Shown here one piece after another: positions 1 through 54,590 of a DNA stretch of 54,590 nucleotides. The DNA is from Candidatus Omnitrophota bacterium (lineage in GTDB: Bacteria > Omnitrophota > Gorgyraeia > Zapsychrales > Zapsychraceae): assembly GCA_015233405.1 (NCBI GenBank), contig JADFXT010000003.1:1-54590 (forward strand). The letters run 5' to 3'. A model generated the notes under the pieces. The model was not told the DNA's origin and did not search any database. It was given only the letters and a program-made list of their open reading frames with translations. How positions within the stretch are numbered: position 1 is the first letter of the stretch; every line of letters starts with the position of its first letter. The position numbers were made by a program, and so were the translations under genes.

Positions 1-134
1 CCGAAATCTTTTGCCTGCCTGTCGGCAGTGCAGGTCGGGAATCCATGCCTTCAAAACTTCTGGAGCCCCGCCTAAACATTGCGGGGATGACACTTGTTTT
101 ATATCATTCAGGAATGACAATTATTTTGTATCAT
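1..134. repeat. Dispersed palindromic repeat block (left edge)
   Basis: This stretch holds copies of the two hairpin units found through the left part of the window. One unit runs from a cccgaaatct core to a tcgggaatcca arm. The other is a ccccgcct...gcggggatgaca hairpin. Degenerate half copies follow, with tcattcaggaatgacaa near 106-122. The block is cut by the window edge and lies just downstream of the histidine kinase stop codon. The plus-strand reading frame crossing it is an artefact of repeats plus antisense kinase sequence. Confidence 0.8.
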
Positions 135-161
135 TCAAAAAAAACGATGGCTCATAAACCT

Positions 162-3100
162 TTAAACAGCTTCCTCCAATGGCAATGTGATCTTGATGGT
201 CGTCCCCTCGCCGAGGGTGCTATCCATGTCGATCTTGCCTTTATGGTTATTGATAATACCGTAGCTGATCGACAATCCCAATCCTGTCCCTTTGCCAACT
301 TCTTTAGTCGTAAAAAATGGTTCAAAGACTTTTTTCCTGATCTCCTCGCTGACGCCCATGCCGTTATCAGTAAAAGAAGCAACGATACTGTTTATTTCTT
401 TCTGATGCGCTACAGAAATCACAAGTTTTTTCTGATACCCAGCCAAGGCAACCTTGCCCTGAGAAATCTGCTCTTGTTTATCGTCCATAGCATCGCGGGC
501 ATTCGTGATCATGTTGATCCATACCTGCTCGAGCTGATGAGGTTCTCCAAGGGGTCGAGGTAAATCCAGCGGAATGTTCTTAACGACTTCCACTTCATGA
601 AGCCTAAGTTGTTCCCCTAAAAGAAGCAATGCCGAATCAATGGTTTCCGCGAGATCGACATGTTGAGAAGGACGAATTTCTTGACGAGCAAAGGCGCGGA
701 TATGCTGAATGGTCTTTGTCATTCTGGTAATGCACGCCTCAATGTCTTTGATGCCTTCTTCCAGAGTTGCTTCAGTCAAGACTTTCTTTTGCATAAATTT
801 CTTAAACGTGGTGACGACCAGTGAAATCCCGCCAAGGGGCTGATTGATTTCATGCGCCAATCCTGTGGCCATTTCACCTAAAGTCGCGAGCTTGTCGGTC
901 TGCACCAATTTAATCTTCATCTGCTCCATGTTCTCTTCGGACAATTTCTTGCTGGTCAACTCCCAAACAATATCAGCCAGATAAGAAAGACGCCCTATGT
1001 CATCCTGATCATAATCTTTAGGCTTATTGCCAACACCTAAAATTGCAACAACTTTACCTTCACGGAATATCGGCACAACAAGCTCGCGGACGACCTCAGC
1101 ATGACCTTCCGGCATCCCGCGCTTGTTCGGCAACGACTTGTAATCGTTATGGATGACCGGTTTGCCTTCACGCACACAGTCTACCCAGACCCCGGCTTTG
1201 TCCATGCTGTAATGGGAACCTTCGCCTGCCGCAGTACAAAAATCTTTTTTCGTTCGCGTAGACCAAGCCTGCAGTGAAATATTTTTCTGGTCGGCTTCAA
1301 TAAAATGGTAGAAGCTGATCTTACTCTCCGATATTTTTTCAATTTCATCGAGCGACAATTGTAGAAATTCATTTAAGGGATGCTGACCCACAGATTGGAC
1401 AAGCCGCATGCGGACTTGCAGAAGCTCCGCAGAACGTTTGCGTTCGGTAATATCGCGGAAAGAAACAACGATCCCGATGATCTTTTCATTCTCAATTAAT
1501 GGAACAGAACTGAATTCAACAGGAAAACATGTTCCGTCCTTTCGCCAGTAATATTCTTCACCGTGGCGAGCTTGTCCATCTTGCAAAGTTTTGTAATTCG
1601 GACATTCGGCGTCTAAATAAGGAGTTCCGTCAGGATGAGAATGATGCCAAAGAGAATGGCTGTCTTTACCGATAAATTCTTCTTCTTCTTCTTCTTCTTC
1701 TTCTTCTTCTATATACCCGAGCATTTTGAGCGCCTGGGCATTCACAAAAGTGTGTCTCCCTTTAATATCCAGCCCGAAGATGCCTTCACCCGTCGAGGAC
1801 AAAATCGATTCCAGCTTCCGAGCGGCCTGCTCGAACCTGGCCCGCATTTCATTATTATCATCAAGCATGCTCGAGAGAATTTCGTGCGACTTGCGTGATT
1901 CTTCTAAGGTCTCTTCTAATTTCTGAGCTTGCTCTTTAAGGCGTTCTTGAGTTTCTATAAGCCGCCGTTCGTCCTGTTTTTGTTTGGTCAGATCAAGCCA
2001 AACGCAATAAAGGATCTGCTTGCCCTTAACTGAAACAGGCGTCAAAGATACCTGGACGGGAAAATCTTCACCGCTGGCCTTACGATGCATCCATTCAAAT
2101 TGATGGAACCCTTTTTCATAAGCAAGGCGTATCATCTCGTCAGCTTTTTCCACAGAACTTCTTCCATCGGGCTGGATGGGCGGTGAAAGTTCAGACGGAT
2201 GGGTCTTCACAAACTCTTCTCGCGTGGGATAGCCTAACATGCGGGTGGCAGTTTCATTGGCGTCCACAAATGTATTCTCACTAATAAGAAGAACCGCGTC
2301 CTTCGACGCATAAAAGACATCAAAAAATCTTCGCTCGCTTTCATCGAGCGCCTTCTCGATCTTTTTGCGTGCCTCGATCTCGTTATTAAGTAGCGTTATC
2401 GAAGCGGTTGTCTTTTTTAAATTCGAGGTCATAATATCAAACGCCCGAGAAAGTTGCCCGACCTCATCCCGTGTGGAAATGGCCACTTTATAATCGAGAT
2501 TTCCACCGCCGACGACCTCCGCCCCTTTACTAAGTTTCTGAAGAGGCTCAGAAATATTCTTTACAATGTAGCCATAAACGCCCCAGACCGTCGAAAGGGT
2601 AATCAATAAGACCCAGAAAAAGATCCACTGTAGCATCACCAACGGCGCAAAGGCTTCTCTGGTATTCATCTCAGCTAAAATAATCCAATGATTTTCGGGA
2701 AGATATTCATACGAGCCAAGGACCTTGACGCCACGATAATCAGAAAAAATATCCATAGACGCATTAAGGCCCTGAGCATCTTTCCGTTCTAAGGCAAGCC
2801 TTGCGTTTTGTGTATCAACCTTTTGTTTTAAGAATGTATCTTTCAGATAGCGGGAAGGTGTGATCATATACCCGTACTTATTGATGATATAGATCTCTCC
2901 TGTCTCCCCCAACCCTGTCGTGTCTGTAATAATATTATTGAGGTCATCTAACTTGATCCTCGCGACAAGTACGCCCAAAAGAACATCCCGGCTCTCCTCA
3001 AAAAGCGGCACCGATACGGCCATTAAAGGTTGTTTTTTTGTCACGGAAAAATAAGCGTCCTTGATGAAGACGCCTTTTTGCCCGCCGAGAAAATAGGCAT

Positions 3101-3503
3101 CGGTGGATTTGTCCTGCCCTAAACTGCTTTCATCGCTGGAGGCCACGATCCGGCCCGAGGAATCAAGGAGCATATATTCATAGACCAGATCGTCGGCTGA
3201 CTTCTTGTTTTTTAAAAGTTTGTTCGCATTTAAAACCGCATCATTATAGCCGGGGTCATCCTTAGCCATTTTAAGCAGTTTCGGAAGCACCACGCTCTTT
3301 GAGGCCTGAACGACCGAAGACTTGAGCATCCTAAAATAAGTTTCAATGTGATTTTTACGGGCGTGAAGGTTAGCCTTAAGGTTCGTGGAGATGGACTTGG
3401 TCAAAGCTCCGCTGAAATTCCAATAAATAATACTGGCAGAAACCGCAATGACGAGAATCGAAGCGGCAAAAAAAACAAGGCGAATTTTGTTAGCAATTTT
3501 CAT
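162..3503 (-). CDS. Membrane sensor histidine kinase (dCache-HAMP-PAS-PAS-GAF-HisKA-HATPase)
   Basis: Large inner-membrane sensor kinase of about 1113 residues. In order: TM helix (about 8-30), periplasmic double-Cache-like domain (35-290), TM helix (293-316), HAMP (317-370), PAS (391-510), PAS (566-690), GAF (698-855), HisKA with phosphoacceptor His near 886 in [12 protein letters not shown], and HATPase_c with an N box ([12 protein letters not shown]), DNGMG and GTGLGLSIS. There is no receiver domain, so it should phosphorylate a separate partner; response regulators lie at 14.1-17.9 kb. I prefer the ATG at 3503 because GAGAGA sits 7 nt upstream; an ATG at 3509 in the same frame is too close to it. 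A run of 11 Glu interrupts the second PAS domain. Ligand unknown. Confidence 0.93.
1677..1710. repeat. (TTC)n trinucleotide microsatellite inside kinase gene
   Basis: An uninterrupted TTC/GAA run of about 11 units encodes 11 consecutive glutamates (about residues 601-611) in the second PAS domain of the sensor kinase. Slippage would change the tract by whole codons and keep the frame. The tract sits just after a MLGY motif, where PAS domains normally have a short acidic stretch before the F helix, so it looks like expansion of an existing Glu-rich turn. Confidence 0.9.
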
Positions 3504-3520
3504 AAACATTCTCTCGATAG

Positions 3521-3652
3521 TGGATCCCCGACTAATTCATTCGGGGATGACAACATTTTTCCCATTCGGGGATGACAATCGTTACGCTTAGTTGTCATTC
3601 CCGAAATCTTTACCCCTAGCTGTCATTCCCGAACGCTTCTGTCGGGAATCCA
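3521..3652. repeat. Dispersed palindromic repeat block
   Basis: Contains a ggatccccgactaattcattcggggatgaca-type hairpin unit, a second half copy (cattcggggatgaca), then tgtcattcccgaa units ending in tcgggaatcca. Arms such as ATCCCCGA and TCGGGGAT are self-complementary, so each unit can fold into a hairpin. It fills the gap between the kinase start and the GIY-YIG gene. Confidence 0.85.
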
Positions 3653-3655
3653 TTT

Positions 3656-3940
3656 TTAACTTAAATCTACGTACAAATCTTTCCACTCGGGATTATTCTT
3701 CTCAATCAACCTAATCTTCCACTGCCGATTCCATTTTTTCAACTGTTTTTCTCGTCCAATAGCGCTTCCAACACTATCTGTTGTTTCAAAATAAACCAAA
3801 TTATAAACACAATATTTCTCTGTAAATCCTTTGATAAAATTATTTTTATGCTCATACACCCGTCTTAATAAATCATTTGTCACACCGATATACAATGTTC
3901 CATGTTTTTGACTAGCTAAAATATAAACATAATATTGCAT
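3656..3940 (-). CDS. Small GIY-YIG endonuclease domain protein, copy 1
   Basis: Stand-alone GIY-YIG nuclease of 94 residues, the usual length of the UPF0213/YhbQ-like class. The N-terminus has the paired motifs VYIL and LYIGVTNDL, then the arginine and histidine of RRVYEH. The catalytic glutamate is probably in REKQLKKW. It is flanked on both sides by the palindromic repeat family and has a close paralogue at 9449-9733 (about 82 of 94 residues identical, counted by eye). Genes like this are known beside such repeats in other genomes, and a role in repeat processing or spread is plausible but unproven. No other mobility gene is present. Confidence 0.9.
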   Translation of the reverse strand: MQYYVYILASQKHGTLYIGVTNDLLRRVYEHKNNFIKGFTEKYCVYNLVYFETTDSVGSAIGREKQLKKWNRQWKIRLIEKNNPEWKDLYVDLS

Positions 3941-3945
3941 ATATG

Positions 3946-4076
3946 TGGATCCCCGACTAATTCATTCGGGGATGACAACATTTTTCCCATTCGGGGATGA
4001 CAGCATTTTTTTACCCGTTCGGGGATGACAACATTTTTTCCCATTCGCGGATGACAATTATTTTATCATTCAGGGA
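3946..4076. repeat. Dispersed palindromic repeat block with tandem half units
   Basis: Upstream of GIY-YIG copy 1. It begins with the same tgtggatccccgacta... hairpin that stands upstream of copy 2, then has about four tandem half units of the form cattcggggatgacaacattttttc with a period of 26-29 bp that decay to the right. The shared junction shows that the GIY-YIG gene and its 5' repeat duplicated as one unit. Confidence 0.85.
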
Positions 4077-4084
4077 TGATAATC

Positions 4085-5059
4085 CTAGTACAAATCCTCC
4101 AATAACGTACGGTTGATGAATTTTGCTGCGTCCGGTTTCTTAAAAATCCTACCGTTCGCTAATTTAACCGCAACGATCGCGGTAAACGCGTCGGACCATT
4201 CTTTTGCTTCCGACGGATTTCGCTGCTTTTCATAATCCGACCACGCAAGCCCTTCAACCTGCTTTCGATATTCATCCGGCGTCACCTTATAATACTTGGC
4301 AATAATTCCGCTCGCCTCAACAGGGTTCATTTTGTAATATTGTAGCGCCTTAAACCAGCCGCGCATTAGTTTTTTCACTAATTCCGGATTCTTCTCTAGC
4401 AGATCTTTCCTGACATTTAAGGTATCAATAATGATGCCTGGATTTTCTTTGGAACTTGTCAGAATATGCGCGCCCGGCTTTTTTAGGGCCTCCGACACTT
4501 GCGGTTCCCAGGTGACGCAGGCATCGGACAAGCCATTTAAAAAGGCTTGCGCAACTTCCTCGGGGCGCTGAGGGACAATGGTCAAAGCATTTAACGGCAA
4601 GCCATGCTTATAAAATAGCGTCGATATAAATGTGTCACCCACATCATCTCGGGCTAAAGCGACCTTTTTTCCCGCCAAGTCTTCCAAGGTTTTGATGCCT
4701 TCATTGGCGACGATCGCATCCGCGCCAAAAGACATATCGAGCTCCATAACAGTCGCAATCGGCGTATCTTGAGCCGCTTTGGAAACAAGCAAGTCCATTG
4801 TTGCTGCTTCGCAATCTAGCATCCCCTGTTTAAAAGCATCGCGCCGCGCTGAATCCAATTGTTCGTCGATAAAGATAAGATCTACGCCCTCTTCTTTAAA
4901 AAATCCTTTTTCTTGGGCGAGATAAAATGGGCCGTAACCGATCCATTCTTGAGCAGCAATGGTCAAACGCGTCAGCTTCGGCTCCGCAGATTTTAATCCG
5001 CAACCGGCAATCGTTGTCGCCAGAAAAACTAAAAAAAATAAAAATATTCGTTTTATCAC
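4085..5059 (-). CDS. ABC-type substrate-binding lipoprotein, NMT1/SsuA-like
   Basis: Periplasmic binding protein of the NMT1/THI5/SsuA class, about 324 residues. I choose the GTG start at 5059 because AGGAG lies 5-6 nt upstream and it gives a clean lipoprotein signal (hydrophobic stretch, then lipobox TTIAGC). The open frame continues upstream to 5101 only because it reads through a repeat. Family features include WIGYGPFYLAQEKGFF, a glycine-rich hinge and a C-terminal helical region. No permease or ATPase gene is nearby, so it may be an orphan that presents a ligand to one of the neighbouring Cache receptors. Substrate unknown; family members bind thiamine precursors, sulfonates, nitrate or aromatic compounds. 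Confidence 0.88.
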   Translation of the reverse strand: MIKRIFLFFLVFLATTIAGCGLKSAEPKLTRLTIAAQEWIGYGPFYLAQEKGFFKEEGVDLIFIDEQLDSARRDAFKQGMLDCEAATMDLLVSKAAQDTPIATVMELDMSFGADAIVANEGIKTLEDLAGKKVALARDDVGDTFISTLFYKHGLPLNALTIVPQRPEEVAQAFLNGLSDACVTWEPQVSEALKKPGAHILTSSKENPGIIIDTLNVRKDLLEKNPELVKKLMRGWFKALQYYKMNPVEASGIIAKYYKVTPDEYRKQVEGLAWSDYEKQRNPSEAKEWSDAFTAIVAVKLANGRIFKKPDAAKFINRTLLEDLY

Positions 5060-5069
5060 ATTATCTCCT

Positions 5070-5566
5070 GGATCCCCGACTAACCCATTCGGGGATGACA
5101 ATTATTTTATATCATTCAAAGATGGCAATCATTTTATATCCTTCGGGGAAGACAACTCTTTTTACTCCACACTGCTGTCATTCCCGCAATCTTTACCCCT
5201 AGTTGTCATTCCCTAAATCTTGCCTCCAGTTGTCATTCCCGAAATCTTTACCCCTAATTGTCATTCCCTAAATCTTGCCTCCAGTTGTCATTCCCAAAAG
5301 ATTACCCCTTCTGTCATTCCCGAAATCTTTACCCCTAATTGTCATTCCCTAAATCTTGCCTCCAGTTGTCATTCCCGAAATCTTTTATCGGGAATCCACG
5401 CCTTAACCTTTGTGGTTCCCCGACCAACCCATTCGGGGATGACAATTATTAGTCTGTTGTCATTCCCAAAATCTTTACCCCTAATTGTCATTCCCGCAAT
5501 CTTTAGGCGGGAATCCATAAATGCTTTTACCCCCTGGATCCCCGCTTTCGCGAGGATGACAACTTT
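5070..5566. repeat. Largest palindromic repeat array
   Basis: About 500 bp without a gene. It holds one ggatccccgactaacc...cggggatgaca hairpin, at least ten tandem units of the form tgtcattcccgaaatctttacccctaa or cctaaatcttgcctccag, more complete hairpins, and a final ggatccccgctttcgcgaggatgaca unit. Period is roughly 25-28 bp. The repeats are not separated by unique spacers, so this is not a CRISPR array. Open frames here are repeat translations. Confidence 0.9.
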
Positions 5567-5577
5567 AATTTGAAAAA

Positions 5578-8500
5578 CTATTTTCCCTTTTCCTTCTTCA
5601 GTTTTTCGATTTCTTTCTTTAACTCAAGGATGCGCTCTTCTCTGCCCACACTCGCGTCACGAAAAACTTTCAAATCATTCATCCGCGCGCGCAATTCTTC
5701 TTCCACTTTCCTGCGCTCGGTAATGTCCCTCGCGATGGCAATCACATGTTGCGGATGTTCCGGCCCGAGGGCAGAAAAACGGATCTCAACCGGAAAGACC
5801 GAACCATCTTTTCTTTTATGAACACCTACAATCAGGGCTTTCTTTTCCTCAACAACTTGACGATGAACTTCTTCAATATCGTCGGGCTTAAGATGAATTT
5901 CAATGTCCTTCGCAGATAACTGCAACAGTTCTTCCTTGCTGTATCCAAGGTCATAACAGGCCTGTTGATTACAATTTATAATCCGTCCACTCTTAAGATC
6001 AACGACATAGATCGCATCGCCGGCAAGATCAATATAACATTTTAATTCCTGTTCGCTTAACCGTAGGGATTCCTCCATATTCTTTCGCTCAGTGATATCA
6101 ACGACAATCCCTGCTATGCGACGAATAGTGCCTGATGAATCGAGTTTGGGTTGTCCAGTCGCCCAGATCCAGCGCACAACCCCATCAACGCGCTGGATAC
6201 GGCATTCGAAGTCCCATTCTGTTTTGTTCTCGATCGCTAACCGAAACTTGTTATCCACCATCTTGCGGTCTTCCAGTAGCACGTGTTCCATAAATTTTTC
6301 ATAAGTCCACGAAGGAAGAAGTTCGGTATAGCCGAATATCCGATCGTGTTCGATCGATCGAAAAGCTGTGTGGTCTATGAGATCGAGGTCCCATGACCCT
6401 ACATGGCTTGCTTGAAGTGAAAAGGATAGACGATCCTGGGCATCCCGTAATGCGTTTTCAATATTCTTCCGCTCGGTAATATCCATTATCATTCCCAACA
6501 GATGATCCTGGCCATTGATATTTACTATTTCCATGGAAACCAGTTGTTCTCTTATTTCTCCTGTCTTCCGACGGATTTTGGCCTCATATTGTTCCACTTG
6601 TCCGCAGCTTTTCAATTCCGAAATCATCCGCGCGCGCTCTTCAGGATAAAGCCAGATGCCAAGCTCACTTGACGAATGTCCGATAATCTCTTCACGGGTA
6701 TAACCAACGATCTTAAGAAAGGAATCATTAACATCGACGAATTTATTATCTGACACCCGGCTAAGACCCGTACCAATGGGGTTGACGCGAAAGATGGTTG
6801 AAAAACGATCTTCGCTGTCCCGTAAAGCCTGCTCCGCGTTCTTACGTTCAGTGATGACGTCAAATAAGGACACAAAATAATTTTTCTCAGGGCTGTAGAC
6901 GGAGACGGAAAACCATTGTTTTAAAGATTCCACGTATCTTTCAAACCGTTCAGCTTTCCCGGTTAAAGCGACCCTGCCATAAATATCGAACAGTTGAGGA
7001 TCCATCTTTTGAATATCTGGAACAACTTCGGAGACTTTTTTCCCAACGACATCTTTAAGCCCCGTCAATGACTCAAAGGCGTTGTTAACACTTAGATAAA
7101 TAAAATCCTGCGGCCGGCCCTGCTCGTCAAACAGCATTTCGCAATACGCAAATCCGTTTAACATATTCTCAAAGAGCGAACGATAAAGGAGTTCACTTTC
7201 CCGTATCTTCTCCTCGGCTCGTCTGCGAATAGTAATGTCAAAGGCAAAATGCATGTAAAGGTTGTCGGAGATCGGGATCCAGTGGGCATCCCAGACAACT
7301 CCGCCGGCTTCGACTTCAAGATGCTGGGCCTTGCCGGTCGACCAGAGGGCAGGAGCCATGCACCAGGGACAAGGTTTATCCTGCTGGCCCCATGTGCTAA
7401 AACAACACTTGCCTGGAATAGCTCCAACATCGACGCCCGCTTTATTCGACGCAACGATCTCACGAGTAAAAGGCCTAAGAAGAAGAGCCGTGCCGGGAAA
7501 GGAATCCAAAAGAATCTGATTCAGCCTATTTTTTTCCTGTAACGCTTCATCCGCTTTCTTGCTCTCGGTGATATCCATAAATACCGTGGCGAACTGTCTT
7601 CTTGATATCGAAAAAGCGGAGATCAGAAAATGTTTGTTCATCGGAGGAAAATAAGTTTCAAACCTGATAGACTCTCCGGTCTCAGCGACTTTAGCATATT
7701 GCTCTAAAAACGGCGGTTCGTTAGCCCCATAGAGTTTTGAGGCCAAACTTCCGACGGCCTTATCCCGAGAAATCCCTGTAATCTCCTCAAAAGATAAATT
7801 GGCATCAAGAATACGGTAATCGACCACTCGTCCTGATTCATCTGTGACAATTTCATGAAGGCAAATACCTGAAATGCTCGAGGCAAATAAAGCCGCATAT
7901 CTTTTCTGACTTTCCTGCGCAAGTTCTTCCGCTTTTTTGATGTCGGTAATATCCCTGGTGATACAATAAAGCATTTTATCGTCGACGAATGGAGTTGCTG
8001 TCCATAGCAGATGCCGAATAGTTCCATCTTTGTGAAGATATCGGTTCTCGAAATTGATAGTCTTATGCCCAGCTCGAAGATGAGCCATTTCAGCAATAGT
8101 TTTCTGCTGATCCTCCGGATGAACAAAACTTAAAAATGGTTTAGCTAAAAGTTCTTCGCTCGTATAGCCGAGCACTCTTTCCCAAGAAGGATTGATGAGC
8201 TTCAAGTAACCATCCATTCCGGCAATAGAGATCAGATCAAAGGACAGATTGAAGATGCGGTCATATTTTTCCTGCAAAATCTTGCGTTCGGTGATGTCGC
8301 GTCCGACGGACTGGATCTCGGACAATTTACCCTGTTCGTCATAGATGGCCCGATTGACAAACTGCATCCAGTGCAATTCTTCTTTTGCCGAATAAACCCG
8401 GTTCTCGATCTCAACGATGGGATTATGCGGCGATAGGGCCTCCAACTTTTCTCGGATGATTTCAAGGTCGTCGGGATGGGCGTGAGGAAACCATTTATGC

Positions 8501-9198
8501 CCTATCAGATCATTGTAGGACTTTCCAAAAAACTGACAGAAGATATCATTGACGTAGACAACGGTGCCATCGGGTTTAAAGCGGCCAATGATCTCTGTCT
8601 GGGCTTCAATGACACCCCTAAGACGTTCTTCGCTCTCACGCAACTTTCTTTCGGTGCGTTTGACGACCGCTCGAGATTCCTCAAGTTCACGAACCCATTC
8701 CCTCAGGCCCTTTTCTCCCGCGGACCACAAAAGGCGTTCTTCTTCATCGCCTTCCGTATAAAACACATTACCCTTATCAATATCGAATAAAACACTTCTT
8801 CGGGTCGTGCCGCCGACGGATTCGGCCTTGATCTTTATTTTTTTCTTTCGTAACAGTTCAGTCACAGAATCAAGATTATTCTTGGCCGTCGTATCATCTG
8901 AGCGTTTCAGCACATTTCCAGCTCCGACCAAACAGACCTCAAGGTCATTGATATCAGCGCCCAGCACTTCCATTTGTCTTAAAAGCTCGTCGATGGCATT
9001 ACCGGCGTAGCGGGTCTTTTGAGGAGTTTCTTCATGCGGAGAATACCAGGGAAGCATGACATGGGCGAGGCCGCCCACTTTTTTTTGTAAACTATACGCA
9101 GAGACGATCACGCAGGAACCGATCGCGGAAGATTTAAGAAGATCTCCCGCTCTCCCGACGGCAACTTCTCCTGTCATGACGTCTTTGATTTTGGACAT
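5578..9198 (-). CDS. CheD domain fused to eight PAS domains, no output domain
   Basis: Soluble protein of 1206 residues with no TM helix. Residues 1-160 are a CheD-type chemoreceptor glutamine deamidase: GSCV supplies the nucleophile Cys29 and GGLAHVMLP supplies His46, both conserved in CheD. About eight PAS/PAC units follow (roughly 190-1165), many ending in DITERK. PAS4 carries a cysteine cluster (GKCCFSTW...PCPWC). The protein ends in a short coiled coil with VGREERILELKKEIEKL and has no kinase, cyclase, GGDEF or receiver domain. AAGGAA 6 nt before the ATG supports the start. CheD normally acts on MCPs with CheC or CheY, none of which is in this window. A sensor-controlled receptor-modifying enzyme is a reasonable inference. 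Confidence 0.9.
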   Translation of the reverse strand: MSKIKDVMTGEVAVGRAGDLLKSSAIGSCVIVSAYSLQKKVGGLAHVMLPWYSPHEETPQKTRYAGNAIDELLRQMEVLGADINDLEVCLVGAGNVLKRSDDTTAKNNLDSVTELLRKKKIKIKAESVGGTTRRSVLFDIDKGNVFYTEGDEEERLLWSAGEKGLREWVRELEESRAVVKRTERKLRESEERLRGVIEAQTEIIGRFKPDGTVVYVNDIFCQFFGKSYNDLIGHKWFPHAHPDDLEIIREKLEALSPHNPIVEIENRVYSAKEELHWMQFVNRAIYDEQGKLSEIQSVGRDITERKILQEKYDRIFNLSFDLISIAGMDGYLKLINPSWERVLGYTSEELLAKPFLSFVHPEDQQKTIAEMAHLRAGHKTINFENRYLHKDGTIRHLLWTATPFVDDKMLYCITRDITDIKKAEELAQESQKRYAALFASSISGICLHEIVTDESGRVVDYRILDANLSFEEITGISRDKAVGSLASKLYGANEPPFLEQYAKVAETGESIRFETYFPPMNKHFLISAFSISRRQFATVFMDITESKKADEALQEKNRLNQILLDSFPGTALLLRPFTREIVASNKAGVDVGAIPGKCCFSTWGQQDKPCPWCMAPALWSTGKAQHLEVEAGGVVWDAHWIPISDNLYMHFAFDITIRRRAEEKIRESELLYRSLFENMLNGFAYCEMLFDEQGRPQDFIYLSVNNAFESLTGLKDVVGKKVSEVVPDIQKMDPQLFDIYGRVALTGKAERFERYVESLKQWFSVSVYSPEKNYFVSLFDVITERKNAEQALRDSEDRFSTIFRVNPIGTGLSRVSDNKFVDVNDSFLKIVGYTREEIIGHSSSELGIWLYPEERARMISELKSCGQVEQYEAKIRRKTGEIREQLVSMEIVNINGQDHLLGMIMDITERKNIENALRDAQDRLSFSLQASHVGSWDLDLIDHTAFRSIEHDRIFGYTELLPSWTYEKFMEHVLLEDRKMVDNKFRLAIENKTEWDFECRIQRVDGVVRWIWATGQPKLDSSGTIRRIAGIVVDITERKNMEESLRLSEQELKCYIDLAGDAIYVVDLKSGRIINCNQQACYDLGYSKEELLQLSAKDIEIHLKPDDIEEVHRQVVEEKKALIVGVHKRKDGSVFPVEIRFSALGPEHPQHVIAIARDITERRKVEEELRARMNDLKVFRDASVGREERILELKKEIEKLKKEKGK

Positions 9199-9269
9199 GG
9201 GCGGTTCCTTATAGCTATCAGCCTTCAGCTTTCAGCGGGCAGCTCTACCTTTTTTTATTCCCACTTCGC

Positions 9270-9445
9270 TCTTAGTTGTCATTCCCGAAAGTTTCTGCCT
9301 GCCTACCGTCAGGCAGGTCGGGAATCCATGCTTTTAAACCTTCTGGATCCCCGACTAACCCATTCGGGGATGACAATTATCAGTCTGTTGTCATTCCCGC
9401 TTCACACCACGCTGTCATCCCCGCAATCTTTAGGCGGGGATCCAC
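9270..9445. repeat. Dispersed palindromic repeat block
   Basis: Downstream of GIY-YIG copy 2. Contains a tgtcattcccgaaag...gcctgcctaccgtcaggcaggtcgggaatcca hairpin with an extended gcctgcct/aggcaggt inner stem, then a ggatccccgactaacccattcggggatgaca hairpin, and a tgtcatccccgcaatctttaggcggggatcca hairpin. These are the same unit types as at 14709-15070. Confidence 0.85.
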
Positions 9446-9448
9446 GTT

Positions 9449-9733
9449 TCAGCCTAAATCTGCATACAAATCTTTCCATTCTGGATTACTTTTCACAATC
9501 AGCCTAATCTTCCACTGCCTATTCCATTTTTTCAGCTGTTTTTCTCTTGCGATAGCGCTTCCGATGCTATCTGTTGCCTCAAAATAAACTAAATCATGAA
9601 CACGATATTTTTCTGTAAATCCTTTGATAAAATTATTCTTATGTTCATACACCCGTCTTAACAAATCATTCGTCACGCCAATATATAATGTTCCTTCTTT
9701 TTGACTAGCTAAAATATAAACATGATATTGCAT
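9449..9733 (-). CDS. Small GIY-YIG endonuclease domain protein, copy 2
   Basis: 94-residue paralogue of the gene at 3656-3940, differing at about 12 positions. VYIL, LYIGVTNDL, RRVYEH and REKQLKKW are kept, so both copies look catalytically intact. The sequence upstream of the start (cat atgtgtggatccccgac read on the plus strand) matches copy 1, which points to duplication together with its repeat. It sits inside a module bounded by 18-bp inverted repeats. Function as a repeat-associated nuclease is inferred. Confidence 0.9.
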   Translation of the reverse strand: MQYHVYILASQKEGTLYIGVTNDLLRRVYEHKNNFIKGFTEKYRVHDLVYFEATDSIGSAIAREKQLKKWNRQWKIRLIVKSNPEWKDLYADLG

Positions 9734-9739
9734 ATGTGT

Positions 9740-9932
9740 GGATCCCCGACTAACCCATTCGGGGATGACAATTATTTTATATTATTCGAGGATGAAAATT
9801 GTTTTCATTCATTCGAAGATGACAATTGTTTTCATTCATTCGAAGATGACAATTATTTTCATTCATTCAAGAGTGACAATTGTTTTACATTCATTTGAAA
9901 ATGACAATTGCTTTGCATGCATTCAAAGATGA
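9740..9932. repeat. Decaying 27-28 bp tandem array
   Basis: One full ggatccccgactaacccattcggggatgaca hairpin is followed by six tandem units of the form gatgacaattgttttcattcattcgaa, 27-28 bp each. The units diverge progressively to the right, and the gatgaca core lasts longest. This looks like slippage amplification of one arm of the palindromic unit. It is intergenic, and the open frame across it is a repeat translation. Confidence 0.85.
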
Positions 9933-9986
9933 CAAGAAATGAATGAACAAAAAACTGATCGCTGACAGCTGAAGGCTGATAGCTTA

Positions 9987-11648
9987 TTACGACACGCCCC
10001 CTTTATACTGCTCGGGACGGCCCAATTCTAAACATAACTTGTTGACTTCTTTCTTAAGCTCTATGATCCTTAGCTCTCTGTCGACCATAAATTTATTCAT
10101 CTTTTCTAAATTGGCCATCTTCTCTTCAAGCTCGCGTGTTCTTTCTTGGACTTGAGCTTCCAGGGAATATTTGGCTTCTGCCAATTCACGTGTGCGTTCT
10201 CTGACTTTCTCCTCGAGACCTGCCTGTGAAGTTCTCAGAGCTTGTTCATTGGCCAATAATTGTTGATTGGTCGCACGCAATTGTTGTTCGGTCGCTAATA
10301 ACTGCTGATTAGCCGCCTTCAATTGCTGCTCATTAGCCGTCAACTGTTGATTGGACGCGCGCAATTGCTGTTCCGTCGCTGACAACTGCTGATTGGCCGC
10401 CTTCAATTGCTGTTCATTGGCCCTTAATTGCTGATTAAGAGCGCGGAGTTCATCTGTCTTTTTCTTTTCTACCGCCAAGCGTGCTTCCGCAAAGGCAAAT
10501 TCTCTTTCTTTCTGCATGAGATCTTTTATATTTTTGGCCATCGCGTTAAAAGCCTTGGCGAGGTCGCCGATCTCATCTTTAACGGTGACATCTATTTTAT
10601 AATCCAATTGACCCTTGCCAACCATTTCAGCCCCATGGCTTAATTTGAGAATAGGATTTGCAATAGACTTTGCCACAGCTAAGGCCACAAGGACCAATAA
10701 GACAATGAAGAGGATAAAAATAGTCTCGACGATTTCTTCTAATTTATTGATGGACGCAAAGGCTTCCTCGACGTCAACCTTCGCAACAAGCCCCCATCCT
10801 AAAACAGAAATAGGCCGCCAGGCAGATAAAACTTTTTTCCCTCGATAGTCAACGCTTATTCCGGAGCCTGTTTCCCCGAGCGCTGCTTTTTGCGCGGGAA
10901 TCGCTTCTTGTGATCCTAACGGAACCGTCTTTTCTAAAGCCGCATCCGGAGCTCCTTTAAGAGGGCTTAAAAATAAAACTTTGTTATCCGCGGTTTTCTT
11001 AACGAGTAACACTTCCATACTGGGCCCAAAAATTTTCACTTTTTGCGTTATTTCATACATAGGACGCATGCATAACTCCACATACACCAACCCCGCAAAT
11101 TCATTTGCACTGCCAGAAACCGCCCCGGCCAGATCCAAACAATACGGATGCTCTTTGCTATCGAATCGATGGACCTCTCCGATATACGCACTGGCTTTGA
11201 CTTTTTGAAGAACCTCTTCTTTATTGACGAGAGGCTTATTCAGCTCAATCTGATGCTGCGGATTTGTGACATAAATGACAATTCCCTCTTTATTGACCAG
11301 CATAATATCGACGTAATTGTAAGCCTTTTGCATGATCACCAATTGTGCATCAACTGTTTTCTTGGCTTCTACATAGGAAAGATTGGAAGGATCATTTTTG
11401 AATTGGTCTAAAACCGGAAGAAATGATTTTATGACGTTACGATTCTGTAGGATAAAAAGATCACTTTTGCGCTCTAAGATATAATCATTGATCGTGTTGG
11501 CTTTAAACTCGGCATTGGCCTCGAGGGCATGAAGAATTTGTACCTGCAAGCTATTCCGAGAATTATAAAAAATAAAATACCCGACCAAAAGCATCGGGAT
11601 CACGGCAACCGCCAGGAAGGTGACTGTTAATTTACTTTTGATTCTCAT
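9987..11648 (-). CDS. Cache-HAMP membrane receptor with heptad coiled coil, no output domain
   Basis: Membrane sensor of about 553 residues: TM helix near the N-terminus, periplasmic double-Cache-like region to about 310, second TM, HAMP, then a long coiled coil. The coil contains about ten near-perfect heptads alternating NQQL and EQQL, then two RTRELAEA/RTRELEEK-type segments. The tail (VDRELRIIELKKEVNKL) resembles the tails of the proteins at 5578 and 11746. There is no MCP signalling hairpin, kinase or PAS domain. I choose the ATG at 11648, with AAAGG 7 nt upstream; the in-frame ATG at 11672 lies within an inverted repeat. It may be a truncated receptor or an adaptor for a partner kinase. 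Confidence 0.85.
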   Translation of the reverse strand: MRIKSKLTVTFLAVAVIPMLLVGYFIFYNSRNSLQVQILHALEANAEFKANTINDYILERKSDLFILQNRNVIKSFLPVLDQFKNDPSNLSYVEAKKTVDAQLVIMQKAYNYVDIMLVNKEGIVIYVTNPQHQIELNKPLVNKEEVLQKVKASAYIGEVHRFDSKEHPYCLDLAGAVSGSANEFAGLVYVELCMRPMYEITQKVKIFGPSMEVLLVKKTADNKVLFLSPLKGAPDAALEKTVPLGSQEAIPAQKAALGETGSGISVDYRGKKVLSAWRPISVLGWGLVAKVDVEEAFASINKLEEIVETIFILFIVLLVLVALAVAKSIANPILKLSHGAEMVGKGQLDYKIDVTVKDEIGDLAKAFNAMAKNIKDLMQKEREFAFAEARLAVEKKKTDELRALNQQLRANEQQLKAANQQLSATEQQLRASNQQLTANEQQLKAANQQLLATEQQLRATNQQLLANEQALRTSQAGLEEKVRERTRELAEAKYSLEAQVQERTRELEEKMANLEKMNKFMVDRELRIIELKKEVNKLCLELGRPEQYKGGVS

Positions 11649-11661
11649 AGAATACCTTTCG

Positions 11662-11739
11662 GCTGTCAGCATTCAGCTCTCAGCTAAAAATTTCTTGTTT
11701 CCCAGATTTTAGTTGCCAGCCTAGCTGAATGCTGACAGC
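11662..11739. repeat. 17-bp perfect inverted repeat in intergenic gap
   Basis: GCTGTCAGCATTCAGCT at 11662-11678 pairs with AGCTGAATGCTGACAGC at 11723-11739, leaving a 44-bp loop. It fills the gap between two receptor genes. As RNA it would fold into a strong hairpin just 5' of the downstream gene's Shine-Dalgarno sequence, so it may affect processing or read-through. The sequence is a variant of the 9213/9967 pair. Confidence 0.75.
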
Positions 11740-11745
11740 TGACGG

Positions 11746-14064
11746 CTATTTTTGCTCCAACTCCTTCTTTAATCTCTCCACTTCTTTCTTAAGTTCCAAG
11801 ATACGCTCTTCACGTCCGACGCTGGCCTTATAGAAAACTTCAAATTCCCGTAACCGTTTTTTCTCTAATTCATCCGCTTTCTTGCGTTCGGTGATATCGA
11901 CCATAACGCCGACCATGCCCGCCACCTTACCATCAGGCCCAACGAAAGAGGCCCTGTTAAAAATAACATCCCGCAATGTCCCGTCAGCAAATTGGACCTT
12001 GCCTTCATCTATTTCTGTGCTGGGGCTATTCATCAGTTTTAGGTCACCCGCATGATATTTTTCCGCTAACTCTCGCGGAACAAGATCAAAAACCGTTTTA
12101 CCAATAATGTCCTGACGGGCTACCCCATGGATCTCGGCAAATATTTTATTACACCCCTGAAAGACACCGCGTACATCCTTATAAAAAACAGCATTAGGCA
12201 TCGCGTCCATCAAGGTCTCCAATCGTCGTAACGTCTCTTGACGCCCATTTTCAATTTCCCTACGCTCGGTGATATTCTCGAGGGAAAAGAGAATATGCCG
12301 CTCGTGCTTGATCTCAATCGGCGTGGCGTTGACTTGAAGCCAAACAAGTTTATGTTCTCCGCTTGGCGTATGGATAATTCGTGAAACCTCAGCGCCTCTG
12401 ACGGGTTGACCCGTCTTAAGGATCATTTCTGCCATCGAACGAACTGGACAGGTTTTGCACTCCGCTGTTTTACCGCAGCCTTCCTCTGTTTCCTTGGTCT
12501 GGATGCAGCTTAAAGCATCACCGAATTGCTGATCGACAACAGAAAAGAAATCCTGTCCGCCCATATTAAGAACAATCTGATTAAGCTTCTTAACCTTAAG
12601 CTGGCTGTCGACAAGTAATAACCCGACCTGCGCGGAATCAAAAATGGTTTCAAGGTTCTTATGTTCATCCTCGAGCTGGGACATCAGGCCCTCTAAAAGA
12701 ATCTCCCGCGTCTGTGCACTCTGACGGATTTCCTGTTCGTGTTGATAAATCAAAAAAAACAGAATAAAAAGAACGGCAAATAAAAAGGTAATGAAAATCG
12801 GCATTAAACGATGCTGGTCGACATTCTTACTCCAATCGTCAGCCAAAACATCCGACCCTAAAACAGCCACAACTTTTCTGGATGAAGAATCAATGACCGG
12901 CACAAAACTCGATATAAAAGCCCCCCAGGAATCCGTGTACGGTCCGATAACGTCCTCTTTGCCAGAATGAAAAACATTGATCAATCCTTCCGGAGCGTCC
13001 GTATAAACTTCGCCGGGAGAAGCGGTCGGCCTTAGCGCAGCAGCCTCGTAGCGCGCCGGCTCTGTATCCGCATAAAAAAAGATTTTGCCGTCTCTTTCCC
13101 CCATTAAACAAACATAGCGCGTGCCCAGGACATTATCGCCCATTTTTTTCATCTGCTCTTTGATCCTCTGATAATCCGGACTTGCCGTATCCTCAGGGGT
13201 TCCCGTCAATTTCTTGACGCGATCGGTATTAATACCCGCTGCAAAACCTTGGGAGATCCTTAGAATATCTTGTTTTTCCTGTCGTATCGCACGAACGCCA
13301 ACTTGATCCGTAAAAATTCCCCCTAAGATAATCAGTGTCAAGATCACGCTAGATAATACCCAAGAATGCGCAGACGTTTCTAATTTATGAATATTGGTTG
13401 TCCTGTTATAACGGTTCCAAACGAAGATGGCCAAGGTAAAAGCCAGAATAGCCCTTAAAAGCTGGACAGGAAATTTAAGAAAAGAAAAAAACACGTCTTG
13501 ATTGATGGCTGAGGCTGGAAGGAATGTCCCTTTAGGCGCAAAATATTGTGTGACCACATAACAACTGAGCACCCAGGCAATGATGGCAAAAGACTGTTTG
13601 TCGTCTTTTTCATTAGCCGCCGAGATGATAATGACCCTTGCCGCTAAGAGTCCGCCGACAACGCCAAAAATATAACGCGAAAGAATATTAATGCCGGTAA
13701 GCCCGCCGAGCGTCCAGCCTCCATCCAATGTGATGAATAATAACGGCGCATAGATCCAAAGTCCGCATATTTGTCCAAACCGTTTCTCAGCGTCCTCGCG
13801 GGCAATTTCAACAAAACACAAAAAAGACAAGATAAGCAGCGTTGTCCTGACGATCTTAAATGAAACGCTGTCTCCCATGCTCAATGCGAGCATGTCCATC
13901 CATTCCGTAATGCCATGTAATAATCCAAAGAATGCGATCCATTTCCAGAAGGGCTGTGCTAGACGTACGCGGGAAAGGAAAAAACTGGTTATGGAAAGCA
14001 GGAAAAAGGATAGGCCATAAACGAAGAAAATATAATCCATTTGAGCTATGAAGAATTCGCGCAT
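11746..14064 (-). CDS. Multi-TM receptor with extracytoplasmic sensor and two PAS domains
   Basis: Membrane protein of 772 residues. Residues 1-255 hold about seven or eight TM helices resembling a MASE-type integral sensor. An extracytoplasmic domain follows (about 265-425, Cache-like, including KIFFYADTEP), then a TM helix (428-450) and two cytoplasmic PAS domains. The first PAS carries a cysteine motif (EEGCGKTAECKTCPVR), a possible metal or redox site. The end is a coiled-coil tail with VGREERILELKKEVERL, almost the same as that of the CheD-PAS protein. There is no catalytic output. AGGA 5 nt upstream supports the start. With its neighbours it forms a set of receptors that must signal through a separate partner. 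Confidence 0.87.
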   Translation of the reverse strand: MREFFIAQMDYIFFVYGLSFFLLSITSFFLSRVRLAQPFWKWIAFFGLLHGITEWMDMLALSMGDSVSFKIVRTTLLILSFLCFVEIAREDAEKRFGQICGLWIYAPLLFITLDGGWTLGGLTGINILSRYIFGVVGGLLAARVIIISAANEKDDKQSFAIIAWVLSCYVVTQYFAPKGTFLPASAINQDVFFSFLKFPVQLLRAILAFTLAIFVWNRYNRTTNIHKLETSAHSWVLSSVILTLIILGGIFTDQVGVRAIRQEKQDILRISQGFAAGINTDRVKKLTGTPEDTASPDYQRIKEQMKKMGDNVLGTRYVCLMGERDGKIFFYADTEPARYEAAALRPTASPGEVYTDAPEGLINVFHSGKEDVIGPYTDSWGAFISSFVPVIDSSSRKVVAVLGSDVLADDWSKNVDQHRLMPIFITFLFAVLFILFFLIYQHEQEIRQSAQTREILLEGLMSQLEDEHKNLETIFDSAQVGLLLVDSQLKVKKLNQIVLNMGGQDFFSVVDQQFGDALSCIQTKETEEGCGKTAECKTCPVRSMAEMILKTGQPVRGAEVSRIIHTPSGEHKLVWLQVNATPIEIKHERHILFSLENITERREIENGRQETLRRLETLMDAMPNAVFYKDVRGVFQGCNKIFAEIHGVARQDIIGKTVFDLVPRELAEKYHAGDLKLMNSPSTEIDEGKVQFADGTLRDVIFNRASFVGPDGKVAGMVGVMVDITERKKADELEKKRLREFEVFYKASVGREERILELKKEVERLKKELEQK

Positions 14065-14138
14065 AAGTGTCCTATTTTATCATATTTTAATAATAAGAAT
14101 ATTTATTTTAATTTGATACGGCAGGACAGGATTTTAGG

Positions 14139-14684
14139 CTATTTTTTCTTCGTATCCCACTTATCCAGGATTTGATTGATACGCGATTGGACTTTGTCTT
14201 TCATCTCTGCATCCATCAAGAGCTCGTCCAGAATGGCCTGATGTTCTTCCGCCATGACGATGATGTCGCGCTGAAGTTCGATCATCTTTATTTCCATCCG
14301 GCGCTTCTCAATGGCGTGATTGAGCGGATAAATCACCTTATCCTTGCTCTCGATCGGTTTAAGGATATAGTCAAAAGCTCCGTCGCGGACAGCTTCTTGA
14401 CAGCTTTCTAACGTGGCATACCCGGTGAGGAATATCAAGGGGATGGTTTTCTTGACGTCATTAAGATATTTCAGCAATTCATGCCCCGTTTTGCCGGGCA
14501 TCTTTAGGTCGCTGATGATCGCCTCGATCTCGTTGTTCGTCTCGATGACCTTGATGCCATTGTCAACACAATTGGCCGTGAAGATTTTAAAACCGCAGGA
14601 TTCTAATAGCTCGCCTAAGGATTCGCGGATCGCATCGTCGTCGTCAACTAAAAGCACACATCCTTGGTGATTTGTTTTTGGCAT
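14139..14684 (-). CDS. Single-domain response regulator with helical tail
   Basis: 181 residues. The receiver domain (about 8-130) has the acidic pocket DDDD (14-17), phosphoacceptor Asp59 in SDLKMP, switch Thr87 and Lys109 in LKP. The C-terminal 60 residues are helical with no DNA-binding or enzymatic domain, so it probably acts through protein contacts. AGGAGGT 8 nt upstream of the ATG is a strong ribosome site. Its neighbours are orphan PAS receptors and two receiver-containing kinases, so it may be the relay partner of the left-hand kinase. Confidence 0.93.
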   Translation of the reverse strand: MPKTNHQGCVLLVDDDDAIRESLGELLESCGFKIFTANCVDNGIKVIETNNEIEAIISDLKMPGKTGHELLKYLNDVKKTIPLIFLTGYATLESCQEAVRDGAFDYILKPIESKDKVIYPLNHAIEKRRMEIKMIELQRDIIVMAEEHQAILDELLMDAEMKDKVQSRINQILDKWDTKKK

Positions 14685-14708
14685 CTCTAGTAACCTCCTA
14701 TTATCCTT

Positions 14709-15070
14709 GCTGTCATTCCTGAAATCTTACCCTTTAGCTGTCATTCCCGAAAGCCTCTGCCGGGAATCCATGCCTTCAACCCCTTTTGGATCCCCGCCTA
14801 AACATTGCGGGGATGACAATCCTTAGTTTTTAGCTGTCATTCCCGAAATCTTCTGCCTGCCTACCGGTAGGCAGGTCGGGAATCCATGCCTTCAATCCTT
14901 TTGGTTCCCCGACTAATTCATTCGGGGATGACAATCCTTAGTTTTTAGCTGTCATTCCCGAAATCTTCTGCCTGCCTACCGGTAGGCAGGTCGGGAATCC
15001 ATGCCTTCAATCCTTTTGGATCCCCGCCTAAACATTGCGGGGATGACAACAAGGAGATGCAGGGATGACA
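14709..15070. repeat. Palindromic repeat array with 115-bp tandem duplication
   Basis: About 400 bp without a gene between two regulator genes. It alternates tgtcattcccgaaatctt...gcctgcctaccggtaggcaggtcgggaatcca hairpins with ggatcccc...cggggatgaca hairpins. A composite unit of about 90 bp starting cttagtttttagctgtcattc at 14822 recurs at 14937, offset 115 bp, almost unchanged. That indicates recent duplication of a whole two-hairpin unit. Confidence 0.88.
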
Positions 15071-15091
15071 GATAATGACGGGAACAACCTT

Positions 15092-16315
15092 TTATAATTT
15101 ATTCAATTCCTCGTTAATATCCTTAACCAAATTCGCTTCTTCCGCCAAGTTCTTGTTTTTATCGACGGGAATGGCAAAATAAAAGACCTTACGATTGTCT
15201 TTGATCTTTGTAAAGCTGATAATACCATTGTGGTTCTTGACGATATTATAACAGACCGATAATCCTAAACCTGTTCCTTTTCCGACGGGCTTGGTGGTAA
15301 AGAACGGATTGAACAATTCCGATTCCGTCCCTTCTTGAATAGGAATGCCGTTATCGATCAAGCCGACTAAAACGCAATTCTGTGCCGCCAACATCTTCGA
15401 AAAGACATGGACCTTGCCGCCGACTTGCTGATTGAAGGCCGCATCGACAGCGTCGCGGGCGTTGACTAAAAAATTCATCGCAACATCCTGGATTTGGTAA
15501 CGGTCGATATAGGTCTTGGGCAAATCTTCCATTAGATCGACGGTGATCTCAATATTATGGTCTTTTAACTGCTGCGTAAAAAGATAAACCCCGTCTTGGA
15601 CAGGGCGATTAACGGATTCATTAAAATAATTCCCGGTCCTGCCGCTCGAATATTCATGCAAACGTTTGACGATAGTCCCTAAGCGCACGAACTGGTCTTT
15701 GATTTTATTGATCTTTTCTTTTATTTTATCATCGGATGAAATCGCTGGGTTCATCAAAAGGATCTCCAAGTGCGATGAGATCGCCATTAACGGCTGGTTC
15801 ATTTCATGAGCGACACCGGCGCCTAATTCTCCGACGGCGGTTAATTTTGCCGCCTGTAAAAGCTGGGCCTGCTGGATCTTCATTTTCCGGTGCACAGCCT
15901 CCAGGTCCTGGACATAACTATCTAACTGTTTCTGCAATTTCCGCTGTTCAACGGCCCGTTTCATATTGATCTCAAGCTCGTCATAATCGACAGGCTTGGT
16001 CAAATAATCGAACGCGCCTTTACGCAAAGCCTGAATGGCGGTCTCCACACCACCGTGGCCGGTCATGATAAAAACTTCCGTCGGGATATCAGTCTTTTTG
16101 ATTCTCTCTAAAACTTCAATCCCGTCCATCCCGGGCATTTTAACGTCCAGCAAAACTAAATCAGGCTGGAATTTACCGAATTCTTCAAGACCTTTCGGGC
16201 CGTTTTCCGCTGTGATCACTTCGTAATCGTCCATCTCTAAAAGTCTTTTTAATCTGTCACGGAGGATCTCTTCGTCATCCACGACCAGGACTTTAATTTT
16301 AATTTCCGGCGTCAT
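15092..16315 (-). CDS. Receiver-histidine kinase (REC-HisKA-HATPase)
   Basis: 407-residue soluble hybrid kinase with the receiver at the N-terminus: Asp57 phosphoacceptor in LLDVKMPGMDG, switch residue Thr85 and Lys107. After a coiled coil come HisKA with His170 (GAGVAHEMNQPL), an N box (NFLVNARDAVD), and [10 protein letters not shown] in HATPase_c. The start overlaps the preceding gene by 17 bp, so the two are probably translated together. It has no sensor or membrane part; phosphate input probably comes through its receiver. The linked double-receiver kinase at 16299 is the obvious partner. Confidence 0.93.
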   Translation of the reverse strand: MTPEIKIKVLVVDDEEILRDRLKRLLEMDDYEVITAENGPKGLEEFGKFQPDLVLLDVKMPGMDGIEVLERIKKTDIPTEVFIMTGHGGVETAIQALRKGAFDYLTKPVDYDELEINMKRAVEQRKLQKQLDSYVQDLEAVHRKMKIQQAQLLQAAKLTAVGELGAGVAHEMNQPLMAISSHLEILLMNPAISSDDKIKEKINKIKDQFVRLGTIVKRLHEYSSGRTGNYFNESVNRPVQDGVYLFTQQLKDHNIEITVDLMEDLPKTYIDRYQIQDVAMNFLVNARDAVDAAFNQQVGGKVHVFSKMLAAQNCVLVGLIDNGIPIQEGTESELFNPFFTTKPVGKGTGLGLSVCYNIVKNHNGIISFTKIKDNRKVFYFAIPVDKNKNLAEEANLVKDINEELNKL

Positions 16316-17942
16316 CTATCCCTCCAATAGGCAGGAACACACTCATCGTTGTTCCCTGTCCTTCTATGGTTTCCACTTCAATTTTTCCTTTATGGTTTTC
16401 AATGATCCCAAAACTTATTGATAAACCTAAGCCCGAGCCCTTCCCCACTTCTTTCGTGGTCCAGAACGGCTCAAACATTTTTGCCTTCTTCGCGGGCGAC
16501 AACCCGATCCCTGTATCCGTAAAGCTGACCTGCACCATTTTCGTCGTCGGGTCATAGACTTGCGCAATAGTCAGCTTTTTTTGATAGTCCGGCTGCGGAG
16601 GCAACCGTCCATCTTTTATCTTTAATTCTCTTTCATCCATAGCATCGCGGGCATTGGTGATAAGATTTATCCAAACCTGCTCCAGCTGAAAAGGCTCGCC
16701 CGAAATCTTGGGGATGTCAGGCGCAATATCAAGCACGACCTCGATCTCATGAAGTCTCAATTGTTCACCTAAAAGGCTCATCGCCGATTGGAGGGTCTCC
16801 GCCAAATTCACTTCGATAAACCTTAAAGCATCCTGACGGGCAAAGGTGCGAATATGCTGAATAATCCTGGTCATACGTTTAATGGATTTTTCAATGTCGG
16901 CGACGTCTTCGAGGAGCATTTTTTCAGAAAGCTTGCCGCGTTCGATGGACTTCTTGATGTTGGCACAGATAAGCGCAATGCCGCCTAAAGGTTGATTGAT
17001 CTCATGCGCCAACCCGGCGGACATTTCACCCAGCGTCGCTAATTTGGAGGTCTGGAACAACTGCGTCTGCGTCTGAGTGAGCTCTTTGGAGCGCTCTTCA
17101 ATACGCCGCTCGAGCTCTTCGTTCATCTTGGCAATGATTTCCGATGAAATTTTTAACTCACGGCTGCGGTATAAACGGTTACGGTTTAAATTAATATTGT
17201 CGACCGCTTTCCGGACGGAAATCAAGAGCTCGTCGAGATTAATAGGTTTGTTAAGATAATCCAAGGCGCCGGCGCGCAGCGATTCAATGGCCAAGGCCTC
17301 ATCTTTTTCTCCGGTAGCGACAATCCCCTCAATGTCCTGATAGCGCTTCTTAGCGTTTTGGAGGACCTCAATACCGCTCATGTCGCCTAAATTAATATCA
17401 GTGACCAAAACGTCGATCTTATTATTTTCAATGATGGCCAGACCGTCTTTGCCATTCTCGGCGGTCATCACTTCATAGCCTTCCTTCTCCAAAAACCGTT
17501 TGATCGGCCGAAGCACGGCGGTATCATCATCCACCACAAGGATGCTGTTTTTAAACGACATCTCTTCTTTTTGCGCTAATTTTTCCTGCGCCCGTCCCAG
17601 AGAAGCGCCGAGCTCCTCGAACTTAATGGGCTTTTCCAGATAATCAATGGCGCCCCGGCGTAAAGACTGGATAGCCACTTCCTCGCTGCCGTATCCAGTG
17701 ACAACAATAATTTCGCAATTGGGCCTAAGCTCTTTAGCTTGTTTAAGGAATTCCAGCCCATCGACATCGGGGAGTTTGACATCCAAAAGGAGGATATTAA
17801 TCTCTTCCCGAGCAAAGATCTCTAAACCGCTTTGGCCGTCCCCGGCGAGGAAGACTTCGCAATATTGCCTTTTAAGTTCCCGGCTGAGCTGTTCGCGGGT
17901 CAGTTGGTCGTCATCTACGATCAAAACTTTACGTGTTTTCAT
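16299..17942 (-). CDS. Double-receiver histidine kinase (REC-REC-HisKA-HATPase)
   Basis: 547-residue cytoplasmic kinase. Receiver 1 (residues 4-120) has Asp54; receiver 2 (131-250) has Asp182. Coiled coil follows, then HisKA with His313 in [12 protein letters not shown] and HATPase_c with [17 protein letters not shown] and GKGSGLGLSIS. Its kinase core resembles that of the gene at 162-3503. An AAGAG sequence precedes the ATG. It is the first gene after a 237-bp gap that contains a candidate promoter, and it overlaps the next kinase gene by 17 bp. This architecture suits phosphorelay integration. Confidence 0.93.
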   Translation of the reverse strand: MKTRKVLIVDDDQLTREQLSRELKRQYCEVFLAGDGQSGLEIFAREEINILLLDVKLPDVDGLEFLKQAKELRPNCEIIVVTGYGSEEVAIQSLRRGAIDYLEKPIKFEELGASLGRAQEKLAQKEEMSFKNSILVVDDDTAVLRPIKRFLEKEGYEVMTAENGKDGLAIIENNKIDVLVTDINLGDMSGIEVLQNAKKRYQDIEGIVATGEKDEALAIESLRAGALDYLNKPINLDELLISVRKAVDNINLNRNRLYRSRELKISSEIIAKMNEELERRIEERSKELTQTQTQLFQTSKLATLGEMSAGLAHEINQPLGGIALICANIKKSIERGKLSEKMLLEDVADIEKSIKRMTRIIQHIRTFARQDALRFIEVNLAETLQSAMSLLGEQLRLHEIEVVLDIAPDIPKISGEPFQLEQVWINLITNARDAMDERELKIKDGRLPPQPDYQKKLTIAQVYDPTTKMVQVSFTDTGIGLSPAKKAKMFEPFWTTKEVGKGSGLGLSISFGIIENHKGKIEVETIEGQGTTMSVFLPIGGIDDAGN

Positions 17943-18036
17943 TATCGCTCTTTTCTAAGTATTTCCATTTTCAATAAGCGGAAGAATTGAGCTCTATTCT
18001 TTCCTCTCATGCTCAATCAAAACCTTGACTTCGTAT

Positions 18037-18065
18037 ACCATAACAAATATTTCCCATTCAAGCAA
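18037..18065 (-). promoter_or_regulatory. Candidate sigma70-type promoter for the kinase pair
   Basis: On the minus strand TTGCTT (18060-18065) and TATGGT (18037-18042) are separated by 17 bp; an alternative pairing TTGAAT/TATACG overlaps it with an 18-bp spacer. It lies about 95-120 bp upstream of the double-receiver kinase start, in the only sizeable unique gap between the cytoskeletal block and the signalling block. Boxes are weak and the call rests on spacing and position. Confidence 0.35.
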
Positions 18066-18179
18066 CTCATCTTGCGACTTACCCTTAAATGATGCGACGT
18101 ATCAAAAAAAAGACGAACTTTCAAAAAACATAAGATATTCCACTTTATGATCGCCGACTTCTCAGGCAACGTAATCTCG

Positions 18180-19403
18180 CTATAATTGAGCGATCAATTC
18201 ACTGTTCTCTTTTGTTTTCTCACCTAATAATCTTACCTTCGCATGTTGCTCGTCCAGCCGTCGGCGCATTTCTTTCGAGTCCTGAATTTGAACATGCAAC
18301 GCCGACTGGATCAGTTGTATTTCGGACTCCAATCTTTGTAAAAGACCATTTTTTTCTCTGATCGATGTGTCCCATTTTTGTTTTTCTTTTTCTATTTCGA
18401 AATTTTTTATTTCCATTGCGCGCTCTAGCTGCCCTTTTAAATCCTGAATGTCGGCATCTGCTTTCTTAATGGCTTCCGTTTTCTGCGCCAATTCTAATTT
18501 CATAGCTTCTAAATTTTTAGCAGCGTCTACAAAACCAATCTGCGACGATTCCATTTGCTTTAAACTCGCTTGCAGCTTTTGGATCTCCAAATCAGATTTC
18601 TTTAAAGCCTCTGTTTTCTGCGCTAATTCTATCTTCACAGCATCTAGATTTTTAGCCGCATCCGTAAGACCAGCTTGCGACGATTCCATTTGCTTTAAAC
18701 TTGCTTGCAGCTTCTGGATCTCCAAATCAGACTTCTTTAAAACCTCTATTTTCTGCGCCAGTTCACTTTTAACGATTTCCAAATTCTTTAACGCTTCAGC
18801 AGAATTCTTTTGCGAGCTTTCCAACTGTTTTAAGGAATCCTGCAAATTTTGGATCTCCTGATTTTTAATGCGCAGGTCCTCTGTTTTTTGATTGATCGTG
18901 GCGTTAAGATTATCAATCTGTGTCTTGATTTCTTTAAGTTCCGCATCCTTTTGTTTCAATAAAACATCTTTATCTGCGACGAGCTTCTGGGCTTCTTTCT
19001 CTTTTTGAGTATTGGCTTGGGCATTCGTCAGTTTCTCTTCTAAAGCATTTTTCTCTTGCTTAAGTTGCTGTGCTTGCTGCGTCAATTTCAGGATATCCGA
19101 AGACTGTTGATTAAACTTATCTATCTGGCTCTGCAATTCCGTGCGTAAGCGAAACGCCTCATTATGTGTTTTTTGTATTTCATCATTGGCATTACTGATA
19201 AATAGATCTTTCTCACGCAAGGCCTTTTCCATCTCTTGTGCGTTGCCTTGCCCCTGGGATTGTTGTTCTAAAAACGATTGATTGACCCGGTCGAGGTCTT
19301 GCGTCAAGCGGTCGATCTCTTTATCCTGACGGAGCATATTCAAAAGGATCAGGATACTTCCACCGACGATAATTAAAAGATAGATAGAGACAATGATGAG
19401 CAT
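18180..19403 (-). CDS. Membrane-anchored long coiled-coil protein with 45-residue repeats
   Basis: 407 residues: one N-terminal TM helix (about 3-23) and then coiled coil to the C-terminus. The middle holds about three copies of a 45-residue unit (ELAQKTEALKKSDLEIQKLQ, then LKQMESSQ...AAKNL) plus a degenerate fourth. No catalytic motif. It is last in the block with the two actin-like proteins and two further coiled-coil proteins. Magnetosome clusters of Desulfobacterota and Nitrospirota carry coiled-coil Mad proteins in comparable positions, but I cannot assign a Mad number. A membrane-to-filament linker is a plausible role. Confidence 0.85.
   Translation of the reverse strand: MLIIVSIYLLIIVGGSILILLNMLRQDKEIDRLTQDLDRVNQSFLEQQSQGQGNAQEMEKALREKDLFISNANDEIQKTHNEAFRLRTELQSQIDKFNQQSSDILKLTQQAQQLKQEKNALEEKLTNAQANTQKEKEAQKLVADKDVLLKQKDAELKEIKTQIDNLNATINQKTEDLRIKNQEIQNLQDSLKQLESSQKNSAEALKNLEIVKSELAQKIEVLKKSDLEIQKLQASLKQMESSQAGLTDAAKNLDAVKIELAQKTEALKKSDLEIQKLQASLKQMESSQIGFVDAAKNLEAMKLELAQKTEAIKKADADIQDLKGQLERAMEIKNFEIEKEKQKWDTSIREKNGLLQRLESEIQLIQSALHVQIQDSKEMRRRLDEQHAKVRLLGEKTKENSELIAQL
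18480..18885. repeat. 135-bp in-gene tandem repeats
   Basis: Three tandem copies of a 135-bp unit inside the coiled-coil gene; tctgcgcyaattct recurs near 18481, 18616 and 18751. The first two are nearly identical at DNA level and the third is more divergent. An exact multiple of three keeps the frame, so recombination would alter rod length in 45-residue steps. Confidence 0.85.
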
Positions 19404-19412
19404 AGGATTTTA

Positions 19413-19967
19413 TTATTTCTTCATTTGGCGCAGTTTTCTTAATCGTTCCAAATTCTTATCAATACCCTTGGCTTCTTTTTCATCGACGCCAACCTCTTCG
19501 ATATTGCTTTCAACTTCTTGATGTTTATAGAGAGCGGATAAGTCGACCAATTCCGCATCTGCCGCCTGTTTGATCTCATGAATCCGGGTTGCACGCACCT
19601 CAATAGGCAAGGATTTAAGCTCTTTGAGCATCCCCATGAGCCGGTCGGAGATTTTATCGCCGAGAGCATCCAACGAACCTTGTAATAATTTTTCTAATTG
19701 GGCGGTTGTGTCGATGGGTTGCGGATGTTCGGCTTTTTGAATCACAACTTCCGGAGCCACGACGGGAATTTGCGGCGTCGATTTCTCTATCCGCTTTTGG
19801 AGGACAACTTCTTTAAGCTTTGTATTTATCGCAGCCTGGTCTTCTAAGGATTTATTTAAATCTCTTTCTATGGAAAGAAGCTCGTCGTTGAGCTCCATCT
19901 GCGTCTTTTTGATCTCGACCACATTCTCAGATAAATTTTGAATAAGGATATTGAGATCCATAGGCAA
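19413..19967 (-). CDS. Coiled-coil protein of unknown function
   Basis: 184 residues, no TM or signal. Residues 1-60 form a coiled coil (LNILIQNLSENVVEIKK onward), then a Pro/Ala-rich linker (about 65-90), a helical middle (TAQLEKLLQGSLDALGD) and a basic C-terminus (LERLRKLRQMKK). The first codon of the open frame is TTG at 19967, with AGGAG 9 nt upstream; an ATG at 19961 is the alternative, with longer spacing. It lies 16 bp after the N-extended actin and 9 bp before the TM-anchored coiled coil, so all three are probably cotranscribed. I do not recognise a family. Confidence 0.8.
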   Translation of the reverse strand: MPMDLNILIQNLSENVVEIKKTQMELNDELLSIERDLNKSLEDQAAINTKLKEVVLQKRIEKSTPQIPVVAPEVVIQKAEHPQPIDTTAQLEKLLQGSLDALGDKISDRLMGMLKELKSLPIEVRATRIHEIKQAADAELVDLSALYKHQEVESNIEEVGVDEKEAKGIDKNLERLRKLRQMKK

Positions 19968-19983
19968 AAGTGACCGCTCCTGG

Positions 19984-21381
19984 TTAACGATAGCTGTTCG
20001 TTTCTTCCGTATTGATCGCGTGAAATAAACAACCGCGGGTAACGCTCGTAAAAGGCTCGTCGGATTTCTTTATTTCGCCGACTCTAAACCCTAACCGGAC
20101 ATTTATCAGCTCCTCTTTGACCACGTCGAGAAAATTTCCGACCAAAGACGACCCGCCAGCAAAAACGATGTCAATCGGGTCCCTAAACTGTAACGGCTCT
20201 TTACTGTTGCCGAAGACCTGGGCCATACTTTCTAAGAAATAACGGATATAATTCCGGTAATAAATGGCTATCGCTTCTTCCTCGCGCGATTTTGGGCTTT
20301 TTAAATTCATGCCTTGTTCTTTGATGGTCGTGGCCTGGCTAACCGGAATATTTAAAACCGTGGCCGCGCTTTTATCGATCCAATCTCCGCCGCGGGTTAT
20401 GGAAAAAGACAATACCGGGACCGACCGGTAGGCCGCGCAGACATTGACCATTCCTCCGCCGCAGGAGACGCCGATACCCGTAAAATCTTTATACTCAAGT
20501 TCAGACAAGACGACCGCGTACCCTTCATCAATCACAATCGGATGAAATCCTAACGTCCGCAAAATACCTTCAAAAACGCCTCGATGATAAATCGTATCCT
20601 GATTACGGTCGATCGGATTTGCCGGAATGGAAAAGCAACAGATCTCTCCTTCTCGTCGAGCCGGCCAAAGAATATTCTGGACGATCAGTTTAATGATCGG
20701 AATAGATTCCGACTCAGAAGGATTTAAGATCCCCACGCTCATCGACCGCTGCACTTCGCGGTTAAAAATATTCGCAAGGTTCAAAGCAAGATTCCCTAAG
20801 ACAAACATATTATTTCCCAAGGAGGCGTATTTGATCCGCAATTTTTCCAAAAGCTCTTTGGTGGCATTGTCCGCTCTGACCGAAAGAAAAGCGTTCCGCT
20901 CTGTCTTAACAAAAACCCTTGAACCTTCGACTTCGCGAGAAGCAACGAGATAAGCAGTCCCGAGGTCCAACCCGACGCCAAGACGTTCCGGCGCTTTCTT
21001 TTCCTGCGGCTCACCGGCAGATGGAAGACTGATCGAAGTAGTCTTTTCCTCCGACAAGGTTGGCGCCATTCCGTCCGGTTCTGGCATAATCTGGTCCGGG
21101 ACCTCTTCGGTCACGGTTTCTTTAGCCACAGCAACAACTTCAGGCGCTAATTTCTTACGTAAATATTGATTAATGACTTTCAGCTTATCGCGCATTTGTT
21201 CGAGGGAAAGATTCTGAACATCAGTATCAGGACGGTCCGCTACAGATGTTTTGCTTGTTCTATGAAGATGGGTCCGAGGGGACGAGAGGTTTCTAACCTT
21301 TGAGTTAAGGTGCTTTAATCTGGAATAGACATCTTCAAGGTCTTGGGGAGTTCGTGTATGATCAGGTCTTGGGATAGCCAT
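19984..21381 (-). CDS. Actin-like ATPase with 132-residue N-terminal extension (MamK-type paralogue)
   Basis: 465 residues. The actin fold starts near residue 133 with phosphate-1 loop GLDLGT (137-142), a conserved SVPANPID segment shared with the next actin, phosphate-2 GVSCGGGMVNVC and adenosine motif FAGGSSLVG. The extra N-terminus has two helical stretches (near 15-35 and 58-80) and a Pro/Glu-rich linker; bacterial MamK/MreB proteins normally lack this. It is paralogous to the gene at 21505 across the whole actin core. No Shine-Dalgarno sequence is visible before the ATG; the leader is very A/T-rich and lies behind a terminator-like hairpin. A filament protein for magnetosome chain assembly is inferred from family and context. 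Confidence 0.88.
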   Translation of the reverse strand: MAIPRPDHTRTPQDLEDVYSRLKHLNSKVRNLSSPRTHLHRTSKTSVADRPDTDVQNLSLEQMRDKLKVINQYLRKKLAPEVVAVAKETVTEEVPDQIMPEPDGMAPTLSEEKTTSISLPSAGEPQEKKAPERLGVGLDLGTAYLVASREVEGSRVFVKTERNAFLSVRADNATKELLEKLRIKYASLGNNMFVLGNLALNLANIFNREVQRSMSVGILNPSESESIPIIKLIVQNILWPARREGEICCFSIPANPIDRNQDTIYHRGVFEGILRTLGFHPIVIDEGYAVVLSELEYKDFTGIGVSCGGGMVNVCAAYRSVPVLSFSITRGGDWIDKSAATVLNIPVSQATTIKEQGMNLKSPKSREEEAIAIYYRNYIRYFLESMAQVFGNSKEPLQFRDPIDIVFAGGSSLVGNFLDVVKEELINVRLGFRVGEIKKSDEPFTSVTRGCLFHAINTEETNSYR

Positions 21382-21439
21382 GATATATATTTATAAATTT
21401 AAAAAATCTAAGATTCTATTAAGACTTAGTTCGATAAAA

Positions 21440-21497
21440 TAACCCCGCCATTTTTGTTTGAAGAAACAACTACTCATCAATAAAACTGGCGGGGTTA
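21440..21497 (-). terminator. Terminator-like hairpin after the MamK-type gene
   Basis: TAACCCCGCCA and TGGCGGGGTTA (21487-21497 and 21440-21450) form an 11-bp GC-rich stem, extended after a mismatch by a TTTT/AAAA pairing, with a loop of about 36 nt. In transcript direction the second arm is followed by ATTTTAT. The hairpin begins only 7 nt after the actin gene's stop codon. It divides the two actin genes and should reduce read-through into the downstream coiled-coil/actin set. Confidence 0.7.
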
Positions 21498-21504
21498 TCG
21501 GATT

Positions 21505-22548
21505 TTACTTGGTATTTTTCTTTGGTTTTGCTTCGCTTTCTTGCTGTTCCTGTTCCATCTCCGCATCATTAAGCGCCGCTAAAAGACATCCTTTAGCCGT
21601 CGCATTTAAGGGCTCTTCCGCCAATCTCACTTTATTAATCGGTATCGGGAAATCAACTTTCTTCAACTCTTCTTCAAACACATCCACAAATCCCCCGATT
21701 AAAGAAGTTCCTCCCGAACAAACAATGTCGACGGGATCAGGAAATTGCGGAACGCTTTCAGCCGATTCGAATTTTGCCTTGATGTTCGTAATGGTATAAT
21801 TGATCAAGTTTCGATAATAAATACCAATCGCTTCATGTTCACGGGTCTTAGGATTTTTAAGATCAACCCCTTTTTCCTTGATGGCCGCCGCGCGGGTTTG
21901 ATTAATCCCTAGAACATTCGCCACATTTTTATCAATCCAATCTCCGGAACGGCTCGTCGAGAATGCGACAGCCGGAATAGTCTTATAAGCAACGCAAACG
22001 TTGACCATCCCGCCACCGAACGAAATACCTATACCGGTAAAATCTTGTTCCGCCAATTCGCTAAAAACAACCGCGTGGCCTTCATTCATTTCTTTGCCGA
22101 CATAGCCTAAATTCTTAAGCGCCCCGGCAATAATTCCCGAGTGGTAGACAATGTTAAAATCAGCGTCGATGGGGTTAGCCGGTACCGAATAATAACACGG
22201 CGTGTTCGGTTCTTCGGCTTTCCCGATGACAGCTTCGACCAAAAGGCCAAAAATAGGAGCGGCATCGGCTTCATCCGGGCTCATGACCCCAGCTTTCATG
22301 GGGCGGCGAATGACCTTATTCATAATATTCGCCAGTTCAAACGCGGATTCGCCTAAGACATAAACTTTCTTGCCCAGCTCCACGTATTGGACTTTTTGCT
22401 GCAGCAACATTTTCTTTGTAAAAGGGTTTACGTCGATATCAAGAAAACAATGCCGCATAAGCTTTATCTTGATATTCCCTTTATCGTCCTGAACAGCGCC
22501 CGCTAAATTCATTGTGCCTACGTCGAGGCCTCTCACTCTTTTTGCCAT
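21505..22548 (-). CDS. mamK: Actin-like ATPase, MamK-type
   Basis: 347 residues, the same length class as characterised MamK. It has phosphate-1 GLDVGT near the N-terminus, connect/phosphate-2 region GISFGGGMVNVC and adenosine motif CSGGTSLIGG. A charged C-terminal tail (EQEQQESEAKPKKNTK) may be a docking site. AAGGAG lies 7 nt upstream of the ATG. MamK filaments align magnetosomes along the cell axis. The sequence is distant from proteobacterial MamK (my comparison from memory), so it could equally be the Mad28-type actin of deep-branching magnetotactic bacteria. The symbol rests on fold plus gene neighbourhood. Confidence 0.8.
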   Translation of the reverse strand: MAKRVRGLDVGTMNLAGAVQDDKGNIKIKLMRHCFLDIDVNPFTKKMLLQQKVQYVELGKKVYVLGESAFELANIMNKVIRRPMKAGVMSPDEADAAPIFGLLVEAVIGKAEEPNTPCYYSVPANPIDADFNIVYHSGIIAGALKNLGYVGKEMNEGHAVVFSELAEQDFTGIGISFGGGMVNVCVAYKTIPAVAFSTSRSGDWIDKNVANVLGINQTRAAAIKEKGVDLKNPKTREHEAIGIYYRNLINYTITNIKAKFESAESVPQFPDPVDIVCSGGTSLIGGFVDVFEEELKKVDFPIPINKVRLAEEPLNATAKGCLLAALNDAEMEQEQQESEAKPKKNTK

Positions 22549-22584
22549 TGAAAAACTCCTTCGCTTTGAAAAGACCAGCCTAAA

Positions 22585-23370
22585 TTATTCTGAAGCTTTT
22601 GGCTGTTTTTTATAATAATGTCCCCTGGCCTTGGCCCGGGTGTCTGCTAACATTAATCGGATTTCGTCCAAGCTTTCCTTGGCCTGTTCCAATTCTCTCT
22701 TATATTGTTCTTTCTCTTCCATATTAACGCGAATTTCTTGAGCAGCCTCTTCCAACCGGCCCTGTAATTCTTCTTTTTCTTCTTCTAATAGATAAATCTG
22801 GTTCTGGAAGTTCTGGATCGTCGAGTTCGTACTGTTTAATTCTAGCTCGATCTGTTCAATACGCGTATCTCTCGCCTTGACATCTTTTATTAATTGCTCC
22901 ATCTTCTTGGTCAAAATTTCTTTTTCTTCATTGCCGTCTTCCAATTCCTGCTCTAAAGTTCGTATCCGTTCCATGGATTCTAAGCGTTCATTCTCTAAAA
23001 ATTCAAGGTCAGAATTCAGCTCTTCCTGAGAAACCAAAACTTCTTGAAGCTCTTTGACTTTGGCATCTAAGGCAGCATTTTTTTGCTCGGCCTTTTCCTG
23101 CTCTTTCTGCAGCTTCGCAATTTCTTTTTCCTGGGTATCTTTGATGCTAAACGCGGCTTCGAGCTGTTTCTCTAAATCCGAAATGATTTCAAAAACGCTC
23201 GCCTTTTCCTCATCCGGCGACATGAAATATTTCTGCCGCGAGACTTCTTTCTTTACGGCATCCAGTTGTTTCTTGAGGACAGATTTTTCGACGGGCTTTT
23301 CTTCCGTCACCCTTTTTAATGTCGATTGAAGCAATGGATTATCAATTCTTCTCATAGGTCTCACTGTCAT
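22585..23370 (-). CDS. Long soluble coiled-coil protein
   Basis: 261 residues, almost wholly coiled coil from about 30 to 245, Glu/Lys-rich, with no TM. The short N-terminus is basic (MTVRPMRRIDNPLLQS) and the C-terminus is basic-aromatic (ARGHYYKKQPKASE). It is placed between the ParA-type ATPase and the MamK-type actin, with 36-bp gaps on both sides. Possible roles are a ParA-interacting partner or a filament cross-linker. There is no ParB-like HTH or CTPase motif in it. I cannot name the family. Confidence 0.82.
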   Translation of the reverse strand: MTVRPMRRIDNPLLQSTLKRVTEEKPVEKSVLKKQLDAVKKEVSRQKYFMSPDEEKASVFEIISDLEKQLEAAFSIKDTQEKEIAKLQKEQEKAEQKNAALDAKVKELQEVLVSQEELNSDLEFLENERLESMERIRTLEQELEDGNEEKEILTKKMEQLIKDVKARDTRIEQIELELNSTNSTIQNFQNQIYLLEEEKEELQGRLEEAAQEIRVNMEEKEQYKRELEQAKESLDEIRLMLADTRAKARGHYYKKQPKASE

Positions 23371-23406
23371 AACAGCCCTTCCTTCAGTTTAATATGCCGC
23401 GGGTTA

Positions 23407-24171
23407 TTATTTTTTTTTCACTTTATCTTTGCGCTGCAGAACTTCTTTGGCTAAAGAGGCATACGTTGTTGCACCTTTCGAGCCTTTGTCGTACTTATAA
23501 ACAGGAAGATGCGCGTTGTGGGCTTCTTCCAGCTTGATGTTTTCCGGGATGATCGTATTAAAGACCTTGTCGCCGAAATAATTCTTAATGGCATTTTTGG
23601 CTTCGTTGGTGACGACTCGGTCTCTAAATCGTGTAATTAAAACCCCTAAGATATTTATTTCGGATTCTAGCCCTTGCCGCACCTTCACGACGATCTCTTC
23701 TAGCAATTTAATCCCTTTAAGCGAAAAGAAATCAGGACAAATAGGAACCAAAAGTTCATTACATGCAGTTAAGGCGTTGACCGTCAAAAGTCCTAAAGAC
23801 GGCGGCGCGTCGATGATCATAAAATCATATTTCAATTGGCGAACATAGTGAAAAAGGATTTTCTCGCGGCCGATCTGCTCGGATATGCGCATCGAGGCTC
23901 CAGAGAGCCCGATATCGCTCGGCACCACATCAATGCCAAAGGCTGTCGAGTGCTGAACCACCTCATTAATCTTCATCCCGCCGATCAAGACATCGTAAAT
24001 GGTATTCTCGAAGTTAGATCCTCCAAAAATCGCGGATGTGGCGGAATTTTGAGGATCCATATCAATTAAAAGCACCTTTTGATTCATTCGAGCCAATTCC
24101 GCGGCTAAATTAACTGATGTGGTGGTCTTAGCCACGCCGCCTTTTTGGTTTGCTACGACGATTCGTCTCAT
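23407..24171 (-). CDS. ParA/Soj-family ATPase
   Basis: 254 residues of a classic ParA/MinD P-loop ATPase: deviant Walker A QKGGVAKTT (9-17) with signature Lys10 and catalytic Lys15, switch I DMDPQNSAT, Walker B-like IIDAPPSLG. No N-terminal HTH and no cognate ParB gene in the window. ParA-type ATPases without ParB position other cargos (for example McdA for carboxysomes, PpfA for chemoreceptor clusters). Flanked by a small TM protein and a coiled-coil protein next to MamK, this one is a good candidate for magnetosome positioning or segregation. The Gly-to-Ala change in Walker A (GVAKTT instead of GVGKTT) is a tolerated variant. Confidence 0.92.
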   Translation of the reverse strand: MRRIVVANQKGGVAKTTTSVNLAAELARMNQKVLLIDMDPQNSATSAIFGGSNFENTIYDVLIGGMKINEVVQHSTAFGIDVVPSDIGLSGASMRISEQIGREKILFHYVRQLKYDFMIIDAPPSLGLLTVNALTACNELLVPICPDFFSLKGIKLLEEIVVKVRQGLESEINILGVLITRFRDRVVTNEAKNAIKNYFGDKVFNTIIPENIKLEEAHNAHLPVYKYDKGSKGATTYASLAKEVLQRKDKVKKK

Positions 24172-24236
24172 AAATTGGGGGTTTTCCCTTTTGTTTAGCC
24201 GATTAACTTAATTTTCCGTTTATCCGGTATTTCAAA

Positions 24237-24431
24237 TTACGAAGCGCTGGCGTATCCTTCTTTAAAAGATTCTGCAGCCCCTTCAAAAAGCTTCACAGTA
24301 CTATTTTTAATCCCAACGACTGACTGCTGAACATCTTTTAAAATTTTCGGGTTTTTCTTTTTAAGAATTTTATACCCGACGACTCCGACGACGGCTATTC
24401 CGGCGACTACTAATAAAGATTTTGTAAACAT
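24237..24431 (-). CDS. Small single-TM protein with SF-x-EG tail motif
   Basis: 64 residues: N-terminal TM helix (about 5-22), Lys-rich stop (KILKKKNPK), then an amphipathic helix ending in ESFKEGYASAS. The layout is YtxH-like. Its start overlaps the HEAT gene's end by 22 bp, so translation is probably coupled. The C-terminal motif SFxEG recurs in the proteins at 28170 (KSFQEGFYS) and 29392 (ESFDEGVQS). Function unknown; likely a membrane anchor for a cytoskeletal component. Confidence 0.8.
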   Translation of the reverse strand: MFTKSLLVVAGIAVVGVVGYKILKKKNPKILKDVQQSVVGIKNSTVKLFEGAAESFKEGYASAS

Positions 24432-25546
24432 ATTTTTCCTCCTTGTTCTTCAGCTGCGTTTTTCTCGATAGTTTGTGCATGGCCCTTCATTGAAGATCCA
24501 AAAGTCCCTTGGTTATTGATCCACCAAAACCGCCACGCCTCGATGGCTTCTTCTTTATGTTTCTGGGAACCTTTAGAATGAAATTCAAAATTTTGTTTCG
24601 TGATCTTTCTTAATGCGGCGTCCGCAGCTTTCTGGATTTCCTGGTTCTCGTCGGCCAAAAGCGTTATCAAAGCCGAAATCGCCTGCTGCGCCTTAAACGT
24701 TCCGCACATCTGAATCGCAGATTTACGGATATTATCATCGACATCGTGAAGAAGTTTCGTAATAAAAGGAATCGCGCGGTCCCCATAAGCCCAGCAAACA
24801 AGATTTAAGGCTTGCTTGCGGATATCCGCTTCCGGATCTTTAATGGCCACAGATAATAACACCAAACTTTCTTCATCCTTATATTTTGAAATGGCCCTCA
24901 GTGCCGCAAGCCGCATATGCGAATTCGGATGGGCCAAAAATTCTTTAAAAAATTCTTTATCCAAATCGCCCTTCTCATTTAACGTCGAGAGAGCGTTGAG
25001 AATTTCCACCTTCTTTAACTCTTCTTTTTGTACAAAAAGCAATTTCTTTAAGATCCCAACCGCAGCGGGCTTAGACAATTTCTTGATCTGATCCAGGGCT
25101 TCTGAACGTAATTTAGCGAGTTTCGCATCAAAATCCCGCACATAAATCTCTGCACGGAAAAGTTCATCTTTATCGGGAAAAGGTATCCCGCTAAGAAAAC
25201 TGCCTTGGGTAGCCGTTTCTTTCTTTATTTCTTGAACAGGAACAGGAATGGGTTTTTCTATTTCTTTCTGAAAGGATAACAGCACCGGATTCGGCGCGGC
25301 CTTGTGTTCTTCTTTCTTCACTGCCGTAAAAGGAACAACAACTTCTCTGTCTGATTTTACATAAGAACTATATGATTTCGCCGGCTCAACCGGTTTTGCA
25401 GGGCTTTTGATTTCAGTCGACGGCTGCGGCTTTAAAAATGGCAGGATCGCATAAAAATTATCCTCGACGAGTCTTGTGCACTCACCCAAAAAACGCATAG
25501 TATCATTCGTTATTGAAACAATAGGATTAGGGCTTTCTTGCGTCAT
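24410..25546 (-). CDS. HEAT-repeat scaffold protein
   Basis: 378 residues. The N-terminal 130 are Pro/Lys-rich and probably disordered. From about 135 to 330 are alpha-helical HEAT/PBS-lyase-like repeats, recognisable by spaced D-x-x-(I/V)-R-x-x-A units (PNSHMRLAAL, PEADIRKQAL, VDDNIRKSAI, ENQEIQKAAD). The C-terminus has EEAIEAWRFWWINNQG, close to EAIKRWKQMWKENQ in the HEAT protein at 26149. No enzymatic motif. It is one of three HEAT proteins in this block, each next to a small basic helical protein; protein-protein scaffold inferred. Confidence 0.85.
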   Translation of the reverse strand: MTQESPNPIVSITNDTMRFLGECTRLVEDNFYAILPFLKPQPSTEIKSPAKPVEPAKSYSSYVKSDREVVVPFTAVKKEEHKAAPNPVLLSFQKEIEKPIPVPVQEIKKETATQGSFLSGIPFPDKDELFRAEIYVRDFDAKLAKLRSEALDQIKKLSKPAAVGILKKLLFVQKEELKKVEILNALSTLNEKGDLDKEFFKEFLAHPNSHMRLAALRAISKYKDEESLVLLSVAIKDPEADIRKQALNLVCWAYGDRAIPFITKLLHDVDDNIRKSAIQMCGTFKAQQAISALITLLADENQEIQKAADAALRKITKQNFEFHSKGSQKHKEEAIEAWRFWWINNQGTFGSSMKGHAQTIEKNAAEEQGGKICLQNLY

Positions 25547-25630
25547 AGCTCTCCTTTTGTGCTTTATTTGTTTATCATTATTACATACGCGATTTCTTAG
25601 TCAAGAATTTTCTAAACAAATCCTACGGGC

Positions 25631-25801
25631 TTACGTCGTTAAATCTTCCCTTTTTTCCTTCACATATTCAACAAGCTCGGATACGCGCTCAATTTCCATT
25701 TCAAGATTTTTATTGTCTTCTTCAAAGAAGAATTTAAGCTTGCCCGAATGATGCCAATCGTAAAAACTCTTTCCCAGGTCTAAATAAATTTTATTTTCCA
25801 T
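25631..25801 (-). CDS. Small helical protein (56 aa)
   Basis: A 56-residue frame beginning MENKIYLDLGKSFYDW and ending VEYVKEKREDLTT. The ATG overlaps the last codons of the preceding gene in another frame (ATGGAAAATAA shared), and AAGGAC lies 8 nt upstream. Gene-like start and tight coupling support it as real. The region LGKSFYDW...LEMEIERVSELVEYV resembles the N-terminus of the HEAT protein at 26149 (FGKLVSD...LERKAEELL). Length excludes most domain searches by eye; function unknown. Confidence 0.72.
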   Translation of the reverse strand: MENKIYLDLGKSFYDWHHSGKLKFFFEEDNKNLEMEIERVSELVEYVKEKREDLTT

Positions 25802-26159
25802 TTTTTAAGTCCTTGATATCTTTAACCAACTCTTTTCCCCCATCCAAAACCGTTCTGGAAAATCGGCCAAGCTCGTAGGACATATCACAAAAAACCGTTT
25901 TGAAATCAAGGCCTTCCAAATTTTTCTTCGCGTCAGAGGTAATGTTCTTGACCATGGCCATGGTTTCTTTTTTAAGCTTTTCTGTCTTCTGCTTCTTTTC
26001 TCCGGAATCGTCTTCCATCCATGCGTCTGCCAAACGGTCTGTTCCCGCGGAAAATTCCTGTTTTAGTGCCGAGCATGTTTTCTTAACAGCGCGGAATGTT
26101 TTTGTGCGCGCCTTTTGACCGGGGTCATTCTCTGTATTATTGGACTGATTATTTTCCAT
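25791..26159 (-). CDS. Small basic helical protein
   Basis: 122 residues, Lys-rich and helical, no TM. N-terminus polar (MENNQSNNTENDPGQKAR), middle amphipathic (ALKQEFSAGTDRLADAW), C-terminus GGKELVKDIKDLKNGK. It overlaps both neighbours by 11 bp. The pattern of repeated Val/Phe/Leu faces on Lys-rich helices resembles the proteins at 28170 and 29392. I recognise no family. Translation coupling places it in the same complex-building block as the HEAT proteins. Confidence 0.75.
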   Translation of the reverse strand: MENNQSNNTENDPGQKARTKTFRAVKKTCSALKQEFSAGTDRLADAWMEDDSGEKKQKTEKLKKETMAMVKNITSDAKKNLEGLDFKTVFCDMSYELGRFSRTVLDGGKELVKDIKDLKNGK

Positions 26160-28167
26160 ATCTTGCGCTACTACTTTTCTTAAAGACTTGAACGGGCGCG
26201 ACTGACTTTTTTCCTACGGCCGGCTTTCCCATATATTTTTCTTTAATAACCAGTTTTGTATTACGGATATCCATTAAAAACCGTGGATTCGTTTGATTTT
26301 CTTTCCACATTTGTTTCCATCGTTTAATGGCTTCATTACGAACATCCTCCGGCGCCATATATTTGTATCCTAAATCCGTATCCGTGATGGACTTAAGCGC
26401 ATCAATCGCCTCTTTCCTGATTTTCATATCTTCGCTGTCCAATTTAGGGATCAGGTGAATGAACGCAAACCGGCTACGACTTTTCCCTAATTTGCGGATG
26501 GCGATACGCGAAACGCCTTCATCGGCATCATTGATAAGCTTTACGATCGTCGACATTTCCGCATCAGACCCCGCATGGCTCACACAATTAGCGACGAGCC
26601 TTCGGATAGAACTGTCCGGATCATTGGCGGCTGATAAAATAATGGCTTTCGCCTTAGGATGATTTAACTGGCTTAATCCCATAAGGCCATTTAACCGCAG
26701 CATGGAATCTTCTTCGTCGAGGAAACGCTCATAAATTTCGATCAAGATCGGGTTGTCCACCTTAGCCAACAAATTAAGGAAAGATTTCTTGGCTGACAAA
26801 TCCGCTTTGAAAAAATAATTGCTGATAAAATCCGAGATCGTATCGGGAATATTGTTGATCAGCATATTAAGAATCGCCAATTTTTCGTCTTGCTTGGTCA
26901 ATTCGTCCTTGAATTTCCGTTCAGCGGCTTCAAGCAGTCTCGGATCAAACTCATGGACTTGCTCTTCTTCATGGATTATGGGCGCGCTTAAAGATTCCAG
27001 CGCTGGAGGCATCGGGATATTCTCCTCAGGCAATTCTTCAACGGGCTTTTCTTCAGCTTCTAAAACGACTTCCTTCTTAATTTCCGTCACAACTTCTTGC
27101 GGCTCTTCTTTCTTCGTCGGGGTCTCCCGATCGATGATCTTTTCAGCCAAGGCTGTATTTCTTTCCAACAATGCATTTTGCCGATCAATATCTTTCTCGT
27201 AGGAATGTTTGACGTCCTCGAAAAGTTGTCTGGCGTGATTGACCAGCGAGTCAATGCTTCCGGCGATATCTTTGATTTTCGCTTGCGCATCATCCAGAAA
27301 ATCTTTTTCAATCGACGATGTCGCCAGATCAGATTTTTCTTTAATATTATCTATGGCGGTTTTCTTCGTATCCATAATCTGCTTGATTACCTCCGTTAAT
27401 TGGCCCAACGATAAATTGATGGCTTCCTTTAATTCTTTAAATTCCTTAATATCTTCATGTGACTGTGCATGATCAATAAAATGCAAAGAAGATTTCACCA
27501 GCGCCGCAAGCCAGTCCAAATCATTATAAAGCAAACTTAAATCTTGCTTCATAGCATAAATCGCCACGTTCAATCGCGTATAGGGTTCGAGCAATCCCCT
27601 CTTATTGATCGGTTCAATAATTTCGCTGTTCGCCGGCAAAGCCGCGGGTTCTTTTTTTTCAATATTCTCGACGGGACTCGAAACGGCAACGTTCTCTTTT
27701 TTTTCCGCTAAGAGACGCGTACGAATCTGAAGCCTGCGTTCAACCGGCGCATGGATGATTGTCAACGCGCGGTCTTCTTTACGCTCAATACTTTTTCCTT
27801 TAGGGGGCTCCGGTTTTTTTTCAATTTTACTATGCTTAAGAGGCTCTTCCTTTTTAACAAATTTTGTTTCTTTAACAACTTTTTCTTTTTTAGGCGGTTC
27901 TTTCATTGGTGGTTTTGTGTCTTTCTGTGTTGGCTTTTCTTCTTGAGGAATCGCTACTGGCTCCACAGGCACAATTTCCGTTACCGGGTGAACCGCGCTC
28001 AATAATTCTTCAGCTTTTCTTTCTAAATCTTGAAATTCAGGATTAAACAGATAGGACAAGTTTCCATCCTGGACGCTGTCACTAACCAATTTGCCAAAAT
28101 GCACATAAAGGCCATCTAACTGCTCATCGCATTTTTGTATCTCTTGCTCGTTTTGTTTTATTGCCAT
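26149..28167 (-). CDS. Large coiled-coil/HEAT-repeat protein
   Basis: 672 residues. Residues 1-50 are a short helical domain; 60-180 are Pro/Lys/Glu-rich and probably disordered; 190-350 are helical and coiled; 350-420 are acidic-proline linker; 420-630 are HEAT-like repeats (DSMLRLNGLMGL, PDSSIRRLVANC, ADEGVSRIAIRKL, EDMKIRKEAIDAL). The C-terminus is basic (VFKKSSSARYGK). No TM or enzyme motif. It is the largest protein of the HEAT set and shares the EAI...W...W..NQ element with the 24410 protein. Probably a cytoplasmic scaffold around magnetosomes; this is inferred from position only. Confidence 0.83.
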   Translation of the reverse strand: MAIKQNEQEIQKCDEQLDGLYVHFGKLVSDSVQDGNLSYLFNPEFQDLERKAEELLSAVHPVTEIVPVEPVAIPQEEKPTQKDTKPPMKEPPKKEKVVKETKFVKKEEPLKHSKIEKKPEPPKGKSIERKEDRALTIIHAPVERRLQIRTRLLAEKKENVAVSSPVENIEKKEPAALPANSEIIEPINKRGLLEPYTRLNVAIYAMKQDLSLLYNDLDWLAALVKSSLHFIDHAQSHEDIKEFKELKEAINLSLGQLTEVIKQIMDTKKTAIDNIKEKSDLATSSIEKDFLDDAQAKIKDIAGSIDSLVNHARQLFEDVKHSYEKDIDRQNALLERNTALAEKIIDRETPTKKEEPQEVVTEIKKEVVLEAEEKPVEELPEENIPMPPALESLSAPIIHEEEQVHEFDPRLLEAAERKFKDELTKQDEKLAILNMLINNIPDTISDFISNYFFKADLSAKKSFLNLLAKVDNPILIEIYERFLDEEDSMLRLNGLMGLSQLNHPKAKAIILSAANDPDSSIRRLVANCVSHAGSDAEMSTIVKLINDADEGVSRIAIRKLGKSRSRFAFIHLIPKLDSEDMKIRKEAIDALKSITDTDLGYKYMAPEDVRNEAIKRWKQMWKENQTNPRFLMDIRNTKLVIKEKYMGKPAVGKKSVAPVQVFKKSSSARYGK

Positions 28168-28169
28168 TA

Positions 28170-28631
28170 TTAAACCTTATCTATTTCTTTTATTTCTTTG
28201 TCGATCTTTTCAATTTCCTCGTCAATATTAACATTCTCTATCACCGCATAATCCGCACCGACATCCACCTCAGCCAATTGAGGAAGCTCCGTCGATGTTT
28301 CTTGTGGCAAGGTTTCATCCGATGGAGATCCCTCTAAAATGTCTTCTACTTTCTTTCTAGTAGAAACGGATGGGTCTTTCTTTATAGAATAAAAACCTTC
28401 CTGGAAAGATTTCGCAATATCAACTGCGCCCTCTTTAACTTCTTTGCCGATTTTAAGAGAAGAGGTTTTGGTCTTTTCCCAAGCCACCTTGGAAACGCTG
28501 GCGACTTTGTCTAATTTGACGGATGTCTTCATCTTCTTCACCCGGGCAACTGCTCGGCCGGTTTTAAAACAAACTTGCTGCACCAAATTTTTCTTATCGG
28601 AATTATTGTTAGCTGTCTTTTTTGCCATCAC
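28170..28631 (-). CDS. Small basic protein with SF-x-EG motif
   Basis: 153 residues (GTG at 28631, or ATG at 28628; a GGGAGA site is 8 or 11 nt upstream). The Lys-rich helical N-terminal half (KTGRAVARVKKMKTSVKLDK) leads to KSFQEGFYSIKKD, and the C-terminal half is acidic (VDVGADYAVIENVNIDEEIE). The start lies inside the end of the preceding HEAT gene, 23 bp of overlap. It shares the SFxEG motif with the proteins at 24237 and 29392. Unknown function; possibly binds the acidic surface of a HEAT scaffold. Confidence 0.75.
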   Translation of the reverse strand: MMAKKTANNNSDKKNLVQQVCFKTGRAVARVKKMKTSVKLDKVASVSKVAWEKTKTSSLKIGKEVKEGAVDIAKSFQEGFYSIKKDPSVSTRKKVEDILEGSPSDETLPQETSTELPQLAEVDVGADYAVIENVNIDEEIEKIDKEIKEIDKV

Positions 28632-29358
28632 GTTTCTTTCTCCCAGTTGTCTTCTTCAAGTTTTCTTTTTGAGATATTCTTGAAATTTTGGATTTCGTCT
28701 TGATCTTATCAACTTTTACGTCAACAGATGACTGCGGAACAAGCTCAGTCAACTCTTTAAAACATTTCTGGACGTACACATCAGTATCATCCTTAAGTTT
28801 CACTATCACGGCCAGTCCTTCATCGCCGCCATGAAGCCCTAAACAGGTCACGGCCATTCCGCGCACATAAGGGTCAGCGTCATCAAGCATCGGTACAATC
28901 AAAGGAACAACGTCTTTACGCAAAAGTTTGCTTAATACTTTGATCGCCGCGGTCTTGACCGAGCTGTCCGTATTATTAAGATCGGCGATATACCGCTCTT
29001 TAATATCCTCTTCTTGACCTTGGCCTGATTCTTCCATTTGTTCTGTCTTAAGGCTTTCTAAAACAGGTTCAGTCTTTGGGCTCTCAACCGGCTCTTCTTG
29101 AGAAACGACTAAAACGTGGCTCTCCACTTCAGGAACAACATCTTTCTGTCCGAATTTGGCCTGTCGGATAGCGTCAATTTGTTCGTCAATGATCTTAAGA
29201 AGATTGAAAATTTTCTTGATGCTCTTTTGCTGTTCGGTAGCTTCAGGCGCATAAAGAAGCCGGACCGATTCGGCCTTATATAGCCCATAAATCAACGAAC
29301 CCAGTAAATATTTCGCTTTATTATTTTGACTTTTTAGATCCGCGATTTGAATCGGCAT
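28609..29358 (-). CDS. HEAT-repeat protein with N-terminal LYKA helical domain
   Basis: 249 residues. The N-terminal helical hairpin (about 12-65, with LLGSLIYGLYKAESVRLLY) resembles the whole small protein at 29818 (LLGEAMSSLYKAQKLRVLY). A Glu/Pro linker follows (70-120), then two or three HEAT repeats (TDSSVKTAAIKVL, ADPYVRGMAVTCL, TDVYVQKCF) and a very basic tail (TTGRKKRDGKKDS). Third HEAT protein in the block. No catalytic motif. The LYKA domain duplication suggests the two proteins share a binding partner or heterodimerise. Confidence 0.82.
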   Translation of the reverse strand: MPIQIADLKSQNNKAKYLLGSLIYGLYKAESVRLLYAPEATEQQKSIKKIFNLLKIIDEQIDAIRQAKFGQKDVVPEVESHVLVVSQEEPVESPKTEPVLESLKTEQMEESGQGQEEDIKERYIADLNNTDSSVKTAAIKVLSKLLRKDVVPLIVPMLDDADPYVRGMAVTCLGLHGGDEGLAVIVKLKDDTDVYVQKCFKELTELVPQSSVDVKVDKIKTKSKISRISQKENLKKTTGRKKRDGKKDS

Positions 29359-29391
29359 AAGATCGGTCTTTTCCCGTAGGCGATGATTCGA

Positions 29392-29766
29392 CTATTTTCG
29401 TTTTGTTGCTCTCTTTTTCGAAGGGGCTTTTTCAGATTTTTCTTCGACGTCGGCAGATTCCGTTTTCTTCTCTTCAGCTTCTACTTTTTCTTCTTTCAAA
29501 GATTCCTGCTCTTTTTTCGCCCTTTTTCCTTTTCTGACTTTCTTTTCTTTCGCCTCTTTGACTTCCACATTTACCGGCGCAGGGTCCATCTCTTCTTCAG
29601 CAAGAGATTGCACGCCTTCATCAAAGGATTCTTTCATGTCAGCCAAGCTCGTTTTTGCGTTCTTGCCAAGGCTTGTTATCTTTCCAAAAAAAGATCCTGT
29701 TTGGTAAGATATACTTTTAAGGATATTTGCAACCGCGTCTTGTTCAATTTTTTTCTCTTTTGTCAT
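29392..29766 (-). CDS. Small protein with SF-x-EG motif and Lys/Glu-rich tail
   Basis: 124 residues. The N-terminal 60 are helical and contain SYQTGSFFGKITSLGK and then ESFDEGVQSLAEEE. The C-terminal 60 are an alternating Lys/Glu, Ala-rich low-complexity tail ending KKRATKRK, reminiscent of bacterial histone-H1-like tails. It is probably disordered and binds anionic partners (DNA, lipid or protein). The layout parallels the proteins at 24237 and 28170. No family recognised. Confidence 0.75.
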   Translation of the reverse strand: MTKEKKIEQDAVANILKSISYQTGSFFGKITSLGKNAKTSLADMKESFDEGVQSLAEEEMDPAPVNVEVKEAKEKKVRKGKRAKKEQESLKEEKVEAEEKKTESADVEEKSEKAPSKKRATKRK

Positions 29767-29817
29767 ATATGTCTCCTGGTTATTGGAAAGTTCTTGTTCA
29801 AAATTGTTCTTACTTTA

Positions 29818-30030
29818 TCAGCTATTTGAAGATGCTTCAAGCTTCTTTATCTTGTCCTGCAGATGCTCCATAAGCCTTAAAAGCTTCAAGACCTCTGCTT
29901 CGCTATCTACAGCGTCGGATGTATAAAGGACCCGTAACTTTTGGGCTTTATAAAGCGACGACATCGCCTCCCCAAGAAGAAAAAGGAGCTTTTTCTTTTT
30001 AAGCTGTAAATCATCTAGTTGCTTCTTCAT
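29818..30030 (-). CDS. Small LYKA-domain helical protein
   Basis: 70 residues, two predicted helices, no TM. Sequence LLGEAMSSLYKAQKLRVLY followed by a Glu/Leu-rich second helix aligns with the N-terminal domain of the HEAT protein at 28609 (LLG, LYKA, R-x-LY and the downstream K...L...D.I spacing are shared). It precedes the 29392 gene with a 51-bp gap. Probably a stand-alone version of the HEAT protein's docking domain. Function unknown. Confidence 0.75.
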   Translation of the reverse strand: MKKQLDDLQLKKKKLLFLLGEAMSSLYKAQKLRVLYTSDAVDSEAEVLKLLRLMEHLQDKIKKLEASSNS

Positions 30031-30057
30031 AAATTTTTGTCCTTTGATTCGTACAAA

Positions 30058-30732
30058 CTATTTTGCCTCTTGGCTGGAAGGCTGCTGGTCTTTCCAAACG
30101 GAAATGTTCGCGGCAACCGCATCGTCTAAGGCAATATGTGCGCCTTCACACTCAATAACATAAGTCGGATAATTCTGATGGAGTTTGATAACAACGCCTG
30201 GCCGAACACACAGCCCTTCCATAATATGGATCTGTTGGTCATTTTGACATTTGACATACGCTATTCTGGCTGAGGCCCCAAGTTTAAGCTGATTAAGCGG
30301 CAACACACAACTTAATGCTGTCTTTTCTGAACGCTTACAACATTCGCCCTCAGGAATAGGAAGCCCATGAGGGCACTCTTTCGGATGCCCTAGCAAAGTA
30401 CAGATACTATTGACCAACTCCAAAGAAACGATATGCTCAAACTCACACGCGCCTTTTTCCACATCGCTACCCAAAACATCATGCAAAAGCCGTTCCGCTA
30501 GACGGTGTGCTCGGATCAATTGGCGGGCTTGAGCTTCCCCCGAGCTTGTCAGGCTGATATTTCTAGCATCCGGACTAATTTTTGCGAGGCCTTCTACGGA
30601 AAGTCTCTCAAGAAGGACCCCATCAAATTTATCGGCCAAAACCCGCTTTAAAGCAGTGACGGAAGTTTGTTCGTCCTCCTTCATATACCACAACTGCTCA
30701 AGATATTCATCAAGATCATGTTCTTGTGTCAT
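30058..30732 (-). CDS. DtxR/MntR-type metal-dependent regulator with FeoA-like C-terminus
   Basis: About 224 residues: N-terminal winged-helix region, DtxR dimerisation/metal domain and a C-terminal SH3/FeoA-like domain (about 140-215). Metal ligands fit the family: Cys96, Glu99 and His100 in ACEFEHIVS, HRLAERLL, and GHPKECPHGLPIP. The ATG at 30732 has GAAGGG 9 nt upstream; the TTG at 30738 is too close to it. The DNA-binding part looks several residues shorter than usual where the recognition helix should be. It sits next to FecR-like and FeoB-like genes, so iron-dependent control of this cluster is plausible. I see no palindromic operator to support that. Confidence 0.85.
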   Translation of the reverse strand: MTQEHDLDEYLEQLWYMKEDEQTSVTALKRVLADKFDGVLLERLSVEGLAKISPDARNISLTSSGEAQARQLIRAHRLAERLLHDVLGSDVEKGACEFEHIVSLELVNSICTLLGHPKECPHGLPIPEGECCKRSEKTALSCVLPLNQLKLGASARIAYVKCQNDQQIHIMEGLCVRPGVVIKLHQNYPTYVIECEGAHIALDDAVAANISVWKDQQPSSQEAK

Positions 30733-31687
30733 ACGCAAAAACCCTTCCGATATTCACGGTTAACGCCAAATATAAAATAAATGCCAAGAACGATGCAGAA
30801 GTTCCCATTTTTCCTGTCACCGCTGACATCATGCTTAAAGACTTATGAAAGACCATATCATAAATAAATACCCGAGCGGAAGAATAATTATTGATCGTAT
30901 AATTGACATTTTGCGTATTCGTATTTAACGACGTTTTTCCTGATAAGGCGGCGATTTCATTGATCCAGGCCAGCCACTCTGCGCGCTCACTGTCGGTAAT
31001 TCGTGCCACCCGCGACGGCTTTTCGAATTGCATAAGCTGGACTTTCCAGCCGTCATTTAAAAGAAGCTCGTCTTTATTCTCGATGAAATCTTCATTGATG
31101 CCTTTCACAAAAATCCGGCTATCAAAATCCAGAATAACCGCTTCCTTGCCTCTTAAACTAACGCCAAAACTTGTCCCGCGGACACCGGCAACCGCGACAG
31201 GAGTGCGGACTTTAAACGTCGAACCTTTTTCCAGTTTTTCCAACTTTAAAATAATGTCGCCTTGATCTAAGAAAATATTGGTCTGTTTTTCAATGGTCGC
31301 GCTTTCTAAAACCATATGCGAATTACTGCCGACACGCACCACATCTTTAAGCCCGTCATCATACGCCACTTCAAGAAAAGCGCCATCCGCGGTTTGAATT
31401 TTATCGCGAGAATTTAAGACCATTCCAACAACCGGAGTTATCTTTTCGTTGCCACGCACAACAGAAACTGAGCCGGACATTCTTAAAACGCGGGCATGGT
31501 CCTGGGAATTATTGGAGAGATAATTTAAAGATAAAAGAATAACAGCTAGCGCAATGGTTGCCGTGAGAACGACGACGGGTTTATCCGTGAACCAGCCACG
31601 ATTTTGCGCGCAGTTTTTATTTTTGCGTTTAGTTTTTGCCATGAAAGCGTTGAGGTTGACTCTGATTCTGGAGTGACTACTATACAT
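30716..31687 (-). CDS. FecR-domain membrane protein
   Basis: 323 residues from the first ATG (31687); a second ATG at 31642 (MAKTKRKNK) is a possible start and neither has a strong ribosome site. A TM helix near 40-60, a periplasmic FecR domain (about 70-215, with RTPVAVAGVRGTSFGV) and a C-terminal hydrophobic segment (SFLAFILYLALTVNIG). FecR normally relays siderophore signals from a TonB receptor to an ECF sigma factor; neither is present. The gene overlaps the DtxR-type regulator and follows the FeoB-like gene by 35 bp. Some FecR-domain proteins are structural or glycan-binding, so signalling is not certain. Confidence 0.82.
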   Translation of the reverse strand: MYSSHSRIRVNLNAFMAKTKRKNKNCAQNRGWFTDKPVVVLTATIALAVILLSLNYLSNNSQDHARVLRMSGSVSVVRGNEKITPVVGMVLNSRDKIQTADGAFLEVAYDDGLKDVVRVGSNSHMVLESATIEKQTNIFLDQGDIILKLEKLEKGSTFKVRTPVAVAGVRGTSFGVSLRGKEAVILDFDSRIFVKGINEDFIENKDELLLNDGWKVQLMQFEKPSRVARITDSERAEWLAWINEIAALSGKTSLNTNTQNVNYTINNYSSARVFIYDMVFHKSLSMMSAVTGKMGTSASFLAFILYLALTVNIGRVFAYDTRT

Positions 31688-31722
31688 AAAATATCTTAAC
31701 CTTTATTTATTGCAATTCTTTT

Positions 31723-33792
31723 TTATATTATTTTAAAGCCATGAATCGCAAAGAACAGTAGCCAATTCAATATCCCCGCAAAAGAAAAAGATACGACGAT
31801 AAAAAGGATGGACATGACAACCGCGGTCTTGACTCCCATTTCCTTGCTTAACGCGATAACGCTCGCAAAGCACGGATAAAATATGGTCGTGATAACAACC
31901 GCGACAATGGACTGAATGTAGGTAAGCGCTCCAGCATCGACCATTTTATAAATAAGGCCTGCCGCAGCTTCCCGTCGGGCAAAAGCGAGGATAAAAACAT
32001 CCACCATGCTCGATGGAAGGCCCATCCATCCGACCATCAAAGGATTGAGCAGGTGCTTTAATCCATTTAAAAGGCCAATTTTATCGGCGACGAAAAGAGC
32101 CACGGCCGAGATAACGAAAATAGGAATGGCTTCCTGCAAGAACCAAACAATCCGATAATATGTCTTCACGCAAACGGCCTTAAGACTAGGAAGCCGCATT
32201 TCCGGAAGGACCTGGATAAAATAATTTTCGCCCTTATCCTTAATGATGACATTAAGCACTAAGCCTGCGACGATTTCCAAGATCGCCAGCGTCCCAAAAG
32301 CGATCAACGAAGCAGACATGCCGAATTTTCCCAGGATAGCGATATTAATACCCAGCTGGACCGAGCAGGGAATCGCAAAGAGAATTAAAAAATTGGTAAT
32401 GAATTTTTCCTTGTACGACGTCAAACCTTTGGTCGTCAACGTCGCCATGGTCTTACAGCCAAAGGCCAAAACAATTGAGGTAATGGCCTTTCCGGTCACG
32501 CCTAATTTCTCAAAGATCCTTTTGGTTAAGACGCTAAAATTCGCGATGTATCCGCAATCTTCGAAAAATCCATAAATGAAAAAGAACACCGTAAGGATGG
32601 GCAGCACCGTACAAATGGCATTTAAAAGCCCGAGGGTCAATACGCCGTGATTGCCGATGAGAAAATCATTCCAGAATACCGGCAGTTTAAGCAAGGTTAT
32701 GAACATCAGAATCGGATTAACAAAATACTGATTGATCGGCCTATCAATATATTTTGCAGCGTCGACGACGGTCAAATAAACGATCGCGATGAAAAAGAAA
32801 AGAATGGGAATTCCCCAAATAGGATGGCGTGTGGCCTGAGCAAAATAATACGAAAAACCACGAGCAGATTCTTCTTTCTTGACCGTCCCTTCGGAAATTT
32901 GATCAACCCATTGATGGCGCTTGCCGTGAATTTCCTGACGGATCCTATCCTGGAACTGCCGTCGGGTCTTCCCTATTTCTTTACGCACGCCATCAAGCAT
33001 GACCTTGCCATGTTTTTTCTCGAGAAACTTTTCAAAGAATGGGTCCGTCAACAAAAGCAGGACTGCGGTCTTAAATTTAAAAACCATTTCCAAAGGCAAA
33101 ACCGCCATGACGTCAATAATGGCACTTTCGATCTTAAACCCATATTTAATATTGGCCTTACTTTTGCGCGCCTTAGCGATAGCGTTCTTAAGTTGTTTGT
33201 CTCCGGTGCCGCGAATAGCGATCGATTCAATCACAGGCACGCCTAAATGCTCTTCCAATTTCTTGGAATCTATGGCAATCCCCTTGCGCGCGGCTTCATC
33301 AATAGCGGTGATGACAATCACGACGGGCGTTTCCAATTCCAAAAGATCGGCGGTCAACAAAAGGGATTGTTTATAATGAAGGGCATCAATGCACTGGACG
33401 ATGACATCTGGATGTTCTTCAAAAATCAAATCGCGGACAAGGATTTCTTCTTCGGAGTGGACATAAAGAGAATGCAAGCTTGGCGTGTCAATGATCTCAT
33501 AAAGCTGGCCTTCGATCTTAGCTAAGGTCCGCTTGACTTCAATCGTGGTCCGCGGATAATTCGCAACAATATTATAATCGCCGGTAAGATTATTAAAAAG
33601 CTGGCTTTTGCCGGTATTCGGAAGCCCGATTATAGCGACTTTCTTGATGAGGGCTTTGTTGGGAGCGTCTTGGGATGGTTCTGCCATACGGCCTTCTTTA
33701 CGGCTGTTTTTTTCTATTCCACCGTTCTCATTTTGAATGGCAAGCGGAACATTTAGAGAAGCATTGTTCGTCTTAGTCATTTTATCAGCCAT
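31723..33792 (-). CDS. feoB: FeoB-family ferrous iron transporter
   Basis: About 689 residues. A disordered N-terminus (about 48 residues), G domain with P loop GLPNTGKS, then the two Gate regions and about 8-10 TM helices (for example FEDCGYIANFSVL and AFGCKTMATLTTK, equivalent to the conserved GFGC segment). G3 reads DTPS where FeoB has DTPG, and G4 reads TAID where NxxD is expected, so GTP specificity or hydrolysis may be altered. No feoA or feoC gene is adjacent, but the DtxR-type regulator has a FeoA-like domain. AAAGGA 10 nt before the ATG at 33792 supports that start. FeoB homologues occur in magnetosome clusters; ferrous iron import to cytoplasm or magnetosome is inferred. Confidence 0.9.
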   Translation of the reverse strand: MADKMTKTNNASLNVPLAIQNENGGIEKNSRKEGRMAEPSQDAPNKALIKKVAIIGLPNTGKSQLFNNLTGDYNIVANYPRTTIEVKRTLAKIEGQLYEIIDTPSLHSLYVHSEEEILVRDLIFEEHPDVIVQCIDALHYKQSLLLTADLLELETPVVIVITAIDEAARKGIAIDSKKLEEHLGVPVIESIAIRGTGDKQLKNAIAKARKSKANIKYGFKIESAIIDVMAVLPLEMVFKFKTAVLLLLTDPFFEKFLEKKHGKVMLDGVRKEIGKTRRQFQDRIRQEIHGKRHQWVDQISEGTVKKEESARGFSYYFAQATRHPIWGIPILFFFIAIVYLTVVDAAKYIDRPINQYFVNPILMFITLLKLPVFWNDFLIGNHGVLTLGLLNAICTVLPILTVFFFIYGFFEDCGYIANFSVLTKRIFEKLGVTGKAITSIVLAFGCKTMATLTTKGLTSYKEKFITNFLILFAIPCSVQLGINIAILGKFGMSASLIAFGTLAILEIVAGLVLNVIIKDKGENYFIQVLPEMRLPSLKAVCVKTYYRIVWFLQEAIPIFVISAVALFVADKIGLLNGLKHLLNPLMVGWMGLPSSMVDVFILAFARREAAAGLIYKMVDAGALTYIQSIVAVVITTIFYPCFASVIALSKEMGVKTAVVMSILFIVVSFSFAGILNWLLFFAIHGFKII

Positions 33793-33828
33793 CTTCAATC
33801 ATTCCTTTGGGCAGGACAAACTAAAAAA

Positions 33829-34644
33829 CTATTTTCCCCACAACATCTTGGAGATCACAGAGGTTTTTTGGGGCTTTCTTTTATCGTCGACATCAAACAA
33901 CTGTTCCTGTTCCTCTTCTGCTGGAGCCGATTCAGAAGCGGCATCCTCAATAGCACTTTTCTTCACCGTCAAATCAGCGGGGTTCGTCTCTTCTGTCGGA
34001 GTTTCAACAGGCGGCTGCTGTTCTGTGGCTGGATTTTCTGACTTTTCTTCCGCAGGAACAACAGCTTCGGGCTCCTTAGATTCTTCGGGCGAGCTAAAAT
34101 ATTTTTTCTTCGGATTAACACTTACGCCTTGTACGCTAAAATTGAATTTGAAATTTTTCCAACCAAAAACATTTTCAAGCTCGCTGCTTAAGGTCTGTTC
34201 GATCCGGCTTAATTCCTGCTGGACCGAAGGCACTCCGTGCAAGTCAATGGCGATGGAAATAATAAAACCTTCTTTCGGTTTATTATAAAAATTCACATGA
34301 AAATAGCTCACGTATGGATTTTGTGTGCCGATCTGTTTGATGAAATCCATGACGGTTTTTTGCGGGATATTTAAAACCTTGCCGTCTTGCTCGACGGTGA
34401 TGACCTTCGGGTCGTGTTTGGTGCGCGCGGATAAGACCAGCAGGATAAATCCTAAAGCAATAAAGAACGCTCCCGCGCCTTGCATCGTCTTAAGAGCGCT
34501 CGGTGTCTGAAGTAAATTATTATATAAGGTCACGAGCTTGTCCGGCGATAATCGACCTAATCCGACCGCCAAAAAGACCAAGCCTTCAAACATGCACAAA
34601 GATGCCGCGACCACCAAAAACAATTTCATAAAAAAAGTTTTCAA
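33829..34644 (-). CDS. AmaP/Asp23-like membrane anchor protein
   Basis: 271 residues: two TM helices (about 6-30 and 52-72) with a short loop, then an Asp23/DUF322-like alpha/beta domain (about 88-175, with FIISIAIDLHGVPSVQQEL) and a Pro/Glu/Thr-rich cytoplasmic tail ending SVISKMLWGK. The layout matches AmaP, the membrane anchor of Asp23 in Gram-positive bacteria. There is a TTG start with GAGGAG 9-10 nt upstream. No separate asp23 gene is seen. Found between a FeoB-like and PDZ gene in a magnetosome context; it might organise membrane scaffolding. Family assignment is by pattern and moderately sure. Confidence 0.72.
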   Translation of the reverse strand: MKTFFMKLFLVVAASLCMFEGLVFLAVGLGRLSPDKLVTLYNNLLQTPSALKTMQGAGAFFIALGFILLVLSARTKHDPKVITVEQDGKVLNIPQKTVMDFIKQIGTQNPYVSYFHVNFYNKPKEGFIISIAIDLHGVPSVQQELSRIEQTLSSELENVFGWKNFKFNFSVQGVSVNPKKKYFSSPEESKEPEAVVPAEEKSENPATEQQPPVETPTEETNPADLTVKKSAIEDAASESAPAEEEQEQLFDVDDKRKPQKTSVISKMLWGK

Positions 34645-34661
34645 CTGACAGTTCTCCTCTC

Positions 34662-35000
34662 TTAAAGGTTAAAAAGCATTTCCCGGCACGACGCCGGAGT
34701 TTGAAGCTTCCCCGAACCTCGTTCGATACGAGTAATAAGATTTTTCGCGATTTTCTTCATTTCAGCTTTTAATGACTCTTCTTCCCGTCCCAATTTAAGT
34801 TTTGCGATAAGCGCCAAAATCCTGGTCATCTCAGAAAAAGAAACCTCATTACAAATTTTTTGAATATCTTCTTTAAGGATCTTATCTACATCAAGACCCT
34901 TAAGTTCCCGCACGAGCGGAGAATTTTTATCAAGATGTTCAATTCCTTTATATGCAGAGCTGATTAAAACCGTTGCCAATTGTGCGCGTAAGGGATTCAT
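34662..35000 (-). CDS. Small helical protein of unknown function
   Basis: 112 residues, helical, without TM, signal or cysteine cluster (one Cys near 47 and one near 104). Starts MNPLRAQLATVL two bases after the PDZ gene's stop, so the two are probably translated in series. Amphipathic helices with many Leu/Ile and Lys suggest a coiled or bundle protein. Not recognised; lies between AmaP-like and PDZ genes. Confidence 0.75.
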   Translation of the reverse strand: MNPLRAQLATVLISSAYKGIEHLDKNSPLVRELKGLDVDKILKEDIQKICNEVSFSEMTRILALIAKLKLGREEESLKAEMKKIAKNLITRIERGSGKLQTPASCREMLFNL

Positions 35001-35002
35001 TT

Positions 35003-35626
35003 CTATTTAGGCACCGGAATGGGGGTAAACCCTTCCATTTCACCTTCTCCGACGGTAACTAAACATTTCTTTTTTTGGCCGTTACGCATATAATCCACCT
35101 TATAATCTTTTTCCGGCGGAGCTTTAGCAACAATATCCTGAAACTGCGCAAGGCTTGTGATCTTTTTTGTATCAAATGCTAAGATGATATCTCCAGCCTT
35201 TAACCCTGCTTTATCCGCCCAGGAAGCTCCCATGACGCCTGTAATTTTGACCTTGCCTCCGCCAACAGGCATAACTTCAGCGCCCCATTGCTTAATCAAT
35301 ACCGGCTTATCCTGACCCGCATAAATAGGCGGTGCGCCGTTTGCTGCGTTCAATGCCGCTGGCTGCAAAGCCATATCCGGCTGCGGAACGATTTCCTGAA
35401 AAGCAACCGGCTGATTAGGAGCCCCTTGCCCCTGATATTGTGGATAATATCCTTGACCAGCGCCGGTAGGGCACGGATACGCCGCTTGCTGCCAGATGTC
35501 GGCTGTTTTGATCTCATGCAAAGCTTCATCGGTCGCAGTCTGGACGTCGTGATTATGACAAATCGCGACGATCAGCATGACGATAAACGCCGTTCCGCAT
35601 AAGGCTATTAAAGTTTCTCTTTTCAT
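35003..35626 (-). CDS. Membrane-anchored single-PDZ protein
   Basis: 207 residues: N-terminal TM helix (about 6-23), a Gln/Pro/Gly-rich linker and one PDZ domain (about 112-192, including VMGASWADKAGLKAGDIIL). No protease domain and no CXXCH motif, so it is PDZ-only. It resembles the PDZ parts of MamE/MamP-type proteins and of the fused PDZ at 37327, but the domain is too general for a Mam name. GGAGGGG upstream supports the start. Likely a periplasmic or magnetosome-lumen adaptor. Confidence 0.83.
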   Translation of the reverse strand: MKRETLIALCGTAFIVMLIVAICHNHDVQTATDEALHEIKTADIWQQAAYPCPTGAGQGYYPQYQGQGAPNQPVAFQEIVPQPDMALQPAALNAANGAPPIYAGQDKPVLIKQWGAEVMPVGGGKVKITGVMGASWADKAGLKAGDIILAFDTKKITSLAQFQDIVAKAPPEKDYKVDYMRNGQKKKCLVTVGEGEMEGFTPIPVPK

Positions 35627-35642
35627 TTCCCCTCCATTGATT

Positions 35643-35822
35643 TTACGTACTTTGTTGTTCCATCCGACCTAACAAAAAATAAAGAAACATGCCGACGACA
35701 GGGACAATGATGATGAGCACGATCCAGAGAATTTTTTTCTCTGCCGATAATGCCCCTTTCATCGCGTCAACAATAGCGACGATATCCAACAAAACGAGAA
35801 GCATGGCGAACAATGATTCCAT
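35643..35822 (-). CDS. Small PLDc_N-like two-TM protein, copy 1
   Basis: 59-residue frame, just below usual cut-offs: MESLFAMLLVLLDIVAIVDA ... EKKILWIVLIIIVPVVG ... YFLLGR. It has two TM helices and the W-x-x-x-x-x-x-x-P-x-x-G-x-x-x-Y signature of the PLDc_N (phospholipase D nuclease N-terminal) small membrane domain. It is clearly paralogous to the protein at 36003. The ATG at 35820-35822 follows a short A/G-rich leader. PLDc_N peptides usually have no known enzymatic function. Paired with the next copy it may curve or stabilise membrane. Confidence 0.78.
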   Translation of the reverse strand: MESLFAMLLVLLDIVAIVDAMKGALSAEKKILWIVLIIIVPVVGMFLYFLLGRMEQQST

Positions 35823-35878
35823 AACTCTTCCTTTTTCTTTTGCGCAATCGTACCGCGAAAAATTTTCAATTCCTGATT

Positions 35879-35993
35879 TCTGTCATCCCCGCAATCTTTA
35901 GGCGGGGATCCAGTGGTTTGATCTAGATCCGACGGAGCCTATCAAATAATTCATGGATTCCCGACAAAAAATTTCGGGAATGACAATCTTACA
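35879..35993. repeat. Palindromic repeat inside the MGC
   Basis: tgtcatccccgcaatctttaggcggggatcca and then catggattcccgacaaaaaatttcgggaatgacaa: two hairpins of the same family as the left-hand blocks. This is the only copy I see right of 15.1 kb. It lies between the two PLDc_N paralogues, so the duplication of that gene and the repeat may be linked events. Confidence 0.8.
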
Positions 35994-36002
35994 ATTTGGC
36001 CT

Positions 36003-36185
36003 TTAAACGTTCTTGATTTCCGACGGACGGCCTAATAAGAAATACAAAAATAAGCCGATCATCGGGACAGCGACGATCAATACGATCCAAAGGATTTTTT
36101 TCTCGACTGGTAATTTAGCCCTCATCGCGTCGATGATAGCGACGATGTCGAAGATGACAACAAAAGCTGTGAATAAGAATTCCAT
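36003..36185 (-). CDS. Small PLDc_N-like two-TM protein, copy 2
   Basis: 60 residues: MEFLFTAFVVIFDIVAIIDA, then EKKILWIVLIVAVPMIGLFL and YFLLGR. Same architecture and over half identical to the copy at 35643. MamI is a two-TM protein of similar size, but the PLDc_N signature is what the sequence shows, so I do not call it MamI. The upstream gap holds an 11-C tract and a hairpin. Confidence 0.78.
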   Translation of the reverse strand: MEFLFTAFVVIFDIVAIIDAMRAKLPVEKKILWIVLIVAVPMIGLFLYFLLGRPSEIKNV

Positions 36186-36227
36186 AACCCGCTCCTTTCA
36201 TAAATCCAGTTTTTAAGCTGGATATTG

Positions 36228-36238
36228 CCCCCCCCCCC
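36228..36238. repeat. 11-C homopolymer tract
   Basis: Eleven consecutive C (poly-G on the coding strand), 43-53 bp upstream of the PLDc_N copy 2 start, in the intergenic gap after the TauE-like gene. An inverted repeat atccag/ctggat lies directly to its left. Homopolymers of this length slip easily and can vary promoter spacing; the length may also be a sequencing or assembly artefact. Confidence 0.85.
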
Positions 36239-36257
36239 GCGGAAGAGATATTCTCGT

Positions 36258-36282
36258 CGGAAAATATCATCCCAAGGGATGA
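36258..36282 (-). terminator. Weak terminator-like hairpin after TauE-like gene
   Basis: TCATCCC-TT-GGGATGA at 36267-36282 forms a short perfect stem followed in transcript direction by TATTTTCC. It lies 24 bp after the stop codon of the TauE/SafE-like gene. The short T stretch makes it a weak candidate; it could mark the end of the coupled heme-magnetosome operon. Confidence 0.4.
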
Positions 36283-36305
36283 AGGGATCGGGATCCTAAA
36301 AAAAT

Positions 36306-37310
36306 TTAAACAAAAAACAATTTTATTGCGAACACAACCAAGATGACGATAAATAAATATAACGTCATTTTCGTGTTCAATTTCGCCGCCACACGCGCTC
36401 CAACCTGCGCTCCGGCAATAACACCAACACCCATCCACATGGCCTCTGCATACATAACGTTCCCTAAGAACACATGTGGTAATATCGCGATCGCGCAAGT
36501 CAACAAAGTCACAAAGTGGCTCGTGGCCGTCGCGATATGCGTAGGATAATTCAAAAGGAAAATCAGGATCGGGACTTGAAACACTCCACCGCCGATCCCT
36601 AAAAATCCGCAGAAAAATCCTAATAAAAGGTTCATGGAAATTCCCATCTTATCATTGGAGTAAAAATCATATTTGATGCCGAATTTATCCATAAAAGTCA
36701 CCCGGCGGTAACCTTCCGCCTTGGCTTGTTTAAGGAGCTTTTGCTTCTGTTCGATCGTCTTGTCTATGCGTCCGACGCTAAACATGGTATAGCCTGCTAA
36801 GAAAATCAGAAAAATACCAAAAATAATATTAAAGAATGTCAGGTTGATCAAATGGTGGACATAGCTTGATATAAACGCGCCGGGCATGGCCGCCAGCGTA
36901 AATTTGATCCCGCCTTTATAATCAATGCGCTTCTGCATGGCATAACCGGAACATCCCGACCCGGCATTAAGCAGAACGATAAAAAGAGATGTCGCAACGA
37001 GAAGCTCATTTTCCCATCCATAAAAGAATACGAGAATGGGCAGGATAAGCGGCCCACCGCCGATACCGACGATGGTTCCGTAACAACCGATGGCAAAACC
37101 GATAACAAGCAAAAGCCATACTGGCTGGTCGGCTACGGTTGCTGCGGCCGTCTGCGGAGCCATGACCGGAATTTGCGGCAATTGTAACTGGCCCGTGGTT
37201 GTGTTATGCGAGCTAAACATCGCAATTAATGCGATCGCGCCTACGGCAACACCAATAATAATATTGGCATGCCCCCGCCAATCAAAACCCATACTCTTTT
37301 CATGATTCAT
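36306..37310 (-). CDS. TauE/SafE-family membrane protein (MamO C-terminal-domain type)
   Basis: 334 residues, about 8-9 TM helices with the duplicated family motifs GIGGGPLILPIL (N-half) and GIGGGVFQVPILIF (C-half). A cytoplasmic loop of about 50 residues sits between halves. In magnetosome clusters the C-terminal domain of MamO is a TauE-like module, and deep-branching magnetotactic bacteria carry it as a free gene (established family knowledge). The position directly behind the MamN-like gene fits that. No protease domain is attached. General TauE/SafE proteins export sulfur oxyanions, so the transported substrate is open. Confidence 0.85.
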   Translation of the reverse strand: MNHEKSMGFDWRGHANIIIGVAVGAIALIAMFSSHNTTTGQLQLPQIPVMAPQTAAATVADQPVWLLLVIGFAIGCYGTIVGIGGGPLILPILVFFYGWENELLVATSLFIVLLNAGSGCSGYAMQKRIDYKGGIKFTLAAMPGAFISSYVHHLINLTFFNIIFGIFLIFLAGYTMFSVGRIDKTIEQKQKLLKQAKAEGYRRVTFMDKFGIKYDFYSNDKMGISMNLLLGFFCGFLGIGGGVFQVPILIFLLNYPTHIATATSHFVTLLTCAIAILPHVFLGNVMYAEAMWMGVGVIAGAQVGARVAAKLNTKMTLYLFIVILVVFAIKLFFV

Positions 37311-37326
37311 AATGTTAAAACCTTTC

Positions 37327-39144
37327 TTATGGCAACATACTTAGGATGACGATGTAAATAGATGACATGATCAAAAACATAATCGCTGCCGGTATGCCTC
37401 GACGGCTATAGCTGGAAAAGGTTAGCCCTTCCCTTACTTGGCCTTCACTGCGCGCGGGATAAAGATCCTCGACCAAAGTCTGCGAAATGATCCCGGCGCT
37501 TGCCCCGGAAATGCACGCACAAGACCCGGCGATAGAACCTAAATTCAGCGCCCACCAAACAAGGTCCGTAAAATCTGCATAACCTGAACTCATGATGATC
37601 GGAATAAAAAATGCCGTTGCAGGCCCCGCATTCATAAACGATGTGAAGACCGCCATGGTCCACATCAGAAGAATCAGATATAAAACCTGATTGCCCATGG
37701 CCATGGACGTCAAGACATCAGAAATGATTTTTAAAAGCCCCGAATACAGTGCGCCACCGACGATGAGAAACAACGCGATAAAAAACAGGATGTCGGTCAA
37801 GCTGATCTTTTTAATGACGTTTTTGGCTTTTTGATTTTCAATAGCCAATAAGATAAAACCACCGCCTAAGGCAATCGGCGCGAGACGGACTTTAAAAAAC
37901 GGCAGGATGATAAAAGCCGCGATGACCGAGCCTAACACATAAAGTACGCGCTTGATGGCCGGCCAATCTAAATCCATTTCCTCAACATCATCGGCAATCT
38001 TTTTTAAGAACGCCTTTTCCGTGGTCGACGATTTAGCTTGGCGAATGTGACGGAATTCAAAATACCACATATACCAAAGGAAAATGCCAAGGCAAATTGC
38101 GCAAATCGGGACCATGACCAAAAGGAAATCCACAAAGGTCAGCCCGGCGCTAGTGGCAATCAGCATATTAGAAAAATCGCCAATTGGCGTCATGTTGCCG
38201 CCAACGGCCGAAGAAATGACTTCTGAGATCACGACGGGAATCGGATCAAAACTTAAACCCTTTGCTACATAAATCGTTATCGGAATAACGATCAGGATGA
38301 TGGAAATATTGTTCATGAACGCTGAAGCGACCGCGGTTAAAATACACAAGGTTAAAATAATCTTTACCTTGTCGCCCTTCATGGTAAGGACCATGCGCTT
38401 GGAAAAATATTCGAAGAATTTCAAATCCTCCAAAAAGATAGAAAAAACGCTCATACCCACCAAAACAAAAATCGGGCTCATGTGGATAGCGTCGAATGCC
38501 TCGCTTTGGTTATAAAACCCGAGCGCCGTACCGGCGATGAGCATTAAGACAGCGCCTAACGTCACACAAACCGTGCGGTTAAAAAGATTCAAGAAAAGCG
38601 CCGCAAAAGTCACGATGATAATAACCAAAGAAACAAAAACATTCACGCCATTAGCGTCCAAGGCACCAAATCCGGTCTCGACGGGAATCTTGGCCGCAAC
38701 CGTCAGTGTTTGGCCGTTACGCGAGACAATAAAAATGACATTATCGCCGGGCTTGCTCGTGGACATCAAATAGGCAAAATGGTTGGCGGACTGAACGTCG
38801 ACGTTATTATATTTAAGAATAACATCCCCGCGCTGAATATCGATGAGTCGTCTTGACGCACCGGTCGGCGTGCTGTTGACCAGGACCCCCGCAGCGTACG
38901 GCAGATTGAAATCTTTCGCGATAATGGGGTTGACGGTCACGACGTCAAACTCAAGCGCGCTACCGCCAGCGGTTTGAGCCACACGGGAGGCGCCTTGCGG
39001 CGGCATATTCTTCGTATTAAAGAACAGCGCGGTCAGAATAACTAGAACAACCACGGCAATGGATGTCTCGAGCAAAGGAAATCCGGTCGCACGAGAATTC
39101 CTCATCTTAACGGCCATTGTTCTGCTTTTATTGTTTAAAGCCAT
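37327..39144 (-). CDS. mamN: PDZ domain fused to MamN-like ArsB/NhaD-type transporter
   Basis: 605 residues: TM anchor (26-42), PDZ-like domain (62-155, RRLIDIQRGDVILKYNNVDV), then an ion transporter of the CitMHS/ArsB/NhaD superfamily (about 166-605, about 11 TM, with ASAFMNNISIILIVIP and NAGPATAFFIPI). MamN in alphaproteobacteria is such a transporter without an N-terminal PDZ, so the fusion is unusual. The PDZ start (VVTVNPIIAKDFNLP) resembles both PDZ domains of the magnetochrome protein at 52790. AGAGG 7 nt before the ATG supports the start. Proposed to move protons or anions that accompany mineral growth. Confidence 0.82.
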   Translation of the reverse strand: MALNNKSRTMAVKMRNSRATGFPLLETSIAVVVLVILTALFFNTKNMPPQGASRVAQTAGGSALEFDVVTVNPIIAKDFNLPYAAGVLVNSTPTGASRRLIDIQRGDVILKYNNVDVQSANHFAYLMSTSKPGDNVIFIVSRNGQTLTVAAKIPVETGFGALDANGVNVFVSLVIIIVTFAALFLNLFNRTVCVTLGAVLMLIAGTALGFYNQSEAFDAIHMSPIFVLVGMSVFSIFLEDLKFFEYFSKRMVLTMKGDKVKIILTLCILTAVASAFMNNISIILIVIPITIYVAKGLSFDPIPVVISEVISSAVGGNMTPIGDFSNMLIATSAGLTFVDFLLVMVPICAICLGIFLWYMWYFEFRHIRQAKSSTTEKAFLKKIADDVEEMDLDWPAIKRVLYVLGSVIAAFIILPFFKVRLAPIALGGGFILLAIENQKAKNVIKKISLTDILFFIALFLIVGGALYSGLLKIISDVLTSMAMGNQVLYLILLMWTMAVFTSFMNAGPATAFFIPIIMSSGYADFTDLVWWALNLGSIAGSCACISGASAGIISQTLVEDLYPARSEGQVREGLTFSSYSRRGIPAAIMFLIMSSIYIVILSMLP

Positions 39145-39158
39145 AATTTATCCTCTCA

Positions 39159-39875
39159 TTATCGGGTGCCAGGGGTGGCAATTGTATATGAAACTTTCAC
39201 ATCATCATCCACTTGGACATAATGGAACATGCTTTCTCTGTATCCGAAGATAAAAGCGTAAAAACACGCCGGGATTTTCTTCACATAAGCATGAAAATTA
39301 CTGGCCGCTTCGTTATAAGCCATACGTCGCTGAGCGATGTTATCTTCCGATTGGATAAATGCCTGCATTAAAGTTTGAAAATTAGAACTTAATTTCAGGT
39401 CAGGATACGATTCAGCCAAAGCCAAAACTTTGGAAAGCGTGGCATTTAACTTCGTCGAGTTCATCTGCGAGATGTCGTTCACTCCGCTTTTCTCAAGAGC
39501 TGCCGTCAGAGGTTCCACTCTCTTCACCGGAGACACTCCTACACGCCGATCCGCCATATATTCCAAGACTGTTCGTTCATGGTCTTCATAATCAATAACG
39601 GCTTTGATCAATTTAACCTGTAGGTCTTTGCGCCGTTGGAGCTGGACTTCGATTTGATGCTGCTCCATTTCCGTAAACCGGTGAAGCGCGATGAAATGGT
39701 TATAATACCAAATCCCCGGCAAGATAATAATTACGGCAGACAGGGAAAGAATCACTCCTTGTTTGCTTTTTAAATTGTTAAAATCGATCTTCTGCCACCA
39801 ATGTTTCTTGACAGGAACAAGCTCTTGGAAATCATTGGGGAAGATTCTTTTAATCGTATCGGTTATCCGGACCAT
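39159..39875 (-). CDS. mamQ: LemA-family protein, MamQ-like
   Basis: 238 residues. A TM helix (about 40-57) is preceded by a 35-residue cytoplasmic part, then the LemA helical domain (RRKDLQVKLIKAVIDYEDHERTVLE..., with central LSKVLALAESYPDLKLSSNF and the late NEAASNFHAYVKKIP). MamQ is the magnetosome LemA homologue needed for membrane formation in Magnetospirillum. The C-terminus lacks the usual FGF-type ending but has FGYRESMFHY. Gaps of 12-14 bp to both neighbours indicate one transcript with MamA- and MamN-like genes. Confidence 0.82.
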   Translation of the reverse strand: MVRITDTIKRIFPNDFQELVPVKKHWWQKIDFNNLKSKQGVILSLSAVIIILPGIWYYNHFIALHRFTEMEQHQIEVQLQRRKDLQVKLIKAVIDYEDHERTVLEYMADRRVGVSPVKRVEPLTAALEKSGVNDISQMNSTKLNATLSKVLALAESYPDLKLSSNFQTLMQAFIQSEDNIAQRRMAYNEAASNFHAYVKKIPACFYAFIFGYRESMFHYVQVDDDVKVSYTIATPGTR

Positions 39876-39887
39876 ATTTTATTCTCC

Positions 39888-40670
39888 TTAGGACTTCTTT
39901 TTTCTCTCTAAATCCATAGCTTTCTTAAAACAAACAATGGCATCTTTATGATCGCCTGCGTTTTCATACACAAACCCTAACGCGTGGTAATAAACGGATT
40001 CTCGCGGGTCAAGGTCAATGGCTTTTTTATACATCTTTTTGGCTTCCTCGATCTGTTCGGTCTTTTCATAGCAAGTCCCCAGATGATAAAAAGTATCCGC
40101 TTCCTCCGGATTGATCTCGATGGCCTTCTTTAAAAGGTGCGCCGCCTCGGCATATTTTTCAAGGACAAGAAGACATTTGGCAAATTCAATGATGACATCA
40201 TAATCATGGGGATTGAGTTTAGCCGCCCTTTCGAAATAGGACAAAGCCTCCTTGTTTTCTTCCAGATTGACATGGCACATGGCCATCATATAGAGAACAT
40301 CGGCATCTTCCTCGTTGCCATTTTCCACATAAGCCTCAAAGCTCTTTAAGGAGCGGGCATAATCGCCTTTATTAAAATATTTGATGCCCTGTTCTTTTTC
40401 AAAATTCGTTTTAATCCCTTCGTGGCCGACGAAGATATTTTCATAGGCATTGCTTAAGCCCTGGATGATCCGCTCGGTCGTCGATAACGTACGGTAGGCG
40501 GCCAACTGCACTTTCGCCGCGATATCAGCAGCCTTAGGCTTTTCTTCCACGTGCTTTCTGGTTTTTCTAACTTTATGAACTTCTGTGGGCGCTTCTTGTG
40601 CGTCCTGAGATTCAACGACTTCTTCTGTGATTTCTTCGGGCTTCTTATGGCTCTTATGTTCTTCCATCAT
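39888..40670 (-). CDS. mamA: TPR protein, MamA-like
   Basis: About 260 residues. A charged N-terminal region (about 60 residues) and an amphipathic segment are followed from about 95 to 260 by about five TPR units (ALSYFERAAKLNPHD, AAHLLKKAIEINPEE, AKKMYKKAIDLDPRE). MamA is the TPR protein that coats magnetosomes and recruits other proteins. AGGAGGAA stands immediately before ATG-ATG at 40670/40667, so the GTG at 40688 is not the start. Position between MamB-like and MamQ-like genes supports the name; TPR proteins are common, so the name rests on context. Confidence 0.8.
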   Translation of the reverse strand: MMEEHKSHKKPEEITEEVVESQDAQEAPTEVHKVRKTRKHVEEKPKAADIAAKVQLAAYRTLSTTERIIQGLSNAYENIFVGHEGIKTNFEKEQGIKYFNKGDYARSLKSFEAYVENGNEEDADVLYMMAMCHVNLEENKEALSYFERAAKLNPHDYDVIIEFAKCLLVLEKYAEAAHLLKKAIEINPEEADTFYHLGTCYEKTEQIEEAKKMYKKAIDLDPRESVYYHALGFVYENAGDHKDAIVCFKKAMDLERKKKS

Positions 40671-40695
40671 TTCCTCCTGTGGTATCACCTATTAA

Positions 40696-41646
40696 CTATG
40701 TGGCTGGATTTAATTGTTTTTTAATATTAACCTGTTTTGCGTTCTTCGCAAATTCTGTCTTACCCTCAACCGGATTTTCCCGGCAAGTAAAAGTAATGGT
40801 CACGTCTTTGATCTGAACAAATCGGCGCATCAACGCTGAGCGAACTTCTCGGGTAATGGCATGTCCTTCCTTAACACTGCGTTTCGCATCAATAATGATT
40901 TCCATATCGACCCACGCCTGTTGTCCAACTCGACGAGTATGAAGATAATTGATCCCCTTGACTTCTCGATATTCAAGCGCGACTTTTTCAATAAGAGCTC
41001 TTTTTTCCTGCGGGAGTGATTCGTCAATCAAATTTTTTAAAGCCGTAACGCCCAATTTAATCGCCATCCGGCCGATCATAAGCCCGACCAAGAACGCGGC
41101 GAGAGGATCGAGCAGAGGAAGTCCCAGATTCGCTAAAAGGATCCCGATCGAGACCGCAATGCTTGCGATCATGTCGGAACGGTTTTCATTAGCGTTCGCG
41201 ATCATGGCCGGAGAATTGAGCTTCTTCCCGGCACACAAACCATACGCAGATAAAATGTAATTCGCTAAGATAGCGACCAACGCGCAGAAGAAAGCGGCGG
41301 CGTGCGGCGGATGAATATGCCCGCCCAAAAGCGCCTTACCCGAGTCGAATAAAATAACAAAGGCGATATAGAGAAGAAGCGTGTACGCAAAAACCGCGCC
41401 TAAAAATTCCGCCTTACCGCGGCCCCAGGGATGTTTCTTATCGCTCTTACGCTCCGAAAGTCCGACCGTAATAATGACCATCAACGTTGTTAAAACATCG
41501 GTCCCGGAATGGATCCCGTCGGCAATAAGGCCCTTAGACCCAGCCATTGTTCCGATAAAGATCTGGAAACCGGACAATAGCGTATTACCCGCTAAAACCA
41601 TCCAGGGAACGACTTTCCCGCATCTGATACATTTTTGTTCAATCAT
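40696..41646 (-). CDS. mamB: CDF-family metal transporter, MamB-like
   Basis: 316 residues, six TM helices and a C-terminal cytoplasmic ferredoxin-like domain. The N-terminal CIRC motif and the pattern NSPAMIANANENRSDMIAS match MamB. The TM2 site is His46 and Asp50 (GIHSGTD) and the TM5 site is Glu154 and Asp158, where MamB has Asp-Asp. MamB with MamM imports iron and starts membrane invagination. It is 7 bp after the MamM-like gene. The C-terminal domain has no obvious extra metal site. Confidence 0.88.
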   Translation of the reverse strand: MIEQKCIRCGKVVPWMVLAGNTLLSGFQIFIGTMAGSKGLIADGIHSGTDVLTTLMVIITVGLSERKSDKKHPWGRGKAEFLGAVFAYTLLLYIAFVILFDSGKALLGGHIHPPHAAAFFCALVAILANYILSAYGLCAGKKLNSPAMIANANENRSDMIASIAVSIGILLANLGLPLLDPLAAFLVGLMIGRMAIKLGVTALKNLIDESLPQEKRALIEKVALEYREVKGINYLHTRRVGQQAWVDMEIIIDAKRSVKEGHAITREVRSALMRRFVQIKDVTITFTCRENPVEGKTEFAKNAKQVNIKKQLNPAT

Positions 41647-41653
41647 GATTTAT

Positions 41654-42544
41654 TTACTCCGTTGGCACAATCTGAAGCGCAACATGCCCGACATATCTAT
41701 TTTCACTACGCAAAAGTGATTTGATGGTCTGGTTGATCTTCTTCGATTCAAGGACCGTGATGCTCGGGTCAAGCTGCAAGACCACATCTAAAATGATATA
41801 CCGCCCAGCTTGACGTGCGCGCACATTATTGACTTTATGAACACCTTCAACTTCCAAGATTCGTTCTTTTATTCCTTCCGTATATTTTTCCGGCATGTTT
41901 GTATCCATGACGCCTTTGACGCCTTCATGAAGAATAACAAGGCTGCCACGGATAACATCCAAACATTCAAAGATAGCAATGACTGGGTCAATCCAATGAA
42001 TCCCCGCTCGGGTCACGATAACGCCGATAGCGACTAACAAAGACGAGATAACGTCAATCTTATTATGCTCAGCATGCGCTTTTAAAACGGGGCTGTTCAA
42101 CTCTTTAGCCCCGCAATGCGCGAACTTAAATAGCAACCCATTGACGATGGCGCTTAAAATAGCGACGAAAAATACAACCGTGTGCTGAACAACCAAAATA
42201 CGTTTAGCCAAAACGATAAACGAACTAAAAATAAGCGCAAGGGTACCTAAGATCATAAAACAGCTAATAATGACCTGCACGATGAACTCGACCTTGCCAT
42301 ACCCATAAGGATAACGCTCGTTAGGCCCTCGGTTGGCATACCGCACGCCAATAATGACAGCAATCGACGATGTGACGTCGCTTAAATTGCATAATCCACT
42401 TCCCAGTAAAGCGCGGCTGCGTCCCAAAAACCCGACAAAAATCTTAAACGTCGCCAAAAAAAGGTTTGCGACCAAGCCCCAGGCAATGGTCTTCGTCGTG
42501 CAGCTTTTACATTTCGCCAAAGTTTTAACGTTATCAGAACTCAT
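41654..42544 (-). CDS. mamM: CDF-family metal transporter, MamM-like
   Basis: 296 residues, six TM plus C-terminal domain. N-terminal CKSC followed by W22 and the TM5 pattern NSPVLKAHAEHNKIDVISS resemble MamM. Metal-site positions are Cys52-Asp56 in TM2 (Tyr-Asp in MamM) and His160-Asp164 in TM5 (conserved). The Cys is a notable change in a transport site. ATG overlaps the stop of the LapA/MamL-like gene by 4 bp (ATGA), and AGGA lies 6 nt upstream. It probably heterodimerises with the MamB-like protein. Confidence 0.87.
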   Translation of the reverse strand: MSSDNVKTLAKCKSCTTKTIAWGLVANLFLATFKIFVGFLGRSRALLGSGLCNLSDVTSSIAVIIGVRYANRGPNERYPYGYGKVEFIVQVIISCFMILGTLALIFSSFIVLAKRILVVQHTVVFFVAILSAIVNGLLFKFAHCGAKELNSPVLKAHAEHNKIDVISSLLVAIGVIVTRAGIHWIDPVIAIFECLDVIRGSLVILHEGVKGVMDTNMPEKYTEGIKERILEVEGVHKVNNVRARQAGRYIILDVVLQLDPSITVLESKKINQTIKSLLRSENRYVGHVALQIVPTE

Positions 42545-42816
42545 TCTTCATCCTGGAACAACACTTCTTCCCCTTCGGGAATGGCTTCCATTTTTCGTTT
42601 TTTCTTAAGTCGAGCGCCGACAAGGGTTATGATCCAAAACGCATTTAACATGCCCAAAAGATATGCCGCCCAAATGATATAAATAAGCCCAATATGTCGG
42701 CCTTTAAAAAGCGGGATCCAGATCGTTACGGGATCCGTATTTTCAAAAATAAAGAAAACCATCAGGACCAATCCCAAAATAATTCCAATCACCTTCATGA
42801 CCGTCAACATTCTCAT
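42541..42816 (-). CDS. LapA/DUF1049-like two-TM protein (MamL-like)
   Basis: 91 residues: two TM helices (about 6-25 and 42-65), a VTIWIPLFKGRHI-type loop as in LapA proteins, and a basic then acidic tail (RLKKKRKMEAIPEGEEV). MamL has the same size and topology and also resembles LapA domains; its basic tail is thought to act on membranes. Start AGGAG-TGCAAG-ATG. It overlaps the hemL stop by 4 bp and its own stop overlaps the mamM start by 4 bp, so it links the heme and magnetosome genes. I leave the symbol empty because the sequence is short. Confidence 0.8.
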   Translation of the reverse strand: MRMLTVMKVIGIILGLVLMVFFIFENTDPVTIWIPLFKGRHIGLIYIIWAAYLLGMLNAFWIITLVGARLKKKRKMEAIPEGEEVLFQDEE

Positions 42817-44114
42817 CTTGCACTCCTCATTGTACGAAATGTTTTTTTAATCGCTTTTGCGGTTTTCTCAATTGCGGCTTCATCATGGGATGCAGAAACA
42901 AAACACGCCTCAAACGCGGATGGCGGGAAAAGGATCCCTTCCTGGCAAAGCCCGCGGAAAAATTGGGCGTAACGCGCTTTATCGGTATTGATCGTATCCT
43001 TATACGACTCCACACTTCTATCCGTGAAGAAAATTGAGAATACAGAACCAATGCTATTGACCGTTACCGCAATTCCAAGAGTATTGACTTCACTTTGAAT
43101 AGAGCAAACGAGCTCTGCTGTTTTTTTCTTAAGATCCTTGTAAATCGTTTTATTGTCTTCCAGACATTCTAAAGTTTTAAGCCCGGCCGCAACTGCCACA
43201 GGATTACCCGACAACGTTCCCGCCTGATAGACCGGCCCGACAGGCGCCAAAAGGTCCATAATATCTTTTCGTCCGCCGACCGCTGCCAAAGGAAACCCTC
43301 CGCCGATGATTTTTCCTAAACAGGTTAAATCCGGTCGAATATTAAAAAGTCCTTGCGCTCCGCCAAGCGACAAACGAAATCCGGTTATCACTTCATCAAA
43401 GATCAAAATAATCTTTTCCTGCTTTGTGATTTGAGCCAAGATTTTCAAAAATTCTTTATCTGGTAAAATAACGCCGGCATTACAAAGAACAGGCTCGACG
43501 ATAACGCAGGCAATCTCATTCTTATTTTTTTCAACCGCTTGTTTAAAAAGCGTCACGTTATTAAAAGGAATGGACACCGTGTCGCGGCTGTAACCCGGCA
43601 ATATTCCTTCACCCGACGGGATTCCTAAGGTCAAGTTGCCGGACCCGCTTTTGACCAACAGGCTGTCAAAGTGCCCGTGATAACAACCATCAAATTTGAT
43701 GATCTTTGCCTTACCGGTAAACGCCCGCGCTAAACGCACAGCCGTCATCGTCGCTTCAGTTCCCGACGAAACAAAGCGGACCTTATCAATACTTTTCATA
43801 TGTTGCTTGATCTTTTCAGCCAACTCGATCTCACGCTCAGTGGCCAAACCAAAACTGGAACCATTTTTCATGGCCGTTATCGCAGCGTCCACCACAGGTT
43901 TATACGCGTGGCCCAAAATCCCAACTCCCCAGCTCATAATATAATCAATATATTTATTCCCGTCAGTATCCCAGACGTGCGCACCGTTAGCTTTCTGGGC
44001 AAAAAGCATCGGTGTTTGAACAGCATTGAAACTTCGCACCGGCGAATTAACACTCCCGACTAAGGATTTAGATCCTCGCTCGAATAATCGTTTTGAATGT
44101 GCGAGTGTCATCAT
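42813..44114 (-). CDS. hemL: Glutamate-1-semialdehyde 2,1-aminomutase
   Basis: 433 residues, full length. PLP-dependent class-III aminotransferase fold: SGTEATMTAVRLAR phosphate-binding region, IFDEVITGFR with the ring-stacking Asp, and Schiff-base Lys268 in CLGKIIGGGFP. It converts glutamate-1-semialdehyde to 5-aminolevulinate, the second step of the C5 pathway. The ATG overlaps the AhbB-like stop by 4 bp (ATGA), and AGGGA is 8 nt upstream. Downstream coupling to the MamL-like gene makes it the junction of the heme and magnetosome blocks. Confidence 0.96.
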   Translation of the reverse strand: MMTLAHSKRLFERGSKSLVGSVNSPVRSFNAVQTPMLFAQKANGAHVWDTDGNKYIDYIMSWGVGILGHAYKPVVDAAITAMKNGSSFGLATEREIELAEKIKQHMKSIDKVRFVSSGTEATMTAVRLARAFTGKAKIIKFDGCYHGHFDSLLVKSGSGNLTLGIPSGEGILPGYSRDTVSIPFNNVTLFKQAVEKNKNEIACVIVEPVLCNAGVILPDKEFLKILAQITKQEKIILIFDEVITGFRLSLGGAQGLFNIRPDLTCLGKIIGGGFPLAAVGGRKDIMDLLAPVGPVYQAGTLSGNPVAVAAGLKTLECLEDNKTIYKDLKKKTAELVCSIQSEVNTLGIAVTVNSIGSVFSIFFTDRSVESYKDTINTDKARYAQFFRGLCQEGILFPPSAFEACFVSASHDEAAIEKTAKAIKKTFRTMRSAR

Positions 44115-44575
44115 AAGAGTTTCCCTAAAGCAAGCTTGTCTTTTTTAAGTTCCTTCTCCGTAAAAAGGATTTCGGCGGTCAGCTTAAATTTTTCCGCTGT
44201 TTGCCGGACAAAACCTTTTATCTCGGAGGCTGTCTTTGCATGCATCATCGTAAAAGTATCATAGTTAAAAGATTTTTGAGGTGTGCGTTTATAGCAATGC
44301 GAGATCCTGTCATCACCCATAAAAACTTTCTTTATGACATCCGTGTTGGCCTTGTGCCAGGCAATGAGCGCATTGGTTGTATATCCTACCCGACGATGGT
44401 GAATGACCCCGCGCAAATCCTTAATCATGCCTTGTTTCTTTAATCTCTGAAGGATACCGACCACTTCCGTTTCTTCCATATTCAAAGCTTGTGCCACTTT
44501 CTGAAACGGCCGAGGTGACAGTTCAAGGTCGTATTCAGAAAAATATTTGAGCACTTTTTTTTCTTTCTCACGCAT
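44111..44575 (-). CDS. ahbB: Siroheme decarboxylase subunit (AhbB-like, Lrp/AsnC fold)
   Basis: 154 residues: winged-helix plus RAM-like domain of the AhbA/AhbB/NirDLGH family. The RISHCYKRTP and NYDTFTMMHAKT segments are typical of the AhbB/NirH side. AhbA and AhbB together decarboxylate siroheme to 12,18-didecarboxysiroheme. It is adjacent to an AhbA-like gene, with 8 bp of overlap, and both are flanked by AhbD and HemL, so I reject a transcription-factor reading. A/B labelling follows the HCY versus HNY motif and could be swapped. Confidence 0.92.
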   Translation of the reverse strand: MREKEKKVLKYFSEYDLELSPRPFQKVAQALNMEETEVVGILQRLKKQGMIKDLRGVIHHRRVGYTTNALIAWHKANTDVIKKVFMGDDRISHCYKRTPQKSFNYDTFTMMHAKTASEIKGFVRQTAEKFKLTAEILFTEKELKKDKLALGKLL

Positions 44576-45032
44576 GGAGCCGAAACCTCAATTTATGAAC
44601 TTTCTGTGTCGGAAGGCTGACAATCTCTTCTGCCATTAATTCTTCTCTAAGCCGAGCAACTTCCGTTTGAAGTCTTTTTCTCGACTTAGCGCTTAAGGTA
44701 AACCACATATTCAGCCGGTGCTTACGTAAATAATTATGCGTAATATTACCGTAAGCATTAATGACCTTCTGCGCCATGTTGATATTTTTTTTAGGAATAC
44801 GGCAGCCAACCAACGTGCTGACGACGCCCAGCTTATTTAAATCAAAACTGAAATTGATGCGTTTAAGAAACCCCTCTTCTTGAAGCCAGCTAAGACGAGC
44901 GACCATTTCCTCCTCGGACAAACCCAATTCATCCGCCAATTCCTTATACGGCCGCGGACTTATGGGCAGGCCTTCCTGGAGACGGAATAATATTTTTTTC
45001 ATGACCTCATCTAATGTGTAGGCTGCGTTCAT
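44568..45032 (-). CDS. ahbA: Siroheme decarboxylase subunit (AhbA-like, Lrp/AsnC fold)
   Basis: About 154 residues. Same fold as its neighbour: winged-helix first (LPISPRPYKELADELG), then an alpha/beta domain with NITHNYLRKHRLNMWFTLSA, the HNY-type motif of AhbA/NirD. ATG at 45032 overlaps the AhbD stop by 4 bp (ATGA), and GGAGG-type sites precede it within 10 nt; the upstream in-frame ATG at 45062 lies inside the AhbD gene. Partner of the AhbB-like protein in siroheme decarboxylation. Confidence 0.92.
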   Translation of the reverse strand: MNAAYTLDEVMKKILFRLQEGLPISPRPYKELADELGLSEEEMVARLSWLQEEGFLKRINFSFDLNKLGVVSTLVGCRIPKKNINMAQKVINAYGNITHNYLRKHRLNMWFTLSAKSRKRLQTEVARLREELMAEEIVSLPTQKVHKLRFRLHA

Positions 45033-46024
45033 ACGAGCGCTTCCTCCCGATTTAGAATACACGTAACATCGCCTGCCATATAATCACCGGTCACGCCATA
45101 AGCACGAGCTCGACATCCTCGACACTTAGCTTTGACCGAACATCCGGCGCATTCTCCTTTAAGATTATTTTTCCGCAAAGTCTTAAACACCAATGAATCC
45201 TTCCAAATGTCGCCCAGAGGGCTTTCCCGTAACGAACCGGCCTTGACCGGTAAATACCCGCAGGGATAAATATTTCCGTCGGATGATATAAAAAATGTCG
45301 CTGTCCCAGCCAGGCATCCCGACGAACTTTCCGGATTAACTCGCACATATTGCGGCGCGCAAGTCGGTTTTATTTCTAAATGAGAATCTTTCGCAATCGC
45401 CTTAATTGTTCTTAAGACATCTTCCGCCTCGCGGCCACTGAGCATCACATCTTCCTGAATTTCCTTACCGCATCCGACCGGAACCAATACAAAATAATGA
45501 ACCGCCACAGCGCCTAAATCCTTAGCCAATTTCTCGACGGAACTTAGCTCTTGGACATTGAGTTTCGTAACCGTAAAATTAATTTGAAACTGTATCCCTT
45601 GAGCTTTTAATATCCCCGCCGCTTCCTGAGTTTTTTTAAATGCGCCAGGCACACCACGCGAGGCGTCATGACTTTTTTCATCGCTCGCATCAAGGCTTAA
45701 ACTCACACGGGTAATGCCATTTGCTTTTAATGCCCAAGCTTCTTTTTCCCCAAGAAGAACACCGTTGGTCGCTAAAGCCACGCGCAATCCAGCTTTGACC
45801 GCATGCGAAATGATGTCAAAGATATCTTCCCTTAATAAGGGCTCTCCACCGCTTAAGACTAAAATCGGCGCGCCAAAATTCTTTTTGATCGCATCTATGG
45901 TTTTAAACGCCTCTGCCGTCGTTAAATCTTTTTTAGCCTTCTTCGGGCTCATCCGGCAATACCCGCATTTTAAATTGCAGCGGTTTGTCGTTTCCCAAAA
46001 TATAATGCGAGGCTTCAAATCCAC
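45029..46024 (-). CDS. ahbD: Radical SAM heme synthase AhbD-like
   Basis: About 331 residues. Radical SAM cluster TNRCNLKCGYC, GGEPL, and a C-terminal SPASM-like Cys set (ECAGCSVKAKCRGCRARAYG) for an auxiliary 4Fe-4S cluster. FVLVPVGCGKEI and CRARAYGVTGDYM are AhbD-type features. AhbD converts Fe-coproporphyrin III to heme b by oxidative decarboxylation. GTG at 46024 has GGAGG 7 nt upstream and is the start; the open frame extends further only because it overlaps hemB. Final step of the Ahb route. Confidence 0.92.
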   Translation of the reverse strand: MDLKPRIIFWETTNRCNLKCGYCRMSPKKAKKDLTTAEAFKTIDAIKKNFGAPILVLSGGEPLLREDIFDIISHAVKAGLRVALATNGVLLGEKEAWALKANGITRVSLSLDASDEKSHDASRGVPGAFKKTQEAAGILKAQGIQFQINFTVTKLNVQELSSVEKLAKDLGAVAVHYFVLVPVGCGKEIQEDVMLSGREAEDVLRTIKAIAKDSHLEIKPTCAPQYVRVNPESSSGCLAGTATFFISSDGNIYPCGYLPVKAGSLRESPLGDIWKDSLVFKTLRKNNLKGECAGCSVKAKCRGCRARAYGVTGDYMAGDVTCILNREEALV

Positions 46025-46986
46025 TGTGCGGCCTCCTTGGCCCAATAGGTGATGATCATGTCCGCACCTGCGCGCTTGATAGAATTAAGCATCTCGAGTG
46101 CCACGGTTTTCTCGTCCAGCCAACCCTTTAATTGCGCGGCCTTGACCATGGAATATTCGCCGCTGACATTATATGCCGCAACTGGAACATCCACTTTTTC
46201 ACGAACAGCGCCAATGATATCCAAATACGCCAACGCCGGCTTAACCATCACAATATCCGCGCCTTCTTTGACGTCAAGCATTGCCTCTCGTAGCGCTTCT
46301 CTCTTATTGCCGGGGTCCATCTGATAACTTTTTCGGTCACCGAAAACTGGACTGGATTTATAAATATCCCGAAACGGCCCGTAAAAACTCGACGCATATT
46401 TAACGGAATAGCTCATAATGGCGGTTTCACCAAAATCGTTTTTATCCAACGCCTCCCGTATCGATTTGACCTGTCCGTCGGTCATGGCTGAAGGTGCCAC
46501 CATATCGACACCGGCCTCGGCATAAGACACCGCGATTTTTGCGAGAGCATCTAAAGTTTTCTGATGATCAATCTTTGCGCCTTTTTTGTCGACGATTCCG
46601 CAATGGCCGTGGCTCGTATAAGCGCATAAACACACATCCGCAATTAGAACAATATCACTCGTTCTTTTTATGGCTCGAATCGCTTTATGAAACGCGCTTT
46701 TCTCGTCGTAGCTTGCCGAACCTGATTCATCCTTACCATTAGCGGCGCCAAAAAGCAAGACAGCTTTAATACCAAGCTTGTCTAACGCCTCTATTTCTTT
46801 TAAAAGAACAGTTTCCGGCATCTTCGAAATGCCTGGCATAGAAGGAATTGCCTCCGCCGCTTTGCCTTCCTTAAAAAATAGCGGCATGATAAGGCTTTCT
46901 TTATCAAGCCTCGTCTCACGGACTAACGAACGAAGCGATTCCGCTCGTCGTAATCTGCTTGGTTTATATGAATGAGCGTTCGCCAT
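46015..46986 (-). CDS. hemB: Delta-aminolevulinic acid dehydratase (porphobilinogen synthase)
   Basis: 323 residues, normal length. Zinc ligands Cys119, Cys121 and Cys129 in DVCLCAYTSHGHCG; catalytic Lys196 (MSYSVKYASSFYGPFR) and Lys249 (MVKPALAYLD). This is the zinc-dependent class. It condenses two 5-aminolevulinate molecules to porphobilinogen. The gene overlaps the AhbD start by 10 bp and follows AhbC by 9 bp. Confidence 0.97.
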   Translation of the reverse strand: MANAHSYKPSRLRRAESLRSLVRETRLDKESLIMPLFFKEGKAAEAIPSMPGISKMPETVLLKEIEALDKLGIKAVLLFGAANGKDESGSASYDEKSAFHKAIRAIKRTSDIVLIADVCLCAYTSHGHCGIVDKKGAKIDHQKTLDALAKIAVSYAEAGVDMVAPSAMTDGQVKSIREALDKNDFGETAIMSYSVKYASSFYGPFRDIYKSSPVFGDRKSYQMDPGNKREALREAMLDVKEGADIVMVKPALAYLDIIGAVREKVDVPVAAYNVSGEYSMVKAAQLKGWLDEKTVALEMLNSIKRAGADMIITYWAKEAAQWI

Positions 46987-46995
46987 ATTTGTATC

Positions 46996-48123
46996 CTAAA
47001 CCAACACTTCCTTAATTTTTCCCGCCGAGAGTTGGTCTTCTGTCAAATAACAAGCCGGGTCTTCCGCCCATAATGAACCATGATACGCTTTGGCACGGGC
47101 GCGGCATCCACCACAAATTTCTTTATGCGTACAAACCCCGCATTTACCTTCCAAAAAATCTTTTTTATTTCTAAGCTGACGCAACAATGGATTATTCGTA
47201 TCCTGCCAAATTTCCATCAGCGGTTTTTCCAAAACATTTCCCAAAGAGCAATCCCGTAAAAATTGGCACGGATAAACATCCCCGGTCGAATCCAAATACA
47301 CCACACGGTCGCCGGCTGAACAACCCTGATGAGACATCACGCAAGAAATCGCGCTTGCCTTATCCTTAACCAAATCCAGCATAAAAATCCCGTCCGCGGG
47401 ATTGTCCGTCGTGAGCACATCAAACTGGGCGTCACGTGAAGAAATCTCTTGGACTTTATGAAAAAATTTTGCCATGACGCTGCGTTTATCTTGAGCGGCC
47501 ATGTCCTGGTCGGCGGAACCACGGCCGGCATAAACCAAATGGTATAAACAAAACCGCTTAACGCCAGCTTGTACCGTCTTATCCAAAATATCCCAAAGAT
47601 CTTTACTATTCGCCTTCGTGAGCGTAAAGCGCACGCCGGTCTTAACACCGTGCTCGTTTAAATATTGAATGCCTTGCCAGCTTGCATCAAAAGCGCCGGT
47701 TAATCCACGGAACCGGTCATGCGATTCTTTCTTGCCGTCAACGCTGATACCGACATAATCAACGCCGGCCGCGCTGATCTTTTTTGCCATATTCTCGTCG
47801 ATCAATGTCCCGTTCGTCGACAACCCAACCCTCAGGCCAACGTCTTTACAGCGCTTAATAATGTCAAAGATATTTTTTCGTAATAACGGCTCACCACCTG
47901 TTAAAAGCACGATTGGCGGATTAAGCGACTTAATCTCCTGTGCAAGGCTCAGGCAACGCTCATCCGTCAGATCAACAGGCTGATTTCCCGGCGCGGAATC
48001 GCGATAACAATGGCCGCAACTTAAATTGCATCGGCTCGTCACGTTCCACACGAAAAGCGGGCCCATTTTTCTGGCCGTGTGCTCGGTTCGTTCGCCTTTA
48101 AATATTTTTGTGATTGGAATCAT
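46996..48123 (-). CDS. ahbC: Radical SAM protein AhbC-like
   Basis: About 375 residues. Radical SAM motif TSRCNLSCGHC, GGEPL, then features of AhbC/NirJ-type enzymes: HDRFRGLTGAFDAS, YHLVYAGRGS, and a C-terminal Cys set (GKCGVCTHKEICGGCRARAK). AhbC removes the C2 and C7 acetate side chains of didecarboxysiroheme to give Fe-coproporphyrin III. ATG at 48123 overlaps the CobA-HemD stop by 4 bp (ATGA), with GAGGAAG upstream. Confidence 0.93.
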   Translation of the reverse strand: MIPITKIFKGERTEHTARKMGPLFVWNVTSRCNLSCGHCYRDSAPGNQPVDLTDERCLSLAQEIKSLNPPIVLLTGGEPLLRKNIFDIIKRCKDVGLRVGLSTNGTLIDENMAKKISAAGVDYVGISVDGKKESHDRFRGLTGAFDASWQGIQYLNEHGVKTGVRFTLTKANSKDLWDILDKTVQAGVKRFCLYHLVYAGRGSADQDMAAQDKRSVMAKFFHKVQEISSRDAQFDVLTTDNPADGIFMLDLVKDKASAISCVMSHQGCSAGDRVVYLDSTGDVYPCQFLRDCSLGNVLEKPLMEIWQDTNNPLLRQLRNKKDFLEGKCGVCTHKEICGGCRARAKAYHGSLWAEDPACYLTEDQLSAGKIKEVLV

Positions 48124-49622
48124 AATGCTTCCTCTAAACAAAGCTGAAGTAAGCCTTCGACCGTATGAACTTTTGCGGCCTTGACCTCTTTAATCCCTTG
48201 ACGCTTCAAAAGCCTGGTCGTGACCGGCCCGATAGAATAAAACAAACTTTCTTTCTTTAATTTTTGTTTCATGGCCGCCGTGATACTATCAAAGAACACT
48301 TCCACAGATTTAGGGCTTAAGAAAAATATCCCGTCTGTCTTTCTCTTTAAAGCTTGTGCCAACGCCTTTTGTCGCGGCCGCTCCTCGACGTTATAAACCA
48401 TGCAATCCGTGATCTTTGCCCCGGCCTTGACTAAAATATTTTTTAAATAATCCCGGTCAAGCTTTGTCCGTAATAACGCAACCTTTTTTCCCGCCAACCC
48501 TTTTGCTGCAAGCGTTAAACCCAAATTCTTGGTCGTAAATTTCTCCGGCATCAAATCCACGGGAATTCCATGCTTAATAAATTCCGCCGCAGTCCCGGAA
48601 CCGACGCAGGCGATACGGCCTTTTAGGTTCGCCGGACTTGCCTCAAGTTCAAAATAACGCCTCAAAAAATAATAAACCCCATGTCTCGACGTAAAAACAA
48701 GCCAATCAAAATTTTTAATTTCTTCGATGATCCGGTCCAGAACATCTGTATCTTTACTCGGGGTAATCTGAATCATCGGCAAACGTACCACCGATGCCCC
48801 AAGCCGTTCCAACCCGTTGGCTATATCCGCATTCAAAGGTTCGCTCGCCGTGGCCAAATATCGTTTATGCTGAAGCGGTTTCAGCGCCGGGTTTAACCGA
48901 TATCCCATCTTAACCACATCTCCGATAACGCAAACCGCCGGGGATTTTAAATCTCGCGCCTTATCGGCAATATCCGAAAGATTGGAAACAACCAGCTTTT
49001 CATTCTTTGTTGTGCCGCTACTAATGACAGCCGCCGGTGTCTGGGGATTCTTGCCATAAGAAAGCAACTTAGCGGTGATCCCTTTCAGATTTGACGCGCC
49101 CATCATAATCACAACCGTTCCCGAAAATTGCGAGACTCGTCGCCAGTCCACGTGTTCCTTCTCTTTTGTCGGGTCCTCATGTCCTGTAACGACGAGAAAT
49201 CCGCTCGAAATGCCGCGATAGGTCAACGGAATTCCGCAAACCTCCGGCACCGCGTAACAGGAACTGACGCCGGGAACCACTTCCACATCCACTCCATGAT
49301 TATTGAGAAAGAGCATTTCTTCCTGGCCTCGGCCAAAGATAAACGGGTCGCCGCCTTTAAGCCTCGCTACGACCTTACCTTCTTTAGCATAGGACAAAAG
49401 TAACTCGTTAATTTTCCCCTGCTCGAGTGACTGGCCTTTGGTCTTTCCGACATATTGAATGACAGCGCTCGCCTTACAATTTTTTAAAATACTTTTGTCA
49501 ATGAGCCGATCGTATAAAACAACATCAGAGGTCTTAATACATTCCAAAGCTTTAATGGTCATAAGCCCCGGGTCTCCGGGTCCTGCGCCGATAAGATATA
49601 TTTTGGCAGCTTTTCTTTTCAT
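48120..49622 (-). CDS. cobA-hemD: Uroporphyrinogen-III C-methyltransferase/synthase fusion (CobA-HemD)
   Basis: 500 residues in two parts. Residues 1-240 are SUMT (YLIGAGPGDPGLMTIKA, VVARLKGGDPFIFGRG, SSCYAVPEVCGIPLTYRG); 255-500 are uroporphyrinogen-III synthase (PLMQITP-type start, VFTSRHGVYYF, FFLSPKSVEVF). It closes hydroxymethylbilane to uroporphyrinogen III and methylates it to precorrin-2, committing tetrapyrroles to siroheme. Such fusions are common in anaerobes. The ATG overlaps the HemC stop by 4 bp (ATGA). Confidence 0.96.
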   Translation of the reverse strand: MKRKAAKIYLIGAGPGDPGLMTIKALECIKTSDVVLYDRLIDKSILKNCKASAVIQYVGKTKGQSLEQGKINELLLSYAKEGKVVARLKGGDPFIFGRGQEEMLFLNNHGVDVEVVPGVSSCYAVPEVCGIPLTYRGISSGFLVVTGHEDPTKEKEHVDWRRVSQFSGTVVIMMGASNLKGITAKLLSYGKNPQTPAAVISSGTTKNEKLVVSNLSDIADKARDLKSPAVCVIGDVVKMGYRLNPALKPLQHKRYLATASEPLNADIANGLERLGASVVRLPMIQITPSKDTDVLDRIIEEIKNFDWLVFTSRHGVYYFLRRYFELEASPANLKGRIACVGSGTAAEFIKHGIPVDLMPEKFTTKNLGLTLAAKGLAGKKVALLRTKLDRDYLKNILVKAGAKITDCMVYNVEERPRQKALAQALKRKTDGIFFLSPKSVEVFFDSITAAMKQKLKKESLFYSIGPVTTRLLKRQGIKEVKAAKVHTVEGLLQLCLEEAL

Positions 49623-50515
49623 GACTCTTTACCCATTTCCATTTTTAGCTGCCGTATCAAATCCGCCGTCGCTGTTTCTCTATCCGCCTTTAAACTTGTC
49701 CGTCGAGCATACACATAAGATTTCTTGGAACCCATATAAAACTTGGCAGTAATAATAAAATTTTCTCCTTCAAAGCGTGCATAAACGCCAAACGGCATCT
49801 GACAACCAATCCCGAGCGCCTCTAAGACTTTTCTTTCCGATACGCTTGCCTCTTCAGCCTCCCAGGAGGAACATTTTTTTAACGCGCCATTAAGCTCGTC
49901 GTCATCTAAGCGTGTTTGCGCACAAATAATTCCTTGCCCGGCTGCCGGAACAAATTGATCCGGGTCAAAATAACGACTGATCCTGTCCGTATATCCTAAC
50001 CGTTTAAGTCCGCACGCTGCTAAAATGATGGCATCATAGTCGCCATTATCCAACTTACGAAGCCTAGTTTCAACATTGCCTCTCAGCGGCAAGATCTCAA
50101 CGTCCGATTCTATTTCTTTAAGGAACTCTGATCGTCTCGGGCTTCCCGTACCAATCCGTAACCCTTTTAAAACTTGAACCTCAACACCACGACGGCCGAT
50201 CACACAATCCCGCACATCCAGCCGTGGAGGGAAACAAGGACATATCGTCCCTTGTTCAATCTTGACCGGCATGTCCTTTAAACTATGGACCGCACAATCA
50301 ATCTCTCGACGTAAAAGGGCCCGTTCGATTTCTTTGGTAAAGATCCCTTGCCCCATTTCATGAAGAGGAGAGGTTCTGTCTTTATCTCCTTGGGTCACGA
50401 TCGTTTTAACGTCATACTTAAACGTTAACTTTTGATTTTCAAGGAACGCGATAAATTCTTCAAGCTGACGCTTTGCGAGCGCGCTTTTTCTTATACCGAA
50501 AATGATGGTTCGCAT
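49619..50515 (-). CDS. hemC: Hydroxymethylbilane synthase (porphobilinogen deaminase)
   Basis: 298 residues. Catalytic Asp81 in HSLKDMP, polypyrrole-binding Arg residues in TGSPRRSE and LPLRGNVETRL, and the dipyrromethane-anchoring Cys238 in LGIGCQMP. It polymerises four porphobilinogens. Start ATG lies within the end of hemA, 25 bp of overlap. Complete, with no missing residue. Confidence 0.97.
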   Translation of the reverse strand: MRTIIFGIRKSALAKRQLEEFIAFLENQKLTFKYDVKTIVTQGDKDRTSPLHEMGQGIFTKEIERALLRREIDCAVHSLKDMPVKIEQGTICPCFPPRLDVRDCVIGRRGVEVQVLKGLRIGTGSPRRSEFLKEIESDVEILPLRGNVETRLRKLDNGDYDAIILAACGLKRLGYTDRISRYFDPDQFVPAAGQGIICAQTRLDDDELNGALKKCSSWEAEEASVSERKVLEALGIGCQMPFGVYARFEGENFIITAKFYMGSKKSYVYARRTSLKADRETATADLIRQLKMEMGKES

Positions 50516-51540
50516 AAAGGCACCGCGGCTGTTTCATGGGCCGCTTTTTGGACAACTAAAGCAAGCTCTCTTTGAATGATCTTCTCGGCCTTTACCGCCT
50601 CTATCTCACGATTTAGCATGGTCCGGTCAATGACCGGGGCTAAGTCGTCGATATTATAAAGCCTTACTCCGTCGATCCCCCTGACTGTTTCCTCAACATT
50701 ACGAGGAACGCCAAGATCAATGAAAAGAATCCCCTTTTGCCTTCCCTTAAGAAATCCTTTGACCATCTCTTCACCAATCAAATGCGGCGCGGAGGTTGCA
50801 GCGATCACAATATCAGCAGTCAGCATTTCTGTAGGCAAATTCACAAATTCAACAATTTTGACGTTTTCTTTCTTAATCAGCTCTTCAGCCTTGGCTATAT
50901 CACGGTTCGTCAAAGCTATTTCACGGATAGCTAGCTCGGACAATTTTGAAACGGTCATCGCGCCAACTTTGCCAGCGCCAATAACCAGGACTTTCTTGTC
51001 TTGAATGTTGAGCTCATTTTTCACAAGTTCCACGACGACGCCGGAAATCGATGTCACTCCACGAGAAATTCCGGTTAAATTACGCGCCTTTTTACCCACT
51101 CGTAGGGCGTCTTGAATAGTTCTATGAAGATACGGCCCCACAACACCAAAAGCCGAAGCCTGTTCATAGGCTTTTTTGATCTGCCCCATGATCTGTTGTT
51201 CACCAATGACCATGGAATCAAGACCGCTCGCCACTCTAAAAAGATGTTCTAACGCAGCTGTATCAGTTTTCTGATAAAAATAATTTTCTAAAAAATCTGC
51301 CGGCATATCCTGAAGGCCGCTTAGAAATTCAGTAAGCCTTTTTATGACTTCAAAAGCATTCTCACCGACGCCATAAATCTCAACGCGGTTACACGTCGAG
51401 AGAATAAACGCCTCTTTGATCTCGGGGGTATTGACCAAAGACTGATAGTGGCTCTCAAGCTCGCTATCCCGAAAACTAAATCTCTCACGGACTTCGAGTG
51501 GCGCTTTTTTATGATTGATTCCTAAAACAACTATCGTCAT
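50491..51540 (-). CDS. hemA: Glutamyl-tRNA reductase
   Basis: About 349 residues. Catalytic Cys50 in STCNRVEIYG, GEQQIMGQIKKAYEQA, NADPH-binding VLVIGAGKVGAM and a C-terminal dimerisation helix. It reduces glutamyl-tRNA to glutamate-1-semialdehyde, the entry step of the C5 pathway. I prefer the ATG at 51540 (AGGT 7 nt upstream, 4 nt after the ccsA stop) over an in-frame ATG at 51558 inside ccsA; this also puts the Cys at position 50 as in E. coli. Confidence 0.96.
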   Translation of the reverse strand: MTIVVLGINHKKAPLEVRERFSFRDSELESHYQSLVNTPEIKEAFILSTCNRVEIYGVGENAFEVIKRLTEFLSGLQDMPADFLENYFYQKTDTAALEHLFRVASGLDSMVIGEQQIMGQIKKAYEQASAFGVVGPYLHRTIQDALRVGKKARNLTGISRGVTSISGVVVELVKNELNIQDKKVLVIGAGKVGAMTVSKLSELAIREIALTNRDIAKAEELIKKENVKIVEFVNLPTEMLTADIVIAATSAPHLIGEEMVKGFLKGRQKGILFIDLGVPRNVEETVRGIDGVRLYNIDDLAPVIDRTMLNREIEAVKAEKIIQRELALVVQKAAHETAAVPLCEPSFSV

Positions 51541-51544
51541 ATTT

Positions 51545-52330
51545 TTACCTATAAGCATGATGGCTGGCCATAAAAAGACTCACGCCAAAAAATGTGATTA
51601 ACATAGCTAAGAAACCAACAACCGAAACAACGGCCTGCCAAAACGGTTTTATCCGGAAAACTTTACGCAAAACAACAGCTAAACTATAAATAATAAACGT
51701 GATCAGCGCCCAGGTTTCTTTAGGGTCCCAACTCCAATATCTGCCCCAAGCTGAATGCGCCCAAATCGAACCTGTAACAATTCCAAACCCTAAAAGAACA
51801 GTGCCGAATAAAATCAGATTGGCATTTAACGCCTCCAACTGACTTACCGGCTTTCCTTTTTTCTCAGCGATAATATAATAAATGCTGATCGCAAACGACA
51901 ATCCAAATGCGCTGTAACTTAAAATCACCGACGGAACATGAATCCCAAGCCAGAAACTATTTAAGAGCGGATTTAACGGATGGCTTATTTTATCTAAGAA
52001 TAAATCCCAAATAAAAATGCCGTTAAAAATACAAAGAGCGATACTTTGAATGACCTTGCCGGCGCCTTCCTTAATGAATAGGATGTAAACACCGCTTAGA
52101 AGCCAAGCGAAAAAGAATGTGATTTCAAAAAGCGACACGAGCGGCAGATATCCTTGTTCGCGATACCGGACGATCAAAAAGAATAATCCGGTCAAAACTG
52201 CGACGGCAAACCATTGCCTAGAATACTCAAAGAACGATTGCCTCTGTTGATAAACGTAAATACCGTAGCACACAATTCCAACAAAATAAAAAAACATGCT
52301 GGAGAGAAAAAATATAATATTATAAAGCAT
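51545..52330 (-). CDS. ccsA: CcsA-type cytochrome c assembly (heme handling) protein
   Basis: 261 residues, about eight TM helices. The tryptophan-rich WWD motif WGRYWSWDPKETW and flanking histidines (LGIHVPSVILSYSAF and the C-terminal SHHAY) define the heme-handling family of system II cytochrome c biogenesis (CcsA/ResC). HemX proteins next to hemA are related but lack the WWD motif, so I call CcsA. A CcsB/ResB partner is not in the window. Its place between tetrapyrrole genes and a magnetochrome protein suggests it feeds heme to CXXCH motifs. Confidence 0.9.
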   Translation of the reverse strand: MLYNIIFFLSSMFFYFVGIVCYGIYVYQQRQSFFEYSRQWFAVAVLTGLFFLIVRYREQGYLPLVSLFEITFFFAWLLSGVYILFIKEGAGKVIQSIALCIFNGIFIWDLFLDKISHPLNPLLNSFWLGIHVPSVILSYSAFGLSFAISIYYIIAEKKGKPVSQLEALNANLILFGTVLLGFGIVTGSIWAHSAWGRYWSWDPKETWALITFIIYSLAVVLRKVFRIKPFWQAVVSVVGFLAMLITFFGVSLFMASHHAYR

Positions 52331-52778
52331 TACTTAATAGGTCCCTTACTTTTTTAGCTCTACTGGGGCTGCGTCCGCTGGTGGAAACCCCGACGACCAA
52401 TCCCGGGCGTTTTAAGATGGCCGGCATAATCACCGTGCCAGGCGCGCTTTGATCAACAACATTGACTAACGTTTTAACGCGAGCAGCATCAGCCGCTATC
52501 CTTTTATTGACCTTCGCATCATCTGTCGCAGCAATCACCAGCGTATATTTTTTCAAAGATATTTTGGGAGAATAGCATCCCTTCACACATTTGATTCTTC
52601 CGCTTTTCCCCAATTGTTCAATCTGTCTTAAAAATTCCGGGCTAAGGCAAATCACCTTAGCTCCAAATTTCATTAATACTGTAATCTTCCTTAACGCCAC
52701 ATTCCCGCCGCCGACGACGAGACATTCTTCATTTCTTACTTTCAAGCAGATCGGCATATAGTCGGTCATTTTGGTCAT
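52320..52778 (-). CDS. Precorrin-2 dehydrogenase/sirohydrochlorin synthase (Met8/SirC type)
   Basis: About 152 residues. NAD-binding Rossmann domain ECLVVGGGNVALRKI, YTLVIAATDDAKVN and SAPGTVIMPAILKRP, then a short C-terminal helical part with STSGRSPSRAKKVRDLL. It oxidises precorrin-2 to sirohydrochlorin and in Met8 also inserts iron. No separate SirB/CbiK chelatase is in the window. ATG at 52778 is taken because the upstream part of the frame overlaps the magnetochrome gene. Its end overlaps ccsA by 11 bp. Confidence 0.9.
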   Translation of the reverse strand: MTKMTDYMPICLKVRNEECLVVGGGNVALRKITVLMKFGAKVICLSPEFLRQIEQLGKSGRIKCVKGCYSPKISLKKYTLVIAATDDAKVNKRIAADAARVKTLVNVVDQSAPGTVIMPAILKRPGLVVGVSTSGRSPSRAKKVRDLLSNAL

Positions 52779-52789
52779 AATTCTTTCGA

Positions 52790-53980
52790 CTATTTTTTCA
52801 ATATAAAATGGCAATTCTTACATGTCCCGCGATATTCATGCGGCGCGACCGCCCCTTTTATGATCGGTGGGGCTGTCGGAAGGATATCTCCAGCATCTGT
52901 CGGAAGTTGTCCTCCTGTAAGCATAATAATATGACATGTCGTACACGGTTTATTCCGGCTACGGTGCGGGCTTAACGCACCCGGCGTGATCGGCTGAGCC
53001 GCTTCATTCTGTGAAAATCCTAAAGTTCTTGTCGATGAAAAAGTGAATTCCATGATCTTCCCACGGCGTGAAACAAGCACTTTGGCGTTAAATCTATTTT
53101 TGACCCTGCGCGTTGCTTCCGTAAAAGCAACTAAATCCGGCGTAGAAATCCTCTCTACGGCAACCACCAAGTCACCCGCCAAAACACCTGATTCCGCGGA
53201 CTCAAGAGATATCTCGTCGACCAAAAGACCTTTGGTGTCCGCCGGAACTTGATATTCTTTGGCTAATTCCGGCGTCAGCGGGATGAGTTCCATCCCTAAC
53301 CAATGGCCTTCAATAAGTTCTTTCGTCGCTGCGCCTTGTTCTTTGGGCGTCGGAAGCTGCATATTGGACGGAGCTGCAGCAACGGGATTAGCCGCTCCTG
53401 CCTCGGCTGTTTCCGCCGGAGAACGGTTTGCAAATGCAATCTGATGCCCTGGAGCAGCAGGGTCCACATTTCCAACATTTTGAACCGGATCTTGCGCTAG
53501 ATTGGGAGCTTGACCTTTTTCTTGGCCCGTAATGCCCATATCCATATTGAGCGATTTCTTGATCTTGTCATGAAAACCTAATTTGTTCTCTAAAGTGATA
53601 TAAATCGGCTGCCCATTACGCAAAACGTCTAAAAGCGCACCTTGATCTAGGCTTGTCTGTTTAGTAATATTAAGGAAGTCCGAAATATTCTTGATCTTCT
53701 TATTATTAATGGCCTTTAAAAGATCCCCGCCACGAATCCCCGACGTGTAAGCCGGATCTTCACACCAGTTAACGACAACGCCCTTTTCATCTTTGGGGAT
53801 ATTGAATTCCATGGCATTGGCCGGTGTAATGTTACTAACCGACATCCCGCCCCATTCCGCGTCTCCGGCGCCAATATGCATCAGAGCCGCGATAAACAGA
53901 AATCCGAAAACGATCACGGATAATAAGAGAAGGAATCTTTGCCTATTTTTCTTACGATATTCTATAAGACGATCTGGCAT
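52790..53980 (-). CDS. mamP: Magnetochrome protein with two PDZ domains (MamP-like)
   Basis: 396 residues: TM anchor (15-34), PDZ1 (42-132), Pro/Ala-rich linker (150-220), PDZ2 (226-316), then two magnetochrome (MCR) motifs: CTTCH (346-350) preceded by ITPGALSPH, and CKNCH (387-391) preceded by PPIIKGAVAPH. The P-H...C-x-x-C-H pattern is specific to MamE, MamP, MamT and MamX. MamP has one PDZ, so the second is unusual; there is no trypsin-like domain as in MamE. It would bind two c-type hemes in the magnetosome lumen and control the Fe(II)/Fe(III) ratio. No strong Shine-Dalgarno sequence; it follows the zinc-ribbon gene by 5 bp. Confidence 0.92.
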   Translation of the reverse strand: MPDRLIEYRKKNRQRFLLLLSVIVFGFLFIAALMHIGAGDAEWGGMSVSNITPANAMEFNIPKDEKGVVVNWCEDPAYTSGIRGGDLLKAINNKKIKNISDFLNITKQTSLDQGALLDVLRNGQPIYITLENKLGFHDKIKKSLNMDMGITGQEKGQAPNLAQDPVQNVGNVDPAAPGHQIAFANRSPAETAEAGAANPVAAAPSNMQLPTPKEQGAATKELIEGHWLGMELIPLTPELAKEYQVPADTKGLLVDEISLESAESGVLAGDLVVAVERISTPDLVAFTEATRRVKNRFNAKVLVSRRGKIMEFTFSSTRTLGFSQNEAAQPITPGALSPHRSRNKPCTTCHIIMLTGGQLPTDAGDILPTAPPIIKGAVAPHEYRGTCKNCHFILKK

Positions 53981-53985
53981 AGTTT

Positions 53986-54267
53986 TTATTTAGTCCCTTT
54001 TTTAACTGATGCGGTTTCTTCGGGGTTAAGTTCAATTCGTTCAATAGCGGTATTACATTCTTTACAGACCCAAAGCTGTCTTTTGGATGTTATCATGTAC
54101 AATCCCATCAAAAAAAGCGGGACGCCTAAAACCGGGCCGACCCAAAAAAGCGTTGCAAAAATACCGACGATGACTAAGAAAAAACCGGCCTTTTTGCTAT
54201 AACGAGGGCCCGTATAAAGCTGCATCTCGCCGTTACAAAGATTACAAATTAATGATTTGTCCGCCAT
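53986..54267 (-). CDS. Zinc-ribbon two-TM membrane protein
   Basis: 93 residues. A first CxxC pair (CNLC), two TM helices (about 26-60), then a second pair (CKEC) that could complete a four-Cys zinc or iron ribbon on one side of the membrane. Tail basic-acidic. No family name known to me; small zinc-ribbon membrane proteins are common. Located directly upstream of the magnetochrome gene and probably cotranscribed with it. Confidence 0.82.
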   Translation of the reverse strand: MADKSLICNLCNGEMQLYTGPRYSKKAGFFLVIVGIFATLFWVGPVLGVPLFLMGLYMITSKRQLWVCKECNTAIERIELNPEETASVKKGTK

Positions 54268-54286
54268 AACTCACCTCTTTCTTTAA

Positions 54287-54532
54287 TTATTTAATATCCT
54301 TTAACAAATCACTGATCGCCTTTTCTTTCTCGGCGCTGATACTTTTTGAATCATCCTTAGGAACTTCTGTAGCGCACCCGCAACCACAGTCAACAGAAGA
54401 CGGCTTCTCTTCTTTTGTTGTCCCACAACATCCCTCACCTGATGATGACTTCTTAAAAAAACCTGATATAACGGCTCCTGCTGCTGCGGATAATAAAACA
54501 ACTCCAATCATTGACATTGAAAATGGTTCCAT
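54287..54532 (-). CDS. Small Cys-rich single-TM protein
   Basis: 81 residues: N-terminal TM helix with a glycine/alanine face (VVLLSAAAGAVISGFF), then two Cys clusters (GEGCCGTT and DCGCGCATE) and a charged tail. Five cysteines in about 20 residues suggest metal or Fe-S binding. It resembles FeoB-associated Cys-rich membrane peptides in general style. AGGAGG 8 nt upstream is a strong ribosome site; it is the first gene of the visible operon, and its promoter may lie beyond the window edge. Confidence 0.83.
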   Translation of the reverse strand: MEPFSMSMIGVVLLSAAAGAVISGFFKKSSSGEGCCGTTKEEKPSSVDCGCGCATEVPKDDSKSISAEKEKAISDLLKDIK

Positions 54533-54590
54533 TTTAACTTCCTCCTGTGTTTTCTAACTTAATCAACAATCTCAACAATTTTAGAAATTT

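Follow-up and report, generated by a model that had tools for sequence, protein, structure and literature searches.

The magnetosome gene cluster (MGC) analysed here contained a block of HEAT-repeat and small helical proteins, which raised the question of what such a block does among magnetosome genes and whether it corresponds to a described system. The window, i.e. the whole stretch of 54,590 nucleotides that was analysed, was the start of a 186 kb contig (C33) from a genome that is 84% complete and whose close relatives are Omnitrophota MAGs. It encoded MamP (52790, 215 bits) and, based on NCBIfam models, MamM (41654), MamB (40696), MamA (39888), MamQ (39159) and MamN (37327), in addition to a TauE/MamO-C-terminal-like protein (36306). 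None of the NCBIfam scores of the mam genes reached the curated equivalog cut-off, which is not surprising in so distant a phylum.

A preliminary description had placed the block between an iron module and ParA/actin genes, and this was confirmed by Pfam matches. All of these neighbours were encoded on the minus strand. The iron module consisted of a Mad17-like FeoB ferrous iron transporter (31723..33798; PF02421, E 2.3e-46; TIGR00437, E 1e-90) and, as the direct upstream neighbour of the block, a Mad30-like DtxR-type regulator with a C-terminal FeoA domain (30058..30738; PF02742, E 1e-23; PF04023, E 6.6e-7). The block was followed by a ParA-family ATPase (23407..24171; PF13614, E 7e-51) and by the coiled-coil protein CC261 (22585..23370), which adjoined ParA in related loci as well. 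CC261 had generic coiled-coil matches; those to SMC/Rad50-type proteins in Pfam and NCBIfam were taken as coiled-coil similarity alone, and this identity was rejected. Next were two actin-like proteins of the Volactin family, Mad28a (21505..22548; PF25216, E 1.9e-81) and Mad28b (19984..21381; PF25216, E 1.5e-72), the latter with an N-terminal extension. The MreB signal of both was marginal compared with the strong Volactin match, and by family they are predicted to be MGC-encoded, Mad28-like proteins distinct from MreB and MamK. MamK was not found in the source genome, where the best MreB-family match was located outside the MGC and resembled cellular MreB.

The block itself (24237–30030) comprised nine genes on the minus strand, encoding three HEAT-repeat and six small helical proteins. 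In reading direction, it started with H4 (29818..30030), a 70-aa hairpin (H) protein that appears to be the remnant of a duplicated H-HEAT gene with its HEAT part lost, and S4 (29392..29766), a 124-aa small helical partner with a K/E-rich charged tail and a putative duplicate of S3. HEAT-C (28609..29358; 249 aa; PF13646, E 5.6e-10) consisted of an N-terminal H hairpin, detected with hhalign, a linker and HEAT repeats, and overlapped by 23 nt with the gene for S3 (28170..28631), a 153-aa small helical partner with a GTG start. HEAT-B (26149..28167; 672 aa; PF13646, E 6.2e-12), also with an N-terminal H hairpin, had an 11-nt overlap with its 122-aa small helical partner S2 (25791..26159). The remaining genes encoded H2 (25631..25801), an acidic, stand-alone 56-aa hairpin protein from a family of 12, HEAT-A (24410..25546; 378 aa; PF13646, E 6.5e-17) and its 64-aa partner S1 (24237..24431).

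The HEAT-repeat proteins that had been proposed at 24410, 26149 and 28609 were therefore all confirmed as open reading frames with PF13646 matches above the Pfam curated cut-off. The proteins alternating with them had been described as small, basic and helical; small size and helical structure held, but their net charge ranged from −5 (25631) over +1 (28170) up to +6 (24237), and they fell into two unrelated kinds, H and S. Contrary to the initial claim that most junctions overlap, overlaps were found at 4 of 8 (22, 11, 11 and 23 nt), the others being gaps of 2, 33, 51 and 84 nt. In agreement with the preliminary description, no enzyme family was found among the block proteins with Pfam and NCBIfam. 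None of them matched an NCBIfam Mad model, and the H and S proteins had no convincing Pfam family apart from the attached HEAT repeats. All nine genes were present in unchanged order in nHLHbin2. For each of the nine, divergence from the nHLHbin2 ortholog was mainly at third codon positions, which, together with the retained order, indicates that selection acts on the small ORFs and that they are genuine genes.

HEAT solenoids were modelled with AlphaFold2 in HEAT-A and HEAT-B. HEAT-A was predicted to have an N-terminal helix (residues 14–34), a disordered linker and a solenoid (122–350), with a mean pLDDT of 74.9 overall and about 83–95, mostly above 90, in the solenoid. The HEAT-B model (mean pLDDT 64) contained an N-terminal helical hairpin, a disordered linker, a long helical/coiled-coil region (190–347), an acidic linker and a solenoid (409–646). 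Model confidence was moderate outside the HEAT-A solenoid. HEAT-A, HEAT-B and HEAT-C were all devoid of transmembrane segments. The possibility that the N-terminus of HEAT-A forms another, fourth hairpin was tested and rejected. The PDB matches returned by Foldseek were HEAT/ARM folds of a generic kind, for the most part designed alphaRep and armadillo proteins; no specific functional relative was among them. The proteins share the repeat fold with PBS-lyase/NblB HEAT proteins; an NblB identity was rejected, as the NCBIfam NblB match (32.5 bits) was far under the curated cut-off (300 bits).

The H domain, a short helical hairpin opening with an LG...Y motif, stood alone in 29818 and 25631 and was fused to the N-terminus of HEAT-C and HEAT-B. 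For HEAT-A, it was encoded by the separate gene just upstream (H2). In hhalign comparisons, H2 matched the HEAT-C hairpin at 96% and the HEAT-B hairpin at 76% (0 of 150 shuffles as high), and the third H pair gave 62%. H4 was 42–53% identical to the N-terminus of a single 389–426-aa H-HEAT protein in other genomes and 31% identical to that of 28609. The S domain, a stretch ending in SF.EG..S, was common to 24237 and 28170/29392, with 25791 matching more weakly. S3 carried this motif and, at its C-terminus, a helix of the EIEKI type, as seen in an alignment of 12 S34 family sequences, and S4 matched both 28170 (BLAST, E 1e-5) and the S3 of nHLHbin2 (E 2e-8). S1 matched the S3/S4 family at 71%, while the S2 family (13 sequences from related loci and the window) matched the other S families at 18% and 10%, weak yet above shuffles. 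In all of these profile comparisons, the observed scores exceeded those of each of 150 column-shuffled versions, and the unrelated coiled-coil neighbours gave no match. S1 contained one predicted transmembrane segment from about residue 5 (Kyte-Doolittle 19-mer, 2.21), followed by an amphipathic helix ending in SF.EGY. Its C-terminal residues F56, E58, G59 and Y60 were invariant in an alignment of 12 members.

Most related genomes had, as first unit of the block, one 389–426-aa protein, composed of H, an acidic linker and HEAT, followed by one S protein; in the window and nHLHbin2, this unit was present in two copies, one of them without the HEAT part. The position of 29818/29392 beside 28609/28170 is thus explained by duplication of the first cassette, HEAT-C and S together, in the branch of the window, and the single first unit of most relatives points to an ancestral block of three cassettes. 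As judged from sequence, the block is a repeated cassette: H-HEAT-C with S, H-HEAT-B with S2, and H2 with HEAT-A and S1. The proposal of a set of scaffolds, each with a small partner, gained support from the shared domains and the joint duplication of one pair, but the three strict pairs originally named had missed a fourth, 29818/29392, the duplicate without HEAT, and the stand-alone 25631.

Of 384 Omnitrophota genomes, 12 had orthologs of HEAT-A, and HEAT-B orthologs were found in exactly these 12, which represented at least four families, one in a different class. MamP, called above 160 bits, was also detected in 12 genomes, 10 of them common to the HEAT set (hypergeometric p = 2.5e-16, relatedness ignored); chance co-occurrence was rejected on this value, which does not account for relatedness. 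Among genomes at least 90% complete, HEAT and MamP co-occurred in 5 of 5, relatedness again being ignored. The two genomes with MamP and no HEAT ortholog, G358 and G372, are explained by contigs that break where the block should begin: contig 26 of G358 (9,144 bp) ended inside Mad28a, and contig 110 of G372 began at the gene before the FeoB end. Conversely, two HEAT-positive genomes, G309 and G074, were MamP-negative, and mamB, M, N and Q were likewise not detected in them. Their blocks were adjoined by ParA, CC261 and the two actins. MAG incompleteness (84–86%) may account for the missing mam core, or the block could work without it. An ortholog of Mad28a (about 69% identity or more) was encoded in 12 of the 384 genomes, 11 of which were HEAT-positive; further, more divergent Mad28-like actin loci of these genomes had no HEAT block. 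The block was absent from the approximately 370 sampled Omnitrophota genomes without an MGC or Mad28a. Homologs mostly in genomes without MGCs would have spoken against a magnetosome link; they were instead confined to Mad28a genomes, nearly all with mam genes.

As far as contigs reached, gene order was fixed across four families: FeoB-FecR-DtxR/FeoA-[H-HEAT-C]-S-[H-HEAT-B]-S2-H2-HEAT-A-S1-ParA-CC-Mad28a-Mad28b. In G128, the part with HEAT-A, S1, ParA and the actins was located approximately 40 kb from the part with HEAT-B and HEAT-C, indicating that the block need not be one operon. The first HEAT gene of G128 followed FecR, and FeoB and FeoA genes were missing there. The G074 block likewise had no FeoB/FeoA alongside and was bordered by a divergent substrate-binding-protein gene.

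A HEAT-repeat protein with a role in chain assembly is known from Desulfovibrio magneticus RS-1, in which Mad20, Mad23, Mad25 and Mad26 arrange magnetosomes into chains together with MamK and Mad28 (PMC12748827). Deletion of mad23 leaves magnetosomes scattered, and Mad23 interacts strongly with the coiled-coil protein Mad25 in two-hybrid assays, which was ascribed to its HEAT domain (PMC12748827). Mad23 is required for the joining of crystals into subchains and also has contact with Mad10. The HEAT repeat of Mad23 has also been recorded elsewhere, with a suggested role in sorting (PMC9840458). The block has several features in common with the Mad23 module: HEAT proteins free of transmembrane segments, an MGC location in a bacterium that is magnetotactic and deep-branching, neighbouring genes for coiled-coil and actin-like proteins, and FeoB/FeoA (mad17/mad30) on the upstream side. 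All three block proteins have the HEAT domain (PF13646), and the location near mad17/mad30 and mad25/26/28/29 corresponds to the order by locus tag in FSS-1 (mad17, mad30, mad11, mamK, mad10, mad23, mad25, mad26, mad28, mad29; PMC7951924). In this comparison, CC261 is a possible functional counterpart of Mad25/Mad26. The likeness consists of domain and neighbourhood, and the number of HEAT genes is three here versus one in RS-1. Each of the three goes with an H hairpin and its own small partner, and one of these partners is predicted to be membrane-anchored. Also different are the two Volactin-type actins of the source MAG, in which MamK was not found. Gene content is similar in Bdellovibrionota, in which mad17, mad23, mad25, mad27 and mad30 recur with mad28 and without mamK (PMC13200544). 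The magnetoskeleton of Magnetospirillum (MamJ/MamY/MamK) resembles the block in the proposed role of linking magnetosomes to actin-like filaments; however, the block proteins had no match to these families, and HEAT solenoids with small partners differ from the acidic MamJ and the membrane protein MamY. In the literature on MGCs and HEAT repeats, the passages matching both subjects contained no multi-HEAT block with small partners. Of the proposed undescribed magnetosome module, the magnetosome link thus stands, but Mad23 is a published HEAT chain-assembly protein from the same neighbourhood; new here is the cassette organisation, with three HEAT proteins that each have an H domain and an S partner.

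We hypothesize, with a probability of roughly 0.6, that the three paralogous H-HEAT-S cassettes of the block together form a tethering module for the organisation of magnetosome chains, one that resembles the Mad23 step and is probably descended from Mad23. The module is real, conserved, lineage-specific and of greater regularity than the preliminary description had noted, and its function is probably of a known kind, an expanded variant of that step. Each HEAT solenoid would serve as an adaptor, the H hairpin as a likely oligomerisation or docking piece, and the small partner S as membrane or filament attachment. S1 would be the membrane anchor via its one transmembrane helix, and the amphipathic S2–S4 could associate with the membrane surface or with helices in a bundle. 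Via S1, the HEAT adaptors would link magnetosomes to CC261 and Mad28a/b actin filaments, with the ParA-type ATPase distributing the magnetosomes. The module would then work like the Mad23 step of the Mad20/23/25/26–Mad28 pathway, with HEAT genes increased from one to three. Chain building without MamJ/MamY in deep-branching magnetotactic bacteria was resolved recently, in RS-1 only. For the Omnitrophota, a phylum without a cultured model, the block provides defined candidate parts, i.e. three HEAT adaptors with a nameable small partner each, one a putative membrane anchor, and supplies testable protein pairs. It also suggests how a scaffold step that depends on one gene could expand, namely by duplicating a cassette of scaffold and partner repeatedly. 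A more specific proposal, which we regard as possible yet somewhat doubtful, is a previously undescribed three-part tether restricted to Omnitrophota, with non-interchangeable H-HEAT-S sets, S1 as anchor, and a MamK-free Mad28a/b filament with ParA. Its H and S families would be its own, derived from repeated duplication of one ancestral H-HEAT and partner unit.

Several observations count against the tethering module: the two block-bearing genomes without a detectable mam core (G309 and G074), the split block in G128, the weak relation of S2 to S1 and S3/S4, and the generic binding character of HEAT solenoids. The main rival explanation is that the HEAT and S proteins are ParA cargo adaptors, which would link magnetosomes to a nucleoid ParA gradient for spacing or segregation, as in McdA/McdB or organelles positioned by ParA, rather than build chains. 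In nearly all loci, the S1 gene immediately preceded ParA, ParA had the highest conservation in the region (69–96% identity between related loci), and several small proteins had charged, flexible tails, which are frequent in adaptor proteins. However, three HEAT scaffolds exceed the needs of known ParA adaptors, CC261 and both actins were no less constant as neighbours, and no ParB/McdB-type domain was detected with Pfam or NCBIfam. We consider an adaptor function unlikely overall, although the data do not separate a role with ParA from tethering.

The genes on the other flank suggest an iron-import scaffold, in which HEAT-C, HEAT-B and their partners would organise FeoB, FecR and DtxR/FeoA at the magnetosome membrane. 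In most loci, HEAT-C did come after FeoB and DtxR/FeoA; nevertheless, the blocks of G074 and G128 lacked these iron genes alongside and HEAT-A always occurred with ParA, which makes this explanation improbable. Equally improbable is a lineage-specific accessory family without a magnetosome role, for example a general cytoskeletal scaffold that is in the MGC by history. Such a family would fit G309 and G074, but not the absence of the block from genomes without an MGC or Mad28a, nor its fixed order across two classes and at least four families.

Two diverged copies of the block were present in G164. In a scan of genome contigs with HEAT-A alone, two close relatives matched.

In the Omnitrophota genome G164, the region from FeoB to ParA, including the block of HEAT-repeat and small helical protein genes (24237–30030 in the window), was present in two diverged copies (loci L028 and L029), which may represent either a true second cluster or a strain mixture. 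At locus L032 of genome G074, the HEAT/ParA/actin unit occurred without FeoB/FeoA and was adjoined by a divergent ABC-type substrate-binding-protein gene; no mam core was detectable in this genome. The unit in G074 is possibly a separately moving one. Among the related loci compared, a FecR-domain protein (30716–31687) and an AmaP-like membrane protein (33829–34644; 52.1 bits, slightly under the curated cut-off) were both conserved at the iron end of the cluster.

Between MamM and MamP, a putative tetrapyrrole/heme biosynthesis operon was located (42813–52814). Judged only from the sequence, it encoded GSA aminomutase-, HemB-, HemC-, HemA-, cobA-hemD- and CcsA-like proteins, together with a pair of radical SAM proteins of the heme type and two small regulators of the Ahb type. 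The bordering MamP bears a CXXCH motif, and the predicted operon may supply heme for magnetochrome proteins. Synteny with much of the operon was observed in G164, G193, G310, G338 and G358, and the operon was missing from the MamM–MamP interval in G114 and G372.

Two Volactin-family actins were encoded at 19984–22548, and no MamK was found in this genome. In this it resembles the Bdellovibrionota magnetosome gene clusters, for which PMC13200544 reports a MamK-less state with Mad28 present. Several relatives carried extra diverged actin pairs at other loci, without HEAT genes. Sequence reading additionally indicated two near-alike 94-aa GIY-YIG-type endonuclease ORFs (3656–3940 and 9449–9733) on either side of PAS/kinase genes; a relative also adjoined a second actin pair at locus L077.
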